In this document: positions 1 through 64,000 of the stretch, piece by piece
Layout: the number at the start of each line of letters is the position of its first letter
Numbering within the stretch: the stretch's first letter is position 1
DNA from: Tatumella citrea
GTDB taxonomy: Bacteria > Pseudomonadota > Gammaproteobacteria > Enterobacterales > Enterobacteriaceae
DNA: 64,000 nucleotides
NCBI RefSeq assembly: GCF_002163585.1
Contig: NZ_CP015579.1
Coordinates: 868,001 to 932,000 of the forward strand
Reading direction: 5' to 3'
Translations under genes and position numbers: made by a program
Notes under the pieces: model-generated
Database searches by the model: none
Told to the model about the DNA's origin: nothing
The model's input: only the letters and a program-made list of their open reading frames with translations

Positions 1-121
1 GTTTAATTCGCTGCGATACTGCAGACTGGGTAATACAAAGTTTTTGTGCGGCACGTTCAAAGCCGCGCTCGCGAATAACTGCATCCAGGGCCTGAAGGGT
101 TCGGTAATCCGGGCGTTTCAT
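1..121 (-). CDS. argP: LysR-type regulator ArgP (IciA), N-terminal fragment
   Basis: Only the first 40 codons lie in the window; the gene runs off the left edge. The start codon is the complement of 119-121, and the peptide begins [20 protein letters not shown], which I recognise as the start of E. coli ArgP. It continues into the LysR winged-helix DNA-binding domain ([17 protein letters not shown]). ArgP activates argO and several lysine/arginine-responsive genes. It is divergent from rpiA, as in E. coli, with about 190 bp between the start codons. Truncation is due to the window edge only. Confidence 0.93.
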
Positions 122-311
122 AGTTTTGCTCTCTGCTTCAGGGGGGACGTATCCTGCATTATAGTGTTTGCTTTGTGCTGTAAGCCGCATTGTCAGAAAA
201 AATTTGCGGTTCGCAATAGAATCCACGCAATCCGGCAGCAACATTAATTTTTTTTCCTGCTGCTTGTTTTATACTACGCCAACGAACAGAGCGCACAGGT
301 TTAAACATATC

Positions 312-977
312 ATGAGCCGGGATGAACTTAAAAAAGCGGTAGGCTGGGCAGCACTGAAGTATGTTCAGCCGGGAACAGTGGTCGGTGTAGGTACCGGCAC
401 CACTGCAGCCCATTTTATCGATGCATTAGCGACAATAAAACATGACATCGAAGGAGCGGTTTCCAGCTCCGAAGCCTCGACAGAAAAATTACTTAGCTAT
501 GGAATTCAGGTTTTTGACCTGAATACTATCGATCGTTTGTCGGTGTATGTTGATGGTGCAGATGAAATTAACCCGCAGATGCAAATGATCAAAGGTGGCG
601 GGGCCGCACTGACCCGTGAAAAAATTGTCGCCGCAGTGGCGGATAAATTTATCTGTATTGCTGATGACACTAAACAGGTCGATGTACTGGGACGTTTTCC
701 CCTGCCGGTTGAAGTCATTCCGATGGCAAGATCTTATGTAGCCCGTCAGTTAGTCAAAATGGGGGGACTGCCGGAGTATCGTCAGAATGTGCTGACTGAT
801 AACGGTAATATTATTCTCGATGTTCATAATCTGAGTATCGTAAATCCACGCGAACTGGAAATTATGATTAATGCACTGCCGGGTGTAGTAACAGTAGGAC
901 TGTTTGCTGCCAGGGGGGCTGATGTGGCGTTGATTGGTACCGATAACGGCGTGATTACACTGACTAAAGACGACTGA
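312..977 (+). CDS. rpiA: Ribose-5-phosphate isomerase A
   Basis: Interconverts ribose 5-phosphate and ribulose 5-phosphate in the non-oxidative pentose phosphate pathway (cytosol). The protein is 221 aa, against about 219 in E. coli. Visible family motifs are the phosphate-binding [12 protein letters not shown] near residue 25, DGADEI near 82 and [11 protein letters not shown] near 95, the last carrying the catalytic Glu. The ATG at 312 is chosen over an in-frame upstream extension from 168 because it matches the family N-terminus ([20 protein letters not shown]). It is monocistronic, divergent from argP, and closed by a terminator overlapping its stop codon. Confidence 0.97.
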
Positions 978-993
978 GTGTCGTCTTTTTTTT
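966..993 (+). terminator. Rho-independent terminator of rpiA
   Basis: Arms AAAGACGAC (966-974) and GTCGTCTTT (980-988) enclose a 5-nt loop and run into eight Ts. The left arm overlaps the last codons and the stop codon of rpiA. Confidence 0.9.
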
Positions 994-1005
994 ATCGCTG
1001 ATTTT

Positions 1006-1021
1006 AGTGATTTATATCACA
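1006..1021 (+). promoter_or_regulatory. Putative CRP-binding site upstream of serA
   Basis: AGTGA-TTTATA-TCACA matches nine of ten core positions of the CRP consensus TGTGA-N6-TCACA. It lies about 190 bp before the serA start and just after the rpiA terminator, so it can only serve serA. Control of serA by CRP and Lrp is known in E. coli; that this site is functional is inference. Confidence 0.55.
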
Positions 1022-1213
1022 GTTTAGTCAACCCTTGATAAAATCTGCTTTCCGGCAGGGTGGAGAATCTGATTTTCCCCGCAATCTGCTGAAGCCCACT
1101 GTCGGGCATGCTGCCAGGGCAATCGGTTTCTGTTGCCCGCAGCGTAATATTTGTTATGTTGACAGAAGAAATTCTTATATTCCTCTCATTATCGTTAACC
1201 ATAAGGTCGGGCA

Positions 1214-2452
1214 ATGGCAAAGGTATCACTCGAGAAAGATAAAATTAAGTTCCTGCTGGTGGAAGGTGTCCATCAGACAGCACTGGATAATTTACGCGCA
1301 GCAGGTTACACCAACATCGAATTCCACAAAGGAGCGCTGGATACTGAAGCCCTGAAAGAGTCGATTCGTGATGCGCACTTTATCGGTATCCGTTCCCGTT
1401 CCCAGTTAACCGAAGAAGTTTTCGCTGCGGCCGAAAAACTGGTCGCTGTCGGCTGCTTCTGTATCGGAACCAACCAGGTTGATCTGGATGCTGCCGGTAA
1501 ACGTGGTATTCCGGTATTTAATGCACCGTTCTCAAACACTCGTTCTGTGGCAGAACTGGTGATTGGTGAACTGCTGCTGTTGCTGCGTGGAATTCCTGAA
1601 GCCAATGCCAAAGCTCACCGTGGTATCTGGAATAAAAATGCCAAAGGTTCCTTCGAAGCCCGTGGTAAAAAACTGGGGATCGTGGGTTACGGTCATATCG
1701 GCATGCAGCTGGGAGTGTTGGCGGAAAGCCTGGGTATGCATGTGTTCTTCTATGATGTGGAAGACAAACTGCCGTTAGGTAATGCCACTCAGGTGAAAGG
1801 ATTGCACGACCTGCTGGCAATGAGCGATGTGGTCACTCTGCATGTTCCTGAAACACCGAACACCCAAAATATGATTGGTGCTGAAGAACTGGCCGCGATG
1901 AAAAAAGGCGGATTGTTGATCAATGCCTCACGCGGAACTGTTATCGATATCCCGGCGTTGTGTGAAGCTCTGGCCAGCAAACATGTCGGTGGGGCTGCCA
2001 TCGATGTTTACCCGGTCGAACCTGCGACGAACAGCGATCCGTTTATCTCTCCGCTGTGTGAGTTTGATAACGTGATCCTGACGCCACATATCGGCGGTTC
2101 TACCGAGGAAGCTCAGGAAAATATCGGCCTGGAAGTCTCAGGTAAATTAATCAAATACTCTGACAATGGTTCTACCCTGTCAGCGGTTAATTTCCCGGAA
2201 GTCTCTCTGCCAGCCCATGCTGCCAGTGCCAGCCGTCTGTTGCATATCCATGAAAACCGTCCGGGTGTACTGACCGCAATTAACCAGATTTTTGCGGAGC
2301 AGGGCATCAACATCATGGGTCAGTATCTGCAGACTACCCCGTATATGGGTTATGTGGTTATCGATATCGATGCTCCGCAGGAAGTTGCGGATAAAGCTCT
2401 GGAAGCAATGAAAGGTATTCAGGGAACACTGCGTGCCCGTCTGCTGTACTAA
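1214..2452 (+). CDS. serA: D-3-phosphoglycerate dehydrogenase
   Basis: Catalyses the first step of L-serine synthesis, 3-phosphoglycerate to 3-phosphohydroxypyruvate with NAD. The protein is 412 aa (410 in E. coli). The N-terminal substrate domain is followed by a Rossmann NAD-binding motif (GIVGYGHIGMQLG, about residue 155) and catalytic-region motifs NASRGT, VEPA and LTPHIGGST. A C-terminal ACT domain (HENRPGVLTAIN, from about 338) is the serine-feedback site. It stands alone between rpiA and fau and has its own strong terminator. Serine feeds glycine and one-carbon units, which the gcv operon in this window consumes. Confidence 0.98.
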   Translation: MAKVSLEKDKIKFLLVEGVHQTALDNLRAAGYTNIEFHKGALDTEALKESIRDAHFIGIRSRSQLTEEVFAAAEKLVAVGCFCIGTNQVDLDAAGKRGIPVFNAPFSNTRSVAELVIGELLLLLRGIPEANAKAHRGIWNKNAKGSFEARGKKLGIVGYGHIGMQLGVLAESLGMHVFFYDVEDKLPLGNATQVKGLHDLLAMSDVVTLHVPETPNTQNMIGAEELAAMKKGGLLINASRGTVIDIPALCEALASKHVGGAAIDVYPVEPATNSDPFISPLCEFDNVILTPHIGGSTEEAQENIGLEVSGKLIKYSDNGSTLSAVNFPEVSLPAHAASASRLLHIHENRPGVLTAINQIFAEQGINIMGQYLQTTPYMGYVVIDIDAPQEVADKALEAMKGIQGTLRARLLY

Positions 2453-2500
2453 TCATTGACTGACAACACCGTGGGATGACTTTCGCCCCGCGATAAACAA

Positions 2501-2528
2501 GGGAAAAGCCTGGCTTTTCCCTTTTTTT
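2501..2528 (+). terminator. Rho-independent terminator of serA
   Basis: GGGAAAAG ... CTTTTCCC with loop CCTGG, followed by seven Ts. It lies 48 bp after the serA stop; the rest of the gap to fau shows nothing else. Confidence 0.9.
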
Positions 2529-2620
2529 ATCGGCCGGTTGCAGGTAAGTGAATTACGCTGGCTGCTGATGTCGCGATGACCTGTTTTCTGGACCGGATTC
2601 GGTGTTTAGTCTGGCTGTTG

Positions 2621-3244
2621 TCAGAAGCTGTTGCGACCGGTTGGCCACTGCCACACCTTATCCGGGGTAATCAGCGCCGGTAGCGGGATATCCCAGCCTG
2701 CTACCGGCAACTCCCCGACCTGTTGACAGTTATGGGCATAGCCGGCTGGCAGGCAGCCATGTTGTTGCCAGTGCTGAAGTGTCCGATCGTAATATCCTCC
2801 GCCCATCCCCAGCCGTTGCCCGTGAACATCAAACGCCACCAGTGGCACCAGAATAACCTCTAATTCGTCCAGAGTGGCCATCTGACGGATATCTAACGGA
2901 GGTTCAGGGATCCGCAGCCGGTTAGGCGTCAGCGGGGTTTCCGGCAGGTAGCGAATAAACAGCAAATTACCGGCTGAAAACGGATGCAGAACCGGCAAAT
3001 AAACCTGCTGGCCTCTCTGCCACAGCAATTCGATCAGCGGGCGGGTATCCAGCTCACCATCTACCGACAGAAACACCGCCACTTTATTTGCCTGAGTCAA
3101 CGGCGGAAAACTGAGCGCCTGTTGGGCCGCCTGTTGTGCTGCCAGCCGTTGTTGATCATCGCTCAGGGCTTTGCGGCGGCGGCGGATTTCGCTACGGATC
3201 TGCTGGCGTTGATTGTCAGGTAAGGGGGTCACAGTGCTGTCCAT
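2621..3244 (-). CDS. fau: 5-formyltetrahydrofolate cyclo-ligase
   Basis: Converts 5-formyl-THF to 5,10-methenyl-THF with ATP, returning an inhibitory folate to the active pool. The inhibitory folate is a by-product of glycine/serine one-carbon metabolism. The protein is 207 aa. The family signature GMGGGYYDR is present near residue 146, preceded by the conserved LVPLVAFD; basic residues near the N-terminus (RRRRKAL) fit ATP binding. It lies downstream of the 6S RNA gene on the same strand, as in E. coli where ssrS and fau are co-transcribed, but the spacing here is unusually long (about 410 bp). Confidence 0.95.
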   Translation of the reverse strand: MDSTVTPLPDNQRQQIRSEIRRRRKALSDDQQRLAAQQAAQQALSFPPLTQANKVAVFLSVDGELDTRPLIELLWQRGQQVYLPVLHPFSAGNLLFIRYLPETPLTPNRLRIPEPPLDIRQMATLDELEVILVPLVAFDVHGQRLGMGGGYYDRTLQHWQQHGCLPAGYAHNCQQVGELPVAGWDIPLPALITPDKVWQWPTGRNSF

Positions 3245-3654
3245 GATGATTTAGCGGGTCAGCCACTCTAACACAGAGTCAGAAGCGGGCAGAATGGTCA
3301 GCGTGCTTAAAGCGGCAGTCTGGTTCAACGCATTCAGGTTAAACCAAAACTCACTATCAGGAATGATAAGTAACAATGCAGAGGCAAAAACGGCTGAGAT
3401 TCCGGCAACAGTCAGCGCTAAACCGGACGCCTGCAAGGCTATCGCGCAACAACGTCGGAACTCTGTTGTATCAGAGAAATATCGAAATCAGAGGCTTATT
3501 GAGATCAGAGAAATGAAACTAAGAATCAGTAGTGCTTATCAGTGCTTCAGAATTGTGCCTGATGCTGCCAGATGATGGTACTTCATCATAGTACTTCACG
3601 GTTCTTCAGATGAGTATTGCTAACCAGGTGTACAGTAATCAGGAGTACAAAAGG
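3245..3654 (-). other. Expanded ssrS-fau spacer, no gene seen
   Basis: About 410 bp separate the 6S RNA gene from fau. The stretch is rich in short imperfect repeats, for example AGTGCTTATCAGTGCTTCAG and repeated GTACTTCA/TTCTTCAG units between about 3530 and 3610. A 61-codon TTG-started frame (3251-3436, minus) has no ribosome-binding site. I cannot assign any function. Confidence 0.5.
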
Positions 3655-3841
3655 GGAGATCTCCGGGATGCCGCTACAGGCTGTAACCCTTGAACCCTTG
3701 GTTCAAGGTGAACATGTCGTCATTATCATTAGGCTTCCCGGACGGACCGGGCATGCGCACAGTTAATGAAGCGCCACATTCTGTTTGGTATGAAATATCG
3801 GCTCAGGGGACTGGCCCGTTCACAAACATCCCAGAGAAAAT
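3655..3841 (-). ncRNA. ssrS: 6S RNA
   Basis: Reading the minus strand, the sequence begins like E. coli 6S RNA (ATTTTCTCTGGGATG) and retains the block GGGCCAGTCCCCTGAGCCGA. It also keeps the highly conserved CTTGAACCAAGGGTTCAAGG hairpin and the closing arm (CGGCATCCCGGAGAT) that pairs with the 5' end. 6S RNA mimics an open promoter and sequesters sigma70 RNA polymerase in stationary phase. The position between zapA and fau on the same strand is the conserved one. End positions are estimated to within a few nucleotides from closure of the terminal helix. Confidence 0.95.
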
Positions 3842-3879
3842 TTACTTCATGGTTAGTTTAGCACAGGTTCCATAAAGTG

Positions 3880-4209
3880 TTATTCGAATTTTGGACCCTG
3901 ACGATCAGTGATCCGACCCTGCTCGACTAAAGCCTGCTCAATAGTCTGCTGTAACATACGAATACGTTGTTCCATATTCGATGCGTAATCACGGGTCTTG
4001 TTCTTTTCCTGCGCTAACTCATGACAGATGTTTAACGCAGCGATAAACACCAACTGTTCGGTGTTGTTTACCCGGGTTCGGACTTTCAGGTCCTGTAAGC
4101 GCTGGTCAAGGTCAGCTGCTGCCGCAGTTAACGCTTCCTGCTGTTCCGGCGGACAATTAACTCTTAACGAACGACCAAATATCTGAATATCTACTGGTTG
4201 CGCAGACAT
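3880..4209 (-). CDS. zapA: Cell-division protein ZapA
   Basis: Promotes FtsZ protofilament bundling at the division ring and links to ZapB. The protein is 109 aa, exactly the E. coli length. It starts [20 protein letters not shown] and has a C-terminal coiled coil (about residues 65-100, [20 protein letters not shown]). The start complement of 4207-4209 is chosen by homology; an in-frame extension to 4272 has no family counterpart. It is divergent from ygfB and followed on its strand by 6S RNA. Confidence 0.97.
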
Positions 4210-4374
4210 GCCACCTTCCTGACTGATTACATTACCCGCTTCCGATGCTTTATATCGGGGAACGGGGGCCACTATATAGGCCTGAATAATAACTTACAAC
4301 CCCTTTTCTGGAATCCTTCAGGCTGCTAGTGGTAGCATACCATGAACTTAACTCTCCAACATTGATGAATAACT

Positions 4375-4953
4375 ATGTCCTTACAGAACGCACTACCTTC
4401 TTTTGAAGCCTTATCTGCCACCTTGTCGTTGCAGGGCGTAGGTATGACCGCGTCAGAGATGCACGGTCTGATCAGCGGCATAATCTGTGGCGGCAATCAG
4501 GATCACAGCTGGAAAACCCTGGTCCATGACCTGGCGAACGACGGTATGGCTTTTTCCCAGGCCCTGTCACAGCCATTACAGCAACTACGTGACTCAGTTC
4601 AGCAAACGCTGGAAGATGACGGCTTTATGTTCCGCTTATTAATGCCCGATGAAAGTAAAACCAGCGTGTTTGAACGTGCTGATGCGCTGGCCGGCTGGGT
4701 CAATCACTTCCTGCTGGGGCTGGGAGTGACTCAGCCTAAACTGGATAAAGTGACCGGCGAAACCGGTGAAGCCATTGATGATCTGCGTACCATCGCACAG
4801 TTGGGGTACGATGAAGATGAAGATCAGGAAGAGCTGGAGCAATCGCTGGAAGAAGTGTTGGAATACGTAAGGGTAGCTGCGGTACTGTGCTACGAAACCT
4901 TTAATCATCCACAACCAACAGCACCGGAAGTACAGAAACCCACGTTGCATTAA
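4375..4953 (+). CDS. ygfB: UPF0149 family protein YgfB
   Basis: Conserved cytosolic helical protein of 192 aa, the same length as E. coli YgfB. Recognisable segments are [10 protein letters not shown] near residue 30, [16 protein letters not shown] near 103 and an acidic patch ([11 protein letters not shown]) near 145. It is the first gene of the ygfB-pepP-ubiH-ubiI cluster, 43 bp before pepP. In E. coli its function is unsettled; in Pseudomonas a YgfB homologue modulates beta-lactamase regulation. Nothing here points to a specific role. Confidence 0.93.
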
Positions 4954-4996
4954 TCAATTCCCGTGCGTAGTCGCCGGGTAAACAGGGAGCCTGATT

Positions 4997-6325
4997 GTGA
5001 TTACTCTGGAAAATTATCAACAACGTCGCCAGTCATTACTGGCCAAAATGGTGCCCGGTAGTGCCGCCTTAATCTTTGCAGCCCCGGAAGTCACCCGCAG
5101 CCGTGACACTGAATATCTGTTTCGCCAGAACAGTGATTTCTGGTATTTCACCGGATTTAACGAGCCGGAAGCGTTGCTGGTATTGATTAAAAGCGATGAA
5201 AATCATAATCACAGTGTACTGTTTAACCGTGTTCGTGATCTGAATGCCGAAATCTGGTTTGGCCGTCGTCTGGGGCAACAAGCCGCCCCGGAAAAACTGG
5301 GTGTCGATAAGGCGCTGCCCTGGGATGACCTGGACCAACAACTCTCACAGTTGCTGAATGGTCTGGATGTTATCTATCACGCACCGGGAGAGTATCCGTT
5401 TGCTGACCTGAAATTGTCTGCGGCACTCGGGACTCTGCGCAACGGCAGCCGGCAGAACCTGCATGCCCCGTCAACCATCACCGACTGGCGGCCGTGGGTC
5501 CATGAAATGCGGCTGTTTAAAGATGCCGAAGAGATAGCCATTCTGCGTAAAACCGGAAAAATTTCGGCGTTAGCGCACCAACGCGCGATGGAAACCTGCC
5601 GTCCGGGGATGTTTGAATATCAGCTGGAAGGCGAAATCCTGCATGAGTTCAGTCGCCACGGATCCCGGTTTGCCTCGTATAACACTATCGTGGGCGGTGG
5701 TGAAAATGGCTGCATTCTGCACTACACCGAAAATGAGAGCGAGTTACGCGACGGTGATTTAGTACTGATTGATGCCGGATGTGAACTCTATGGTTATGCC
5801 GGTGACATTACCAGAACGTTCCCGGTGAACGGTCGTTTCAGCCCGGCACAACGACAGATTTATGACATTGTACTGGCCTCTCTGGAACACGCCTTGTCGG
5901 TCTACCGGCCCGGCATCAGTATCCGTGAAGTCAATGATCAGGTCATACGGATAATGGTGACCGGCCTGGTGGCGCTGGGCGTGATGCAGGGAGATGTGGA
6001 TACCCTGATTGCTGAAAATGCCCATCGACAGTTTTATATGCACGGGCTGGGTCACTGGATGGGGCTGGATGTGCACGATGTTGGTGACTACGGTTCACCT
6101 TCCCGTGAGCGATTGCTGGAACCTGGCATGGTACTGACTGTTGAGCCGGGGCTTTACATTGCACCGGATGCCGATGTTCCTGCACAATATCGCGGAATTG
6201 GTATAAGAATTGAAGACGATATCCTGATTACTGAGCACGGTCATGAAAACCTGACTGATACTGTAGTAAAAACAGCGGATGATATTGAAGCACTGATGGC
6301 CGCGGCCAGACAGTCACACCAGTAA
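4997..6325 (+). CDS. pepP: Xaa-Pro aminopeptidase II
   Basis: Cytosolic dinuclear-metal peptidase that removes N-terminal residues preceding proline. The protein is 442 aa (441 in E. coli). The N-terminal aminopeptidase-P domain is followed by a pita-bread catalytic domain with the expected metal-ligand motifs: LIDAGCELYGYAGDITRTFP (two Asp), HGLGHWMGLDVHD (His), VEPGLYI (Glu) and GIRIEDDILIT (Glu). The start codon here is GTG. It lies 18 bp ahead of ubiH and is probably co-transcribed. Confidence 0.97.
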   Translation: MITLENYQQRRQSLLAKMVPGSAALIFAAPEVTRSRDTEYLFRQNSDFWYFTGFNEPEALLVLIKSDENHNHSVLFNRVRDLNAEIWFGRRLGQQAAPEKLGVDKALPWDDLDQQLSQLLNGLDVIYHAPGEYPFADLKLSAALGTLRNGSRQNLHAPSTITDWRPWVHEMRLFKDAEEIAILRKTGKISALAHQRAMETCRPGMFEYQLEGEILHEFSRHGSRFASYNTIVGGGENGCILHYTENESELRDGDLVLIDAGCELYGYAGDITRTFPVNGRFSPAQRQIYDIVLASLEHALSVYRPGISIREVNDQVIRIMVTGLVALGVMQGDVDTLIAENAHRQFYMHGLGHWMGLDVHDVGDYGSPSRERLLEPGMVLTVEPGLYIAPDADVPAQYRGIGIRIEDDILITEHGHENLTDTVVKTADDIEALMAAARQSHQ

Positions 6326-6343
6326 CGGGTAAAATACGTCAGC

Positions 6344-7522
6344 ATGAGCATGATAATTGCGGGGGGAGGAATGACCGGTGCAACACTGGCACTGGCCGTT
6401 TCTTACCTGACCGATGGAAAACTTCCTGTCACTCTGATTGAAGCGACAACGCCGGGTGAGCGTGGCCATCCCGGTTTTGACGGCCGGGCCATTGCACTGG
6501 CTGCTGGTACTTGTCAGCAACTGCAGAATATTGGCGTCTGGCCTTCTTTAGCTGACTGCGCGACTCCGATCACTGATATTCATGTCAGTGATCGCGGACA
6601 TCCGGGTTATGTGGGGATTAGCCAGCGTGAATACGGGGTGCCGGCGCTGGGTAATGTCATTGAACTGCATGAAGCAGGTCAGCGGCTGTTTGAGCGGCTA
6701 AAAAAAGCCCGGGGTGTTACGGTGGTTTGCCCAGCTCAGGTCACAGAAGTTCAGCGCAAAGCAGAACAGGTGACAGTCAGCCTGGATAACGGCCAGCAAC
6801 TTACCGGCAGTATGCTGGTGGTGGCAAATGGTTCAGGATCGTCGCTGGCGTCAGGCTGTGGTGTTGACTGGCAAAAAGAGGATTATCAGCAGCTGGCAGT
6901 CATCGCTAATGTGACCACCAGTGAGCCTCCCCGGGGCCGTGCTTATGAGCGTTTTACCACCGACGGGCCACTGGCACTGTTACCGATGTCCGGAAATCGT
7001 TTCTCGCTGGTCTGGAGCCTCCCGGTGGAACACCGTGATGAGGTTCGGCAGTGGAGTGAACAGCAATTTCTTGAACATCTGCAACAGGCTTTTGGCTGGC
7101 GTCAGGGGCGGTTTCTGCATTGTGGTAAACGCGATTATTATCCGCTGGTATTACAGCAGGCGACTGAGATTACCCGCCACCGGCTGGCACTGGTGGGGAA
7201 TGCCGCACAGACACTTCATCCCATTGCCGGGCAGGGGTTTAACCTCGGCCTGCGCGATGTGATGACCCTGGCCGAAACCGTAGCTCAGGCTCAGGCCGCA
7301 GGCCAGGATATTGGCAGTTATCAGGTACTGGATCAGTACCGCCAGCGGCGTCTGCCGGATCGGCGGAAAACGGTCGCTATTACCGACGGACTGGTCAGGT
7401 TATTTTCTAATCAGGACCTGCCGTTAATTATCGGCCGCAATGCCGGGTTAAGCGTCATGGGTAAACTGCCGTGGCTTAAACATCAACTGGCCGGACGGAC
7501 TCTGGGCTGGGTAAAACGTTAA
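6344..7522 (+). CDS. ubiH: 2-octaprenyl-6-methoxyphenol hydroxylase
   Basis: FAD-dependent monooxygenase that adds a ring hydroxyl late in ubiquinone synthesis, within the soluble Ubi complex. The protein is 392 aa. Motifs: dinucleotide-binding IIAGGGMTGATLALA at the N-terminus, the aromatic-hydroxylase block HPGFDGRAIALAAGTCQQL, and the second FAD motif LVGNAAQTLHPIAGQGFNLGLRD with Asn in place of the usual Asp, as in E. coli UbiH. It is followed after 10 bp by the paralogue ubiI. Confidence 0.96.
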   Translation: MSMIIAGGGMTGATLALAVSYLTDGKLPVTLIEATTPGERGHPGFDGRAIALAAGTCQQLQNIGVWPSLADCATPITDIHVSDRGHPGYVGISQREYGVPALGNVIELHEAGQRLFERLKKARGVTVVCPAQVTEVQRKAEQVTVSLDNGQQLTGSMLVVANGSGSSLASGCGVDWQKEDYQQLAVIANVTTSEPPRGRAYERFTTDGPLALLPMSGNRFSLVWSLPVEHRDEVRQWSEQQFLEHLQQAFGWRQGRFLHCGKRDYYPLVLQQATEITRHRLALVGNAAQTLHPIAGQGFNLGLRDVMTLAETVAQAQAAGQDIGSYQVLDQYRQRRLPDRRKTVAITDGLVRLFSNQDLPLIIGRNAGLSVMGKLPWLKHQLAGRTLGWVKR

Positions 7523-7532
7523 TGAGAGAACA

Positions 7533-8744
7533 GTGATGCAGAGCTTTGATGTTGTGATTGCCGGTGGCGGTATGGTTGGTCTGGCCGTTGCCTGTGGACT
7601 GCAGGGCTGCGGTATGAAAGTGGCGGTACTGGAACAGACCCCACCCCGTGCCCCTGATATGCAGGCTGCACCTGCCATTCGGGTATCGGCAATCAACCTT
7701 GCCAGCGAACGTCTGCTCAGCCATCTTGGCGTATGGCAGGATATTCTGGCGATGCGTGCCAGCGCCTATCACGGAATGGAAGTCTGGGAAAAGGACAGTT
7801 TTGGTCATATCCGTTTTGATGAACGACCTCAGGGCATTGCCAGCCTGGGGCATATTGTTGAAAACCAGGTGATTCATCATGCCCTGTGGCAACGTGCCAG
7901 CCAGTGCAGTGATATTCAGCTGATAGCTCCTGCACAGTTGCAACAGGTAGCTTTTGGCGATAATGAAGCCTTTGTGACTCTGCAGGATGGCAGTATGTTA
8001 ACCGCCAGACTACTGGTGGCTGCCGACGGCGCACACTCGTGGCTTCGGGACAAAGCCGATATTCCGCTGGTGTTCCGTGATTACCAGCATCACGCGCTGG
8101 TAGCTAACATCCGTACTGAACAGCCTCATAATTCAGTAGCACGGCAGATTTTCTATGCGGAAGGTATTCTGGCGTTTTTGCCATTACAGGATCCGCATCT
8201 TAGCTCCATCGTCTGGTCCTGCGACCCGCAACAGGCCAGCCGGGCTCAGGGGATGTCAGAAGATCAGTTTAACCAGCAACTGGCAGTAGCGTTTGATATG
8301 AAGCTCGGCCGCTGTCAGCTGGAAAGTGATCGTAAAACCTTCCCGCTGACGGCAAGATATGCCCGACAGTTCGCTGCCCACCGGCTGGCACTGGTAGGGG
8401 ATGCGGCTCATACCATTCATCCGCTGGCAGGCCAGGGGGTGAATCTCGGGTTTATGGATGCCGCAGAACTGATTGGTGAAATTCGCCGTCTGCAGCAACA
8501 GGGGAAAGATATTGGTCAGCACCTGTATCTGCGGCGTTATGAGCGTAGCCGGAAACACAGCGCGGCTTTGATGCTGGCTTCAATGCAGGGCTTCCGTGAT
8601 CTGTTTGCCGGTAATAACCCCGCCCGTAAATTATTAAGGGATATTGGTCTGAAACTGGCGGATACTTTACCCGGAGTAAAGCCTCAGTTACTGAAACAGG
8701 CAATGGGTCTGCATGATTTGCCGGACTGGCTGAAAAATAGTTAA
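7533..8744 (+). CDS. ubiI: 2-octaprenylphenol hydroxylase UbiI (VisC)
   Basis: FAD monooxygenase for C5 hydroxylation in aerobic ubiquinone synthesis and a paralogue of the preceding ubiH. The protein is 403 aa (400 in E. coli). Motifs are VIAGGGMVGLAVACGLQG at residue 6, VAADGAHSWLRD near 165 and LVGDAAHTIHPLAGQGVNLG near 285. It closes the pepP-ubiH-ubiI unit. In E. coli the next genes are gcvTHP; here a five-gene accessory operon intervenes. Confidence 0.96.
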   Translation: MMQSFDVVIAGGGMVGLAVACGLQGCGMKVAVLEQTPPRAPDMQAAPAIRVSAINLASERLLSHLGVWQDILAMRASAYHGMEVWEKDSFGHIRFDERPQGIASLGHIVENQVIHHALWQRASQCSDIQLIAPAQLQQVAFGDNEAFVTLQDGSMLTARLLVAADGAHSWLRDKADIPLVFRDYQHHALVANIRTEQPHNSVARQIFYAEGILAFLPLQDPHLSSIVWSCDPQQASRAQGMSEDQFNQQLAVAFDMKLGRCQLESDRKTFPLTARYARQFAAHRLALVGDAAHTIHPLAGQGVNLGFMDAAELIGEIRRLQQQGKDIGQHLYLRRYERSRKHSAALMLASMQGFRDLFAGNNPARKLLRDIGLKLADTLPGVKPQLLKQAMGLHDLPDWLKNS

Positions 8745-8755
8745 CTTTGTAATCC

Positions 8756-8775
8756 GGCCCGCATTCCTGCGGGCC
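8756..8775 (+). terminator. Hairpin after ubiI
   Basis: GGCCCGC and GCGGGCC enclose a 6-nt loop just after the ubiI stop. There is no T-run, so it may be an mRNA 3'-end stabiliser or a weak terminator rather than a classical one. Confidence 0.5.
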
Positions 8776-8797
8776 ACAATAAGATATTCTCCTCCTG

Positions 8798-8817
8798 TTC
8801 TGTGACATATCACAGAA
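8798..8817 (+). promoter_or_regulatory. 20-bp perfect palindrome, candidate operator
   Basis: TTCTGTGA-CATA-TCACAGAA is a perfect dyad. Its TGTGA/TCACA halves look CRP-like but are separated by 4 bp rather than the 6 bp CRP needs. A dedicated regulator, for example of GntR type, is therefore more likely. It lies about 230 bp before the amidohydrolase gene and about 100 bp upstream of a possible promoter. Confidence 0.45.
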
Positions 8818-8911
8818 ATGCAGCAGTAAACCGCCTGTGCATCCGGAAAACGCCTCTCCCGCCGGATAAGAAACTCCTATTATGGTAAACATTACACCCG
8901 GAATATAGTGC

Positions 8912-8969
8912 TTTAAGTCTATGAAATATGAACCTATAATCGGGCATTATGGTGAGTTTTGGTCATAAT
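8912..8969 (+). promoter_or_regulatory. Possible promoter with overlapping inverted repeat
   Basis: A consensus -10 (TATAAT, 8935-8940) is preceded at 17 bp by a weak -35 (TTTAAG). The expected start point falls at the left arm of an inverted repeat, ATTATG (8946-8951) and CATAAT (8964-8969), which could be a repressor site. This is the best promoter candidate for the salvage operon. The call is by eye only. Confidence 0.35.
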
Positions 8970-9042
8970 ATGAACGCTGGCTGTCTTTGCCTGACTACCG
9001 GTTGATAGCAACAATGCTCATTATAATTACGGGGATAATGTT

Positions 9043-9693
9043 ATGCAGTCATCAGCGACCACTGTGCCGGCCAGCGACCAGCACAGCGCGTTAATTATTG
9101 TCGATGTACAGAATTGCTTTGTGACCGGCGGAACCCTGGCCGTGGAAGGCGGGGAAACTATCATCCCGTTAATCAATCAACTGGCAAGCCGCTTCGCCAA
9201 CGTTATTCTTACCCAGGACTGGCATCCGTCGGGTCATATCTCTTTTGCGGCCAACCATCCGGGAAAACAACCCGGTGAATTTATCGATACCCCCTACGGC
9301 CCGCAAATCCTCTGGCCGGTTCATGCGGTTCAGGGCAGTGAAGATGCGGCTCTGCATGCCAGCCTGCAGGTCCCTCATGCACAACTGATTATCCGCAAAG
9401 GTTGCCATTCGCATATCGACAGCTATTCAGCATTTACTGAGGCTGACCGGCAGACCACTACAGGGCTGGCCTCGTATCTGCATGCCCGCGATATTCACAC
9501 GCTGTATGTGGTGGGTCTGGCAACAGACTTTTGTGTCTCCATGACAGCCATCGACGCTAGCCTGGCGGGCTTTACGACTTCAGTGATTGAGGATGCCTGT
9601 AAAGCGATAGATTTACAGGGATCACTGGCTGCGGCCCGTGAACAGATGCTGTCGCAGGGTGTAAAACTAATCCACTCTTCCGCTGTTAACTAA
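9043..9693 (+). CDS. Nicotinamidase-like (isochorismatase-fold) amidohydrolase
   Basis: 216 aa cysteine-hydrolase-fold protein most like PncA nicotinamidases. It has the catalytic Asp in ALIIVDVQNCF (about residue 22) and the metal-binding TQDWHPSGHISFA region (about 58-70). A Lys-containing IIRKGCHSHIDSYSAF follows, and the catalytic Cys lies in LYVVGLATDFCVSMTA (about 156-170). PncA deamidates nicotinamide to nicotinate for NAD recycling. It is the first gene of a five-gene operon and begins 30 bp before the ABC ATPase. A related amidase on another heterocyclic substrate cannot be excluded. It is not part of the E. coli gene order at this site. Confidence 0.82.
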   Translation: MQSSATTVPASDQHSALIIVDVQNCFVTGGTLAVEGGETIIPLINQLASRFANVILTQDWHPSGHISFAANHPGKQPGEFIDTPYGPQILWPVHAVQGSEDAALHASLQVPHAQLIIRKGCHSHIDSYSAFTEADRQTTTGLASYLHARDIHTLYVVGLATDFCVSMTAIDASLAGFTTSVIEDACKAIDLQGSLAAAREQMLSQGVKLIHSSAVN

Positions 9694-9722
9694 AACTAAA
9701 ACTGTTCTGACAGGGAGACACT

Positions 9723-10547
9723 ATGTCTGTACTGACCACAGATATGCCTCCTCCGGCGGACCCGGTGGATTCAAGGCCGATCCGGCTGGAAATTAATAAC
9801 CTTACCGTCCGTTACGGAGATGTCACTGCACTTAATAATGTCAGCCTGCAGGTGTGTGAAGGCGAGTTTATCTGCATCCTTGGTGCCTCGGGCTGTGGCA
9901 AAAGCACTCTGTTTAATGTGGTATCCGGGCTGCTGCCTTCCAGTGAAGGGCGGATTTTCCTGGAAGGAAAAGATGTGACCAACAAGCCAGGACAGGTCGG
10001 CTATATGCTGCAAAAAGACCTGATGCTGCCGTGGCGCACGGTGCGCGGCAATATTACCCTGGCGGCTGCATTAACCCGGGGTGTCAGTGCGGCCGATCGC
10101 CAACAGGCTGAGGAGCTGGCCACCCGTTACGGGTTGGGGGATTTTCTTGACCATTATCCGCATGCGTTATCGGGAGGAATGCGTCAGAGGGTAGCGATGA
10201 TGCGTACCGTCGCTGCCGGTAAAGAAGTGATGTTGCTGGATGAACCGTTTGGAGCCCTGGATGCTCAGACAAGATTCAGTATGCAGGAGTGGTTATTACA
10301 AATCTGGCGTGATCTCAAACGGACGGTGCTGTTTGTTACCCACGATGTGGATGAAGCGATTTTCCTGGCGGATCGGATTGTGGTAATGACCCCGCGTCCC
10401 GGGCGGATAGCCGAAATCCTGACCGTGGAACTGCCAAGACCGCGTACCCTGGAAGACCTGACCGGAGATACTTTTGTGCAGCTGAAACGACAGATTATGA
10501 GCCGGCTGTATCACGATGAGAAACAAAACGGAGGCCGCCATGAATAA
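9723..10547 (+). CDS. ABC importer ATP-binding protein (SsuB/TauB/ThiZ type)
   Basis: 274 aa cytosolic nucleotide-binding subunit. Walker A is GASGCGKST (about residue 57), the Q-loop region is MLQKDLMLPWRTV, the signature is LSGGMRQRVAMMR, Walker B is VMLLDEPFGALD and the switch His is in LFVTHDVDEA. The sequence class is the nitrate/sulfonate/taurine/HMP importer family. It overlaps the permease gene by 8 bp, indicating translational coupling. The substrate cannot be read from this subunit. Confidence 0.93.
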   Translation: MSVLTTDMPPPADPVDSRPIRLEINNLTVRYGDVTALNNVSLQVCEGEFICILGASGCGKSTLFNVVSGLLPSSEGRIFLEGKDVTNKPGQVGYMLQKDLMLPWRTVRGNITLAAALTRGVSAADRQQAEELATRYGLGDFLDHYPHALSGGMRQRVAMMRTVAAGKEVMLLDEPFGALDAQTRFSMQEWLLQIWRDLKRTVLFVTHDVDEAIFLADRIVVMTPRPGRIAEILTVELPRPRTLEDLTGDTFVQLKRQIMSRLYHDEKQNGGRHE

Positions 10548-11331
10548 CTCTCAGCAGCATCCCTGGCGGGCGGTACTGGTCTGGCTGATTTCGCTGGTGA
10601 TGATTGTCGTTCTGTGGCAGTTGGTTATCTGGATTTCCGGGCTGCCGCAGTATGTAATTCCTTCACCACTGACAGCATTCCGCACCCTGCTGGAGAATGG
10701 TCAGCGGTTACAGTTACTGACCTGGCAAACGCTGTCAGAAACCGCGATGGGGTATCTGCTTGGCGCGGTGGCTGGATTTGTACTGGCATTACTGATGGGG
10801 CAAATTCCGCTGGTTCAGCGACTGGTTATGCCGGCGCTTATAGTTTCCCAGGCAGTGCCGATTGTAGCTATTGCCGCACCTCTGGTGATTATTTTCGGTT
10901 TTGGTCTGCTGCCAAAACTGATTATCGTGGCATGGATAGTCTTTTTCCCGGTCGTCGTTAATGTGCTGGACGGGCTGGCGGGCATCGACCGCGACATGCT
11001 GAACCTGGCCAGACTTATGGGCGGTAAACCGCTGCGGGTATTTATGCTGGTCAAACTGCCGGCCTGCGTCGGTCCGTTGTTCTCCGGGCTTAAAATCGGG
11101 GCGACTTATGCGGTAACCGGAGCGGTCATCGGGGAGTGGACGGCATCGGCCCAGCAGGGACTGGGGACTTATCTGCTCAGCGCCAATGCGCGGATGGACA
11201 CCGCCGGGGTGTATGCGGCGATGATCCTGCTGACGTCGATTGGTGTGGGTTCATTCCTGATTGTACTGGGCCTGGAAAGGTTAGCCACTCCGTGGAGAAG
11301 CCGGACCAAAGCCCCGGGTTACTTACGTTAA
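10540..11331 (+). CDS. ABC importer permease
   Basis: 263 aa inner-membrane subunit with about six hydrophobic segments, for example VLVWLISLVMIVVLWQLVI near the N-terminus. It has a BPD_transp_1 EAA-loop region (LARLMGGKPLRVFMLVKLPA) that docks on the ATPase. The ATG at 10540 is preferred over an in-frame start at 10516 because GGAGG sits just upstream (10530-10534). It belongs to the SsuC/TauC/ThiX-type family. Confidence 0.92.
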   Translation: MNNSQQHPWRAVLVWLISLVMIVVLWQLVIWISGLPQYVIPSPLTAFRTLLENGQRLQLLTWQTLSETAMGYLLGAVAGFVLALLMGQIPLVQRLVMPALIVSQAVPIVAIAAPLVIIFGFGLLPKLIIVAWIVFFPVVVNVLDGLAGIDRDMLNLARLMGGKPLRVFMLVKLPACVGPLFSGLKIGATYAVTGAVIGEWTASAQQGLGTYLLSANARMDTAGVYAAMILLTSIGVGSFLIVLGLERLATPWRSRTKAPGYLR

Positions 11332-11379
11332 GCCCGGTGAAATTCACCGCAACCTATTATCCTGACAGAGGTATACACA

Positions 11380-12357
11380 GTGAAAGCAGCTATTATTCGT
11401 ACCGCCATTCTCAGTGCATTACTGTCCGGTGTTTCGGCGGGCTTTGCGCATGCCGAAACTCTGACACCCATCCGCTTTGTCTATGACTGGGCCGGAGCCG
11501 ATCACGAACTGATCCCTATTGTAGTGGGGCAGGAAAAAGGCTTCTATCAGCAGGCGGGACTGGATGTGAAAGTTATTTTCCCGCCAGATTCACAAACCAC
11601 TGCCCGCATGCTGGCGCTGGGCCAGGCTGATGTTGGCCTGAATGCCACTACCGATGTGGTATTTGCAGCCGATCAGGGACTGCCTGTGATCGCTGTGGGT
11701 TTATATGCTCAGCATAATAACTGGGGGCTGTTTACTAAACCCGGGGTTCCGGTATCTCTGAAAGATTTGAAAGGTAAATCGATCGCGATTTATACCGATT
11801 CCTGGAGTAAAGCGATGATGCCGTTTGTGCTCAAAGCGGCCGGACTTCAGGAAAGTGATGTGAAATTTATTATTGCCCAGGACAGTGATGTGCCGCTGTT
11901 ACTGGCTGGCAAAGTTGATATTGCCACCAATACTAATAACTTCCTGATTCCCGATGTTGAGCTGTCACAAAACAAGACTCCGGGACAACTGGTGGGTAAA
12001 GATGCCGGTGTGCCGGATGTACCGGTCTGGGCGTATACCGCTTCCACCCGCTATCTGCAGGATCACGGTGATGTGGCGAAAAAATGGATGCAGGCCACGA
12101 TCAAAGCCACGGAATGGGCAGCAGCTCATCCGGATGATGCCGCAGAACTGTTGCATAAAGCCTATCCGGACAGTGGGTCAGTGGCTCTGAGCACCAAAGC
12201 CTGGAAAATTATCTCTCCGGATATGAAAGGGCCGCAGGGTTACATGATGCAAAGTGATGAGAACTGGTTGCCGATTGCCAAAGCATTACAGGCAACCGGC
12301 CAGATAAAAACGGTGTTACCGGCCGATAAATACTACACCAACCAGTTACTCAAGTAA
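11380..12357 (+). CDS. ABC importer periplasmic binding protein (NMT1/ThiY-like)
   Basis: 325 aa with a clear Sec signal peptide, cleavage probably after AGFAHA (residue 25). The mature start, with FVYDWAGADHELIPIVVGQEKGFYQQ in two overlapping blocks, resembles the NMT1/THI5-like fold that binds pyrimidine or other heterocyclic compounds. Start is GTG at 11380 with GAGG upstream. Its neighbours are a nicotinamidase-like enzyme and a nucleoside hydrolase, suggesting a nucleoside, base or cofactor-precursor ligand. This is inference; family members also bind sulfonates, HMP and formylaminopyrimidine. Confidence 0.88.
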   Translation: MKAAIIRTAILSALLSGVSAGFAHAETLTPIRFVYDWAGADHELIPIVVGQEKGFYQQAGLDVKVIFPPDSQTTARMLALGQADVGLNATTDVVFAADQGLPVIAVGLYAQHNNWGLFTKPGVPVSLKDLKGKSIAIYTDSWSKAMMPFVLKAAGLQESDVKFIIAQDSDVPLLLAGKVDIATNTNNFLIPDVELSQNKTPGQLVGKDAGVPDVPVWAYTASTRYLQDHGDVAKKWMQATIKATEWAAAHPDDAAELLHKAYPDSGSVALSTKAWKIISPDMKGPQGYMMQSDENWLPIAKALQATGQIKTVLPADKYYTNQLLK

Positions 12358-12410
12358 GCGGCTCACCACTACAGGCCCTGCGGAAAACAATGCGCAGGGC
12401 AGGAGAGGGT

Positions 12411-13322
12411 ATGGAAAAGATAATTATCGATTGTGATCCCGGTGTGGATGATGCAGTTGCATTAATGATGGCTCTGGCTGCGGGTGAGCAGCTCAATGTG
12501 CGCGGAATTACCACGGTTGCAGGCAACCTGCCTTTACCTGCGGTCACCCGCAATGCATTACGCATCCTCTCTTTTCTGGGGCGGGAGGATATCCCAGTAT
12601 TTGCCGGATGTTCGCGGGCGATTTTTCCGGGGCCAGCCCGGCTTTCGTCAGTACATGGTGCTGATGGTCTGGGGAACAGTGGTTTGCCTGATTCGGAACT
12701 CCGTCCCGCAGAACAACATGCCGTCGATTTTATTATCGACACAGTGCTGGCGGCACCCTCAGAAATAACACTCTGCGTGCTCGGTCCCATGACCAATATT
12801 GCCCTGGCACTGATTAAGGCACCGGAGATTGTCCCGCTGATAAAACAGATAGTCGTGATGGGTGGGGCGGTATTCTGCCCGGGGAATACGACCCCTGCCG
12901 CAGAATTTAATTTTGCCTGCGACCCTCATGCTGCAGAAGTGGTACTGGCGGCCGGAGTACCACTGACGTTGTTCGGGCTGGATGTGACTTCAAAGGCTTT
13001 ATTAACCGCACCGCGCATCGAAGCGTTACGCCAATCGGATTCAGCGTCCTGTCAGCTGGCAGCTGTGATGCTGGCAGATTACGGTGCCGCAGATCCTTGT
13101 CTGCATGATCCTTGTGTGATTGCCGGGCTGTTGGACCCTGACTGTTTTACGGGGATTATGGCACTGGTTAGTGTCGACTGTACTCCCGGCATTAACTACG
13201 GGCGAAGTGTCGGCTTTGTCAGTGAACGGCATCTGGCCGGACGCCAGCCCAATGCGAAAGTTATTACCGGGGTCGATGATCAACGACTGTTCCGGATGCT
13301 GATGGAATTGCTCAGCCACTGA
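12411..13322 (+). CDS. Inosine-uridine-type nucleoside hydrolase
   Basis: 303 aa N-ribohydrolase. It has the Ca-binding DxDPGxDD motif (IIDCDPGVDDAVAL, residues 4-17), the conserved GPMTNIALAL (about 127) and a later VMGGAVFCPGN block with AEFNFACDPHAA. The family cleaves the N-glycosidic bond of ribonucleosides to base plus ribose; some members accept nicotinamide riboside. The ATG at 12411 is preferred over an upstream in-frame ATG at 12390 because AGGAGAGG lies directly before it. It is the last gene of the ABC operon, 53 bp after the binding protein. Confidence 0.92.
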   Translation: MEKIIIDCDPGVDDAVALMMALAAGEQLNVRGITTVAGNLPLPAVTRNALRILSFLGREDIPVFAGCSRAIFPGPARLSSVHGADGLGNSGLPDSELRPAEQHAVDFIIDTVLAAPSEITLCVLGPMTNIALALIKAPEIVPLIKQIVVMGGAVFCPGNTTPAAEFNFACDPHAAEVVLAAGVPLTLFGLDVTSKALLTAPRIEALRQSDSASCQLAAVMLADYGAADPCLHDPCVIAGLLDPDCFTGIMALVSVDCTPGINYGRSVGFVSERHLAGRQPNAKVITGVDDQRLFRMLMELLSH

Positions 13323-13354
13323 ATGCACCGTAATTGATCCTCGTTTGATTTATT

Positions 13355-13391
13355 CTAATTTGACGCTGTGCTTTGCCATACTTTTTCTAAT
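13355..13391 (+). promoter_or_regulatory. Pair of CTAAT motifs, candidate GcvA sites
   Basis: CTAAT occurs at 13355-13359 and 13387-13391, 32 bp apart (three helical turns). CTAAT is the core reported for GcvA sites far upstream of E. coli gcvT. The motif is short, so the call rests on spacing and position. Confidence 0.4.
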
Positions 13392-13611
13392 CCGATGTCT
13401 CAGGCATGGCGTCTTTTATTAACAATAACCCTTCCTTTAAGTTCGTAGATATACTAAATATTACCCGGTTAAACAGTGTTTAAATCTATATTTTACTGAT
13501 TACCTGGTTTATTTATCTGCAATTATTTATGCACTATGTCGGTGCATCACCCTGTTTCGCCATTATTTTGCTTATAGTTAATTTTGCCTTTCGGTGGTAA
13601 GTTTTTTGCTA

Positions 13612-13627
13612 AGGATAACGTTTGCGT
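13612..13627 (+). promoter_or_regulatory. Putative PurR operator of gcvTHP
   Basis: AGGATAACGTTTGCGT matches 13 of 16 positions of the PurR consensus ACGCAAACGTTTGCGT. It lies 66 bp before the gcvT start. PurR repression of gcvTHP is established in E. coli. Confidence 0.6.
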
Positions 13628-13692
13628 TGCGACAGATAACCGTGGCGGCCTGACAGCTCAGGGTAAAACCCTTACTTATCAACGGGACAGTT

Positions 13693-14787
13693 ATGACTCA
13701 GCACACACCTTTGTTTGAACAGCATCAGGCCTGCGGGGCCAGAATGGTGGATTTTCACGGCTGGATGATGCCTTTGCATTACGGTTCTCAGATTGATGAA
13801 CACCAGGCCGTACGCCACGATGCCGGAATGTTCGACGTTTCACATATGACCATAGTGGATATTACCGGGCCGCGCAGCCGCGAATTTCTCCGTTATCTGC
13901 TGGCAAATGATGTCGCCAGACTCACTACACCCGGCAAAGCTTTATACAGCGCGATGCTGAATGCTTCCGGTGGCGTTATTGATGACTTAATTGTCTATTT
14001 TCTTTCAGAAGAGTATTTCCGGCTGGTGGTCAATTCTGCTACCAGAGAGAAAGATCTCGCCTGGATAACGGAACATGCCAGTGCATTTGAGGTGCAGTTA
14101 CAGGAACGCAGTGAACTGGCTCTGATAGCAGTGCAGGGGCCACAGGCACAGCAAAAGGCGCGCACGCTGTTTACTGACAGCCAGCGCCAGCAAACTGAAG
14201 GAATGGCGCCGTTTTACGGAGTTCAGAGCGGTGATCTGTTTATTGCTACCACCGGATACACCGGGGAAGCTGGCTATGAAATTGCGTTACCTGCCGCTCA
14301 GGCAGCAGATTTCTGGCAGCAGTTGCTTAACGCAGGAGTGAAACCGGCCGGTCTCGGAGCCCGCGATACTCTGCGACTGGAGGCGGGTATGAACCTGTAT
14401 GGTCAGGAAATGGATGAGTCAGTATCTCCACTGGCGGCCAATATGGGCTGGACCATCGCCTGGCAACCGGAAGATCGTCAGTTTATCGGACGTGAAGCTC
14501 TGGAACAGCAACGCAGGACTGGCACAGAAAAACTGGTCGGACTGGTGCTGAAAGAAAAAGGTGTATTGCGAAATGAGCTACCGGTGCTGTTTACTGACAG
14601 TGACGGTGTACAGCAGCAAGGGATCATTACCAGCGGTTCGTTTTCGCCCACCCTGGGCTGCGGTATTGCCCTGGCCCGTGTCCCTGCCTCTGTCGGTGAT
14701 ACTGCTGTGGTACAAATTCGCCAGCGCGAGATGCCGGTCACCGTTACCCGGCCGGTTTTCGTTCGTGCCGGCAAACCTTTGGTATAA
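13693..14787 (+). CDS. gcvT: Glycine cleavage T protein (aminomethyltransferase)
   Basis: Transfers the aminomethyl carbon from lipoylated H protein to THF, giving 5,10-methylene-THF and ammonia. The protein is 364 aa, as in E. coli. Conserved features include [26 protein letters not shown] and the folate-binding [11 protein letters not shown] region near residue 195, plus [10 protein letters not shown] near 247. It is the first gene of gcvTHP, 25 bp before gcvH. Confidence 0.97.
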
Positions 14788-14812
14788 AAAATAATTTCAG
14801 GAGATAACCCCA

Positions 14813-15193
14813 ATGAGCAATGTTCCGGCTGAACTGAAATACCGTGAAAGTCACGAGTGGGTACGTTTTGAAGATGATGGCAGTGTAACCGTCGGAATTA
14901 CCGAACATGCCCAGGAGCTGTTGGGTGACATGGTGTTTGTTGACCTGCCAGAAACTGGCGCACAACTGCAACAGGGTGATGACTGTGCTGTTGCCGAATC
15001 GGTAAAAGCGGCTTCCGATATCTATGCACCGCTGAATGGTGAAGTTATTGCGGTTAATGAAGCGCTGGCCGAAAACCCGGAACTGGTGAACAGTGACCCT
15101 TACAACGCTGGCTGGTTATTCAAATTACAACCGGCCGGAGGAGAAGATGGCCTGCTGGATGCAGCAGCCTATAAAGCCGCGATTGACGAATAA
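14813..15193 (+). CDS. gcvH: Glycine cleavage H protein
   Basis: Lipoyl carrier protein that shuttles the aminomethyl group between P, T and L proteins. The protein is 126 aa (129 in E. coli). The lipoylated Lys is in [17 protein letters not shown] (about residue 63), and the ESHEWV start block is typical. A 103-bp gap separates it from gcvP. Confidence 0.97.
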
Positions 15194-15296
15194 CTGCCAG
15201 ACCCCGGCTGCACAGTCTGTAGCCGGAATGACCTGAAACGGCAGTTGCCAGTGCTGCTGCCGTATTAATTCCAGCCAGATTCAGGATGCACAGCGA

Positions 15297-18176
15297 ATGA
15301 CCCGGACTCTCAGCCAGCTTGAAAACCAGAATGACTTTATCTCCCGCCATATTGGCCCGACCGAAAAGCAGCAGCAAACTATGCTACAAAGCATTGGTGC
15401 AGACAGCTTACCGGCACTGATTAATGCGATTGTTCCGCAGTCAATTCGTCTGCCTGAACTGCCGGCGACAGGTGAAGCGGTCACTGAGCAGCAGGCTCTG
15501 GCTGAGCTGAAGGCTATTGCCGGAAAAAACAAGTTATACAAATCCTGGATAGGTATGGGTTACAGTGCAGTTATTACTCCGCCGGTTATCCTGCGTAATC
15601 TGCTGGAAAATCCGGGCTGGTATACGGCTTATACTCCCTATCAGCCGGAAGTTTCTCAGGGCCGACTGGAAGCACTGCTTAATTTCCAGCAACTGACACT
15701 CGATTTGACCGGGATGGATATCGCCTCGGCCTCGTTGCTGGATGAGGCGACCGCTGCTGCTGAAGCGATGGCAATGGCAAAACGCGTCAGTAAGCTGAAA
15801 AATGCCAATAAGTTTTTTGTTGCCGACGATATTCATCCGCAAACTCTCGATGTGGTGCGTACCCGTGCCGAAACCTTTGGTTTTGAACTGATCATTGATG
15901 CGGCAGAACGTGCTGCTGACCATCAGGATCTGTTCGGTGTGTTGCTGCAGTATTGCGGTACCCGTGGCCACCTGCATGACTATCGTGAAATCATCGCGCA
16001 ACTGAAGCAACGCAAAGTGATCGTCAGTGTCGCGGCCGATTTTATGGCACTGGTATTACTGACCTCACCAGGTGCTCAGGGCGCAGACATTGTGTTTGGA
16101 TCATCACAACGGTTTGGTGTGCCTATGGGCTACGGCGGGCCACATGCGGCGTTCTTCGCCAGCCGTGACGAGCACAAACGTGCAATGCCCGGCAGGATTA
16201 TCGGGGTATCACGGGATGTTAGCGGTAATCAGGCATTGCGTATGGCGATGCAGACCCGTGAGCAACATATCCGCCGGGAAAAAGCTAACTCCAACATCTG
16301 TACCTCTCAGGTATTGCTGGCCAATATTGCCGGTATGTATGCAGTCTGGCATGGTCCGCAGGGCCTGAAAACTATTGCTGAACGTATTCACCGCATGACC
16401 GATATTCTGGCGGCAGCGTTGCAGCAACGAGGCGTGAAAATTCGTAATCATCAGTGGTTTGATACCCTGATGGTTGAAGTGAAAGATAAAGCGGCAGTGC
16501 TGCAGCGTGCGGCTGAGCACCGGGTTAATTTACGTACCGATCTGCATCAGGCGGTCGGAATCACTCTGGATGAAACAACCGCCCGCGAAGACCTGCAAGC
16601 CCTGGTTACGATTATTACCGGTGACACTGCGCCAGTGGATATCGATAGCCTGGATCAGTCGCTGGCTACTGAGAGCCATTCGATCCCGCAGGCGTTATAC
16701 CGCAACGATGCGATCCTCACTCATCCGGTGTTTAACCGTTATCACAGCGAAACGGAAATGATGCGTTACCTGCACCGGCTGGAGAAAAAAGATCTGGCAT
16801 TGAATCAGGCCATGATCCCGCTCGGTTCCTGCACCATGAAACTCAATGCTGTCGCAGAAATGCTGCCGGTTACCTGGCCGGAGTTTGCGGGGTTACATCC
16901 GTTCTGCCCGACTTCTCAGGCGGCAGGTTATCTGCAGATGATTGATATGTTGTCACGCTGGCTGGTGCAACTGACGGGTTATGATGCTCTCTGTATGCAG
17001 CCAAATTCCGGTGCGCAGGGAGAATACGCAGGCCTGCTGGCTATCCGTCGTTATCATGAAAGTCGTCAGCAGCCGGAACGCAATATCTGTCTGATTCCTG
17101 CATCTGCCCACGGTACCAATCCTGCCTCAGCTCAGATGGCCGGTATGGAAGTCGTGGTTGTGGCCTGTGATAAACAGGGGAATATTGATCTTGATGATCT
17201 TCGTCTGAAAGCCGAGCAGGCGGGTGAACAGCTATCCTGCATTATGGTTACTTACCCGTCAACCCACGGAGTTTATGAAGCCACAATCGGTGAAGTCTGC
17301 CAGATTGTTCATCAGCACGGAGGTCAGGTTTATCTGGATGGTGCCAATATGAATGCCCAGGTCGGGCTGACCTCTCCCGGATTTATTGGTGCCGATGTAT
17401 CACACCTGAATCTGCACAAAACCTTCTGCATTCCACATGGCGGCGGCGGACCGGGAATGGGACCAATTGGCGTAAAAGCCCACCTGGCACCGTTTGTTCC
17501 CGGGCACAGTGTGGTTCAACTGGACGGCGTTCTGACCCGTGAAGGCGCAGTTTCAGCAGCACCCTTTGGCAGTGCCTCTATTCTGCCTATCAGCTGGATG
17601 TATATCCGGATGATGGGGGCGGAAGGTTTGCGTCAGGCAAGCTCAGTGGCGATTCTCAATGCTAACTATATCGCCCGTCGTCTGAGTGACGCTTATCCGA
17701 TCCTTTATACCGGTGCAGACGGGCACGTGGCGCATGAATGTATTCTGGATATTCGCCCGCTGAAAGAACAGACAGGGATCAGTGAAATGGATATTGCCAA
17801 ACGGCTGATTGACTATGGTTTCCATGCACCGACCATGTCGTTCCCGGTGGCGGGAACCCTGATGGTGGAACCCACAGAGTCAGAAAGTCAGCAGGAACTG
17901 GACCGGTTTATTGCAGCAATGCTGGCAATCCGCAGCGAAATTGACAAAGTAGCCGCAGGTGAATGGCCGGCGAACGATAATCCGCTGGTGAATGCTCCAC
18001 ATACCCAGCAGGAAATCACAGGGGAATGGCAACACAGTTATACCCGTGAACAGGCAGTTTTCCCTGCCGGCAGCGAGGACAAATACTGGCCGACCGTTAA
18101 ACGACTGGATGACGTATACGGCGATCGCAATCTGTTCTGCTCCTGTGTACCGATCAGCGATTATCAGGCACAGTAA
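15297..18176 (+). CDS. gcvP: Glycine dehydrogenase (decarboxylating), P protein
   Basis: PLP enzyme that decarboxylates glycine and passes the aminomethyl group to GcvH. The protein is 959 aa (957 in E. coli) and matches it strongly throughout. The PLP-binding Lys is in [19 protein letters not shown] (about residue 708). The C-terminus ends [12 protein letters not shown]. Start ATG at 15297 has AGGA upstream. It closes the gcvTHP operon with a strong terminator 39 bp later. Confidence 0.98.
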
Positions 18177-18214
18177 ACAGAATATTGCCGTCATACAGTT
18201 CGGGTAAAGTAAAC

Positions 18215-18247
18215 ACCGCGGCTCTTTGCAGAGACCGCGGTTTTTTT
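18215..18247 (+). terminator. Rho-independent terminator of gcvTHP
   Basis: CCGCGG (18216-18221) pairs with CCGCGG (18235-18240); CTCT/AGAG extends the stem with one bulged A. A run of seven Ts follows. Confidence 0.88.
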
Positions 18248-18267
18248 ATATGTCGATGGAGAAACCG

Positions 18268-18828
18268 ATGAAGCAGCTGACAACCGCGCGCCTGACCGGC
18301 CGCCGGCTAACCAGAAATGACTGGTCCTTTTTCTGCCATCTGTATCAGGACCGGCAGGTTATGCGCTTTATCACCGATCCATTGAGTGAAGCGGAAATCC
18401 GTGAGCGGTTTACTCTTCGTCTGGCTGACTGGGATCGCCACAGTAGCCACTGGCTTTGTCTGTTACTGAGTGAAGGTGAACAGGGTAGGCCGGTAGGCCT
18501 TACTGGCAGGTGTATGACTGACCCCGGGATAGCTGAGGCAGGTTTTATTCTGAGCCGGGAAGGTCAGGGTAAAGGCTATGGCAGTGAGTCACTGCATGCA
18601 CTGAGCAGCGCATTTTTTGGCGGCGGCTATGGCCACCGGCTGTTCTGTCGGGTAACTGAGGGTAATACCCCCTGTGTTCGTCTGATGGAGCGGTGTGGAT
18701 TTCACTATGAGGGATGTTTAAGACAAAGTTTTTGGCTTGACGGCGGGTGGCGTAATGACCTGTTGTTCTCGCGGTTAAGCAGTGATCCAAAAGTCCCTGA
18801 AACAGCTGCCGGACGCTGGTCAGTCTGA
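18268..18828 (+). CDS. GNAT-family N-acetyltransferase
   Basis: 186 aa GCN5-related acetyltransferase of the RimJ/RimL-like subclass (Acetyltransf_3). It has the acetyl-CoA loop in LSREGQGKGYGSESL (about residues 94-108) and the C-terminal N-x-x-S/C-x-R-L-M-E-R-C-GF-x-x-EG block (TPCVRLMERCGFHYEG). The ATG at 18268 is chosen because GGAG lies 6 nt before it; two upstream in-frame ATGs overlap the gcv terminator tail. The substrate is unknown. It replaces the genes that follow gcvP in E. coli. Confidence 0.85.
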   Translation: MKQLTTARLTGRRLTRNDWSFFCHLYQDRQVMRFITDPLSEAEIRERFTLRLADWDRHSSHWLCLLLSEGEQGRPVGLTGRCMTDPGIAEAGFILSREGQGKGYGSESLHALSSAFFGGGYGHRLFCRVTEGNTPCVRLMERCGFHYEGCLRQSFWLDGGWRNDLLFSRLSSDPKVPETAAGRWSV

Positions 18829-18984
18829 ACTAAAATATGCGGGGCTGTGGAGAAACGGCCTCTTTGTGAAGCTGGTTACAGCCATTCACAAATTTATTTC
18901 AGCTTACAACTGTACACTGAAAATTTTCTTCGCTACGCTGTGGGGGATTTATCAGGAATCTGGCATTAATTCAGGAAGCATTCG

Positions 18985-19638
18985 ATGACAAAACACCGTT
19001 TTTTTCCGAAAGGATATTCCGTCGCTGAAGAGGTTGCAAACAGCGTCAGCCACGGATTGGGATGTATATTCGGAATTGTCGGGCTGGTATTGTTACTGAC
19101 CCGGGCGATTAACACCCATGCCGGCGCGATGACGATTACCAGTTACAGTCTGTATGGTGGCAGTATGATCCTGCTTTTCCTGGCATCCACCCTCTATCAT
19201 GCGATTCCCTCACCCGAAGCTAAGCCGTGGCTGAAAAAATTTGACCACTGCGCGATTTATCTGTTGATTGCCGGGACCTATACCCCGTTTCTGCTGGTAG
19301 GGCTGAAATCCCCGCTGGCTTACGGATTAATGGTGGTCATCTGGTTGCTGGCACTGGCGGGGATTATTTTTAAACTGGGGTTTGCTCACCGTTTCAAAAT
19401 TGTCTCGGTAGTGACCTATCTGCTGATGGGCTGGTTATCGCTGGTGGTGATTTACCAGATGGCGACCCGGCTGTCAGCGGCCTGCGTTTGGTTACTGGCA
19501 ATCGGTGGGATTGTTTATTCGCTGGGGGTTATTTTTTATGTCTCGCGGCGTATTCCGTTTAATCATGCTATCTGGCACGGCTTTGTGCTGGGGGGCGCAA
19601 TCTGCCATTTCTGCGCAATCTACTTTTACGTTCGCTAA
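18985..19638 (+). CDS. yqfA: Hemolysin III / TrhA family membrane protein YqfA
   Basis: 217 aa seven-helix inner-membrane protein (219 in E. coli) of the progestin-receptor/HlyIII superfamily. It has the conserved motifs ANSVSHGLG near residue 16, [13 protein letters not shown] near 68, [15 protein letters not shown] near 86 and [14 protein letters not shown] near 195, whose His residues are the likely metal ligands. In E. coli it is named TrhA and linked to membrane homeostasis. It is convergent with ygfZ; between them lies a strong palindrome. Confidence 0.93.
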
Positions 19639-19649
19639 ACGCCAGTAGT

Positions 19650-19678
19650 CCGGCAGTGCCTGATTCAGGCACTGCCGG
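19650..19678. terminator. Palindrome between convergent yqfA and ygfZ
   Basis: CCGGCAGTGCCTG, loop ATT, CAGGCACTGCCGG: a perfect 13-bp stem in the 46-bp gap between the converging genes. It lacks a T-run on either strand, but its position suggests a bidirectional termination or RNA-end element. Confidence 0.6.
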
Positions 19679-19684
19679 TAACGG

Positions 19685-20665
19685 TCAGTCAGCTTCTGCC
19701 AGAGAGTAGGGCAGTGGCTGAACGTTGAGCACCGCACCTTCATCCCCTTCCGGACGCAGTACTGCGTCGCTTTCCAGGTCATTATTCAGTACGGCCTGCA
19801 GTGACAGTTCACCGTTACTCAGCCTGACAGCAGCCAGTACGGTGCCGGTACGACGCCATTTATCGCCCATCTGCAATTCCAGCGAATCTCCGGCAACCGG
19901 GATTTTTTCACTGTTGCCACGCAGCCAGTAAAGCGCACGCTTATTGGCCCCGCGATATTTAGCCCGGGCAACCATTTCCTGACCGGTATAACAGCCCTTT
20001 TTAAAGCTGATGGCATTGAGAGCCTGAAGATTGGTCGCCTGAGGAATAAATTCGTCGCTGACTGCGGTATCAATCAGTGGCTCTCCGGCCGCAATATTCA
20101 GTGCCAGCCACTGCTGGCTGTCAGCAGACTGTGCGCTGTTCAGTGCATGACGTAATGCCGTAGTTTCTGGTTCAGCGGCGATAACCAGAAAACGTTCTTC
20201 CGGTAATGGCAGCCAGAGCAGCAGGGTGTTATCAGCCTGCACACGTGGATTTTCACTGTCCGGCAACTGAGCAAAGATTCCGGCCAGTGCATCACGGGCG
20301 CCACTGCCAGCCACACCGGTCAGCAGGCGGCTGTCGTCTGCAGCAAGAGTCACTTTGGAAAATACCGCATACTTTTTCAGCTCGGTCAGCTGTTGTTCAC
20401 GAACCTGGCGGCGTAACAGATAGCCGTAATCCTGCAGATCATGGAACAGTCGCAGGTTGCTCCACATTTTTCCTTTCGCATCACAATGCGCGGCCAGACG
20501 GTGATTATTCTCCTCAAGCGCTGCAACATCCAGCGTGAGCTGACCCTGCAGGTAACTGGTGCTGTCAGGTCCGCGGGCAGTAACCAGAGCCCAGTCGTCG
20601 AGTGCAATAACGGTCAGTGGCAGAGCCTCTGCCGGTGCCGGGTATGAAAGAGTATTTGCGGGCAT
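19685..20665 (-). CDS. ygfZ: Folate-binding Fe-S cluster assembly / tRNA-modification factor YgfZ
   Basis: COG0354 protein, paralogue of GcvT, that uses folate to support Fe-S enzymes such as MiaB. The protein is 326 aa, exactly the E. coli length. The signature KGCYTGQE with its essential Cys is in ISFKKGCYTGQEMVARAKYRG in two blocks (about residue 225). The start (complement of 20663-20665) is taken by homology and has AGGATC 8-10 nt upstream. The frame stays open to 20896, but that extension has no family match. It is divergent from sdhE, as in E. coli. Confidence 0.95.
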   Translation of the reverse strand: MPANTLSYPAPAEALPLTVIALDDWALVTARGPDSTSYLQGQLTLDVAALEENNHRLAAHCDAKGKMWSNLRLFHDLQDYGYLLRRQVREQQLTELKKYAVFSKVTLAADDSRLLTGVAGSGARDALAGIFAQLPDSENPRVQADNTLLLWLPLPEERFLVIAAEPETTALRHALNSAQSADSQQWLALNIAAGEPLIDTAVSDEFIPQATNLQALNAISFKKGCYTGQEMVARAKYRGANKRALYWLRGNSEKIPVAGDSLELQMGDKWRRTGTVLAAVRLSNGELSLQAVLNNDLESDAVLRPEGDEGAVLNVQPLPYSLAEAD

Positions 20666-21065
20666 AAGAAGATCCTGTGGCTGAATCTGAAGTGTCAGTG
20701 CGGCAGAACCGGCGCATGGCCGTTTTCCTGCACCGACGATAAAATTGGCCTGTGTCTGCGCATTATTCACCAAAGCTGCTCTGCTGAAAAGGGCACAACC
20801 ACACCACAAATGCGCACTGTTGGCGATTTGCCCGGCTCCAGAGAGCAATCTGGTCAATTCAGTCCCGGGATATGCAACCTTGTTGAACACTGACACTCAG
20901 TCGGGCTGCTGAGAACAGAGGAGAAAACAGGGTTTGGTTCAGATTTGCCACCGACTGACTGCAGCGCAGTACGCAATTTTTAACGCCGCTAGCCGGGGAG
21001 TGTCGCAAGCGGCGGGCTAACCGGGGTAAACTGTCCGCCTGTCGGTTAACAGCACAGGATAAATA

Positions 21066-21350
21066 ATGCCGAACACTACCTCCCCGGGAATTGAAGATAA
21101 ATCCCGCGTTCAGTGGGCTTGCCGCCGTGGCATGCTGGAACTGGATATCGCGATTATGCCATTCTTTAAATACGAATATGACTCGCTCAGTGACCACGAT
21201 AAGCAGTGTTTTATTAACCTGTTGCGTGCCGATGACCCTGATTTATTTAACTGGATGATGGAACATGGCGAACCGGCAGATCCTGAACTGAAACGGATGG
21301 TTAATCTGATTCGTGAACGCAATGCACAACGCGGCCCGGTGGCACTCTGA
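21066..21350 (+). CDS. sdhE: FAD assembly factor SdhE
   Basis: Small protein that promotes covalent flavinylation of SdhA and FrdA. The protein is 94 aa (88 in E. coli). The invariant RGM-E-LD motif is present ([15 protein letters not shown]), followed by YDSLSDHDK and [10 protein letters not shown]. It overlaps the start of ygfX by 29 nt, so translation is probably coupled. Confidence 0.95.
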
Positions 21351-21741
21351 GCTGACAGCATCACGAATGGCAGGGCGAATACAATGGCTGATACAGTTTC
21401 TGCTGTTAGTGGCTCTGCTCTGTTCGCCCTGGCCGTTGCTGTGGTCACCACTAAAGCTGCTTTCCTTCCTGCTGGTATGGCAGGAAGGCAAGCAGGCCCG
21501 CCGGCGATTTTCCGGGCGTTGCGGAAAAATAGAGCTGGATAACCAGGGGATCTGGTACTGGCAACAGCAACGCTGGAGAACGGTCAGAAATCCGGGCTGG
21601 CTGCCCTGGGCAGTATTACTGACGCTGGAAAACGAACAATGCCAGCGGATGAAGTTCTGGCTGATAAAGGATGCAATGCCTGAAGCTGACTGGCGTGGTC
21701 TGCGAATGCACTGGTTTTATTGCTGCAGATTACCCTGCTGA
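21322..21741 (+). CDS. ygfX: YgfX (CptA) inner-membrane protein
   Basis: 139 aa protein with two closely spaced membrane helices (about residues 20-52: [20 protein letters not shown] and KLLSFLLVW) and a cytosolic tail ending in a WRGLR block, matching E. coli YgfX (135 aa). In E. coli it works with SdhE (YgfY), proposed as a toxin-antitoxin-like pair acting on cytoskeletal proteins; that role is debated. ATG at 21322 is used; a GTG at 21313 is an alternative. It is convergent with fldB. Confidence 0.85.
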
Positions 21742-21958
21742 CCGGCAGCAGGGGGTTATCCGGTGGGGCTGGTGTCTGTGCCGCACTGACATCTGTATCG
21801 TAACGACAACGGTGCATTACCGGCAGCTGCACTGGCAAGCGTACGGTATTAACAACCGCTGTGTTGGTATTTGCCCTGTAAAACTTAGCCACAAACGCAG
21901 CGGTTAATCTTAACTGCAAATCACTTTGCCACTGCAACAACCAGGATGACTGATAAAT

Positions 21959-22477
21959 TTACAGCAGGGCCGACATTTCGGTCAGAATCTGTTCGCACCA
22001 CTGCTCAATCCGTTCATCGGTCAGTTCAAACTGATTTACATCATCCAGTGCCAGGCCGACAAACTGATTGCCCCCCGGTAATACCGCCTTCTGGCTGATA
22101 AATTCAAAACCCGCGGTTGGCCAGTAGCCGACAAAACGAACGCCCATCGGTTGCAGCAAATCATGCAACATACCCAGAGCATCCAGGAACCATTCGCTGT
22201 AACCAATCTGATCACCCATTCCGTACAGCGCCACAATTTTTCCCTGCAGTTGTAGGTCTGGCAACATAGGCCAGATGGCTTCCCAGTCTTCCTGTAACTC
22301 ACCAAAATCCCAGGTCGGGATCCCCATAATCAGCAGATCATAATGCTGCATGGATTCGGTGGTTCCGTCTTTTACATTGTGCAAAGTGACCAAATCAGCG
22401 CCGATAAAATCGCGGATTTTTTCCGCCACTATTTCGGTATAGCAGGTACTGGAACCGTAGAATAATCCGATTTTCAT
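21959..22477 (-). CDS. fldB: Flavodoxin 2
   Basis: 172 aa long-chain flavodoxin (173 in E. coli FldB) binding FMN through the N-terminal phosphate loop [12 protein letters not shown]. It has the later flavin-contact segments [15 protein letters not shown] and [13 protein letters not shown]. It donates electrons to flavodoxin-dependent enzymes and is induced by SoxRS in E. coli. It is divergent from xerD across a 330-bp gap. Confidence 0.95.
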
Positions 22478-22807
22478 GCCGTTATTTGCTCTGTTGATCG
22501 AAAACTGCGGCGTATGGTAGCAGAGAATGGCGTTAAAGGCGCTGGCGTTATCCTGCTAACCCGCTGGAAATCTGCTGTCATTGATATCTGATGCAGGTTG
22601 TCAGGGAAAACGACATCTGTAACTCTCTTCAGACGACGTCTGAACGGGGAATGGGGGGCCACCCCCGGCTAAACAGGGCAGTCAGCACCGCCAGGGCTGC
22701 CGGAGATTCTCTTAGCCATCACCGTACCATTTCAGGCATAATGACCGGGCGGTGATAAAACCGCCGGCTAAACCGTGATTAGCTGTGTTGTGAAAAAAGG
22801 AGGCAGG
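22478..22807. promoter_or_regulatory. fldB-xerD divergent intergenic region
   Basis: 330 bp without a supported gene. It must hold both promoters. The notable feature is the 17-bp dyad listed next. I could not place -10/-35 boxes or a SoxS box with confidence. Confidence 0.5.
22628..22644. promoter_or_regulatory. Perfect 8+8 dyad, candidate operator
   Basis: TTCAGACG-A-CGTCTGAA is perfectly symmetrical, 151 bp upstream of the fldB start and 164 bp upstream of xerD. No T-run follows on either strand, so a protein-binding site is more likely than a terminator. Confidence 0.4.
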
Positions 22808-23722
22808 GTGCAGGAACAACAGCAACATGATGAAAATCTCAGCAAAATCGAGCTGTTTCTCGACACGCTGTGGATTGAACGTAATCTGGCACAAAATACT
22901 CTTTCCTCTTACCGCCAGGATCTGCATCAGCTGACCGACTGGCTGGCGGCACAGCAGCTTTCGTTACTGGATGTGACGGCAGAAGATTTACAGAGTTTCC
23001 TTGCCGAACGGCTGGAAGGTGGCTATAAAGCCAGCAGTTCGGCCAGGCAGCTCAGTGCAATGCGTCGCTTGTTTCAGTATCTGTACCGGGAAAAGCAGCG
23101 CAGTGATGACCCCAGTGCGGTACTTTCATCGCCTAAACTGCCCCAGCGGTTACCTAAAGACCTCAGCGAATCACAGATTGAACGGCTGCTACAGGCCCCT
23201 TCGACAGAAATTCCTCTGGAATTACGTGATAAAGCCATGCTGGAGTTACTCTACGCGACCGGATTGCGGGTCTCTGAGCTGGTGGGCTTATCGGTCAGTG
23301 ATATCAGCCTGCGTCAGGGGGTGGTCCGGGTTATCGGTAAAGGTGATAAAGAACGGCTGGTGCCGCTGGGAGAAGAGGCGGTGTACTGGCTGGAACAATA
23401 TCTGGAATATGGCCGTCCCTGGCTGACCAACGGTCAGTCGCTGGATGTCATGTTCCCCAGTAACCGTGCTCAGCAGATGACACGACAGACCTTCTGGCAC
23501 CGGATAAAGCACTACGCAGTGCTGGCCGGTATCGACAGTGAAAAGTTGTCACCGCACGTATTGCGCCATGCATTTGCCACGCATCTGCTAAATCACGGTG
23601 CTGATTTGCGGGTAGTACAAATGCTGCTCGGTCACAGCGATCTGTCGACCACTCAGATCTATACTCATGTAGCCAACGAAAGGCTACGACAGTTACATCA
23701 ACAGCATCATCCCCGGGGCTGA
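22808..23722 (+). CDS. xerD: Site-specific tyrosine recombinase XerD
   Basis: Acts with XerC at dif to resolve chromosome dimers, controlled by FtsK. The protein is 304 aa (298 in E. coli). The N-terminal SAM-like core-binding domain is followed by the catalytic domain with Arg in ATGLRVSELVGL, Lys in VIGKGDKERLVPLG, H-x-x-R in LSPHVLRHAFATHLL, His in LLGHSDLSTT and Tyr in TQIYTHVA. No ATG is available; GTG at 22808 follows AAGGAGG by 4 nt. The extra N-terminal residues are Gln/His-rich. It is followed by dsbC and recJ as in E. coli. Confidence 0.96.
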   Translation: MQEQQQHDENLSKIELFLDTLWIERNLAQNTLSSYRQDLHQLTDWLAAQQLSLLDVTAEDLQSFLAERLEGGYKASSSARQLSAMRRLFQYLYREKQRSDDPSAVLSSPKLPQRLPKDLSESQIERLLQAPSTEIPLELRDKAMLELLYATGLRVSELVGLSVSDISLRQGVVRVIGKGDKERLVPLGEEAVYWLEQYLEYGRPWLTNGQSLDVMFPSNRAQQMTRQTFWHRIKHYAVLAGIDSEKLSPHVLRHAFATHLLNHGADLRVVQMLLGHSDLSTTQIYTHVANERLRQLHQQHHPRG

Positions 23723-23744
23723 ACCGGCGGATGAAAAGGACTGA

Positions 23745-24455
23745 ATGTTCATGAAAAAAACGCTTTTAGCAGTGACCCTGTTGTGGTCAGCAATTTCGGG
23801 TCTGGCTCATGCAGACGATTCAGCGATTCAGAGCACCCTGCAACGTCTGGGTGTTAAGGTCACCGATATCCAGCCATCGCCATTGCCGGGAATGAAAACC
23901 GTGCTGACTGACAGCGGCGTTTTCTATATGAGCGATGATGGTAAGCAAATGATTCAGGGACCGCTGTACGATGTCAGCGGACCGCATCCGGTCAATGTCA
24001 CTTTCCGCCAACTGGGCAAGAAAATGGAACAGATGGTGCCGGATATGATCATTTATAAAGCGCCAAAACAGCAACATGTGGTGACGGTATTTACCGATAT
24101 TACCTGTGGCTACTGCCACAAGCTGCATGAGCAGATGGCGGATTATAATGCCTTAGGAATTACCGTACGTTATCTGGCGTTCCCGCGTGAGGGAATGGGC
24201 GGCGAAGTTTCAAAAGCCATGAAATCCGTATGGTGTGCTGCTGATCGTAATAAAGCCTTTGATGAGGCGATGAGCGGTAAAGCACCTGCACCTGCCAGCT
24301 GTAATATTGACCTTAACCGTCAGTATCAGTTAGGTCTGATGTATGGCATTCAGGGAACTCCGGCAATTATTACCGAAACCGGCACCCTGATCCCGGGCTA
24401 TCAGGGGCCACAGGAACTGAAACAGTATCTCGATAGTCTGACGACAGGTAAGTAA
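23745..24455 (+). CDS. dsbC: Periplasmic disulfide isomerase DsbC
   Basis: 236 aa, the E. coli length. Signal peptide with cleavage after SGLAHA, then the dimerisation domain and a thioredoxin fold with catalytic CGYC in FTDITCGYCHKLHEQ (about residue 121) and cis-Pro in IQGTPAIIT. It is kept reduced by DsbD and reshuffles wrong disulfides. Two starts are possible (ATG at 23745 and 23751); the first is 4 nt from AAGGA and the second 10 nt. It sits 3 bp ahead of recJ. Confidence 0.96.
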   Translation: MFMKKTLLAVTLLWSAISGLAHADDSAIQSTLQRLGVKVTDIQPSPLPGMKTVLTDSGVFYMSDDGKQMIQGPLYDVSGPHPVNVTFRQLGKKMEQMVPDMIIYKAPKQQHVVTVFTDITCGYCHKLHEQMADYNALGITVRYLAFPREGMGGEVSKAMKSVWCAADRNKAFDEAMSGKAPAPASCNIDLNRQYQLGLMYGIQGTPAIITETGTLIPGYQGPQELKQYLDSLTTGK

Positions 24456-24458
24456 CTC

Positions 24459-26195
24459 TTGGCCGGAAAACATGTTTCGCAACTGCGCCGTCGCCTGGCG
24501 GCTGCAGATGCTGTGTTGCCGGACGATATGCCGGCATTGTTACGTCGTTTGTATGCGCTGCGTGGCGTCCGTTCAGCCTCAGAACTCGAACGTAGTGCAG
24601 CAGCTCTGTTGCCCTGGCAAGGGCTGAACGGAATTGAAACCGCGGCGGCACTGCTGCACCAGGCGATGGTCGCTGGACAGCGGATTATAGTAGTCGGGGA
24701 TTTCGATGCCGACGGAGCAACCAGCACAGCATTATCGTTGCTGGCGTTACGTGGCATGGGTGCGGATAACGTTGATTTTCTGGTGCCTAACCGCTTTGAA
24801 GACGGTTATGGCCTGAGCCCTGAAGTGGTTGAACAAGCTCGCGCGCGGGGTGCGGAATTTATTCTGACCGTCGACAACGGCATTTCCTCACATGCAGGAG
24901 TCGCGCTGGCCAGTGAATATGGTATTCCGGTGGTCATTACCGATCACCACTTGCCTGGCGAAACCTTGCCGGAAGCTGCCGCGATTGTTAACCCTAATCT
25001 TGATGATTGCGGGTTTCTGTCCCGTTCCCTGGCAGGAGTCGGGGTCGCATTTTATCTGATGCTGGCACTGCGGGCATATCTGCGCGATCAAAACTGGTTC
25101 AGCTCCCGCCCGCAACCCAATCTGGCAGAATTACTTGACCTGGTCGCGCTGGGTACCGTAGCCGACGTCGTGCCGCTGGATGCCAATAACCGTATCCTGG
25201 TCTGGCAAGGGTTGCAGCGTATCCGTGCCGGTAAATGTCGGCCAGGCATCCGCGCGTTACTGGAAGTGGCTAACCGGCAACCTGCAAAACTGGTCGCCAC
25301 CGACCTTGGGTTTGCACTGGGCCCACGGCTCAATGCCGCAGGGCGGCTGGATGATATGTCGGTCGGTGTTGCGTTGCTACTCTGTACCGATACTCAACAG
25401 GCCCGGATGCTGGCCAGTGAACTGGACGCATTAAATCAGACGCGCAAAGAGATTGAGCAGGGGATGCAGGCCGAAGCATTAAGCCTGTGTGACTCACTGG
25501 AACAACAACAGCAGCAGTTGCCTAACGGGCTGGCGTTCTACCATCCCGAATGGCATCAGGGCGTGGTTGGGATTGTGGCTTCCCGGCTAAAAGAGCGTTT
25601 TCACCGGCCGGTATTTGCCTTTGCCCCGGCAGGTGACGGAACACTGAAAGGATCAGGACGCTCTATCAGCGGTCTGCATCTGCGTGATGTGCTGGAGCGG
25701 CTGGATACCCTGAACCCCGGACTGATTCTTAAATTCGGCGGTCATGCGATGGCGGCCGGGTTATCACTGAATGAAGATCAGTTTGAACCGTTCCGGCTGG
25801 CATTTGCTGAACTTGCCGGGCAGTGGCTGGACGAACAGCAGCTGCAGGGTGTGGTCTGGTCGGATGGTGAGTTGTCCGGGCAGGAGCTGACACTGCATAC
25901 CGCGGAAATTTTGCGGGAAGCAGGCCCGTGGGGACAGGCATTTCCGGAGCCAGTTTTCGACGGTAAATTTCGCATTCTGCAGCAACGGCTGGTAGGCGAA
26001 CGTCACCTGAAACTGATGCTGGAGCCGCTCGGTGGCGGACCACTGCTGGATGGCATCGCTTTTAATATCGATACTACCCTGTGGCCGGATAACAGCATAC
26101 AACAGGCGGAAGTCGCCTATAAACTGGATGTGAATGAGTTTCGCGGCCAGCGTAACGTGCAGCTGTTAGTCGAACACCTCTGGCCGGTAAGCTGA
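24459..26195 (+). CDS. recJ: Single-strand-specific 5'-3' exonuclease RecJ
   Basis: 578 aa (577 in E. coli), acting in RecF-pathway recombination and mismatch repair. DHH phosphoesterase motifs: VVGDFDADGATSTAL (I), VPNRFEDGYGLS, TVDNGISSH, ITDHHLPGE (DHH) and the DHHA1 KFGGHAMAAGLSL. The only reasonable start is TTG at 24459; no ATG or GTG precedes the conserved N-terminus. The weak start may keep RecJ low and coupled to dsbC. Confidence 0.96.
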   Translation: MAGKHVSQLRRRLAAADAVLPDDMPALLRRLYALRGVRSASELERSAAALLPWQGLNGIETAAALLHQAMVAGQRIIVVGDFDADGATSTALSLLALRGMGADNVDFLVPNRFEDGYGLSPEVVEQARARGAEFILTVDNGISSHAGVALASEYGIPVVITDHHLPGETLPEAAAIVNPNLDDCGFLSRSLAGVGVAFYLMLALRAYLRDQNWFSSRPQPNLAELLDLVALGTVADVVPLDANNRILVWQGLQRIRAGKCRPGIRALLEVANRQPAKLVATDLGFALGPRLNAAGRLDDMSVGVALLLCTDTQQARMLASELDALNQTRKEIEQGMQAEALSLCDSLEQQQQQLPNGLAFYHPEWHQGVVGIVASRLKERFHRPVFAFAPAGDGTLKGSGRSISGLHLRDVLERLDTLNPGLILKFGGHAMAAGLSLNEDQFEPFRLAFAELAGQWLDEQQLQGVVWSDGELSGQELTLHTAEILREAGPWGQAFPEPVFDGKFRILQQRLVGERHLKLMLEPLGGGPLLDGIAFNIDTTLWPDNSIQQAEVAYKLDVNEFRGQRNVQLLVEHLWPVS

Positions 26196-26335
26196 TCTTT
26201 CTTAATAAACGGGGTTTTCTGTGCAACAAATAGCCGCTTGCTGACGCACAGGGGATACCCGAAACTTCACCTTTGCGGTACACTGTGTGGCCTTAATTAA
26301 GCCCATAACCGACCAACTAAAAGAACTATTACGCC

Positions 26336-27434
26336 ATGTTTGAAATTAATCCGGTCAGAAACCGTATCCAGGACCTTACTGAGCGCAGCAATGTGCTTAG
26401 GGGGTATCTTTGACTACGATGCTAAAAATGAACGTCTCGAAGAAGTAAACGCTGAGCTGGAACAGTCCGATGTGTGGAACGAACCGGAGCGCGCACAGGC
26501 GCTGGGTAAAGAGCGTTCCTCACTGGAAGTGATTGTTAACACCCTGAATCAGCTGGCCCAGGGGCTGGAGGATGTCAGCGGGTTGCTGGACCTGGCGGTA
26601 GAAGCGGACGACGAAGAGACATTCAACGAGGCAGTGGCTGAACTGGATGATCTGGACAAGAAACTGGCCGAACTGGAATTCCGCCGGATGTTCTCTGGTG
26701 AGTACGACAGTGCTGACTGTTATATCGACCTGCAGGCCGGCTCCGGTGGTACCGAAGCCCAGGACTGGGCCAGCATGCTGTTACGTATGTATCTGCGCTG
26801 GGCAGAAGATAAAGGCTTTAAAACAGAAGTTATTGAAGAGTCTGATGGTGATGTGGCCGGTATAAAATCGGCAACTATCCGTATTTCCGGGGAATATGCT
26901 TTCGGCTGGCTGCGTACCGAAACAGGTGTTCACCGTCTGGTGCGTAAGAGCCCGTTTGACTCCGGTGGCCGCCGCCATACATCATTTAGTTCGGCATTTG
27001 TCTATCCGGAAGTCGCGGACGATATTGATATTGAAATTAACCCGGCCGACTTACGTATTGACGTATACCGTGCCTCGGGTGCCGGTGGACAGCACGTTAA
27101 CCGTACCGAATCGGCAGTGCGTATTACCCATATCCCGACCAACACTGTTACCCAGTGTCAGAATGACCGCTCCCAGCATAAAAACAAAGACCAGGCGATG
27201 AAGCAGATGAAAGCTAAGCTGTACGAGCTGGAAATGCAGAAAAAGAATGCCGAAAAACAGGCGCTGGAAGACAACAAATCTGATATCGGCTGGGGCAGCC
27301 AGATCCGTTCTTATGTATTGGATGATTCGCGGATTAAAGATCTGCGTACCGGCGTGGAAACACGTAATACCCAGGCGGTTCTGGATGGCGACCTCGACCG
27401 TTTTATTGAAGCAAGTTTAAAAGCAGGTTTATAA
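26336..27434 (+). CDS. prfB: Peptide chain release factor RF2 (programmed +1 frameshift)
   Basis: Recognises UGA and UAA. The gene is split: ATG at 26336 opens a 25-codon frame ending at an in-frame TGA (26411-26413). Ribosomes shift +1 and continue to 27434, giving 365 aa as in E. coli. Motifs in the main frame are the stop-recognition SPF (KSPFDSGG) and the peptidyl-hydrolysis GGQ ([13 protein letters not shown]). It is followed 9 bp later by lysS, the standard prfB-lysS pair. A simple ORF caller would start this gene wrongly inside the shift region. Confidence 0.98.
26399..26413 (+). promoter_or_regulatory. prfB autoregulatory frameshift site
   Basis: An internal Shine-Dalgarno-like AGGGGG (26399-26404) lies 3 nt before the slippery CTT-TGA-C (CTT at 26408-26410, TGA at 26411-26413). 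This is the classic RF2 element: low RF2 stalls at UGA and favours the +1 shift, raising RF2. Confidence 0.97.
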
Positions 27435-27443
27435 GGAACCCCC

Positions 27444-28964
27444 ATGTCTGAACAACAACCACAGCACGCTGATGCCAGCCAGGAACTCAACAACGAACTG
27501 AAAAGTCGTCGTGAGAAGCTGGCCGCGCTGCGCCAGAATGGCGTAGCATTTCCGAATGACTTCCGTCGCGATACCCTGTCTGACAAGCTGCATAAACAGT
27601 TTGATGATAAAGACAGCGAGCAACTGGAAGATCTCGGCATCGAAGTCAGCGTGGCCGGGCGTATGATGACCCGTCGCATCATGGGGAAAGCCTCCTTTGT
27701 TACCCTGCAGGACAATGGCGGCCGTATTCAGCTGTATGTTTCGCGTGATGATTTACCGGAAGGTTACTACAACGAACAGTTTAAGAAATGGGACCTTGGC
27801 GATATCCTGGGAGCACGCGGTAAACTGTTCAAAACTAAAACCGGTGAACTCTCTATCCATTGCAGCGAACTGCGTCTGCTGACTAAAGCACTTCGCCCGT
27901 TACCGGATAAATTCCACGGTCTGGCCGATCAGGAAACCCGTTACCGCCAGCGTTACCTGGATCTGATTGCCAACGAAGAATCCCGTCATACTTTCCAGGT
28001 GCGTTCTAAAATCATGGCCGGCATCCGTCAGTTCATGGTTGAACGCGAGTTTATGGAAGTGGAAACCCCAATGATGCAGGTGATCCCTGGCGGTGCATCA
28101 GCCCGTCCGTTTATCACCCATCATAATGCGCTGGACATCGATATGTACCTGCGTATTGCGCCGGAACTTTATCTGAAACGTCTGGTGGTGGGTGGTTTTG
28201 ACCGCGTGTTTGAAATCAACCGTAACTTCCGTAATGAAGGTATTTCGCCACGCCATAACCCTGAGTTCACCATGATGGAACTCTATATGGCGTACGCAGA
28301 CTACAACGACCTGATTGAACTGACCGAAAGCCTGTTCCGTACTCTGGCAGAGAAGGTACTGGGCCACACCGAAGTCACTTACGGTGACCAGCTGTTTGAT
28401 TTTGGCAAGCCATTTGCCCGCCTCACGATGCGTGAAGCGATTAAAAAATACCGTCCGGAAACTGAGCTAAGCGACCTGGAGGATTTTGATAAAGCGACCG
28501 CTATTGCTGCTACGCTGGGTATCAAGGTTGAGAAAAGCTGGGGGCTGGGACGTGTGGTCACCGAGATTTTCGAAGAGACTGCCGAAAGCCAGCTGATTCA
28601 GCCCACCTTTATTACCGAATATCCGGCCGAAGTTTCGCCGCTGGCCCGCCGTAATGACCAGAACCCGGAAATCACCGACCGATTTGAATTCTTTATTGGC
28701 GGACGTGAGATTGGTAACGGCTTCTCGGAGCTGAATGATGCCGAAGACCAGGCCGATCGTTTTCAGCAGCAGGTGAATGCCAAAGATGCCGGTGATGATG
28801 AAGCGATGTTCTACGATGAAGACTATGTGACCGCACTGGAACATGGCCTGCCGCCAACTGCCGGACTGGGGATTGGTATCGACCGTATGGTCATGCTGTT
28901 TACCAACAGCCATACTATTCGTGATGTGATTCTGTTCCCGGCACTGCGCCCGGAAGCAAAATAA
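27444..28964 (+). CDS. lysS: Lysyl-tRNA synthetase (class II)
   Basis: 506 aa (505 in E. coli). The N-terminal OB-fold anticodon-binding domain (about 65-150) is followed by class II motif 2 in [20 protein letters not shown] and motif 3 in [16 protein letters not shown]. It is the second gene of prfB-lysS and ends in a strong terminator. The EPS locus starts about 460 bp later at its JUMPstart. Confidence 0.98.
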
Positions 28965-29012
28965 TTCCCGCCAATGAGCACGGGCAGTGATGACTGCCAG
29001 TGGTTCACATTG

Positions 29013-29042
29013 ATGCCCGCTATTCGCGGGCATTACTTTTTT
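29013..29042 (+). terminator. Rho-independent terminator of prfB-lysS
   Basis: ATGCCCGC, loop TATTC, GCGGGCAT, then TACTTTTTT. It lies 49 bp after the lysS stop. Confidence 0.92.
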
Positions 29043-29425
29043 CAGAAATCACCCACTTCGCGGTTTCCTGCGCACAATTCTGCCTGTTACGCCTCAATGC
29101 TGATGATTCTGCATCATCCATACATATTGAAGTTTCATTACTGTATTATTAGCCGTAAAAATCTTATCCCTGCAGGCTCGGGAATCCCCGGGTTGGGGCA
29201 TTTTTAGTCAGTTGCAAGATTGATTGTCAGCAAAAGTAAAAAACCAGGAATTTCTCTATATATTTACCTGAATTAATTCTTAATAATTGGCAGATATTAC
29301 TGGAATTGTTGAACATTTGTTGAGACTTTATCCGGTGTCGTTTCGGAACTGGTTCCGGACAGACCACAATTTGCAGAACTGCGCAGGCGGATATCACCGT
29401 AAAACCGGACGGACTTCCCTGCCTA
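29043..29425 (+). promoter_or_regulatory. Region expected to hold the EPS operon promoter
   Basis: About 380 bp, moderately AT-rich, no gene. The EPS promoter should lie here because the JUMPstart that follows is transcribed. A half RcsAB-like motif, TAAGAAT, is on the minus strand at 29276-29282 inside an AT-rich dyad, and TGAGACTTTATCCG occurs near 29320. Neither is a convincing full RcsAB box. Confidence 0.35.
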
Positions 29426-29463
29426 CAGTACACTGGTAGCTGTAAGCCTGGGGCGGTAGCGTG
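29426..29463 (+). promoter_or_regulatory. JUMPstart with ops element (RfaH recruitment)
   Basis: The 38-bp segment nearly matches the JUMPstart consensus, with the core CTGGTAGCTGTAAGCC and ending in the exact ops GGCGGTAGCGTG (29452-29463). RfaH loads on RNA polymerase paused at ops and allows read-through of long polysaccharide operons. This marks the start of the EPS transcript. Confidence 0.93.
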
Positions 29464-29465
29464 TC

Positions 29466-29489
29466 TGCGAAATGATTTTTCGCACTTTT
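29466..29489 (+). terminator. Attenuator-like hairpin just after ops
   Basis: TGCGAAA, loop TGATT, TTTCGCA, then CTTTT, two bases after ops. A second small hairpin (CTGC, A-run, GCAG) follows at 29490-29505. It may be an intrinsic stop that RfaH overcomes or a pause hairpin. Function is inferred from position. Confidence 0.45.
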
Positions 29490-29783
29490 CTGCAAAAAAA
29501 AGCAGGCTAATCAGTAAACTCTGCTATTTTCTTAGACGACCGTTGAAAAATGTCGCTTATCAGCCATGGGGTTGATGAAGAATCCGCCAATAGTTGCCTG
29601 TTCACAGTGAGCTCTGGCAAACTTATCAGTTGCAGGCCATATCCATATTAGTGATTGATAAGTGTTCAGCGATATGACACTAACAATAACCAACATTTCA
29701 CCATTATTTATATTTTATCGTCAGCCGGTTGCCACAGCCATACAGATTGTGCGGCCAGCAGGACAGCAAAGGAGACAGCACTG
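29490..29783 (+). promoter_or_regulatory. Long untranslated leader of the EPS operon
   Basis: About 290 nt between ops and the first gene, with no credible reading frame. An 8-bp inverted repeat, ACTTATCA (29621-29628) and TGATAAGT (29656-29663), could form a 27-nt-loop hairpin. I recognise no known riboswitch. Confidence 0.5.
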
Positions 29784-31277
29784 ATGCAAAAAGCCTTAAC
29801 CGGGGCAGATTACCCGCAGCCCGGCCAACCGCGCCGCGGTGTCAAAAAGAGCCTGCTGGCTCTGGCAGTGGGTCTTGCATTATTGCCTGCTGCCAGCAGT
29901 TTTGCCGGTGGACTGGTATTACCCGACAGCGATTTACGTTCAGACCTGAGCTGGCTGGCGGATCGCGGGGTGATTCATCTTAGCCTCAGTACCTGGCCGT
30001 TAAGTGAAGACGCCATCGAAGCTGCACTGGATAAAGCCCATCCTTCTTATGCTTCCGAACAGCTGGCGCTGGAACGTGTCCAGGAACGGTTACGGGTGCT
30101 GAAATCCGATGTGCGTGTTAAAGCCTATACCTCTACTGACGGCTCTGGCCAGCCTAAACCTTTCGCCCAGTCTACCCCGGCCGATAACAGCCTGTCGGTG
30201 ATTGCCAGTAACAGCGGCGACTGGTGGGATGTGAACTTACAGGGCAACCTGGAAGCTGGAGAGCAGATTGGTTCTCCTTCCCGTGCCAACCTGAATAACA
30301 GCTATGGCGCGGTGAAATTCCTCGGCCAGTGGCTCTCCTTCGGGCAGACCCCACAGTGGTGGGGGCCTGGCTATGAAGGCAGCCTGATTCGTTCTGATGC
30401 CGCACGCCCGTTAACCGGTTTTATGCTGCAACGTGACCAGCAGACCGCCCCGCAGACCTGGTGGCTCAACTGGATTGGCCCATGGCAGTACCAGATTTCT
30501 GCCTCACAGGAATCTCAATATAGCGCAGTACCGCATACCAAAATTATCGGGATGCGATTAAGTGTTTCGCCGTGGCAGTCACTGGAACTGGGTGCCAGCC
30601 GCGTAATGCAGTGGGGCGGACAGGGACGCCCGGAATCGTTACGTAATTTCTGGGATGGTTTTTCCGGTAATGATAATACTGCGCCAAACGATCCTAATGA
30701 ACCGGGTAACCAGCTGGCGGGCTTTGATGCCAAACTAAAACTGGAGCCGACCCTCGGTATTCCGATCAGTCTCTACGGTCAGATTATTGGTGAAGACGAA
30801 GCCGGTATGCTGCCATCTGCCAATATGTATCTGGCAGGGGTGGAAGGGCACTACAGCATCGGTAAAAACGCGCTGAACTGGTATGTGGAAGGTCATGATA
30901 CCCGTACCGATATGGGACGAACTAATTACAGTTATCAACACCACATTTATAAAGATGGTTATTATCAGCAGGGCTATGCACTGGGTGACAGTATTGGCGG
31001 AGATGGCCGGTTGCTGGCGACTAAAGCCGAGCTGGTGACCGAAGATAATCAGCGCTGGAGTGCCAGAATTTTCTACGCCAAGGTCAATCCGGATAACCAG
31101 AGTACTAACTATGCCTTCCCGCATGCAGATACCCTGAAAGGGGTACAACTGGGCTGGGGCAGCAATGTCTATAAATCGGTACGGCTAAATCTGCTGGGCT
31201 GGTATACCGATGCTAACCATAATGATAATAATGACCTGGGTGCCAGCGCCTCACTGGAAGTGCCGTTTAATTTATAA
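29784..31277 (+). CDS. wzi: Wzi-family outer-membrane capsule assembly protein
   Basis: 497 aa beta-barrel protein of the Wzi family (E. coli K30 Wzi is about 480 aa), a lectin-like anchor holding group 1 capsule at the cell surface. A long basic N-region precedes a signal peptide (KKSLLALAVGLALLPAASSFAGG, in two blocks, about residues 20-43). The mature part has repeated amphipathic strands and the family segments LSDL-WLADRGVI and GQTPQWWGPGYEGSLI. It ends in a hydrophobic strand with terminal Leu. The ATG at 29784 follows AAGGAG by 9 nt; the frame is open upstream to 29655 but without a start signal. It is the first gene of the EPS operon, as in K30-type loci. Confidence 0.9.
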   Translation: MQKALTGADYPQPGQPRRGVKKSLLALAVGLALLPAASSFAGGLVLPDSDLRSDLSWLADRGVIHLSLSTWPLSEDAIEAALDKAHPSYASEQLALERVQERLRVLKSDVRVKAYTSTDGSGQPKPFAQSTPADNSLSVIASNSGDWWDVNLQGNLEAGEQIGSPSRANLNNSYGAVKFLGQWLSFGQTPQWWGPGYEGSLIRSDAARPLTGFMLQRDQQTAPQTWWLNWIGPWQYQISASQESQYSAVPHTKIIGMRLSVSPWQSLELGASRVMQWGGQGRPESLRNFWDGFSGNDNTAPNDPNEPGNQLAGFDAKLKLEPTLGIPISLYGQIIGEDEAGMLPSANMYLAGVEGHYSIGKNALNWYVEGHDTRTDMGRTNYSYQHHIYKDGYYQQGYALGDSIGGDGRLLATKAELVTEDNQRWSARIFYAKVNPDNQSTNYAFPHADTLKGVQLGWGSNVYKSVRLNLLGWYTDANHNDNNDLGASASLEVPFNL

Positions 31278-31402
31278 CCAGGACTGACTAAGGAACGCTG
31301 CATTACAACAGCCAGTGGCAGGGATTGCCGCTGATATAATGCAGAACAGCCAGGGACAGGTAAAAGTCAGCAGTGTCTAATAATAACTGATGAAATAAAT
31401 TG

Positions 31403-32539
31403 ATGAAAACAACCGTACTGAAATTAACAGCCGCTGCAGCCCTGGTGGGCCTGCTGAGCGGTTGTACTATCATCCCCGGTCAGGGGCTAAACAGCCTGCG
31501 TAAAAATACCGTTGAACTGCCGGACAGTGACTATGACTGGGATAAACTGGTTAATGTCTACCCGATGACTCCGGATTTAATCGATCAGCTACGCCCTAAA
31601 CCGGTACTGGCACAGCCTAATCCACAACTGGACAGCCTGCTGAGTAGCTATCAGTATCGTATCGGTCCCGGCGATGTACTGATGATTACCGTCTATGACC
31701 ATCCGGAGCTGACCACCCCGGCCGGTACCTACCGCAGTGCCAGTGACACCGGCAACTGGGTGGGGGCTGACGGTGATATTTTCTATCCTTATATTGGTAA
31801 AGTGCATGTGGAAGGACAGACTCTTAATGAGGTGCGAAGTGAACTGGCCCGCCGTTTAGCCACCTATATCGAAAGCCCGCAAGTCGATGTTAGTGTGGCG
31901 GCTTTCCGTTCACAAAAAGCCTATGTGACCGGTGAAGTCACCAAATCAGGCCAGCAGGCGATTACCAATGTACCGCTTACCATTATGGATGCAATTAACG
32001 CCGCCGGAGGCCTGACAGCAGACGCCGACTGGCGCCATGTGGTACTGACGCATAATGGTAAGGATATTGTTATTTCCCTGCAGGCACTGATGCAGAAAGG
32101 TGATCTGATGGAGAACCATCTGCTCTACCCTGGCGATATTCTGTTTGTACCGCGCAATGACGATCAGAAAGTATTTGTAATGGGTGATGTCGGTCAGCAA
32201 AGCACCCTGAAGATGGACCGCAGTGGTATGACACTGGCTGAGGCGCTGGGTAATGCTCAAGGAATCAACCAGTCCACATCTGATGCATCGGGGATTTTTG
32301 TTGTAAGGAGAATACCGAAAGAAAAAGATGGCCGTATCGCTAATATTTATCAGTTAAATGCCAAAGATGCCTCCACCATGGTAATGGCCAGTGAATTCCA
32401 GTTACAGCCCTATGATATTGTTTACGTCACCGCTGCACCAATTGTCCGTTGGAACCGTGTAATTTCACAGTTACTGCCAACTATTACCGGAGTATACAAC
32501 ATAACCGAGACTGCTAATTATTATAAGGATCTCAAATAA
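31403..32539 (+). CDS. wza: Outer-membrane polysaccharide export lipoprotein Wza
   Basis: 378 aa (379 in E. coli). Lipoprotein signal with lipobox LLSGC, Cys at residue 21. The PES domain starts with [19 protein letters not shown] (about 90-108), and two SLBB-type repeats follow ([14 protein letters not shown] and [11 protein letters not shown]). A C-terminal amphipathic helix ([17 protein letters not shown]) forms the octameric outer-membrane pore. ATG at 31403 is used; a TTG directly before it is in frame. It equals AmsH of Erwinia. A 125-bp gap separates it from wzi and 2 bp from wzb. Confidence 0.96.
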
Positions 32540-32541
32540 TT

Positions 32542-32976
32542 ATGTTTAATTCTATTCTGGTGGTCTGCACCGGTAATATCTGCCGTTCACCGATAGGTGA
32601 GAGGATGTTACGCCGGGCATTGCCCGGTAAAAAGATCGATTCGGCCGGGGTCGGGGCGCTGGTGGACCATGCGGCCGACAGTTCGGCAATAGCGGTGGCA
32701 GAAAAACATAATCTGTCACTGGAAGGGCATAAAGGCCGACAGTTTACCGGTACTCTGGGACGTCAGTATGATCTGATTCTTGTAATGGAAAAACACCATA
32801 TCGAACAGGTGACTAAAATCGCCCCGGAAGCACGTGGTAAAACCTTATTAATCGGTCACTGGCTGTCTAATAAAGAGATTCCCGACCCGTACCGGCAGAG
32901 TATGGAAGCGTTTGAATTTGTCTATCAGTTACTGGACCAGGCATGTAACAGCTGGGCCGGTAAACTGGGCGGTTAA
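32542..32976 (+). CDS. wzb: Low-molecular-weight protein-tyrosine phosphatase Wzb
   Basis: 144 aa cytosolic phosphatase that dephosphorylates the Wzc kinase, a cycle needed for high-molecular-weight polymer. The P-loop CTGNICRSP is at residues 9-17 and the general-acid Asp is in EIPDPYRQ (about 115). It equals AmsI. It lies between wza and wzc with 2- and 17-bp gaps. Confidence 0.97.
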   Translation: MFNSILVVCTGNICRSPIGERMLRRALPGKKIDSAGVGALVDHAADSSAIAVAEKHNLSLEGHKGRQFTGTLGRQYDLILVMEKHHIEQVTKIAPEARGKTLLIGHWLSNKEIPDPYRQSMEAFEFVYQLLDQACNSWAGKLGG

Positions 32977-32993
32977 CTTTAGGAAGTAAATAC

Positions 32994-35162
32994 ATGTCTC
33001 CCTCTTTAACTAATAAACCGGCCAGTCCGGACTCTGATGAAATCGATCTGGGACGTCTGGTTGGCGAAATAATTGATCACCGTAAACTGATTATTAGTGT
33101 GACTGCGGTATTTACCGTAATGGCAATTCTCTATGCACTGTTTGCCACCCCGGTCTATCAGGCGGACGCACTGATTCAGGTTGAGCAAAAACAAGGTAAC
33201 GCTATTTTGAACAGCCTGAGTCAAATGTTACCAAATACTCAACCGGAGTCAGCACCCGAAATTGCACTTCTGCAATCAAGGATGATTTTAGGCAAAACTG
33301 TTGATGATTTAAATTTGCAAGCGCAGGTCAGCCAAAAATATTTTCCTATTTTTGGTCGTGGTTGGTCCAGATTAACGGGTAATAAGCCCGGAAAACTTGT
33401 TGTTGGACGAATTTTCGTCGAAAATCAGAATGGTAAAACACCAACTTTAACTTTAACGGCAGGTAATGATGGTAATTTTACATTGTCTGAGAATGGAAAT
33501 CTGATAAAAGGGCAAGTTGGTCAACTTGTGCAATTACCGGGTGTATCTTTAATGATTACTAACCTGGAAGCAAAAACAGGTACAATATTCAATATAAATT
33601 ACCTGACACGTCTAAGTGCTATAAATAATCTGCAACAAGCGTTTGTCGCGGCAGATCAGGGCAAAGATACAGGTATGCTAAATCTTACCCTCACCGGAAC
33701 TGAGCCTGATGTAATTCAACAAATACTCAGAAGCATTAGTGATAATTACCTGGCACAAAATATTGCCCGTCAGGCAGCTCAGGATACCAAAAGCCTCGAT
33801 TTTCTTAATCAGCAATTACCACAGGTTAGGGCTGATCTGGATACCGCAGAAGATAAACTGAGTGCTTACCGTAAACGCAGTGATTCAGTGGACTTAAACT
33901 TACAAGCCCGTTCAACGCTGGATCAGGTAGTCAATGTTGATAATCAACTGAATCAGTTAACTTTCAGAGAAGCTGAAGTCTCGCAGTTATTTACCAAGGA
34001 CCATCCGACCTATAAGGCATTGCTGGAAAAACGCAAAACTCTGCAGCAAGAAAAAGCTCAACTTAATAAACAAGTCTCTGCAATGCCAGCAACACAGCAA
34101 GAAGTTCTAAGGTTGAGTCGTGACGTTGAGTCTGGACGAGCTGTGTATATGCAGTTACTTAATAGACAACAGGAACTGAATATTGCTAAAAACAGTGCAA
34201 TTGGTAATGTACGTATTATTGATGATGCGGTAACGGAACCTCAGCCAATTAAGCCAAATAAAAAAATAATAGTATTGATTGGTATTGTACTTGGAAGTTT
34301 TATATCAATAGCTCTTGTTCTGCTCAGAGTATTTTTACGCCGTGGTATTGAATCACCAGAACAGCTGGAAGAACTGGGGATTAATGTTTATGCCAGTGTG
34401 CCGGTATCTGAATGGATGGCGCGCCAGACTCCCAAGCGTTCTCTGAAAGCTAAAGGCAAACAGAAAGAGAATACCAGCTTCCTGGCCATTGATAATCCGG
34501 CTGATCTTGCTATCGAGGCCATACGAAGTCTGCGCACCAGCCTGCATTTTGCCATGATGGAAGCACGCAATAATGTGCTGATGATCTCCGGTGCCAGCCC
34601 GAATGCCGGTAAAACCTTTGTCACCACCAACCTGGCCGCAGTCATTGCTCAGGGGGGACAGCGGGTACTTTTTATCGATGCGGATATGCGCAAAGGCTAT
34701 GCGCACCAGATCTTTAATCACAGCGTTGACCATGGCTTATCGGATATTCTGTCAGGAAAATCAACTATTGCTCAGGGGATTAAGCCGGTTACAGCGGCAG
34801 GATTTGACTTTATTGCCCGTGGGGCAATACCACCGAATCCCGCGGAACTGTTAATGCATTCCCGTTTCCAGCAGTTAATTGACTGGGCCAGTGAGAACTA
34901 TGATCTGGTGCTGGTGGATACCCCGCCAATTCTGGCGGTAACTGATGCGGCAGTTATTGGTCGTTATGCCGGAACCACTCTGCTGGTCGCCCGTTTTGAG
35001 CAGAATACCGCCAAAGAACTTGAGGTCAGTATTCGTCGCTTTGAGCAGAGCGGGGTAGATATTAAAGGTTGTATCCTGAACGGCGTGATCAAAAAAGCCA
35101 GCAGCTACTATGGCTACGGTTATAGCCACTATGGTTATTCTTACGACGAAAAACAGAAATAA
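32994..35162 (+). CDS. wzc: Polysaccharide co-polymerase / tyrosine autokinase Wzc
   Basis: 722 aa inner-membrane protein. A Wzz-like domain with TM1 (LIISVTAVFTVMAILYALFA, about 30-50) is followed by a large periplasmic part. TM2 (KIIVLIGIVLGSFISIALVL, about 425-444) leads to a cytosolic BY-kinase: Walker A SGASPNAGKTF (about 535), Walker A' VLFIDADMRKG and Walker B LVLVDTPPIL. The tail is a tyrosine cluster (YYGYGYSHYGYSY) that is phosphorylated. It equals AmsA. The codons for the periplasmic part (about 33.2-34.3 kb) are noticeably more AT-rich than the flanks, suggesting recombination there. Confidence 0.96.
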   Translation: MSPSLTNKPASPDSDEIDLGRLVGEIIDHRKLIISVTAVFTVMAILYALFATPVYQADALIQVEQKQGNAILNSLSQMLPNTQPESAPEIALLQSRMILGKTVDDLNLQAQVSQKYFPIFGRGWSRLTGNKPGKLVVGRIFVENQNGKTPTLTLTAGNDGNFTLSENGNLIKGQVGQLVQLPGVSLMITNLEAKTGTIFNINYLTRLSAINNLQQAFVAADQGKDTGMLNLTLTGTEPDVIQQILRSISDNYLAQNIARQAAQDTKSLDFLNQQLPQVRADLDTAEDKLSAYRKRSDSVDLNLQARSTLDQVVNVDNQLNQLTFREAEVSQLFTKDHPTYKALLEKRKTLQQEKAQLNKQVSAMPATQQEVLRLSRDVESGRAVYMQLLNRQQELNIAKNSAIGNVRIIDDAVTEPQPIKPNKKIIVLIGIVLGSFISIALVLLRVFLRRGIESPEQLEELGINVYASVPVSEWMARQTPKRSLKAKGKQKENTSFLAIDNPADLAIEAIRSLRTSLHFAMMEARNNVLMISGASPNAGKTFVTTNLAAVIAQGGQRVLFIDADMRKGYAHQIFNHSVDHGLSDILSGKSTIAQGIKPVTAAGFDFIARGAIPPNPAELLMHSRFQQLIDWASENYDLVLVDTPPILAVTDAAVIGRYAGTTLLVARFEQNTAKELEVSIRRFEQSGVDIKGCILNGVIKKASSYYGYGYSHYGYSYDEKQK

Positions 35163-35185
35163 GTGTAAGACGAGCAAGAAATACC

Positions 35186-35207
35186 ACTGCAGCCCTCGGG
35201 CTGCAGT
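35186..35207 (+). terminator. Intra-operon hairpin between wzc and wbaP
   Basis: ACTGCAGCC, loop CTCG, GGCTGCAGT, without a following T-run. In E. coli group 1 capsule loci a stem-loop between wzc and the biosynthesis genes lowers downstream transcription and is relieved by RfaH. This occupies the same position. Confidence 0.5.
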
Positions 35208-35319
35208 CTCTGACTAAAATACTTATCTGACCGGCGAATATTCAGCACCATCCGGCATAATTTCATCTGCCTGCAAACACTTTATACCACCCTGTTACGG
35301 GATACTGGTAAGGAAAACC

Positions 35320-36750
35320 ATGACGCGTCTAACCCGAAATTTCTGGGTCAGTGTAATACTGATCCTCTCAGATTTTATCGGTTTTACCCTGGCAATTTAT
35401 ATCGCTATGGGGATATTACATCTTACGCTTAGCCATTTTAGTGACCGGATCCCTGAGGAGCCAACCGAAGGCTGGATTAGCCTGCACTGGATGTTGGCAC
35501 TGGTTTGTATTGGCTGGTTTGCCATGCGTCTGCGTCACTATTTTTATCGCAAGACCTTCTGGTTTGAACTGAAAGAGATACTGCGCACATTAGTTATTTT
35601 TGCGGTATTTGAAATTGCGATTGTGGCTTTTGCTAAATGGTATTTTTCCCGCTATTTATGGGTGCTGACATGGATTTTAGTACTGATTATGGTTCCGGCA
35701 CTGCGTATGCTGACCAAGAAACTACTGGATAAAGCAGGCATCTGGCGGCGTGATGCAATAATTATTGGTAGTGGAAAAAATGCTATCGATGCTTTTCAGG
35801 CGATAACCAGCGAAAAAAATCTGGGATTTCGGGTCACCGGATTTATTAATACCGAAGACCAGTTCGCTGAAGAAAAGGAATTGCACGGTATCCCATTATT
35901 ACATTGTGATACTACATGGCTGGGTAACGGGGTAGATAAACGCTTGCAGTTTATTGTGGCGGTAGAGAATCATCAGAGTGAACTGCGTAATACCTGGCTG
36001 CGTGAAATGATGATTAAAGGTTATCGTTATGTCTCGGTAATCCCAACGCTGCGTGGTGTGCCACTGGACAGTACCGATATGTCGTTTATTTTTAGCCATG
36101 AAGTAATGATTTTCAGGGTACATCAGAGCCTGGCAAAATGGTCATCACGTTTTCTGAAACGAGGGTTTGATATCTTTGCTTCCCTGGCGATTATTGTGCT
36201 GTTATCCCCACTACTGCTATATATCCGCAGTAAAGTTAAAAAAGACGGTGGTCCGGCGATTTATGGGCATGAACGAATTGGTAAACACGGTAAACCATTT
36301 AAATGTCTGAAGTTCAGATCTATGGCAGTGAATTCAAAAGAATTACTTGAAGAACTACTGGCTACAGACCCTGAAGCAAAGGCTGAATGGGATGCCACCT
36401 TTAAACTGAAAAATGACCCGCGGATTACCAGGATTGGTGCAGTACTACGCCGTACCAGTATGGATGAACTGCCGCAGTTATTTAATGTCCTAAAAGGCGA
36501 AATGAGCCTGGTGGGACCCCGGCCGATTATTCAGGAAGAACTGGAGCGTTACCATGATCAGGTCGATTACTATCTGATGAGTAAACCAGGTATGACCGGA
36601 CTCTGGCAGGTTAGCGGGCGCAGTGATGTTGACTATGAAACCCGGGTCTATTTTGATGCCTGGTATGTTAAAAACTGGTCGATGTGGAACGATATTGCCA
36701 TTCTCTTTAAAACAGTCGGTGTGGTACTGAAGCGTGATGGCGCTTATTAA
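35320..36750 (+). CDS. wbaP: Undecaprenyl-phosphate hexose-1-phosphate transferase (WbaP/AmsG type)
   Basis: Starts repeat-unit synthesis by moving a hexose 1-phosphate, probably galactose, from UDP-sugar to undecaprenyl phosphate at the inner membrane. The protein is 476 aa, the length of Salmonella WbaP. Four N-terminal helices (about 10-130) are followed by a Rossmann-like loop domain (AIIIGSGKNAIDAFQA, about 147). A membrane re-entrant helix precedes the C-terminal catalytic domain with ERIGKHGKPFKCLKFRSM, DELPQLFNVLKGEMSLVGPR and KPGMTGLWQVSGRSD. Galactose versus glucose specificity is inferred from similarity to WbaP/AmsG rather than WcaJ. Confidence 0.92.
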   Translation: MTRLTRNFWVSVILILSDFIGFTLAIYIAMGILHLTLSHFSDRIPEEPTEGWISLHWMLALVCIGWFAMRLRHYFYRKTFWFELKEILRTLVIFAVFEIAIVAFAKWYFSRYLWVLTWILVLIMVPALRMLTKKLLDKAGIWRRDAIIIGSGKNAIDAFQAITSEKNLGFRVTGFINTEDQFAEEKELHGIPLLHCDTTWLGNGVDKRLQFIVAVENHQSELRNTWLREMMIKGYRYVSVIPTLRGVPLDSTDMSFIFSHEVMIFRVHQSLAKWSSRFLKRGFDIFASLAIIVLLSPLLLYIRSKVKKDGGPAIYGHERIGKHGKPFKCLKFRSMAVNSKELLEELLATDPEAKAEWDATFKLKNDPRITRIGAVLRRTSMDELPQLFNVLKGEMSLVGPRPIIQEELERYHDQVDYYLMSKPGMTGLWQVSGRSDVDYETRVYFDAWYVKNWSMWNDIAILFKTVGVVLKRDGAY

Positions 36751-36775
36751 TCGCTAAGGATTTAAGATAAATACC

Positions 36776-37690
36776 ATGAACTATTTTGTAGCAATTCCGG
36801 TATATAATGGCGGGACGGTTTGGCAACAATGCGTTGATAATCTAAAAAAATATGCCCCGGATAACCTGCATGTTCAGGTGATTGATTCTTCGAGTAAAGA
36901 TAACAGTGTAGAAATTGCCAGGCAGGCGGGGTTTGATGTGCTTACCATCAGCAGCGCCGAATTTAATCATGGTGGTACACGCAATCAGGCATTACAAATG
37001 CAGTCCGGGCATTATGATGTAGTGATTTTCCTGACCCAGGATGCAATACCTCAGCCCGGATTTATCGAAAATATCATTAGTGTGTTCTCTGATCCGCAGG
37101 TCGCTTGCGCTTACGGACGACAACTACCGCATGATGATGCTAACCCACTGGCACAGCATGCCCGACTGTTTAACTACCCCCCGGTAAGCCATATTTATAG
37201 CCAGCATGATATCCCGCAGAAAGGAATTAAAGTGGCATTTATGTCAAATTCCTTTTCCGCCTACCGTACCGATGTTTATAAGGAAATTGGTGGTTTCCCG
37301 CTTGAAACTATCTTGTGTGAAGATATGTATTTTACCGCTAAAGCAGTACTGGCCGGATATAAGGTAGCTTATGCTGCACAGGCTCAGGTCAAACATTCAC
37401 ATAATTATACTCCGGCCGAGGAGTTTCGCCGCTACTTTGATATTGGTGTATTTCATACCGATGAACCCTGGATACGCCAGCAGTTTGGTGGCGCGGGCGG
37501 AGAAGGTAAGAAATTTATTCTTTCTGAGTTTCGCTATCTGATAAAACATGGATTATGGTATATCCCGGTTGCATGTCTGAATAATTTTATGAAGATTGTT
37601 GGCTATAAACTTGGTCAGAAATATAAAAAAATACCGGCAGGGGTAATAAAAAAATTAAGTATGCATAAGCGGTATTGGACTAACAAGTAG
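36776..37690 (+). CDS. GT2 glycosyltransferase, RfbN-like (probable rhamnosyltransferase)
   Basis: 304 aa cytosolic/peripheral GT-A enzyme. It opens with FVAIPVYNGGTVWQQCVDNL, then VIDSSSKDNS, the rhamnosyltransferase-type FNHGGTRNQAL block (about 61-71), the metal-site variant FLTQDA and CEDMYFTAKA. Similarity to WbaN/RfbN, which adds rhamnose to Gal-PP-Und in Salmonella, makes it a candidate for the second sugar. It lies between wbaP and rmlB, in typical-GC DNA unlike the later transferases. Confidence 0.82.
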   Translation: MNYFVAIPVYNGGTVWQQCVDNLKKYAPDNLHVQVIDSSSKDNSVEIARQAGFDVLTISSAEFNHGGTRNQALQMQSGHYDVVIFLTQDAIPQPGFIENIISVFSDPQVACAYGRQLPHDDANPLAQHARLFNYPPVSHIYSQHDIPQKGIKVAFMSNSFSAYRTDVYKEIGGFPLETILCEDMYFTAKAVLAGYKVAYAAQAQVKHSHNYTPAEEFRRYFDIGVFHTDEPWIRQQFGGAGGEGKKFILSEFRYLIKHGLWYIPVACLNNFMKIVGYKLGQKYKKIPAGVIKKLSMHKRYWTNK

Positions 37691-37753
37691 CTTGGGCGTT
37701 TTATTAATATTAAATTCCAAATAGTAAATCTGGTAAGAGGGTTAATAGTTCAT

Positions 37754-38815
37754 ATGAAGATTATAGTCACCGGTGGTGCAGGGTTTATTGGTTCAGCTGT
37801 GGTACGCAATATTATTAATAATACCCGGGATGAGGCGATAGTGGTTGATAGCCTGACCTATGCCGGCAACCTGGAATCACTGGCAGAAGTTGCCGATAAT
37901 CCACGCTATCATTTTGAACAGGTTAATATCTGTGATCGTCAGGCACTGGATGCGTTATTTAGTAAATATCAGCCAGATGCAGTAATGCACCTCGCTGCCG
38001 AAAGCCATGTTGATCGTTCTATCGATGGTCCTGCGGCATTTATCGAGACAAATATGGTGGGTACTTATACGCTGCTGGAAGCGACCCGTCAGTACTGGAA
38101 TACACTCAGTGAGGCGGAAAAACAGGCTTTCCGTTTCCACCATATTTCTACCGATGAAGTGTATGGTGATCTGGAGGGGACCGACGACCTGTTTACTGAG
38201 ACTACACCCTATGCACCAAGCAGCCCGTATTCAGCCTCTAAAGCTTCCAGTGATCATCTGGTAAGAGCCTGGCTGCGTACCTATGGTTTACCGACCATTG
38301 TCACCAACTGTTCAAATAACTACGGTCCTTATCACTTTCCGGAAAAGCTGATCCCGCTGATTATCCTTAACGCGGTAGCGGGAAAACCATTACCGGTATA
38401 TGGCAATGGCAGCCAGATCCGCGACTGGTTGTATGTTGAAGATCATGCCCGTGCGCTTTACACCGTAGTAACTAAAGGTGAAGTGGGTGAAACCTATAAT
38501 ATCGGTGGTCATAACGAGCGCAAAAATATTGATGTAGTGAAAACCATCTGCGGCTTACTGGAGGAACTGGTTCCGAACAAACCAGCAGGAGTCGCCAGCT
38601 ATACTGACTTAATTACCTATGTAAAAGATCGTCCTGGCCATGACCTGCGTTATGCTATCGATGCTTCCAAAATTGAGCGTGAACTGGGCTGGACTCCGGC
38701 CGAAACGTTTGAAACCGGAATCCGCAAAACAGTGGAATGGTATCTGAACAATCAGACCTGGTGGCAACGGGTGCTGGACGGTTCATACGCCGGCGAACGT
38801 CTTGGTTCAATCTGA
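37754..38815 (+). CDS. rmlB: dTDP-glucose 4,6-dehydratase
   Basis: 353 aa SDR enzyme, second step of dTDP-L-rhamnose synthesis. NAD motif [15 protein letters not shown] at residue 7, [27 protein letters not shown] (catalytic Asp-Glu) and [15 protein letters not shown] with the catalytic Tyr/Lys, then [15 protein letters not shown]. It is followed by rmlA (20-bp gap) and rmlC. Confidence 0.97.
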
Positions 38816-38835
38816 TTAACAGGAAAAGAAATTAC

Positions 38836-39705
38836 ATGAAAGGTATTGTATTAGCCGGTGGTTCCGGTACCCGCTTATATCCAATTACTCAGGGCGTCTC
38901 AAAACAGCTGATGCCGATCTACGATAAACCGATGGTGTTTTATCCTATCTCGGTATTAATGCTGGCCGGCATTCGCGAGATTCTGATTATCTCGACGCCT
39001 GATGATATGCCAGGTTTTAAACGTCTGCTGGGTGACGGTAGCCAGTTTGGTGTCAGTTTCTCTTATGCAATTCAGCCTAGCCCGGACGGCCTGGCTCAGG
39101 CCTTTATTATCGGCGAAGAGTTTATCAATGGCGACAGCTGTGCGCTGGTATTAGGCGATAATATCTACTTTGGCGAAAGCTTTGGACGTAAACTGGAAAA
39201 CGTGGTTCAGCGTAACGAAGGTGCGACAGTCTTTGGTTATCAGGTGATGGATCCTGAACGTTTTGGTGTAGTTGAATTCGATGAAAATAACCGCGCAATT
39301 TCTCTTGAAGAAAAGCCAGCTAAACCAAAATCTAACTGGGCTGTAACCGGCCTCTACTTCTATGACAAAGATGTGGTGGAGATGGCTAAACAGGTTAAAC
39401 CATCAGAACGTGGTGAACTGGAAATCACCACCCTCAATGAAATGTATCTTGAGAAGAATTCCCTGCATGTAGAGAAGCTAGGTCGTGGATTTGCCTGGCT
39501 GGATACCGGTACCCATGACAGCCTGTTAGAAGCATCATCATTTATTCATACCATCGAGAAGCGTCAGGGCTACAAAGTCGCTTGTCTGGAAGAGATTGCC
39601 TATAAAAAAGGCTGGCTCACTAAACAGCAGGTGCAGGTACAGGCAAAATTACTGGCAAAAACCGGCTACGGACAATATTTACAACGTATGATTGAAGGGA
39701 ACTAA
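38836..39705 (+). CDS. rmlA: Glucose-1-phosphate thymidylyltransferase
   Basis: 289 aa nucleotidyltransferase making dTDP-glucose, first step of dTDP-rhamnose synthesis and feedback-inhibited by its product. Motifs: [22 protein letters not shown] in two blocks, [21 protein letters not shown] and [19 protein letters not shown] in two blocks. Start ATG at 38836; the open frame upstream lies inside rmlB. It ends 1 bp before rmlC. Confidence 0.97.
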
Positions 39706-39706
39706 C

Positions 39707-40240
39707 ATGCAGGTTATTGATACCAAAATTGCCGATGTAAAAATTATCCAGCCAAAAGTATTCGGTGATGAACGTGGTTTCTTCCTCGAAACGTTTGAGA
39801 AAAAACGCTACCAACAAATGCTGAATATCGATTTTGACTTTGTTCAGGATAATCATTCGCGCTCTTCTAAGGGAGTATTGCGCGGGCTGCATTTCCAGAC
39901 CAAACATGCGCAGGGTAAGCTGGTGCGGGTAGTACGTGGTGAGGTGTTTGACGTTGCCGTAGATATCCGTAAAGACTCGCCGACCTATGGTCAGTGGGAA
40001 GGGGTGCTCCTTTCTGAGGAAAATAAAACTCAGTTCTGGATCCCACCCGGTCTGGCGCATGGCTTTGTGGTACTTTCAGATATCGCAGACTTTGAATATA
40101 AATGTACCGATTACTATACCCCGGGTTTTGAGGGCTGTCTGGCCTGGAATGACCCAGAAGTGGGCATTGAGTGGCCTATAGATTTTGAACCTTTGCTTTC
40201 AGAAAAAGACAGTAACGGACAGAAATTATCTGAATTCTAA
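39707..40240 (+). CDS. rmlC: dTDP-4-dehydrorhamnose 3,5-epimerase
   Basis: 177 aa cupin, third step of dTDP-L-rhamnose synthesis. Motifs: VFGDERGFFLETF, QDNHSRSSKGVLRGLHFQ in two blocks (catalytic His), VRGEVFDVAVDIRKDSPTYG and WIPPGLAHGFVVLSD. ATG at 39707 is preferred over a TTG at 39692. It is the last gene before the sharp drop in GC; rmlD is not adjacent but lies 7 kb further on. Confidence 0.97.
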   Translation: MQVIDTKIADVKIIQPKVFGDERGFFLETFEKKRYQQMLNIDFDFVQDNHSRSSKGVLRGLHFQTKHAQGKLVRVVRGEVFDVAVDIRKDSPTYGQWEGVLLSEENKTQFWIPPGLAHGFVVLSDIADFEYKCTDYYTPGFEGCLAWNDPEVGIEWPIDFEPLLSEKDSNGQKLSEF

Positions 40241-40247
40241 TTAAGAG

Positions 40248-40270
40248 CCCTCCAGGTTTCAACTGGAGGG
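40248..40270 (+). terminator. 8-bp hairpin after rmlC at the GC boundary
   Basis: CCCTCCAG, loop GTTTCAA, CTGGAGGG: perfect stem 7 bp after the rmlC stop, no T-run. It marks the switch from about 50% to about 30% GC. It could be a partial terminator, an RNA-processing hairpin or a recombination scar. Confidence 0.5.
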
Positions 40271-40285
40271 ACTAGGAAATATAAA

Positions 40286-41203
40286 GTGGAATTTATATCA
40301 ATTATTGTCACATATCAGCCAGAACCAGGAACTATAAATCTCATCGCAGAATTGTTAGCTCAGAGTTCTCAAGTTATTGTAGTTGATAATGGTAGTGATA
40401 ATGAGAGAATTAAGAAGTTACAAGAACATTTTTATTCCGAAAATACAGTTTTTTTCATTTTAAATGAATCGAATGTAGGTATAGCGACAGCATTAAATCA
40501 AGGTCTTCGTTCAGCTAAGAAAAAAGGATACCAGTGGGCTTTTACTTTTGACCAGGACTCAAGAATAAATGAAAAATTTATTCTTGAAATGATATTAACT
40601 AAAGAAAATGTTGATATTATTTCCAAAGATGGAAAAAAGAAAGCTTCAATGATCGGGGCAAATCAAATTGACTGTTCGGATAAAGATAATAGAATTAAAT
40701 TCATAAAGTTCAGTAATAGCAAATGGAAATATATAATACCAGAAAAAGATTGTGAAGTTTCAATACTTATATCTTCAGGCTGTTATATAAATTTAGATAT
40801 CTGGGAAAGTCAAGGATGCTTTATGGATAATCTGTTTATAGATCAAGTGGATACAGAGTATTGTATTAGGAGTTTAGTCAATGGGTATAATATATATGTA
40901 TCTAATAATGCAATGCTATATCATAAATTAGGCGATCAATCAAAAGGATCTTTTCTTGGTAGAGATGTAAGACCAACTAATCATAATGGTATTCGACGCT
41001 ATTATATGATTAGGAACTCAATATATTTATATAAAAAATATATAAGAGAAAAACCAATTTGGGTGATTTTCGATATCAATAATAATATAAAAATGTTGAT
41101 AAAATTAGTTTTATTCGAAGATCAAAGACTGCATAAGTTAAGTCTTATGATGCAAGGTCTAGTAGATGGGATAAAAAACAAAATGGGTAAGATTCCACGC
41201 TAG
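40286..41203 (+). CDS. GT2 glycosyltransferase (rhamnosyltransferase family)
   Basis: 305 aa, start GTG at 40286. GT-A motifs: IVTYQPEPGTINLI, VVDNGSDNERI, NVGIATALNQGL and the D-x-D equivalent FTFDQDSR (about 87-94), then LFIDQVDTEYCIR. The D-Q-D-S and D-x-V-D-x-E-x-C blocks are typical of the rhamnosyltransferase-type GT2 subfamily. It is the first gene of the AT-rich block; codon use is unlike the housekeeping genes. Donor and acceptor are unknown. Confidence 0.82.
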   Translation: MEFISIIVTYQPEPGTINLIAELLAQSSQVIVVDNGSDNERIKKLQEHFYSENTVFFILNESNVGIATALNQGLRSAKKKGYQWAFTFDQDSRINEKFILEMILTKENVDIISKDGKKKASMIGANQIDCSDKDNRIKFIKFSNSKWKYIIPEKDCEVSILISSGCYINLDIWESQGCFMDNLFIDQVDTEYCIRSLVNGYNIYVSNNAMLYHKLGDQSKGSFLGRDVRPTNHNGIRRYYMIRNSIYLYKKYIREKPIWVIFDINNNIKMLIKLVLFEDQRLHKLSLMMQGLVDGIKNKMGKIPR

Positions 41204-41212
41204 GAGTGAACG

Positions 41213-42310
41213 ATGTTTTACGCCGTAATATGGATATGCTATTTAATTTTAGCATCTCTAGCATTAATAGGTTTGAAAGGGATAACATTAAATAAAAATC
41301 AGTATTTGTTACTATCAAGTATAGTGGCAATAACTCTATCCTTGATAGTTTATGAGTTTGGACCTGAGTATTCACCAGATTATGATATGTTTGAAGACTG
41401 GTATGGACGCTCTAAATTAGAAGTATTTGGGGAGTCATGGGTATCACTAAAAGATCCAGCATTTTATTTTATGTCTAGATTTTTTAATTGGTTAGGTCTT
41501 TCATATGACTATATGAATTTCTTCTTCTGCCTGATATCTATCAGTTCATTAATGTTCTTACTAAGATCTGAAAAGTTTAGACGATATATTTTTGTTATAT
41601 TACTAGTGTATTATTCTAGATTTTACTTTGTTCATGACTTTACACAGGTCCGATTTTCAGTAGCAATAATACTAAGCACAATAGGTTATTTTTTATTTTC
41701 AGAAGATAAATATATAAAAGCTTTTTTGCTGATTATAGTTGCGGCATTGTTCCATATTTCCGCAGTTTTCTGTGTGATACCACTTTTATGTAGATTACTT
41801 CCAAGAAAAAGTCTATCAATGAAAATAATACTAGTTTTATTATTGTCATTTATATTTCTTGGTTTGCTAGTTAATCCTGATGTGATAATAAATTTTTTCC
41901 AGTCGATTCCAATCGTATACAACAGACTATTACCGTATTTAAATGGGGCATACGGTGTTAAAGCTACAAGGATTATTACCACATACTTTATGTTAAAGTT
42001 TGTCATACTTATTCTTGTGTCCACAGTGCTCATTGTTAGAAAAAAAGATTGGGAAAAAGAATATATATATCTTGTCTACACAGTATGTATTTCAATAATT
42101 TTAAGTGTGGCATTCAGATCGAATGATGCAATAGCATTAAGATTTGTTGAATACTTTGCGATATTTGATATATTATTTTTCATCGAAAGTTTTTACTTTT
42201 TAAATAAAAACTATCTTTATAAGAAAATAGGTATGGATGTATTTGGTTTTGGAACAATACTGCTTTCGATTATTTGGGTATTATCAAGCATTAAATTATT
42301 CAAAGGATAG
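41213..42310 (+). CDS. wzy: EpsG-family polysaccharide polymerase (Wzy)
   Basis: 365 aa protein with about ten hydrophobic segments, starting AVIWICYLILASLALIGL. It shows EpsG-family landmarks: an early acidic loop (FGPEYSPDYDMFEDWY), YYSRFYFVHDFTQVRFSVA (in the RxG/QxR-like polymerase region) and AALFHISAVFCV. It is the only multi-spanning candidate besides Wzx, so it is the likely Wzy that polymerises flipped repeat units in the periplasm (the role of AmsC). Low sequence conservation is normal for Wzy. Confidence 0.82.
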   Translation: MFYAVIWICYLILASLALIGLKGITLNKNQYLLLSSIVAITLSLIVYEFGPEYSPDYDMFEDWYGRSKLEVFGESWVSLKDPAFYFMSRFFNWLGLSYDYMNFFFCLISISSLMFLLRSEKFRRYIFVILLVYYSRFYFVHDFTQVRFSVAIILSTIGYFLFSEDKYIKAFLLIIVAALFHISAVFCVIPLLCRLLPRKSLSMKIILVLLLSFIFLGLLVNPDVIINFFQSIPIVYNRLLPYLNGAYGVKATRIITTYFMLKFVILILVSTVLIVRKKDWEKEYIYLVYTVCISIILSVAFRSNDAIALRFVEYFAIFDILFFIESFYFLNKNYLYKKIGMDVFGFGTILLSIIWVLSSIKLFKG

Positions 42311-42315
42311 TTAAG

Positions 42316-43179
42316 ATGAAGATGGCATCATTATTTATATTGTACAATCCTGGGGAATCCGAACTGGACAAGATTAAGGGTTATTGTAGAAAGTTCGATA
42401 CAGTGGAATGGATAATAATTGATAATTCTAAAGAAAAAACAGATTTTTTTGATAATGTTATTGGTTGCAACTACATACATAACAAGAATAAAGGAGGTAT
42501 TGCTGGAGCTATTGCGAGAGGAATTGAAAATACATCTGATAATATAAGTTATGTATTCACCTTTGATCAGGATTCTGTTGTTCCTGATATATATTTCAAT
42601 TCGATGGAAGCTTTTATACTAGATAAAAAAGCTAAAATAGTGTGTTCCAATTTTATTGATGTTAATTCAAACACCTATGCAAAGTTTGTTCATTTAAAAA
42701 AATTCGGATATGACGTTGTTAATGACTCGGATTTTACAACTTTTGCCATCAGTTCAGGGATGGGGATTTCAAAAGATTTTTGGGATGAGATATCTGGGGT
42801 CAATGAAAATTATATTATTGACCATGTTGATACAGAGATTTGTCTGAAAGCTTACGTCAGGAATGAAGTTATATATATTAATTACGAAATCTGTCTAGAA
42901 CATGCAATAGGAGATAGGCGCGTTTTCAAATTTATGGGAGTGACGCTGAAACCGAACAACCATAACTATATAAGAAAATATTATATAGTAAGGAATGGTA
43001 CACACTTGTCGTGGAAGTATTTTTTTAAATCACCCGGGTATTTCTACCTAAATGTTTTAAGAATTATACACGAAGTATTATGTACTGTTTTATACGAAGA
43101 AGATAAAGCTAGAAAAATAAAATATATGATGCTTGGCTTTTTTCATTCTTGTATAGGTAAACTAGGAAGTATTAAATGA
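42316..43179 (+). CDS. GT2 glycosyltransferase (rhamnosyltransferase-like)
   Basis: 287 aa. Motifs parallel the protein at 40286-41203: WIIIDNSKEKT, NKGGIAGAIARGIE, FTFDQDSVVPD (about 77-87), ISSGMGISKDFW, IIDHVDTEICLKAY and NNHNYIRKYYIVRN. The start region SLFILYNPGE is degenerate compared with the usual VTYNR. It overlaps the next gene by 4 bp (ATGA), indicating coupled translation. Donor is unknown; the subfamily favours dTDP-rhamnose. Confidence 0.8.
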   Translation: MKMASLFILYNPGESELDKIKGYCRKFDTVEWIIIDNSKEKTDFFDNVIGCNYIHNKNKGGIAGAIARGIENTSDNISYVFTFDQDSVVPDIYFNSMEAFILDKKAKIVCSNFIDVNSNTYAKFVHLKKFGYDVVNDSDFTTFAISSGMGISKDFWDEISGVNENYIIDHVDTEICLKAYVRNEVIYINYEICLEHAIGDRRVFKFMGVTLKPNNHNYIRKYYIVRNGTHLSWKYFFKSPGYFYLNVLRIIHEVLCTVLYEEDKARKIKYMMLGFFHSCIGKLGSIK

Positions 43180-43916
43180 AAAAAACTAATGTTAGCTTTG
43201 TTATTTTAACCTGGAATCGCGAAGTTTTTTTAAAAATGTGTTTGCCTGCTTTATATAACGCCATACAAAAAAAAACAGAATGTGAAATAATAATTATGGA
43301 TAATTGCTCTGATGATGACTCATATAAATTCATGCAAGAGTTTGAAAGAGACTACAAGGATTTTATTGGGATTAAAATATTCAGAAATGAAGTTAATTCA
43401 GGGATTAATGCATATAAAAAACTTTTTGCAGAAGCGTCAGGTTCTATTATTATTGAAGTTGATGATGATGTCATTGAGTTTCCTGATGAAGTAGATAATA
43501 TATTCATTGATTATTTTTCTTGTTTCAAAAGGTTTGGTTTTATTGCATTAGATGTAGTTCAAAATGAATTAACAAATGGGTCTAAACCAGGAAAAGAAAA
43601 CTATATTGATTGTTATTATCAAGATAAAATAATCCAGAAAGGACCTACCGGGGGATGGTGTGCAGGTTTTAGGCGAAAACACTATATGATGATTAAATGG
43701 TTTTTTAATAGATACAACCTTAATTTTAAATTTGGAGAGGATGGATTTATTCAACTAGCCTTTAAATTTTTGGGGTTAAAGTCAGGAATAATAAAAGATA
43801 TAAAGTGTTTACATGCGTCTGGCCCGATATACTCAAGGATGTATGGTTTAACTGGCAGGGATATAGAGAAATATGAATCTTCAGGGATGGTAAATATGGC
43901 TGAAAAATATAAATAA
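43176..43916 (+). CDS. GT2 glycosyltransferase
   Basis: 246 aa GT-A enzyme: VSFVILTWNREVFLKMCLPA at the N-terminus, IIMDNCSDDDSY, NEVNSGINAYKKLF and a metal-binding acidic cluster IIEVDDDVIEFPD (about 91-103), then a GPTGGWCAGFRR substrate loop and FGEDGFIQLAFK (general base region). It is short for the family but has all core motifs. It is translationally coupled to the preceding gene. Confidence 0.82.
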   Translation: MKKTNVSFVILTWNREVFLKMCLPALYNAIQKKTECEIIIMDNCSDDDSYKFMQEFERDYKDFIGIKIFRNEVNSGINAYKKLFAEASGSIIIEVDDDVIEFPDEVDNIFIDYFSCFKRFGFIALDVVQNELTNGSKPGKENYIDCYYQDKIIQKGPTGGWCAGFRRKHYMMIKWFFNRYNLNFKFGEDGFIQLAFKFLGLKSGIIKDIKCLHASGPIYSRMYGLTGRDIEKYESSGMVNMAEKYK

Positions 43917-43927
43917 GGTGATTTATT

Positions 43928-45295
43928 ATGCTAACCAGAAGAAACCTCTTAATTTCAGTAATGATATTTTCTCCTGCTGCTTCTTCATCTCTGTGGGAAC
44001 AGATGAAAATAACCAAAAAAAAAATACTGACCGTTGATGAGTTTAACAATCTTAGTGACGCGAAGGAAGGCGATGTAGTTTTTTTGAATTCATATTCGAA
44101 AAATACGGAGCGGGGAGGAGGTTACTTTAAGCTGGTTAGCAGTAAAAACAAAAAAATTGATAATGGCATTACATTTGAAAGTAACTTCAAGGATTATGTT
44201 TGGTGCCGGATTGGAGTTGTAGACTATATAACTCCGGAATGGTTTGGGTGTTTAGGTGATGGAGAAACTGATGATGGACCTGCGTTTAACCGCTGTTTAT
44301 CATCGTTGAAACCTGGAAATAAACTGGTTTTACGGAAAAATGCTACATATTTCAATGGATTAAAAAATAACGATTCAAAATGGATAATTGAAGTAAATGA
44401 TATTGAAATTATCTCTGATAATAGTACTTTAAGAAGGCGTGGAACCTATGGCAGTACATATGAATATCTATATGGTAATCTCTCTACGTTAGAAATAAGA
44501 GGAAGTAATTTGAAATTCCACGGCTCTATTATCATAGATGGAGGTGAGGATGATTATTTTCTTGTAGATAAAAAAAATAATTCTATCTCTAATTTGAAAT
44601 TTTCCAGAGGGTCAACCTCTTCTCATGCGTTATATATAGAATCTGCAAAGGATATTATGTTTAACGGCATGGTTCATTGTAAAAATGCAGTGTTTCCGTG
44701 TTATATAAATAAATCATGTAATATTTATTTGAATGGTGAGTTTGTTAATTCAGGCCAAGTGTTCCCTGTAAGGGGGAACGATCTGCAGTTGGGATCTTGT
44801 ATTAAGATTTCAGCGTCCAACAATGTTACTGTTAATGCTAAATGTAAAATGTCTGCATATTCAGGCTGTGAGATTGAGCCACGTTCAACTAATGTTAATA
44901 TTAATTTAATAACGGAGAACTGTTTTTTCTATGGAGTTATTATTCATGATCATTCCAGCAAAATAAATTTAAGCCTAAAGTCTGACAGAAATATAAAAGG
45001 TGCTGGACTGAGGGTTAGCGATGGAAGTAAGTCCATAAAAGGTGATATATATGTTTCAAATTCTGGGCACGCAGTAATTATATCATCTTTTGATAAAGAC
45101 ATTTGCGAAGATGTTGTTTTAAATGTTTATCCTACCAACATTTCAGGTGATATAATTCAGGCTTTCAATACTAAGATTTCACAAAGAGCACTTGAAAGTT
45201 CTGATATCAAAGTTTTCTATACTGAGAGAAGGGGGTCTATTCCGATCATGCCAAAAAAAAGTAATGAACCTCAGATTCAATATTTTATTAAATGA
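43928..45295 (+). CDS. Tailspike-like right-handed beta-helix protein (AmsF/WceF-type EPS-modifying enzyme)
   Basis: 455 aa, 11 bp after a GT2 gene, with AAGG-TGA upstream. A basic/hydrophobic N-terminus (MLTRRNLLISVMIFSPAASS) looks like an export signal. About residues 55-115 resemble the linker of phage tailspikes: RGGGYFKLV, NGITFES, VWCRIG, then WFGCLGDGETDDGPAFNRCL, the classic GDG-x-TDD entry of pectate-lyase-like beta-helices. The rest is serial short beta-rungs rich in Asn/Ser/Gly. AmsF (Erwinia) and WceF (Pantoea stewartii, reported as a tailspike-like, stewartan-modifying protein) sit in the same place in their clusters. Catalytic residues cannot be assigned by eye. It may trim or remodel polymer. 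Confidence 0.78.
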   Translation: MLTRRNLLISVMIFSPAASSSLWEQMKITKKKILTVDEFNNLSDAKEGDVVFLNSYSKNTERGGGYFKLVSSKNKKIDNGITFESNFKDYVWCRIGVVDYITPEWFGCLGDGETDDGPAFNRCLSSLKPGNKLVLRKNATYFNGLKNNDSKWIIEVNDIEIISDNSTLRRRGTYGSTYEYLYGNLSTLEIRGSNLKFHGSIIIDGGEDDYFLVDKKNNSISNLKFSRGSTSSHALYIESAKDIMFNGMVHCKNAVFPCYINKSCNIYLNGEFVNSGQVFPVRGNDLQLGSCIKISASNNVTVNAKCKMSAYSGCEIEPRSTNVNINLITENCFFYGVIIHDHSSKINLSLKSDRNIKGAGLRVSDGSKSIKGDIYVSNSGHAVIISSFDKDICEDVVLNVYPTNISGDIIQAFNTKISQRALESSDIKVFYTERRGSIPIMPKKSNEPQIQYFIK

Positions 45296-45320
45296 CTTTT
45301 TGTCTAAGTGGTATTTTGAG

Positions 45321-46268
45321 ATGAGTAAAGACGAAGTTTTAGAGTATGGTGTTTCAGTAATAATCCCTATTAGAAATAGTTCAGGTTATATATCTAAAAC
45401 AATTGAAAGTGTAATTTCATCGTCTACATCCATTCCTTATGAAATTATTCTTATTGATGATTTTTCAAACGATATTGATCTAACGAAAGAAATTGTAACT
45501 AAATACGAGAATGTGATCCTTTTGCAGAAGAACGAAAAATCTAATGCTTCTGTTTCGAGAAACATTGGAATCTCGAAATCAAAGTATAGATTTGTATTCT
45601 TACTCGATTCAGATGACTTGTTTGAACCTAAATATATCGCTGATAGAATAAAATTTATGAATAGAAATCAATCCGGTATTTATTTTGGACCATTTAAGGA
45701 CTATCATAATGAAGCTGATTACAACATAGTTACATTCTCCGGTGAAATAAATGATTTGAGAGATTTTATTTTTCTAGAGCATGGGGATTTTAGAAGTTCG
45801 ACTATATCTATCGATAAGAAAAATTATTTGGGTACACTCTTTGATCCATTGCAAGATAAACATCAAGATTGGGGTTTTGCAATAAGATGTGACGATGCTG
45901 GTGAGTTGATTTGTTATGATACTGATAATCCTCAAGTATGTATATGTAAAGACAGACACATGCAAATGAGTCGCACGATGAATGTTTCCGCTAGTAAGTA
46001 TTTTATCAATACATATCTTGAATCTGAAAAGTATATAATTTCGTTCATAAGGAAACATCTGTTATTATGTGTTCTAATTAAAGACTTCAATGCTTACTTT
46101 TTCTTCAAAGAACAAACTGCTTTTATTAATATACTTAATAATAATTTTTTTTATAGGTTTTTGGATGTGTTAATAACATGTGATTTTATTAGGTTAAAAA
46201 CCCCGAATCTTATTAGGTTGCTTACTTTATTTTATATTAAATTCACAATTTTAATAAAGGGTAAGTGA
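45321..46268 (+). CDS. GT2 glycosyltransferase
   Basis: 315 aa. GT-A signature at the N-terminus: VSVIIPIRNSSGYISKTIES, IILIDDFSND, SNASVSRNIGISKSK and the metal motif FLLDSDDLF (about 97-105), then a downstream DKHQDWGFAIRC. ATG at 45321 is chosen from homology; the frame is open upstream to 45192 inside the beta-helix gene. The C-terminal 90 residues are hydrophobic and aromatic-rich, suggesting membrane association. It ends 2 bp before the next transferase's start codon. Confidence 0.8.
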   Translation: MSKDEVLEYGVSVIIPIRNSSGYISKTIESVISSSTSIPYEIILIDDFSNDIDLTKEIVTKYENVILLQKNEKSNASVSRNIGISKSKYRFVFLLDSDDLFEPKYIADRIKFMNRNQSGIYFGPFKDYHNEADYNIVTFSGEINDLRDFIFLEHGDFRSSTISIDKKNYLGTLFDPLQDKHQDWGFAIRCDDAGELICYDTDNPQVCICKDRHMQMSRTMNVSASKYFINTYLESEKYIISFIRKHLLLCVLIKDFNAYFFFKEQTAFINILNNNFFYRFLDVLITCDFIRLKTPNLIRLLTLFYIKFTILIKGK

Positions 46269-46270
46269 TT

Positions 46271-47176
46271 ATGGTTATTTTTAAAAAAATATTAACATTC
46301 CTTAGTATAATTAAAGAACTTGCTTGTCCTGTAACTTCAATTGAAAAAAAAACTTTCTCATTCAGCCAAAATAAAACTTCGGTGCCATCAGACATTCCCC
46401 GTATCATATGGTTATATTGGGGGTCTGGTAGGGATGATACTCTTGTTGATTTATGTATTAAAAACATAAAGACAAAGTGTAATAAGTATCAAGTTAACTT
46501 TTTGGATGAAAATAATTATTCAAGTTTCATAAAAAAAATCGATTTTCCACCAAATATTTTAGCTGCCCACAAATCAGACCTTATTAGACTCAATTTGTTA
46601 AAGAAATATGGCGGTATTTGGGTCGATGCAACTTCTTTTTTATTTGATGATTTTGACTGGGTGATTAATAGCTGCTCAGCTGATGATGTGTTTGTCTGCT
46701 ACTCAGACGATTGCACTACTGATTTTAATCAACCGATAGTTGAAAATTGGCTGATTGCGAGCCCACCGGGGTCTCATTTCATAATTGAATGGTTAAAAGA
46801 ATTTGAGAAAAGCATTTTTAATGACCAAGGTGATTCATATTACGATGATCTAATAGGAAGTAATATTGTCCAGGGATTACCAGAACTGTCTTACCTTAGA
46901 TGTTACGTGGCTTGTGCTTTGGTTTTGTCAAAAAGAAAATACAATCTACAAATGGTTAATTCTGGTAGTACAGGCCATTTTCTAAATTACATATTTAAAT
47001 CTAAATCAATATTTATTGCAATCGCTGTATGTCTCAGTTCCTCTAAATCTATATACCATCCACCTGTTTTGAAATTTACTAGTGGGACAAGATTTTGGGT
47101 TCGTATTTTCCTAGAAAAAAAGATTTATTTAAAGCATAGTATTTTAGGTGAAGTCATTTCAGGTGTAGATGAATAA
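46271..47176 (+). CDS. Capsular polysaccharide glycosyltransferase (Caps_synth / GT32-like)
   Basis: 301 aa. After a hydrophobic start, the family opener IPRIIWLYWGSGRDDTLVDL (about 41-60) is followed by the sugar-binding, D-x-D-containing block HKSDLIRLNLLKKYGGIWVD (about 99-118). This pattern is that of Pfam Caps_synth/Gly_transf_sug enzymes. ATG at 46271 is preferred; GTG at 46265 overlaps the previous stop. A GGAG-like AAAGGG lies upstream. Donor is unknown. Confidence 0.8.
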   Translation: MVIFKKILTFLSIIKELACPVTSIEKKTFSFSQNKTSVPSDIPRIIWLYWGSGRDDTLVDLCIKNIKTKCNKYQVNFLDENNYSSFIKKIDFPPNILAAHKSDLIRLNLLKKYGGIWVDATSFLFDDFDWVINSCSADDVFVCYSDDCTTDFNQPIVENWLIASPPGSHFIIEWLKEFEKSIFNDQGDSYYDDLIGSNIVQGLPELSYLRCYVACALVLSKRKYNLQMVNSGSTGHFLNYIFKSKSIFIAIAVCLSSSKSIYHPPVLKFTSGTRFWVRIFLEKKIYLKHSILGEVISGVDE

Positions 47177-47231
47177 AATTAATTTTGTTAAGTTATTATA
47201 TTTTAAAATCATTTTAAAGGTGAGGGCGATT

Positions 47232-48086
47232 ATGAAAGTTTTGCTAACCGGAGCTAAAGGACAATTAGGTAAGTGTTTCACAGATATTAGAAAAGAAAAT
47301 GTACTTTTAATCCCTCTTGATTCGAAATCTCTTGATATTTGTGATAGAGAAAAAGTCATATCATTAGTAGAACAATATAAACCTGATGTTATTATCAATT
47401 GTGCTGCCTATACTTCTGTTGATAGAGCTGAAGTTGAGAGTCAACAGGCTGTAAATGTCAATAGTTTTGGGCCAGCAAATCTTGCAATAGCCGCCAAAAA
47501 TATTGGTTCTAAATTAATTCACATTTCTACTGATTATGTTTTTGATGGTTACAAATCGGAACCATATGTTGAAACTGACCTTGTTAATCCTAGAAGTGTT
47601 TATGGAAAAACAAAATTAGCCGGTGAATTATTAATTCAAAGTATTTTTCCAGAATCAGTTATTCTCCGGACTTCCTGGGTATTCAGTGAACACGGTAATA
47701 ACTTCCTAAAAACGATGCTTCGTATAGGTCGAGATAAAAATGAAATAAATGTAGTTTCTGACCAGCTTGGATGCCCAACTTATGCAGGTGATATTGCAAA
47801 TGCCGTATATAATATGATCGATTGTGATGCATCAGGTGGGATCTATCATTTTTGTGGTGGAGAAAAGATTTCTTGGGCTGGCTTTTCGGAGTATATCTTC
47901 CAGTGTGCATTTCAAATGGGTTATATTCAGATAAAGCCAAAGGTGAACTTTATCACTACTTCCGAGTTTCCGACCTTGGCTGCCCGCCCATCATTTTCAG
48001 TAATGTCTACTTCAAAAATATCACATTTTACACCACCATCTGACTGGAAAAAGGCAGTCATGAAAGTCATAAGTTTAATCAATTGA
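47232..48086 (+). CDS. rmlD: dTDP-4-dehydrorhamnose reductase
   Basis: 284 aa SDR, last step of dTDP-L-rhamnose synthesis. Motifs: MKVLLTGAKGQLGKCF, VIINCAAYTSVDRAE, HISTDYVFDGYKSEPY, the catalytic Tyr/Lys in RSVYGKTKLAGE and RTSWVFSEHGNNFL. ATG at 47232 has AAGGTGAGGG upstream. It is AT-rich like its glycosyltransferase neighbours, and unlike rmlBAC, which are near the genome average. Confidence 0.95.
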   Translation: MKVLLTGAKGQLGKCFTDIRKENVLLIPLDSKSLDICDREKVISLVEQYKPDVIINCAAYTSVDRAEVESQQAVNVNSFGPANLAIAAKNIGSKLIHISTDYVFDGYKSEPYVETDLVNPRSVYGKTKLAGELLIQSIFPESVILRTSWVFSEHGNNFLKTMLRIGRDKNEINVVSDQLGCPTYAGDIANAVYNMIDCDASGGIYHFCGGEKISWAGFSEYIFQCAFQMGYIQIKPKVNFITTSEFPTLAARPSFSVMSTSKISHFTPPSDWKKAVMKVISLIN

Positions 48087-48126
48087 GTTAAAATATCCTT
48101 CATTAATTTATTATTTAGGCATTACG

Positions 48127-48948
48127 ATGTTAATTGTTAATATTACTACTATTTCATCAAGACTTGATTTATGTGCAGCAACTTTATTTTCTTTAGTTTT
48201 ACAAAGTAAAAAGCCAGATAAGATAATCGTGTGGGTCTCAAAAGACAAATATCTGTCTGATGATGGAATTAACAATGTTCCTGAGTGGTTAGATAAACTC
48301 AATATTTTTGCTGATATTATTGAGTTTAAGTTTACTCGAAATACTGGCCCTTATAGAAAAATAATGCCTATACTAATGGAATGTAATGATAACGACATTC
48401 TAGTGTATGCCGACGACGATGTTATTTATGGACGAGAGTGGTTGAGTGAATTGTATTCTCATTTTTGTGAATTTTCGGGTGAGTATGTTGTTGCTTCAAG
48501 AATACGGAAAATGAGAAGAAATATATTTGGTCACTTAAGAAGTTATAATGATTTCCCTCTCGTTGCCGATTCTGAAATTTTATATAAAGATTTTATAATT
48601 ACTGGTGTCGGTGGTTGTATGTTATCCAGGAAGCATATATTAAGCAAGTTCGTCTTTACCGATGATTATTTAAGTTTAGCACCTAAGGCTGATGATATAT
48701 GGCTAAGCATTTCTATGCAACTTAGTGGTGCCAAAGTTTTACCATGTTTGAAAGCTTACTCACAAGTTCAACAGATTGAACATGACAATTTTGCCCTTAG
48801 TAGTTTCAACACACTCTTTAAAAGAAATACTAAATGGAACGCTCTAATCAGTAAAGTGAGAAATAAAGTATTAGGCTACCTTGGTTATTCATTAACCATG
48901 AATGATAAAACATTAAAGTTAGTTATTTCAAGCTTGAAGAATAAGTGA
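48127..48948 (+). CDS. Glycosyltransferase (GT2-like)
   Basis: 273 aa. It begins IVNITTISSRLDLCAATLFS, a form of GT-A start seen in EPS clusters, then KIIVWVSKDKYLSDDG and the acidic metal motif ILVYADDDVIYGREWL (about 93-108). A GGC-rich acceptor loop follows (ITGVGGCMLSRKHIL), then APKADDIWLSISMQLSG with the likely catalytic Asp pair. The subfamily is unassigned. It precedes wzx with only 5 bp between stop and preferred start. Confidence 0.75.
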   Translation: MLIVNITTISSRLDLCAATLFSLVLQSKKPDKIIVWVSKDKYLSDDGINNVPEWLDKLNIFADIIEFKFTRNTGPYRKIMPILMECNDNDILVYADDDVIYGREWLSELYSHFCEFSGEYVVASRIRKMRRNIFGHLRSYNDFPLVADSEILYKDFIITGVGGCMLSRKHILSKFVFTDDYLSLAPKADDIWLSISMQLSGAKVLPCLKAYSQVQQIEHDNFALSSFNTLFKRNTKWNALISKVRNKVLGYLGYSLTMNDKTLKLVISSLKNK

Positions 48949-48953
48949 TACAA

Positions 48954-50372
48954 ATGAGACTATTAAATAATGTAAAATGGGTATCAATTTCTCAATTAGT
49001 TAAAATTTCTAGCCAAATGCTTGGGATTTTTGTTTTTTCCAGATTTCTTTCTCCTTCTGAAATCGGACTTATGTCCATGGCTACCGTTGTTGTGAATTTT
49101 ACTAACATAATTAGAGATCTTGGTTCTTCTGCGGCAATCATTCAAAGAGAAGAAGTAACTGAAGAGTTGAAAAGATCAGTTCTTGGGTTAAATTTTATTT
49201 TTGGTTCTCTGATTTGTATCTGTATAATTATATTCTCGCATACTATTTCCATTTTTTTTAACGAATTAAGACTCGTTCCCATTTTAATTATTATTGCTTT
49301 CACTTTTCCTATAAATAGTATAACTTCTATTCATTTGGCATTATTAGAGAGGGAGTCGAAATTTCAAAAAATTGGCCTGGTTGAAATTGTCTCCTCTTTG
49401 GTTTCGTTATTCACAGCCATCATTCTATGTATCTCAGGTTTTGGTGTCTACAGCTTAGTTGTTCAAGTAGTTTTATATTCAATTCTTAGCGCTTTTGGTT
49501 TTGTTGTATCCTCTCAATGGAAGAGCGCTATTAGTTTTAATTTTTTTGCTGTAAAAGAGTTGTTATCTTTTACTTCTGGGCTTGTCGCATTTAATTTCAT
49601 TAATTATTTTTCCAGGAATGCGGATCAAATTATTATTGGGAGATTTTCTAATGCATCCACTCTAGGGCAATATTCTCTTTCTTACAGGTTAATGCTCTTC
49701 CCTGTGCAGAACATTACATTTGTTTTGACACGCTCACTTTATCCTATCCTTAGTCGATTACAAAATGATAAAAATGCTGCTTTTAACTCGTATATGCAAG
49801 TTGTCAAAGCCATTTCTATATTAACTCCGCCTTTGATGTTAGGTTTATCTTCTGTAAGCGTCGAATTTGTTCGTTTTTTCTTTGGTCCTAAATGGGATAT
49901 GGTTCCAGGATTGATCTTTTGGCTTGCCCCTGTGGCTATTATGCAATCTTTTGTAAGTACTACAGGGTCAGTTTTTATGGCCAATGGAAAAACTAATGTT
50001 CTTGTGTCAATAAGTATTTATAACGCTATTCTTCAAGTTGGTGCTTTTATTATTGGTGGTTTCTTTGGTGTTTTTTGGCTAGTCAAACTTTATTTTATTG
50101 CTAATGTTTTGATGTTTTTTCCTAACATGTATCTGGCAGTAAAAATGTTACATGGCAGTTTTGTTAAGTTTTTATCTGTAATTATAATTCCAATTTGTTG
50201 TGCCTTGATAATGTATATCATAGTGCTATTTTCGAAAATTCATTTCTTATCAGGTGTAGGTGAGGTGGTTAACCTTGTTGCCTCTATTTTACTGGGGGTT
50301 GTGGTATATTCATTATTAATTGTCTTGGTTGAACGAAAGTGGGTAATGAGTTCTTTAAAGTTTAAACGATAA
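48954..50372 (+). CDS. wzx: Repeat-unit flippase (Wzx, MOP/PST family)
   Basis: 472 aa inner-membrane protein with about 12-14 helices of the Polysacc_synt_3 type (WzxC/AmsL-like). Conserved features: VKWVSISQLVKISSQMLGIF at the start, RFLSPSEIGLMSMATVVVNF, RDLGSSAAIIQRE and FSRNADQIIIGRF near residue 215, plus LLERESKFQKIG. It flips undecaprenyl-PP-linked repeat units to the periplasm. ATG at 48954; GTG at 48945 is an alternative that overlaps the previous stop. It is the last gene of the EPS operon. Confidence 0.93.
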   Translation: MRLLNNVKWVSISQLVKISSQMLGIFVFSRFLSPSEIGLMSMATVVVNFTNIIRDLGSSAAIIQREEVTEELKRSVLGLNFIFGSLICICIIIFSHTISIFFNELRLVPILIIIAFTFPINSITSIHLALLERESKFQKIGLVEIVSSLVSLFTAIILCISGFGVYSLVVQVVLYSILSAFGFVVSSQWKSAISFNFFAVKELLSFTSGLVAFNFINYFSRNADQIIIGRFSNASTLGQYSLSYRLMLFPVQNITFVLTRSLYPILSRLQNDKNAAFNSYMQVVKAISILTPPLMLGLSSVSVEFVRFFFGPKWDMVPGLIFWLAPVAIMQSFVSTTGSVFMANGKTNVLVSISIYNAILQVGAFIIGGFFGVFWLVKLYFIANVLMFFPNMYLAVKMLHGSFVKFLSVIIIPICCALIMYIIVLFSKIHFLSGVGEVVNLVASILLGVVVYSLLIVLVERKWVMSSLKFKR

Positions 50373-51233
50373 TTAACAATGGCTAGTTGGATTAAATCAA
50401 CTCTAAAGTTAACCTTTATATTTATGTATATAAATCATGACCTTTGCTTGTCTTCTTCTTGATTTCTTATAACTTCATCTGTCGGCTTCCAAGTACTGGT
50501 TATAATTATTTTTGGTGTTCTGCTAAAAGCATCTGTAATACTGCAGGTGCTGTGTTGCACCTCATCTCCTCTAAAGTTATCTATTAAACACTTCCCTGAA
50601 GTTTGGATTCTCTGTACATTACCCCCCCCAGTATTTAAAAGATATTATATATATTCAGAAGCAAATAATATGTTATGTTAGTATGCTGCAATGTATTAAT
50701 CTATTAAGTCCCTCATTATACCAGTATTATTACCAGAAATAGTATAGGAAAACTTTTGTAGTATCGTCTTCATCCTATTTTTTTTGATATGTAATTATTG
50801 TTTTTCTGCATTAGATATTCCATCGATGTTTCTTTATTTATTCGTTGATAGGTGTTAATCATGATTCCTAATAGAGATTTGCCATTAGTTATACATACTT
50901 CATTAATAATATTAAATTTTAAACATAAAGTTTTATCAAGACATCCTGTGGCCAAACGTTTTATAAATCCATTCTTAATCTTTTGATTAGTAGTATGATA
51001 GTTGAGAAATATCCTGAGACTGCTACTGATAATCATTTTTTACTATAAATAATGTGAAGTCGACTAATTTAATAATTTAAACCGACCACTCTTGTTTTTC
51101 TGGAATTAGTTTGTAAACCTGAGCTATAGACCCGTAACTGAGTTTACCCTGACAATGTTCACTGTATCAGCAAATATTACCATTCCTCTCTCAGCACACA
51201 TCTTTATAAGCTTTAGTAAAAAAACATTAATGT
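50373..51233. other. AT-rich gap after the EPS operon
   Basis: About 860 bp before the Fur box. No galF/galE, tRNA or insertion-sequence end was recognised. The only frame of note is the 88-codon one listed separately. It is probably decayed DNA at the right edge of the acquired block; no T-rich terminator was found directly behind wzx. Confidence 0.5.
50770..51036 (-). CDS. Unrecognised 88-codon ORF
   Basis: Starts with ATG (complement of 51034-51036) and encodes a Lys/Asn/Ile-rich peptide with a basic segment NQKIKNGFIKRLATG and a C-terminal YLMQKNNNYISKKIG. There is no Shine-Dalgarno upstream, and the composition simply mirrors the AT-rich DNA. It could be a small regulator, a gene remnant or noise. 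I do not recognise it. Confidence 0.22.
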   Translation of the reverse strand: MIISSSLRIFLNYHTTNQKIKNGFIKRLATGCLDKTLCLKFNIINEVCITNGKSLLGIMINTYQRINKETSMEYLMQKNNNYISKKIG

Positions 51234-51252
51234 GATAATGATTGTCATTTAC
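51234..51252 (+). promoter_or_regulatory. Fur box upstream of the P19-type gene
   Basis: GATAATGATTGTCATTTAC matches 15 of 19 positions of the Fur consensus, with the first nine exact. It is 86 bp before the start codon. Iron repression of the gene is the expected outcome. Confidence 0.72.
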
Positions 51253-51337
51253 ATCTGTTTTTGTTGGCTTTAGGTTGCCTGCGGGGCTGGCGCATGGTGT
51301 ACCAGCCGAGAGCTAACTGTCAGGAGCGGTAAGCAGA

Positions 51338-51856
51338 ATGAAATCTTCAAAGTTACTAATCAGTGTGGCGCTGGGATCAGTAATGTTTTCAGGGGCGGTT
51401 TTTGCCAAAGAGTATCCGATTGGCGGGCCTGTCGAACATGAGGGTATGCAGATTGCTTCCTCTTATCTGCTAAACATTGAGACCAGCCCGTCGCCACAAT
51501 CGATGGTGATGGGGAAAGATGTGATCCATCTCGAAACTGATGTCCATGCGACTAAAGGTAATCAATGGGGCTTTTCTGAAGGTGAATGGATCCCTTATCT
51601 ATCGGTCGATTATGTGGTTCAGAAGCAGGGGGATAGTAACTTCCTGGAATTTGGTCAGTTGTTACCTATGTCAGCGGATGACGGAGCTCATTACGCCCAC
51701 AGTGTTAAAATGGCCGGTGCCGGTACCTATAAAGTTACTCTGAAATACAATGCCCCTGATGAGGCGGGCTATGCCCGGCACATCGATAAAGCCACCGGTA
51801 TTCCACAGTGGTTTGCGCCATTCACCGAAACCTTCACCTTTCATTATCCACAGTAA
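51338..51856 (+). CDS. P19/FetP-family periplasmic iron-uptake protein
   Basis: 172 aa with a signal peptide cleaved after SGAVFA (residue 23). The mature N-terminus KEYPIGGPVEHEGMQIASSY is characteristic of the P19/Tp34 (Iron_transport) family. These dimeric copper- and iron-binding periplasmic proteins work with an Ftr1-type permease (FetMP). Met and His ligands are visible in EHEGM and in DGAHYAHSVKM. A Fur box lies upstream. No FetM/Ftr1-like permease follows: the next gene is manA. The partner must be elsewhere or absent. Composition is back to genome-typical. Confidence 0.88.
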   Translation: MKSSKLLISVALGSVMFSGAVFAKEYPIGGPVEHEGMQIASSYLLNIETSPSPQSMVMGKDVIHLETDVHATKGNQWGFSEGEWIPYLSVDYVVQKQGDSNFLEFGQLLPMSADDGAHYAHSVKMAGAGTYKVTLKYNAPDEAGYARHIDKATGIPQWFAPFTETFTFHYPQ

Positions 51857-51865
51857 CTGTTTTCA

Positions 51866-51887
51866 GGCCTGTCTGTGCGGGCAGGCC
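51866..51887 (+). terminator. Hairpin after the P19-type gene
   Basis: GGCCTGTC and GGCAGGCC (one G-U pair) enclose a 6-nt loop 9 bp after the stop. No T-run follows, so it is a probable but not classical terminator. Confidence 0.45.
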
Positions 51888-52319
51888 GCTAATCAGTCAT
51901 CCGCAATTCCTCAGAACCACTTTCCCGTCTTATCTGGTTGGCTTTGTCTGGTTCTCTTCCTGAGTATTTTTATCCTGCACCGTTCCCCGTTTTTCCGCTG
52001 TAACCTTTCAAATATTCAGTCACTATTTTTCCCTGTAATCATTACCCGCTGTCCGGATACATTTTCCCTGTGCCTGATGTAAAGACGTAACTAAACACCG
52101 TCGCCGGTTTTATTTTAGCGTCAGGTTTTTTTCAGATTATTTCCCACTGTTTTCGGGGTGCTCTGCTTTTGCAAATAGTGCCCTGATGGTATTTATTTAA
52201 TAAATATTTGCGCCAGATCTCATGTTTGTTGGTTAGCGTTGGTTTACTACCGGTTTACGGTAATTAATGTTTTATATTTTGACCGGAGTCCAAACGGGCA
52301 GATGCAACAAGGAACAGTG
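51888..52319 (+). other. P19-manA intergenic region
   Basis: About 430 bp, pyrimidine-rich, no supported gene. It presumably holds the manA promoter; I could not identify boxes reliably. Confidence 0.45.
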
Positions 52320-53495
52320 ATGAATAAATTAATTAATACCATTCAGCATTATGACTGGGGCAGTAAAACTGCATTAACTGAGTTATACGGTATTGATAAT
52401 CCTGAAAATCTGCCGATGGCCGAATTATGGATGGGGGCGCATCCGGATGCCAGTTCGCAGATTTTTGTGGCCGGTAAACCCGTCAGTCTGGCGGAGCTGA
52501 TTAGCCAACAACCGCAGCAATTGCTCGGCGAAAGCGTGGCCCGCCGCTTTGGCGGGTTGCCTTTTTTATTCAAAGTATTATGTGCGGGCGGTCCTCTGTC
52601 AGTACAGGTGCATCCTGATAAACAGGCCGCTGAACAGGGTTATGCTCGCGAGAACCAGGCAGGTATCCCGTTAAGTTCACCACTGCGTAACTATAAAGAT
52701 AACAACCATAAACCCGAGCTGGTGTTTGCCCTGACTCCGTTCAGAGCAATGAATGGTTTTCGGCCGCCGGAACAGATTGCCGGATTGCTGGAACCGCTTA
52801 CCGAAGCACATCCGCAAATTTCTGCCTTTATCGCTCAGCCGGATACGGCGGGGCTAAAAGCTCTGTTTGCTGCCTTACTCTCATTGCAGGGCAGTGAGGC
52901 GGAATTGGCATTGCAAAGGCTGGCTGAAGTCAGTGCTCACTTGCCGGGAGACCCCTGGCAGACGGTACGCAGCCTGCAACATTCCTACCCGGCAGATATG
53001 GGGCAGTTTATGCCATTGTTGCTTAACGTGGTGGTATTGCAGCCGGGTCAGGCGATGTTTCTGTATGCTAAAACACCGCATGCTTATTTGCAGGGGAGCG
53101 GGCTGGAGATTATGGCTAACTCCAATAATGTTCTGCGTGCCGGGCTGACTCCTAAGCATATCGATATTCCTGAACTGCTGAAAAATGTTGAATTTGTGAG
53201 TTGTCCTGAGGAACAGCTGCTGACCCGGCCAGTTATTTCACAGAATGAAATTAGTTTTCCGGTACCGGTCGATGATTTTAGTTTTGCTATCCATCAGCTG
53301 CAGCCCGCGCCACAGGCGCTGTCCTGGCCCGGACCTCGTATCATTTTCTGTCTGGAAGGCACTGCCCGTTGTCAGTGCTCTGGCCAGGAACTGACCCTGC
53401 AGCCCGGGGAATCTGCATTTATTCCGGCAACGGAAGGCCCTTTACTGGTGAGTGGCCAGGGCCGGCTTGCCGGAGCCTGCTGCGAAGTTCACTAA
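52320..53495 (+). CDS. manA: Mannose-6-phosphate isomerase, class I
   Basis: Interconverts mannose 6-phosphate and fructose 6-phosphate; Zn enzyme, cytosolic. The protein is 391 aa, the E. coli length. Zn ligands are recognisable in SVQVHPDKQAA (Gln/His, about 95-105), NHKPELVFALTPF (Glu, about 134) and TPHAYLQGSGLE (His, about 255). ATG at 52320 follows AAGGAACAGTG. It lies 417 bp ahead of manXYZ, the PTS that produces its substrate. Confidence 0.97.
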   Translation: MNKLINTIQHYDWGSKTALTELYGIDNPENLPMAELWMGAHPDASSQIFVAGKPVSLAELISQQPQQLLGESVARRFGGLPFLFKVLCAGGPLSVQVHPDKQAAEQGYARENQAGIPLSSPLRNYKDNNHKPELVFALTPFRAMNGFRPPEQIAGLLEPLTEAHPQISAFIAQPDTAGLKALFAALLSLQGSEAELALQRLAEVSAHLPGDPWQTVRSLQHSYPADMGQFMPLLLNVVVLQPGQAMFLYAKTPHAYLQGSGLEIMANSNNVLRAGLTPKHIDIPELLKNVEFVSCPEEQLLTRPVISQNEISFPVPVDDFSFAIHQLQPAPQALSWPGPRIIFCLEGTARCQCSGQELTLQPGESAFIPATEGPLLVSGQGRLAGACCEVH

Positions 53496-53912
53496 ATTAT
53501 TTATGCTGGCGGCAGAGATAACTCTGCCTGCCTGTTTTTATTGATATCCGGAACCCCGTTCTCATTTTTTGATTCTGCTAAAAGACATCTCTTTATAAAT
53601 CATTATTATAAATATATTCGCTTCGCTGCTGTTAACTCAGTAACAGGATCTGAACTCTGGTTATTTTTCTTTAACCGGTTTGTTATAAATACTTCACTTT
53701 GTCGAAATGTATTACTTTTAATAATGTCAGGTATCAGACAAGGTCTATTTATTCCCTCAATTTACTGCGCTTCATCACATAATTTATTTTTTTTAGAGCA
53801 TAAAATAACTCTGTCAATGAATACACTTTCCTGACACCTGCGTGGCTTTTCTATCATAACAATGACAGGTGCGGGACCTTTGAGAAAGATGTAGTTCAAC
53901 GGGAGGTAGCAA
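53496..53912 (+). promoter_or_regulatory. manA-manXYZ intergenic region
   Basis: About 417 bp, AT-rich, without a supported gene; a 97-codon frame at 53541-53834 has no start signal or family resemblance. It must contain the manXYZ promoter. I saw no strong CRP or Mlc box. Confidence 0.45.
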
Positions 53913-54887
53913 GTGACTATTGCTATTGTGATTGGTACTCATGGTTGGGCAGCTGAACAACTACTGAAGACCACAGAAATGCTTTTAGGCGAACAGGGAA
54001 ACGTCGGCTGGATTGACTTTGTTCCCGGTGAGAATGCTGACACGTTAATTGAAAAATATACTGCGAGGTTAACTGAGCTCGATACCAGTGAGGGAGTACT
54101 GTTCCTGGTGGATACCTGGGGAGGCAGCCCGTTTAATGCGGCCAGCCGCATTGTGGTGGATAAAGAGAATTACGAAGTGATTGCCGGGGTTAACGTGCCA
54201 ATGCTGGTCGAAACCTTTATGGCAAGAGATGATAACCCGACCTTTGCCGAACTGGTGGATCTGGCACTGGAAACCGGCCGTGAAGGGGTGCGCGCCCTGA
54301 AACATCAGCCAGAAGAAGCGACTGCCCCTGTGGCCGCGCCTCAGGCAGTGAAACCTGCCGTTGCAGCACCGGTGAAACCGATGTCCGCCAGTGATTATAT
54401 GACCATAGGTCTGGCACGTATCGATGACCGTCTGATCCATGGTCAGGTAGCGACCCGCTGGACCAAAGAAACCAATGTTTCGCGCATTATTGTGGTCAGC
54501 GATGAAGTGGCTGCTGATCAGGTGCGTAAAACATTGCTGACCCAGGTAGCTCCTCCCGGAGTGACTGCCCATGTCGTTGATATCGCCAAGATGCTGCGGG
54601 TTTATAACAACCCTAAATATGCCGGTCAGCGGGTCATGCTGCTGTTTACCAATCCAACGGATGTTGAACGACTGGTGGATGGGGGAGTAAAAATCACCAG
54701 CGTGAATATCGGGGGTATGGCATTCCGTCAGGGTAAAACCCAGGTGAATAATGCAGTTTCTGTGGATGAGAAAGATATTGAGGCGTTCAAAAAACTTAAT
54801 GCCAGGGGCATTGAGCTGGAAGTGCGGAAGGTCTCAACTGATCAGAAACTAAAAATGATGGATCTTATCGGCAAAGTGAGCCAGTAA
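53913..54887 (+). CDS. manX: PTS mannose-specific EIIAB component
   Basis: 324 aa fusion of IIA and IIB. The IIA phospho-His is in IVIGTHGWAAEQL (about residue 10). An Ala/Pro/Val-rich linker (about 133-155) precedes IIB with its phospho-His in IARIDDRLIHGQV-type sequence (GLARIDDRLIHGQVATRW). Start is GTG, as in E. coli, after GGGAGGT. It receives phosphate from HPr and drives ManYZ uptake of mannose, glucose and amino sugars. First gene of manXYZ. Confidence 0.97.
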   Translation: MTIAIVIGTHGWAAEQLLKTTEMLLGEQGNVGWIDFVPGENADTLIEKYTARLTELDTSEGVLFLVDTWGGSPFNAASRIVVDKENYEVIAGVNVPMLVETFMARDDNPTFAELVDLALETGREGVRALKHQPEEATAPVAAPQAVKPAVAAPVKPMSASDYMTIGLARIDDRLIHGQVATRWTKETNVSRIIVVSDEVAADQVRKTLLTQVAPPGVTAHVVDIAKMLRVYNNPKYAGQRVMLLFTNPTDVERLVDGGVKITSVNIGGMAFRQGKTQVNNAVSVDEKDIEAFKKLNARGIELEVRKVSTDQKLKMMDLIGKVSQ

Positions 54888-54937
54888 CCCCTGGCTGCTG
54901 TGTCGCATTATCAGTTTAACCTCACAGGAGAAGTACA

Positions 54938-55735
54938 ATGGAGATAACCACCCTTCAGATTGTACTGATATTCATCGTTGCCTGTATTTCCGGCATGGAG
55001 TCGATACTTGATGAGTTTCAGTTCCACCGTCCTCTGGTGGCCTGTACCTTAGTGGGTATAGTCCTGGGTGATATGAAAACCGGGATTATTATCGGCGGTA
55101 CTTTAGAAATGATTGCTCTGGGCTGGATGAATATCGGTGCTGCTGTAGCTCCGGATGCTGCCCTGGCTTCAATTATATCTACCATCCTGGTTATTGCCGG
55201 GCATCAGGGTATCGGTGCCGGTATCGCGCTGGCCATTCCACTGGCCGCTGCCGGCCAGGTATTAACTATTATTGTTCGTACCATTACCGTCGGTTTCCAG
55301 CATGCTGCTGATAAGGCGGCGAATAACGGCAACCTGACGGCATTGTCCTGGATACACGTTTCGGCGTTGTTGTTGCAGGCAATGCGTATTGCAATACCTG
55401 CGGTCATTGTCGCTATTTCGGTCGGTACCAGTGAAGTTCAGGCTATGCTGAATTCCATTCCGGAAGTTGTCACTAATGGTCTGAACATCGCAGGCGGTAT
55501 GATAGTCGTCGTCGGTTACGCCATGGTGATTAATATGATGCGTGCCGGCTACCTGATGCCTTTCTTTTACCTTGGTTTTGTCACTGCAGCGTTCACTAAT
55601 TTCAACCTGGTGGCGCTGGGTGTTATCGGCGCGGTGATGGCGGTGCTGTATATCCAGCTCAGCCCTAAATATAACCGTTCTGCGGCACCTGCGGCGGCGG
55701 CAGCAAACAACGACCTTGATAACGAATTAGATTAA
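54938..55735 (+). CDS. manY: PTS mannose-specific EIIC component
   Basis: 265 aa (266 in E. coli), inner-membrane translocation subunit. It begins MEITTLQIVLIFIVACISGM with the family ESILDEFQFHRP segment and several Gly/Ala-rich helices. It sits 50 bp after manX and 12 bp before the manZ start. Confidence 0.97.
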   Translation: MEITTLQIVLIFIVACISGMESILDEFQFHRPLVACTLVGIVLGDMKTGIIIGGTLEMIALGWMNIGAAVAPDAALASIISTILVIAGHQGIGAGIALAIPLAAAGQVLTIIVRTITVGFQHAADKAANNGNLTALSWIHVSALLLQAMRIAIPAVIVAISVGTSEVQAMLNSIPEVVTNGLNIAGGMIVVVGYAMVINMMRAGYLMPFFYLGFVTAAFTNFNLVALGVIGAVMAVLYIQLSPKYNRSAAPAAAAANNDLDNELD

Positions 55736-55747
55736 GAGGTGAGAGAA

Positions 55748-56596
55748 ATGGTTGATACAGCTCGTCCGACAGAGAAAAAACTCACCCCCGGCGATATTCG
55801 TGGTGTCTTTATCCGTTCAAACCTGTTTCAGGGCTCATGGAACTTTGAACGTATGCAGGCGCTGGGGTTCTGTTTTTCGATGGTTCCGGCTATCCGCCGG
55901 TTGTATCCGGAAAATAACGATGCCCGCCGTCAGGCGATTAAGCGTCATCTGGAATTCTTTAACACCCATCCATATGTGGCGGCGCCGGTACTGGGCGTTA
56001 CACTGGCGATGGAAGAACAACGTGCCAACGGCGCGGCAATCGATGATGCTGCGATTAACGGTATCAAAGTCGGACTGATGGGCCCGCTGGCCGGGGTAGG
56101 TGACCCGATCTACTGGGGGACTGTGCGTCCGGTATTTGCGGCACTTGGGGCAGGTATTGCGATGAGTGGTAGCCTGCTCGGGCCATTACTGTTCTTTGTG
56201 TTGTTTAATATTGTGCGCCTGCTGACCCGTTATTACGGTGTGGCTTACGGATATCGTAAAGGGATTGATATCGTCAAAGATATGGGCGGTGGCTTCCTGC
56301 AAAAACTGACGGAAGGAGCGTCGATTCTCGGCTTATTTGTCATGGGGGCTTTGGTTAACAAATGGACCCATGTGAATATTCCGTTAGTGGTCTCAACCAT
56401 TAAAGACCCGAACGGCGCTGAGCATGTGACCACAGTTCAGACTATTATCGACCAGTTGATGCCGGGTCTGGTACCGTTACTGTTAACCTTCGCCTGTATG
56501 TGGTTGCTGCGTAAGAAAGTGAATGCGCTGTGGATCATTATTGGCTTCTTCGTTATCGGTATTGTGGGTTATGCCATAGGATTACTGGGTCTTTAA
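55748..56596 (+). CDS. manZ: PTS mannose-specific EIID component
   Basis: 282 aa, inner-membrane partner of ManY. Conserved blocks: RGVFIRSNLFQGSWNFERMQ, LGFCFSMVPAIRRLYP, GLMGPLAGVGDP and the C-terminal helices. ATG at 55748 is preferred over GTG at 55739 because GAGGTGAGAG then serves as its ribosome-binding site and the N-terminus matches E. coli. A strong terminator follows. Confidence 0.97.
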   Translation: MVDTARPTEKKLTPGDIRGVFIRSNLFQGSWNFERMQALGFCFSMVPAIRRLYPENNDARRQAIKRHLEFFNTHPYVAAPVLGVTLAMEEQRANGAAIDDAAINGIKVGLMGPLAGVGDPIYWGTVRPVFAALGAGIAMSGSLLGPLLFFVLFNIVRLLTRYYGVAYGYRKGIDIVKDMGGGFLQKLTEGASILGLFVMGALVNKWTHVNIPLVVSTIKDPNGAEHVTTVQTIIDQLMPGLVPLLLTFACMWLLRKKVNALWIIIGFFVIGIVGYAIGLLGL

Positions 56597-56610
56597 TCTG
56601 TAATAGTGTT

Positions 56611-56638
56611 GCGGGGGCAAATTGCCCCCGCTGTTTTT
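56611..56638 (+). terminator. Rho-independent terminator of manXYZ
   Basis: GCGGGGGC, loop AAATT, GCCCCCGC (the arms can extend by AA/TT), followed by TGTTTTT. It lies 15 bp after manZ and 10 bp before yobD, so yobD may be read only by leak-through or from its own promoter. Confidence 0.92.
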
Positions 56639-56648
56639 GGGAGTGTTT

Positions 56649-57110
56649 ATGTCGCTGACCGAGGGTATTTTGTTACTGTTTGCCGTCTGCCTGACTGGCT
56701 GGTTACTGTTTGATGAAGTGGTCACCGGCTGGCTGAAGGGGCCGACAACGCTGAAAGTAGGGTTGTTACGTGGCAAACGGATTGACGGTACTATTTTTAT
56801 CGGGCTGGTAGCGATATTGCTGTACAACAATATTAATCACCAGGGGTCAGCGCTGACCAACTGGCTGCTGTCGGTGCTGCTGCTGGCAGGGGTCTACATG
56901 ATATGGCTGCGCCGTCCGATGCTGTTATTTAAACCGGATGGGTTCTGGTTCTCTTCGCTGTATATTCCTTACTCGCGGATTCAGAAAATTAATCTGTCAG
57001 AGGATGGGGTATTAGTCATTAGCCTCGAATCACGTAATTTGCTGATCCGCGTACGAAACATTGATGATCTTGAACAGATTTACCGTACTATGGTGGCAAC
57101 GCACGGCTGA
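56649..57110 (+). CDS. yobD: DUF986 inner-membrane protein YobD
   Basis: 153 aa (152 in E. coli) with three predicted helices (about 5-20, 55-72, 78-95) and a soluble tail containing YSRIQKINLSEDGVLVISLE and LLIRVRNIDDLEQIY, as in E. coli YobD. Function unknown. The position directly behind manXYZ is conserved. ATG at 56649 with GGGAG upstream. Confidence 0.9.
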   Translation: MSLTEGILLLFAVCLTGWLLFDEVVTGWLKGPTTLKVGLLRGKRIDGTIFIGLVAILLYNNINHQGSALTNWLLSVLLLAGVYMIWLRRPMLLFKPDGFWFSSLYIPYSRIQKINLSEDGVLVISLESRNLLIRVRNIDDLEQIYRTMVATHG

Positions 57111-57293
57111 AAGCCGTGTTTTAGTGCGCTTTGTTACCCTCAACTGATTCCTCCTGATTCCTAAAAGCACAAAAAATCTCATAATTTGTTTGGTTGTTGT
57201 GGCTGGCAGCGGCACAATAGTGTCCATTATTCCGCTCTGCCTGAGCATCGCAGAGTCTGGCAGTTTTATGCTTACTCAATGGACGTATGTACT

Positions 57294-58460
57294 ATGAAAA
57301 TTGCTATTGCCGGTACCGGCTATGTCGGGCTTTCTAATGGTATTCTACTGGCACAACATAATGAAGTGGTCGCGTTAGACATCGACCAGGCCAAAGTCGA
57401 TAAACTGAATAACGGTATTTCACCGATTGTCGATACTGAAATCGAACATTATCTGGCGACCAGACAGCTGAATTTTACGGCAACCACCGATAAGCAGCTG
57501 GCGTACACCGGCGCTGATTATGTGATTGTGGCCACGCCAACCGATTATGATCCGGTAAATAACTACTTTAATACCAAAAGCGTTGAGTCTGTAATTAACG
57601 ATGTGCTGGCGATTAACCCGCAGGCAACCATCGTGATTAAGTCCACCATCCCGGTCGGTTTTACCCGTGATCTGAAACAGCGTCTTGGCGTAGACAATAT
57701 TATTTTTTCGCCAGAGTTTCTGCGTGAAGGGCGTGCGTTGTATGACAACCTGTACCCGTCCCGTATTGTGGTCGGAAGCCAGACGCCTGCCGGAAAACGC
57801 TTTGCCGAACTGCTGGTGGAAGGCGCAGAAAAAGAGGATATCGCGGTACTGTTTACCGATGATACTGAAGCCGAAGCGATTAAACTGTTTGCCAATACCT
57901 ATCTGGCGCTGCGAATTTCATACTTCAATGAACTGGACAGCTATGCCGAACACCACGGTCTGAACAGCCGTCAGATCATCGAAGGCATCGGCCTGGACCC
58001 GCGTATCGGCAGCCACTACAACAACCCGTCGTTTGGCTATGGTGGTTACTGCCTGCCGAAAGATACCAAACAGTTACTGGCTAACTACCACAACGTACCC
58101 AACAATATTATCAGCGCAATTGTTGATGCGAACCGTACCCGCAAAGATTTTATCGCCGACAGTATTTTAAAACGTAAGCCGAAAAAAGTGGGTATCTATC
58201 GGCTGGTGATGAAGGCCGGTTCAGATAATTTCCGTGCCTCGGCGGTGCAGGGCATTATGAAACGCCTGAAATCTAAAGGTGTGGACGTGATGGTTTATGA
58301 ACCCGTGCTGAATGAACCTCTGTTCTTTAATTCACCGGTCACTCACGATGTGAATGAGCTGAAACAGCAGTGCGATGTGATTATTGCCAACCGGCTGGTC
58401 GATGAGCTGAAAGATGTCAGCGATAAAGTCTATACCCGCGATTTATTCGGTAGCGATTAA
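57294..58460 (+). CDS. ugd: UDP-glucose 6-dehydrogenase
   Basis: Oxidises UDP-glucose to UDP-glucuronate, a donor for EPS and for aminoarabinose-modified lipid A. The protein is 388 aa, the E. coli length. N-terminal NAD motif [20 protein letters not shown], catalytic Cys in [15 protein letters not shown] (about residue 260), and the conserved [17 protein letters not shown] at 57294; the open frame upstream is non-coding. It is monocistronic, with a hairpin at its 3' end. Confidence 0.97.
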
Positions 58461-58474
58461 ACCGTTCTGAAAGA

Positions 58475-58514
58475 AAGCCCCGCAGCAGGCGTATTGCACC
58501 GTGCTGTGGGGCTT
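58475..58514 (+). terminator. Hairpin terminator after ugd
   Basis: AAGCCCCGCAGCA and TGCTGTGGGGCTT form a 13-bp stem with one G-U pair and a 14-nt loop. The T content after it is low (AACTTTAC). It sits between convergent ugd and the phospho-beta-glucosidase gene. Confidence 0.7.
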
Positions 58515-58662
58515 AACTTTACTCCCTGTTATCCTGCAGTATCCGGGGGGCCGTCCAGCGTCCTTGCCAGTACTGACACCCCTTCAGGGAGTCACTGCTT
58601 ACTAATGAAGTCATAAGAAACATATTTGCTTAACAGCAGATGCACTGATAAGTGATTAACTT

Positions 58663-58739
58663 CTCTCTGCTTATTACTTACTACTCACTACTTACTACTT
58701 ACTGCTTACTGCTTACTGCTTACTGCTTACTGCTTACTG
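58663..58739. repeat. Heptanucleotide tandem repeat (CTTACTG)
   Basis: Eleven consecutive 7-bp units: five degenerate (CTCTCTG, CTTATTA, CTTACTA, CTCACTA, CTTACTA) then six perfect CTTACTG copies (58698-58739). It lies in the 320-bp gap between the convergent ugd and GH4 genes, ending 41 bp before the latter's stop codon, so length changes should not alter a promoter or reading frame. A variable-number tandem repeat is likely. Confidence 0.92.
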
Positions 58740-58780
58740 CTTTCCTGACTTAACAGGACACTAGAAAGTCTTTCGCTGGC

Positions 58781-60175
58781 TCACTGTTGCTGATGGTTCT
58801 TACGGTCGGCCAGTAAATCGTCAACAAACCGGGTATCTGCAGACTGAGTCGCTTCAATGCGGGCGATAGCATCGCTGAACTGCGGCAGATATTTTTTATG
58901 GGCATACAGCAACTGGTCCAGTACCTGACGGGCGGTATCGCCGCCACGAATCAGCGGATTGATGGTGAAGGCATGCAGAGCCGCACCGTAGTCACCCGTT
59001 ACAGCGGCTTCAATCACCGTTTGCTCCATTGCTTTCATCAGTTGCAACATCCCTCGTGCTGCAGGGGGGAAGGTTCCCCAGGTCAGCGGCTCGGCACCAT
59101 GCGAGGTAATATAGGAAGAGACTTCGGCGACACTGTCATAAGGCAGGTCTGCCAGCGCGCCATTGTTGCGGGTGCTGACTACCATCATTTTTCGGCTGTC
59201 GTTGTAAATTGATTCAATCAAATCACAGGCAGCATCGCTGTAATGTGCGCCGCCGCGTTGTGCCAGTTCTGCCGGTTTTTCTTTCAGGTCCGGGTTTTTA
59301 TACATTTCAAATAACCGGTTCTCGGTGGCTTTAACCACTTCGGCGCGGGTGGCGTAATTTTCAAAATCTTCAACCGCATGGCCCAGCATCTGCTGTTCCA
59401 GGTAATAGTAGCGGTGGTAGCCACAAGGCAGGAGTCCGAGGTGGCGAACCTGCTCAACATTAAACGGAATCTGATGAATATTGGTCAGGCCTTCATTTTG
59501 CTGTTGGTCCGCATAAATCGCCTCCAGCAGCACGGCGGTGTGCTCAGTTCCCTGGCGGTCCCATACGCGGTGCCAGTGAAAGTGATTCAGCCCGGCAAAT
59601 TTAAAGAACAGTGCCTGTTCCGGCTGGTCCAGCACTGTTTTTGCCTGTTCAATATGGCTGAACGGCACATTACACAGGCCAATCGTTTTCTCCCAGTGCC
59701 CGTAACGAATAGCCGCTTCGGTAACCATCCCTGCCGGGTTAGTGAAGTTAACCAGCCAGGCATTCGGGCATTGCTGGCGCATATCTTTGATAATGTCGAG
59801 GATCACCGGAATGGTACGCAGGGCTTTCATAATACCGCCTGCCCCGTTGGTTTCCTGACCGAGATAGCCATGAGCTAAAGGAATGCATTCGTCTTTCAGC
59901 CGGGCTTCCAGTAAGCCCACGCGAAACTGCGTGGTGACAAAATCGGCATCTTTCAGGGCGGCTTTACGGTCCAGCGTCAGACGAACCTGCCACGGTAGCC
60001 CGGCAGATTCAATCATTCGTCTTGCCATATCGCCGACAATTTGCAACTTCTCTTTGCCTTCCTCAATATCTACCAGCCAGATCTCTTTGATCGGTAATTT
60101 ATCTTTGCGGAGAATAAATCCTTCTATCAGCTCCGGGGTATAGCTGGAACCGCCCCCGATAGTCACTATTTTCAT
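58781..60175 (-). CDS. 6-phospho-beta-glucosidase, GH4 family
   Basis: 464 aa NAD- and Mn-dependent glycosidase that hydrolyses phosphorylated cellobiose/beta-glucosides delivered by the adjacent PTS. Motifs: KIVTIGGGSSYTPELIEGF (NAD, N-terminus), NFTNPAGMVTEA, the metal-binding Cys in GLCNVPFSH (about 170) and His in GLNHFHWHR (about 200). It is ChbF/CelF/LicH-like. The start (complement of 60173-60175) overlaps the EIIA stop by 4 bp (ATGA). It is last in the minus-strand PTS operon. Confidence 0.95.
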   Translation of the reverse strand: MKIVTIGGGSSYTPELIEGFILRKDKLPIKEIWLVDIEEGKEKLQIVGDMARRMIESAGLPWQVRLTLDRKAALKDADFVTTQFRVGLLEARLKDECIPLAHGYLGQETNGAGGIMKALRTIPVILDIIKDMRQQCPNAWLVNFTNPAGMVTEAAIRYGHWEKTIGLCNVPFSHIEQAKTVLDQPEQALFFKFAGLNHFHWHRVWDRQGTEHTAVLLEAIYADQQQNEGLTNIHQIPFNVEQVRHLGLLPCGYHRYYYLEQQMLGHAVEDFENYATRAEVVKATENRLFEMYKNPDLKEKPAELAQRGGAHYSDAACDLIESIYNDSRKMMVVSTRNNGALADLPYDSVAEVSSYITSHGAEPLTWGTFPPAARGMLQLMKAMEQTVIEAAVTGDYGAALHAFTINPLIRGGDTARQVLDQLLYAHKKYLPQFSDAIARIEATQSADTRFVDDLLADRKNHQQQ

Positions 60176-60510
60176 TCGGCTTCCTTTCTCAGTGAGGTGA
60201 GTGAATTGAATTTCTGATACAGCGCGACAATCTCTTCCGCCATCTCCCGGCACAGCATGGCATTCATAATGTGATCCTGAGCATGAACCATAATCAGGCT
60301 GACCGGGATTTTGCCGCAACCTTCATCCAGACCAATCAGTTGCGTCTGGCTGTTGTGACATTGTCGGGCTGACAGCGTGGACTTCTGCAGACAATCGGCC
60401 GCCGTTTCCCACTGGCTGATACGCGCTGCCTGTATTGCCTCCATGGCGTAGGATTTGGACTCGCCGGCGCACAAAATCAGGTTGATCATCATTTCTTCAT
60501 TAATATCCAT
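60172..60510 (-). CDS. PTS lactose/cellobiose-family EIIA
   Basis: 112 aa helical trimeric IIA (ChbA/CelC-like). The phospho-His is in LIMVHAQDHIMNAML (about residue 75). The start at complement of 60508-60510 matches the family N-terminus (EEMMINLILCAGES) and has GGAG upstream; the in-frame extension to 60555 lies inside the EIIC gene. One base separates it from the EIIC stop. Confidence 0.93.
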   Translation of the reverse strand: MDINEEMMINLILCAGESKSYAMEAIQAARISQWETAADCLQKSTLSARQCHNSQTQLIGLDEGCGKIPVSLIMVHAQDHIMNAMLCREMAEEIVALYQKFNSLTSLRKEAE

Positions 60511-60511
60511 C

Positions 60512-61798
60512 TCAGGCTCCGGGGGTCTGTTCTTCGGCCAGCAAACTCCGTTCATACAGTTTGCAGAACGGGTAGTAGATCAGTGCAGAGCTGCACACCA
60601 GTACCAGTACCAGCAGGGCGGCATTGATATCCCAGCCAGCCGCCCAGGCCGCACCAATCGGGCCGGGAGAGGTCCACGGCGCCAGAGAGACAATATGCGC
60701 CACCAGACCATATTTAATGGCAAACCAGGCGAGGACCGCGTTAACCGCCGGGGTCAGGATAAACGGGATAAAAAACAGGGTGTTCATCACTATCGGAGTC
60801 CCAAATATCACCGGTTCATTAATGTTAAACAGCGAGGGCACCAGCGATATTTTTCCGATAGAGCGCAGGTGGGCAGATTTACTGCGCAGGTAGAGCAGTA
60901 CCAGTCCGAGCGTGGCCCCGGAGCCGCCCAGGGTAATAAAGAAGGCCCAGAAAGGTTCGACAAAAATATGTTCTGCCGCCAGGCCACTGGCCAGCCTGCT
61001 CTGGTTAATACCCAGATTAGTCAGCCAGAATGCCTGTAAAAAGCCGCTGACAATCGTTGCGCCATGAATTCCTGCAAACCACAGTACATGGCAAATAATC
61101 ACCGCAATGATCACCGCCGGTAATGAATCTGAGGCGGATAACAGCGGGCTGAACAGTGCCATAATCGCCTGCGGAATCAGCATACCGCTGAATGACTGTA
61201 CGGCCAGGCTGACCGGGAATAGCAGTAGCAGCACCAGTGACAATGGAATTAACTGATTAAAGGATTTACGGATGTTATCCGGTACCTGTTCCGGTAAGCG
61301 GATACCGATATTTCTCTGCTGTAAGGCGCGTGACAGTTCACAGACGCCTATCGCGACAATGATGGCGGTGAAGATCCCGGAACCGCCCAGATAGCTGCTC
61401 TCTATCATTCCGTTGTTTAACGGGCAGCAGATCAGTAAAAAGGCTACCAGTGACAACAATGCCGTGTTCAGCCCCTCCAGCCGGTAGTGTCGCGCCAGGC
61501 AGTAACCGATTGCCGGGCAGATATACACCGACATAATCCCCATTGTCATATTATACGGGGTGAGTAGTTGCTGTTTGTATTCGGCAGCAATATATAACCA
61601 GCCTTTGGCAATAAAAAACTGATTACCTTCTGAGAACGGCGGGTAGGCAAATATCAGTATAAAAGAACCGATAATCATAAATGGCATTACTGAGATAAAT
61701 CCGTCCCGGATAGCCATAATATGCCGCTGAGATGATATTTTGGCGGCAACAGGTAACATGACCCGTTCCAGTGCGGAAAACATGCGGTTAATATCCAT
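60512..61798 (-). CDS. PTS cellobiose-family EIIC permease
   Basis: 428 aa membrane transporter (ChbC is about 450 aa). Family landmarks are MAIRDGFISVMPFMIIGSFI (about 28-47) and NINEPVIFGTPIVMN (about 328), with about ten helices. It imports beta-glucosides while they are phosphorylated by EIIB. It lies 13 bp after EIIB in the operon order B-C-A-glucosidase. Confidence 0.95.
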   Translation of the reverse strand: MDINRMFSALERVMLPVAAKISSQRHIMAIRDGFISVMPFMIIGSFILIFAYPPFSEGNQFFIAKGWLYIAAEYKQQLLTPYNMTMGIMSVYICPAIGYCLARHYRLEGLNTALLSLVAFLLICCPLNNGMIESSYLGGSGIFTAIIVAIGVCELSRALQQRNIGIRLPEQVPDNIRKSFNQLIPLSLVLLLLFPVSLAVQSFSGMLIPQAIMALFSPLLSASDSLPAVIIAVIICHVLWFAGIHGATIVSGFLQAFWLTNLGINQSRLASGLAAEHIFVEPFWAFFITLGGSGATLGLVLLYLRSKSAHLRSIGKISLVPSLFNINEPVIFGTPIVMNTLFFIPFILTPAVNAVLAWFAIKYGLVAHIVSLAPWTSPGPIGAAWAAGWDINAALLVLVLVCSSALIYYPFCKLYERSLLAEEQTPGA

Positions 61799-61811
61799 AT
61801 CCCCTCCGTAA

Positions 61812-62111
61812 TTACATCGCCAGCGCCGATTCCAGTACTTTATCGCCGCGCATCATGCCATAGTCACGGATATCGATTACTGCCACCGGAATATTCAGTG
61901 GCGCCAGTTTTTGCTGCACTTCGGCCAGTTTATATTTAACCTGCGGTCCCAGCAGGCAACAGTCTGTATTGGTAAGGTGGGAGTCTAATTCATTGATACT
62001 TATGGCATTGATTTCAACGTCAATCGACTGGTCTGCGGCATATTTCTGCATGCGGCTGACCAGCATGCTGGTGGACATTCCTGCGGCACAACAAAGCAGT
62101 ATATTTTTCAT
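61812..62111 (-). CDS. PTS cellobiose-family EIIB
   Basis: 99 aa IIB domain with the phospho-Cys in ILLCCAAGMSTSMLV; by alignment with ChbB the second Cys (residue 8) is the active one. LLGPQVKYKLAEV is the conserved middle segment. Start at complement of 62109-62111. It is the first gene of the operon, behind a CRP-like promoter. Confidence 0.95.
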   Translation of the reverse strand: MKNILLCCAAGMSTSMLVSRMQKYAADQSIDVEINAISINELDSHLTNTDCCLLGPQVKYKLAEVQQKLAPLNIPVAVIDIRDYGMMRGDKVLESALAM

Positions 62112-62573
62112 AGTTCTTCCCTGAGTGCGATCCATTCATCCTGAATGATAATAATGTGCTATCGGGTTTATACAGGTTATATTTAATTTATAGTGTGCGG
62201 TAAATCACACGGGGGAAAACAGAGGGTTATTTCAGTGGTTTTTTATTTTTTAGAAAGTTATTAGTGGATTTTATTACTTGGGTCTTTAATTGTATTTGTG
62301 GATAAAATAAAGAAATTCAGTTGTTGACCGGAATAGTAAAATATTTCATTTTCATAAGCTGTTCAGGAATTATTCTGTAGTTAAATACTCGTCAGCGACT
62401 TTTGCGGCTAATGCAATAATGAATTGCAGTAACGGTAGTTTGATCACTGGCTAAGCTGTGCTTTACTGATATGTGTGCTGTGTTGTTTCATTCAATCATT
62501 CAGTCTGACCCGGTGGGGACCTGCGCCTGTCGCCGGGTGTCGTAGTTTCTAATAAATTATAACAGGAGTCTTT
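62112..62573. promoter_or_regulatory. Divergent promoter region of the beta-glucoside PTS operon and the MFS gene
   Basis: 462 bp, AT-rich (about 62210-62420 especially), no gene. It carries the CRP/promoter element listed next for the minus-strand operon. For the plus strand I see only a ribosome-binding site (AACAGGAG) 6 nt before the MFS start. Confidence 0.6.
62160..62212 (-). promoter_or_regulatory. Candidate CRP site and -10 box for the PTS operon
   Basis: TGTGC-GGTAAA-TCACA (62194-62209) matches nine of ten CRP core positions. Read on the minus strand, a TATAAA -10 (complement of 62167-62172) would place the start near 62160, with the CRP centre at about -41.5, the class II position. 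No good -35 is present, as expected for such promoters. Confidence 0.55.
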
Positions 62574-63743
62574 ATGCCCGTAGCTCTACTGGCACTGGCA
62601 CTGAGTGCGTTTGCTATCGGAACCACTGAGTTTGTGATTATGGGATTACTCCCCGATGTGGCGGGGAACCTGCATGTCTCTATCCCGTCTGCCGGCTGGC
62701 TGATTAGTGGCTATGCACTGGGGGTGGCGATTGGTGCTCCGATTATGGCGTTGGTGACGGCACGTCTGCCGCGTAAACGTACCTTATTGTTGCTGATGCT
62801 GATCTTTATTCTCGGTAATCTGATGTGTGCTTTGGCACCGGATTACAATCTGCTGATGCTGGCCAGGGTAGTGACGGCACTATGTCATGGTGCATTTTTT
62901 GGCATCGGTTCTGTAGTCGCTGCCAGCCTGGTGGCGCCTAACCGTCAGGCCTCGGCTGTGGCACTGATGTTTACCGGACTGACGCTGGCGAACGTATTGG
63001 GCGTGCCACTCGGGACCTGGTTTGGTCAGTTGTACGGCTGGCGAGCCACCTTCTGGGCCGTGGGCGGTATCGGGATTCTGGCGTTTATTGGTCTGGCGCT
63101 GAGCCTGCCGGTCAACCGGGAAGAAAAACCGGTCGACCTGATGAGTGAAATCAGTGCACTGGCTAACGGTAAACTCTGGCTATCACTGCTGATGACAGTT
63201 TTCTTTGCCGCAGCAATGTTTGCGCTATTCAGCTATATCGCACCGCTGCTGCTACAGGTGACCGGTATCAGTGATAAAGGTGTTAGCTGGACACTGTTCC
63301 TGATGGGCGCGGGTCTGACGCTCGGCAACATCATGGGTGGGCGACTGGCGGACTGGAAAGTCTCTTTTAGTCTGCTATTAAGCTTTACTCTGATTGCCGT
63401 ATTTTCGCTGTTGTTCCGCTGGACCAGCAGCGAAATGTGGCTGGCCGAAATTACCCTGTTTATCTGGTCAATGGCGACATTCTCGACCGTTCCGGCGCTG
63501 CAAATCAATGTAGTACGTCACGGTAAAGATGCCCCGCATCTGGTATCTACACTGAATATTTCAGCATTTAATCTGGGGAATGCTATCGGCGCATGGCTGG
63601 GCGGGCTGGTGATTAGCCGTGGCCTGGGACTGACTTCGGTGCCGGTCGCTGCAGCGGTACTGGCTGTGGTCGGTTTACTGGTGGCGTTGTTAACCTTCCG
63701 TGGCGGGTCACATGCACCGGCGCGTGAACTGCGCCAGCAGTGA
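62574..63743 (+). CDS. MFS exporter, AraJ/YdhP-like (DHA1 family)
   Basis: 389 aa, about 12 helices. Typical DHA1 features: AFAIGTTEFVIMGLLPDVA at the N-terminus, ISGYALGVAIGAPIMALVTA, the A-loop ARLPRKRTLLL and the motif C region GLTLANVLGVPLGTWFGQLYG in two blocks. Relatives (AraJ, YdhP, NepI) export sugars, purine nucleosides or drugs; the substrate cannot be read here. It is convergent with the LysR gene at a 2-bp gap. Confidence 0.88.
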   Translation: MPVALLALALSAFAIGTTEFVIMGLLPDVAGNLHVSIPSAGWLISGYALGVAIGAPIMALVTARLPRKRTLLLLMLIFILGNLMCALAPDYNLLMLARVVTALCHGAFFGIGSVVAASLVAPNRQASAVALMFTGLTLANVLGVPLGTWFGQLYGWRATFWAVGGIGILAFIGLALSLPVNREEKPVDLMSEISALANGKLWLSLLMTVFFAAAMFALFSYIAPLLLQVTGISDKGVSWTLFLMGAGLTLGNIMGGRLADWKVSFSLLLSFTLIAVFSLLFRWTSSEMWLAEITLFIWSMATFSTVPALQINVVRHGKDAPHLVSTLNISAFNLGNAIGAWLGGLVISRGLGLTSVPVAAAVLAVVGLLVALLTFRGGSHAPARELRQQ

Positions 63744-63745
63744 TG

Positions 63746-64000
63746 TCAGAGGGTGTTGGAAGGCTGTAACTGCTGTTCAATCTGCCGGACAAATTGTCCG
63801 GCCTGTTGTTGCAGATGACGAATAAATGCGCCGGTCAGCGCGGAAGCTGGCCGGTGTAATGGCCGGATCAGACTGACAGTAAAAGGCACGCTGATACTGA
63901 AACGCCGCATAACCACTCCACGACCGGCATAATCAAGTGCCGTCAGCGGATTAATAATTGATACACCAATCCCCGCTTTAACCATTGCACATACTGATGC
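63746..64000 (-). CDS. LysR-family regulator, C-terminal fragment
   Basis: Minus-strand frame open to the right edge of the window; only the last 84 residues are present. ASVCAMVKAGIGVSIINPLTALDYAGRG (in two blocks) matches the end of the LysR effector-binding domain. The usual helix and linker end (AFIRHLQQQAGQFV) follows. The DNA-binding domain lies outside the window, so target and effector are unknown. Confidence 0.85.
   Translation of the reverse strand, partial: ASVCAMVKAGIGVSIINPLTALDYAGRGVVMRRFSISVPFTVSLIRPLHRPASALTGAFIRHLQQQAGQFVRQIEQQLQPSNTL

Follow-up and report, generated by a model that had tools for sequence, protein, structure and literature searches.

How a protein built like a bacteriophage tailspike comes to be encoded in a bacterial exopolysaccharide (EPS) locus, and what it would do there, is the question raised by one open reading frame (the target) in a 64,000-nucleotide stretch of Tatumella citrea DNA (the window). 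A first-pass annotation had described the frame at 43928–45295 as a tailspike-like β-helix enzyme with an export-like N-terminus, encoded between glycosyltransferase genes; its coordinates and description proved correct, the ORF check in the window giving an intact forward-strand frame with an ATG start, 455 aa and a TGA stop. A ribosome-binding-like AAGGTG lies a few bases upstream of the ATG.

The Target Gene Lies in a Complete Wzx/Wzy Exopolysaccharide Locus

The locus around the target is a complete Wzx/Wzy EPS locus with rmlBACD and a 5′ JUMPstart element (Table 1), and GT2 genes lie on either side of the target, as the first-pass annotation had it. One of three matches to GGCGGTAG sits inside the JUMPstart element (29426–29463), ahead of the wzi gene. 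Because rmlBACD is present, the polymer made by the locus probably contains rhamnose; the JUMPstart element, together with a wzi gene ahead of wza, points to possible RfaH control of the polymer and to its possible partial retention on the cell as a capsule. GC content is 0.29–0.36 in the measured genes from the GT2 gene at 40.3 kb (40286) to Wzx (50372) and 0.43–0.51 in those that precede it, against a background of 0.43–0.52; the target (GC 0.335, GC3 0.275) is in line with its low-GC block. This block (40286–50372), the polymer-specific part of the locus, looks imported.

Table 1. Features of the EPS locus and of the target frame, in positions of the window.
Feature	Position	Strand	Basis
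JUMPstart element RF01707, contains GGCGGTAGCGTG, 5′ of wzi gene	29426..29463	+	51.3 bits, gathering 35, E 2.5e-9
wzi-type gene for capsule assembly; start listed as TTG, the true one probably further on	29655..31277	+	PF14052 E 1.9e-78
wza	31400..32539	+	NF011658
wzb	32542..32976	+	profile match
wzc	32994..35162	+	profile match
wbaP-type initiating sugar-phosphate transferase	35320..36750	+	TIGR03022 over cut-off
GT2 glycosyltransferase	36776..37690	+	profile match
rmlB, rmlA, rmlC	37754..40240	+	profile matches
GT2 glycosyltransferase	40286..41203	+	profile match
EpsG-family Wzy polymerase	41213..42310	+	PF14897 E 6.6e-28
Two GT2 glycosyltransferases	42316..43916	+	profile matches
Target: putatively exported tailspike-like β-helix protein, 455 aa	43928..45295	+	ORF, profiles, model
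Tat-type signal peptide, about aa 1–31, TRRNLLI motif; cleavage site guessed	43928..44020	+	read by eye
Tailspike neck, about aa 33–100	44024..44227	+	PHROG 4250, PHROG 17640, BLAST with two WceF-type proteins
Predicted right-handed β-helix, about aa 101–414	44228..45169	+	PHROG 5510, AlphaFold2 model, fold searches
R170, outside D285–E317 span	44435–44437	+	
Q277, outside D285–E317 span	44756–44758	+	
Candidate catalytic span D285, K293, E315, E317	44780..44878	+	invariant in alignment, kept against 12 relatives
C-terminal tail, aa 415–455, replacing phage stem; low model confidence	45170..45292	+	AlphaFold2
GT2 glycosyltransferase, start 25 bases past target stop	45321..46268	+	profile match
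Caps_synth-type glycosyltransferase	46265..47176	+	PF05704
rmlD	47169..48086	+	profile match
Weak GT2-like gene, below Pfam cut-off	48127..48948	+	Pfam
Wzx flippase	48945..50372	+	PF13440

Relatives of the locus Wzy were found in eight of 391 other family genomes, at 29% identity or less, and Wzc in all six genomes of the genus, this one included. In the EPS regions of five congeners, phmmer with E up to 10 matched nothing to the target or to four tailspike-like proteins considered below (L026, L031, L022, and L034); the search covered operon-strand ORFs of at least 130 aa in the fetched stretches, one of which reaches the end of its contig. Since no relative was found in these stretches, the target gene appears to be an accessory of this genome's locus; it is known from one genome. 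Two congeners' EPS regions carry a mannose-6-phosphate isomerase-like gene, as judged by N-terminal sequence only (L077, 13463–14641, and L079, 1240–2418).

A Tat-Type Signal, a Tailspike Neck and a Predicted β-Helix

The N-terminus, MLTRRNLLISVMIFSPAASS, is export-like and, read by eye, fits a twin-arginine pattern (LTRRNLLI), in agreement with the first-pass description; TatC is encoded in the T. citrea genome. The signal peptide takes the position that a virion-binding head has in phage tailspikes, and the neck begins directly after it, at about aa 33. The three motifs on which a tailspike-type linker had been proposed (RGGGYFKLV, NGITFES, and VWCRIG) all fall within this neck, which aligns to the necks of phage tailspikes and to WceF-type proteins. 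The proposed β-helix entry motif GDGETDD is present, as LGDGETDD at aa 109–116; however, the target's one Pfam match, PF12708 (Pect-lyase_RHGA_epim), scores 12.9 bits against a cut-off of 27 (E 0.098), so that a motif of this type is by itself weak evidence. NCBIfam gave no match to the target.

An AlphaFold2 model of the target is a β-helix (mean pLDDT 73.4, pTM 0.73), with pLDDT below 50 at aa 1–33, 177–181, 280–285, and 415–455. Fold searches with the model matched right-handed β-helices in the PDB, including tailspikes, WceF, and polygalacturonases, with a Foldseek E of 9.5e-7 against WceF (6tgf); WceF was absent among the 50 matches listed in another PDB comparison. The target is thus predicted to be a right-handed parallel β-helix (pectate-lyase-like) protein, as the first reading had expected; a non-helix fold, set beforehand as one refuting outcome, did not occur in the model or among its PDB matches.

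The Helix Resembles Klebsiella Phage Tailspikes and Keeps Their Invariant Residues

PHROG 5510 ("tail fiber protein") matches the target over aa 39–381 (E 5.2e-25), PHROG 4250 ("EPS depolymerase") over aa 25–124 (E 6.4e-11), and PHROG 17640 matches the neck. With tblastn, the target matched 32 of 50,697 phage records (29 Klebsiella, three Serratia; best E 1e-27) and eight of 72,556 plasmid records, all Klebsiella. In one of the plasmids, pKN-LS6, two holin genes and a GH19 gene come after a tailspike of this family (L017, 3200–5569), which marks the stretch as a phage segment on a conjugative plasmid. In an alignment, the target is 24–28% identical to a tailspike of a prophage on its own chromosome (the resident prophage), to six phage proteins, and to one plasmid protein; a nine-row profile (A1) and a profile of the helix only (A3) were used in further searches. 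Homology to the Klebsiella phage tailspikes (FKP3, Seifer, Magnus, and PhiKpNIH-2) and to the resident prophage tailspike extends throughout the helix, and GQxxP, DLxxGxxxK, and ExE are common to the target and the PHROG 5510 tailspikes. As judged by the PHROG 5510 and tblastn matches, the relation of the target to tailspikes is far beyond chance. The seven PHROG 5510 phage proteins that were fetched are 657–789 aa long and have a virion-binding head and a C-terminal part, both of which the target lacks; they are tail genes without an export signal, whereas the target is an EPS-locus gene with a Tat-type signal.

Twelve relatives have 31 invariant columns in common; the target agrees with them in 24, including five of five acidic (E104, D116, D285, E315, and E317) and two of two basic positions; D285 lies in a loop with pLDDT below 50. 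With three relatives only, the target kept six of nine conserved acidic and two of five basic positions, which is no better than the 48 of 80 kept overall. The first-pass annotation had named loss of all acidic residues in the groove as a refuting outcome; the invariant acids, which may line such a groove, are kept against the 12 relatives, and their total loss did not occur. At 24–28% identity, the substrates of the phages cannot be transferred to the target, and a literature search at the level of titles yielded no substrate for the PHROG 5510 phages.

Searches with the target alone found no relative among viral contigs, and searches with the target alone or with A1 found no confirmed relative among genome contigs; a DNA search of E. 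coli genomes was likewise negative, and no paper on the protein was found among titles and abstract openings.

Among 394 Enterobacterales Genomes, the Only Other Copy of the Helix Lies in the Resident Prophage

Searched against 197 relatives, the target protein gave matches in four, its own genome included, and along the helix it matched only its own genome, at a second place (E 2.6e-29). This second place encodes a 700-aa tailspike beside phage tail, tape-measure, virion-structural, and portal genes; IMG/VR contains it with 692 of 692 residues identical, and no near match to its region was found in phages. The helix-only profile A3 matched one of 394 Enterobacterales genomes, i.e., that of T. 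citrea, twice (EPS locus and prophage). The chance of the sole other copy falling in the same genome is about 1/394, a rough figure that takes one genome per species and a query from this very genome. An acyltransferase-3 gene (PF01757; L006, 17210–18157) adjoins the resident prophage tailspike and is a candidate receptor-modifying conversion gene.

The two copies in T. citrea are 24–28% identical, no more than the target is to the Klebsiella phage proteins, and a recent capture of the target from the resident prophage is therefore unsupported. Downstream of the target, the phage and prophage C-terminal part (the stem) gave no significant match (best E 0.46), which also leaves loss of the stem by frameshift without support.

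A WceF-Like Setting with a Helix from a Different Tailspike Lineage

According to the available text of its structural description (PMC7949094), WceF of Pantoea stewartii is a trimer of 736-aa chains with a P22-like head, neck, helix, and intertwined stem; it has a Tat signal and hydrolyses stewartan slowly in vitro, and wceF knockouts make longer stewartan. Removal of the head makes WceF aggregate, and removal of the neck leaves it insoluble (PMC7949094). The first-pass annotation had placed the target alongside WceF, and the locus profiles bear this out to the extent that a tailspike-fold protein with an export signal lies in a rhamnose-type EPS locus, placed like WceF. Target and WceF share the place among EPS glycosyltransferases, a Tat-type signal, a homologous neck, and a right-handed β-helix (predicted in the target); the target neck matches two WceF-type proteins at 37% identity over 89 aa and 30% over 105 aa (E 5e-8 and 6e-7), and one of the two matches 6tgf from end to end. 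However, the target has no P22-like head, whereas aa 58–169 of a WceF-type protein match P22-type heads in the PDB, and it lacks the C-terminal triple helix, β-sandwich, and stem of WceF, since it ends at aa 455 with the next gene 25 bases further on. BLAST matches between the target and WceF-type proteins were limited to the neck and first rungs (aa 32–134 at most), and phmmer against 6tgf gave only aa 33–121 (E 0.1), with no sequence similarity detected along the rest of the helix. We thus rejected the target as a WceF ortholog; by sequence comparison, its helix is from a tailspike lineage other than that of WceF.

Profile A1 matched 22 of 392 family genomes, T. citrea included; in the 21 others, matches ended by model position 141 of 417. 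Among 27 other A1-matched places that were re-read, nine encode MKRRE at or near the N-terminus, as in WceF-type proteins (MKRRELLQ in L028). One of these, L026, matches 6tgf over its whole length and lies in a wza–wzc locus, as read from its sequence, and a second, L031, is 73% identical to L026; the remaining seven were judged by N-terminus only. L022 (L061, 8094–9908) is a tailspike-like protein of about 600 aa with the N-terminus MGGHMNRRD and a PHROG 27731 helix match, encoded about 4.5 kb from galU-like genes (read from sequence). L034 (L062, 8371–10344) is a 657-aa tailspike-like protein whose N-terminus is long, basic, and export-like and whose helix is a different one; its gene lies in the EPS locus of another genome, where ManC and a sugar transferase are also encoded. 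Neither L022 nor L034 showed helix similarity to the target by BLAST. Together, L026, L031, L022, and L034 indicate that EPS loci or their surroundings encode several tailspike-like proteins that have export-type N-termini but differ in their helices.

A Second Signal-Bearing Helix in a Metagenomic Prophage

A search of viral contigs with A1 gave 14 loci. One of them, a 58.5-kb IMG/VR record (IMGVR_UViG_3300013683_000006; L047/L070), encodes a 521-aa protein with a twin-arginine-like start, MNTLSRRKLLTTALTATCS. Its identity to the Klebsiella phage FKP3 tailspike is 46.8% over 440 aa, and that to the target 27–29% (29% over 294 aa). Like the target, the 521-aa protein combines a Tat-type signal with a PHROG 5510 helix and lacks both the head and the last phage part; however, it is encoded in a prophage beside wzy, and the target in an EPS locus. 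The same record carries baseplate genes (Mu GpP-like and Baseplate_J), a tailspike of 664 aa whose helix belongs to this family too (E 3e-17 against the target) and, on the other strand, an EpsG-family wzy. With a formate/nitrite transporter gene at its end and an S24-type repressor, the record looks like an integrated prophage; we infer that the transporter is a host gene, and wzy and the signal-bearing helix appear to lie between the tailspike and this gene. No tRNA was found in the 1400 bases at the contig end, and no relative of this wzy in other viral contigs.

The tailspike, wzy, and Tat-signal helix occur together (L070, 6221–11566) and may form a polysaccharide-conversion cassette with an exported depolymerase. 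In Acinetobacter, prophage wzy genes near tailspike depolymerases are reported, together with a changed capsule linkage (PMC13228068); the available text of that study describes no exported depolymerase alongside it, and titles and abstract openings in the literature gave no Tat-exported depolymerase beside a prophage wzy. Since the 521-aa protein is about 50% identical to Klebsiella phage helices and 27% to the target, the two signal-bearing proteins are probably separate captures. These identities disfavour a single origin, and a tree left eight of ten inner branches open.

Proposed Function and Alternatives

The explanation that we favour, and hold to be moderately probable, is that the target is a Tat-exported, headless, stemless, endo-acting enzyme that trims the polymer of its own locus in a WceF-like role, although we infer its export, catalysis, substrate, and monomeric state. 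The protein would be built from the neck and catalytic β-helix of a phage tailspike, minus the virion-binding head and the trimerising stem, and would be exported folded by Tat to meet the growing or secreted polymer, either in the periplasm, while export is under way, or extracellularly. There, it would cut the polymer internally, more likely as a hydrolase than as a lyase, with acids among D285, E315, and E317 probably catalysing and R170, Q277, and K293 nearby; by cutting, it would set the viscosity or the length of the chains, the role proposed for WceF with stewartan, possibly with the new specificity suggested at first pass. Because the stem is missing, an intertwined trimer is doubtful, and analogy suggests that the target works as a monomer. 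Like the target, KP34gp57 trimmed at its C-terminus is a catalytic β-helix without the C-terminal trimerising domain, and in the available text this form is a monomer with full activity; its authors suggested that monomeric versions could find a place in bacteria (PMC10653864). The likeness is one of architecture, as trimmed KP34gp57 is a laboratory construct of another tailspike and has no export signal. The aggregation of headless WceF and the insolubility of neckless WceF speak against this reading, as does the slow cutting by WceF in vitro against efficient trimming.

Rather than an enzyme, the target could be an exported EPS-binding protein, such as a lectin or a cross-linker of the matrix, whose catalysis is slight or absent. 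WceF does autoagglutinate with stewartan and is slow to cut it (PMC7949094), and some adhesins are β-helical too, among them PfbA, one of the PDB matches of the target model; we nevertheless regard such a protein as unlikely, given that every acidic and basic position invariant in the 12 relatives is kept.

Trimming or shedding of polymer could also serve mainly as defence, by removing what phages with tailspikes of this kind use as their receptor. The prophage location of the only other helix copy among the 394 genomes, on the same chromosome, would fit such a role, as would the signal-bearing form beside wzy and a tailspike in the metagenomic prophage. However, the low identity between the target and the resident tailspike, as well as the gene place and base composition that link the target to the EPS locus, make a mainly defensive role quite unlikely.

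A lyase or epimerase, or a step in polymer release or export in place of a trimming hydrolase, is improbable, since the helix sequence matches tailspikes and not epimerases. A decaying phage-gene remnant without function, which the absent stem, the last 41 residues without confident modelling, and the lack of a recognisable relative in the five congeners' EPS regions (as far as fetched) might suggest, is highly improbable in view of the full-length frame, the ribosome-binding-like site, the signal in place of the head, the kept invariant residues, the lack of a significant stem trace downstream, and a second signal-bearing member that also stops before the phage C-terminal part.

Implications

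Compared with WceF, what is new in the favoured explanation of an exported trimming enzyme is that another tailspike lineage would have been the source, and that the recruited form is stripped down, resembling an engineered monomeric mini-depolymerase. In the metagenomic prophage, wzy and an exported helix would constitute a conversion cassette of a kind not found in the titles and abstract openings searched. A broader and distinctly speculative reading, which we consider unlikely, is that EPS loci and polysaccharide-converting prophages share one pool of tailspike catalytic modules, re-armed without head and stem as Tat-exported mini-depolymerases that enforce which polymer or Wzy linkage survives. 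If this were true, the T. citrea EPS enzyme and the resident tailspike would have one polymer, or two closely related ones, as substrate, and in the metagenomic prophage the exported enzyme, paired with the new wzy, would remove the chains that the host polymerase makes. The EPS-locus enzyme and the prophage tailspike form a natural pair in one strain, which makes a shared substrate, and a phage–host conflict over one polymer, directly testable. If confirmed, these findings would mean that bacteria repeatedly took the cutting part of phage tailspikes to adjust the slime that they make themselves.
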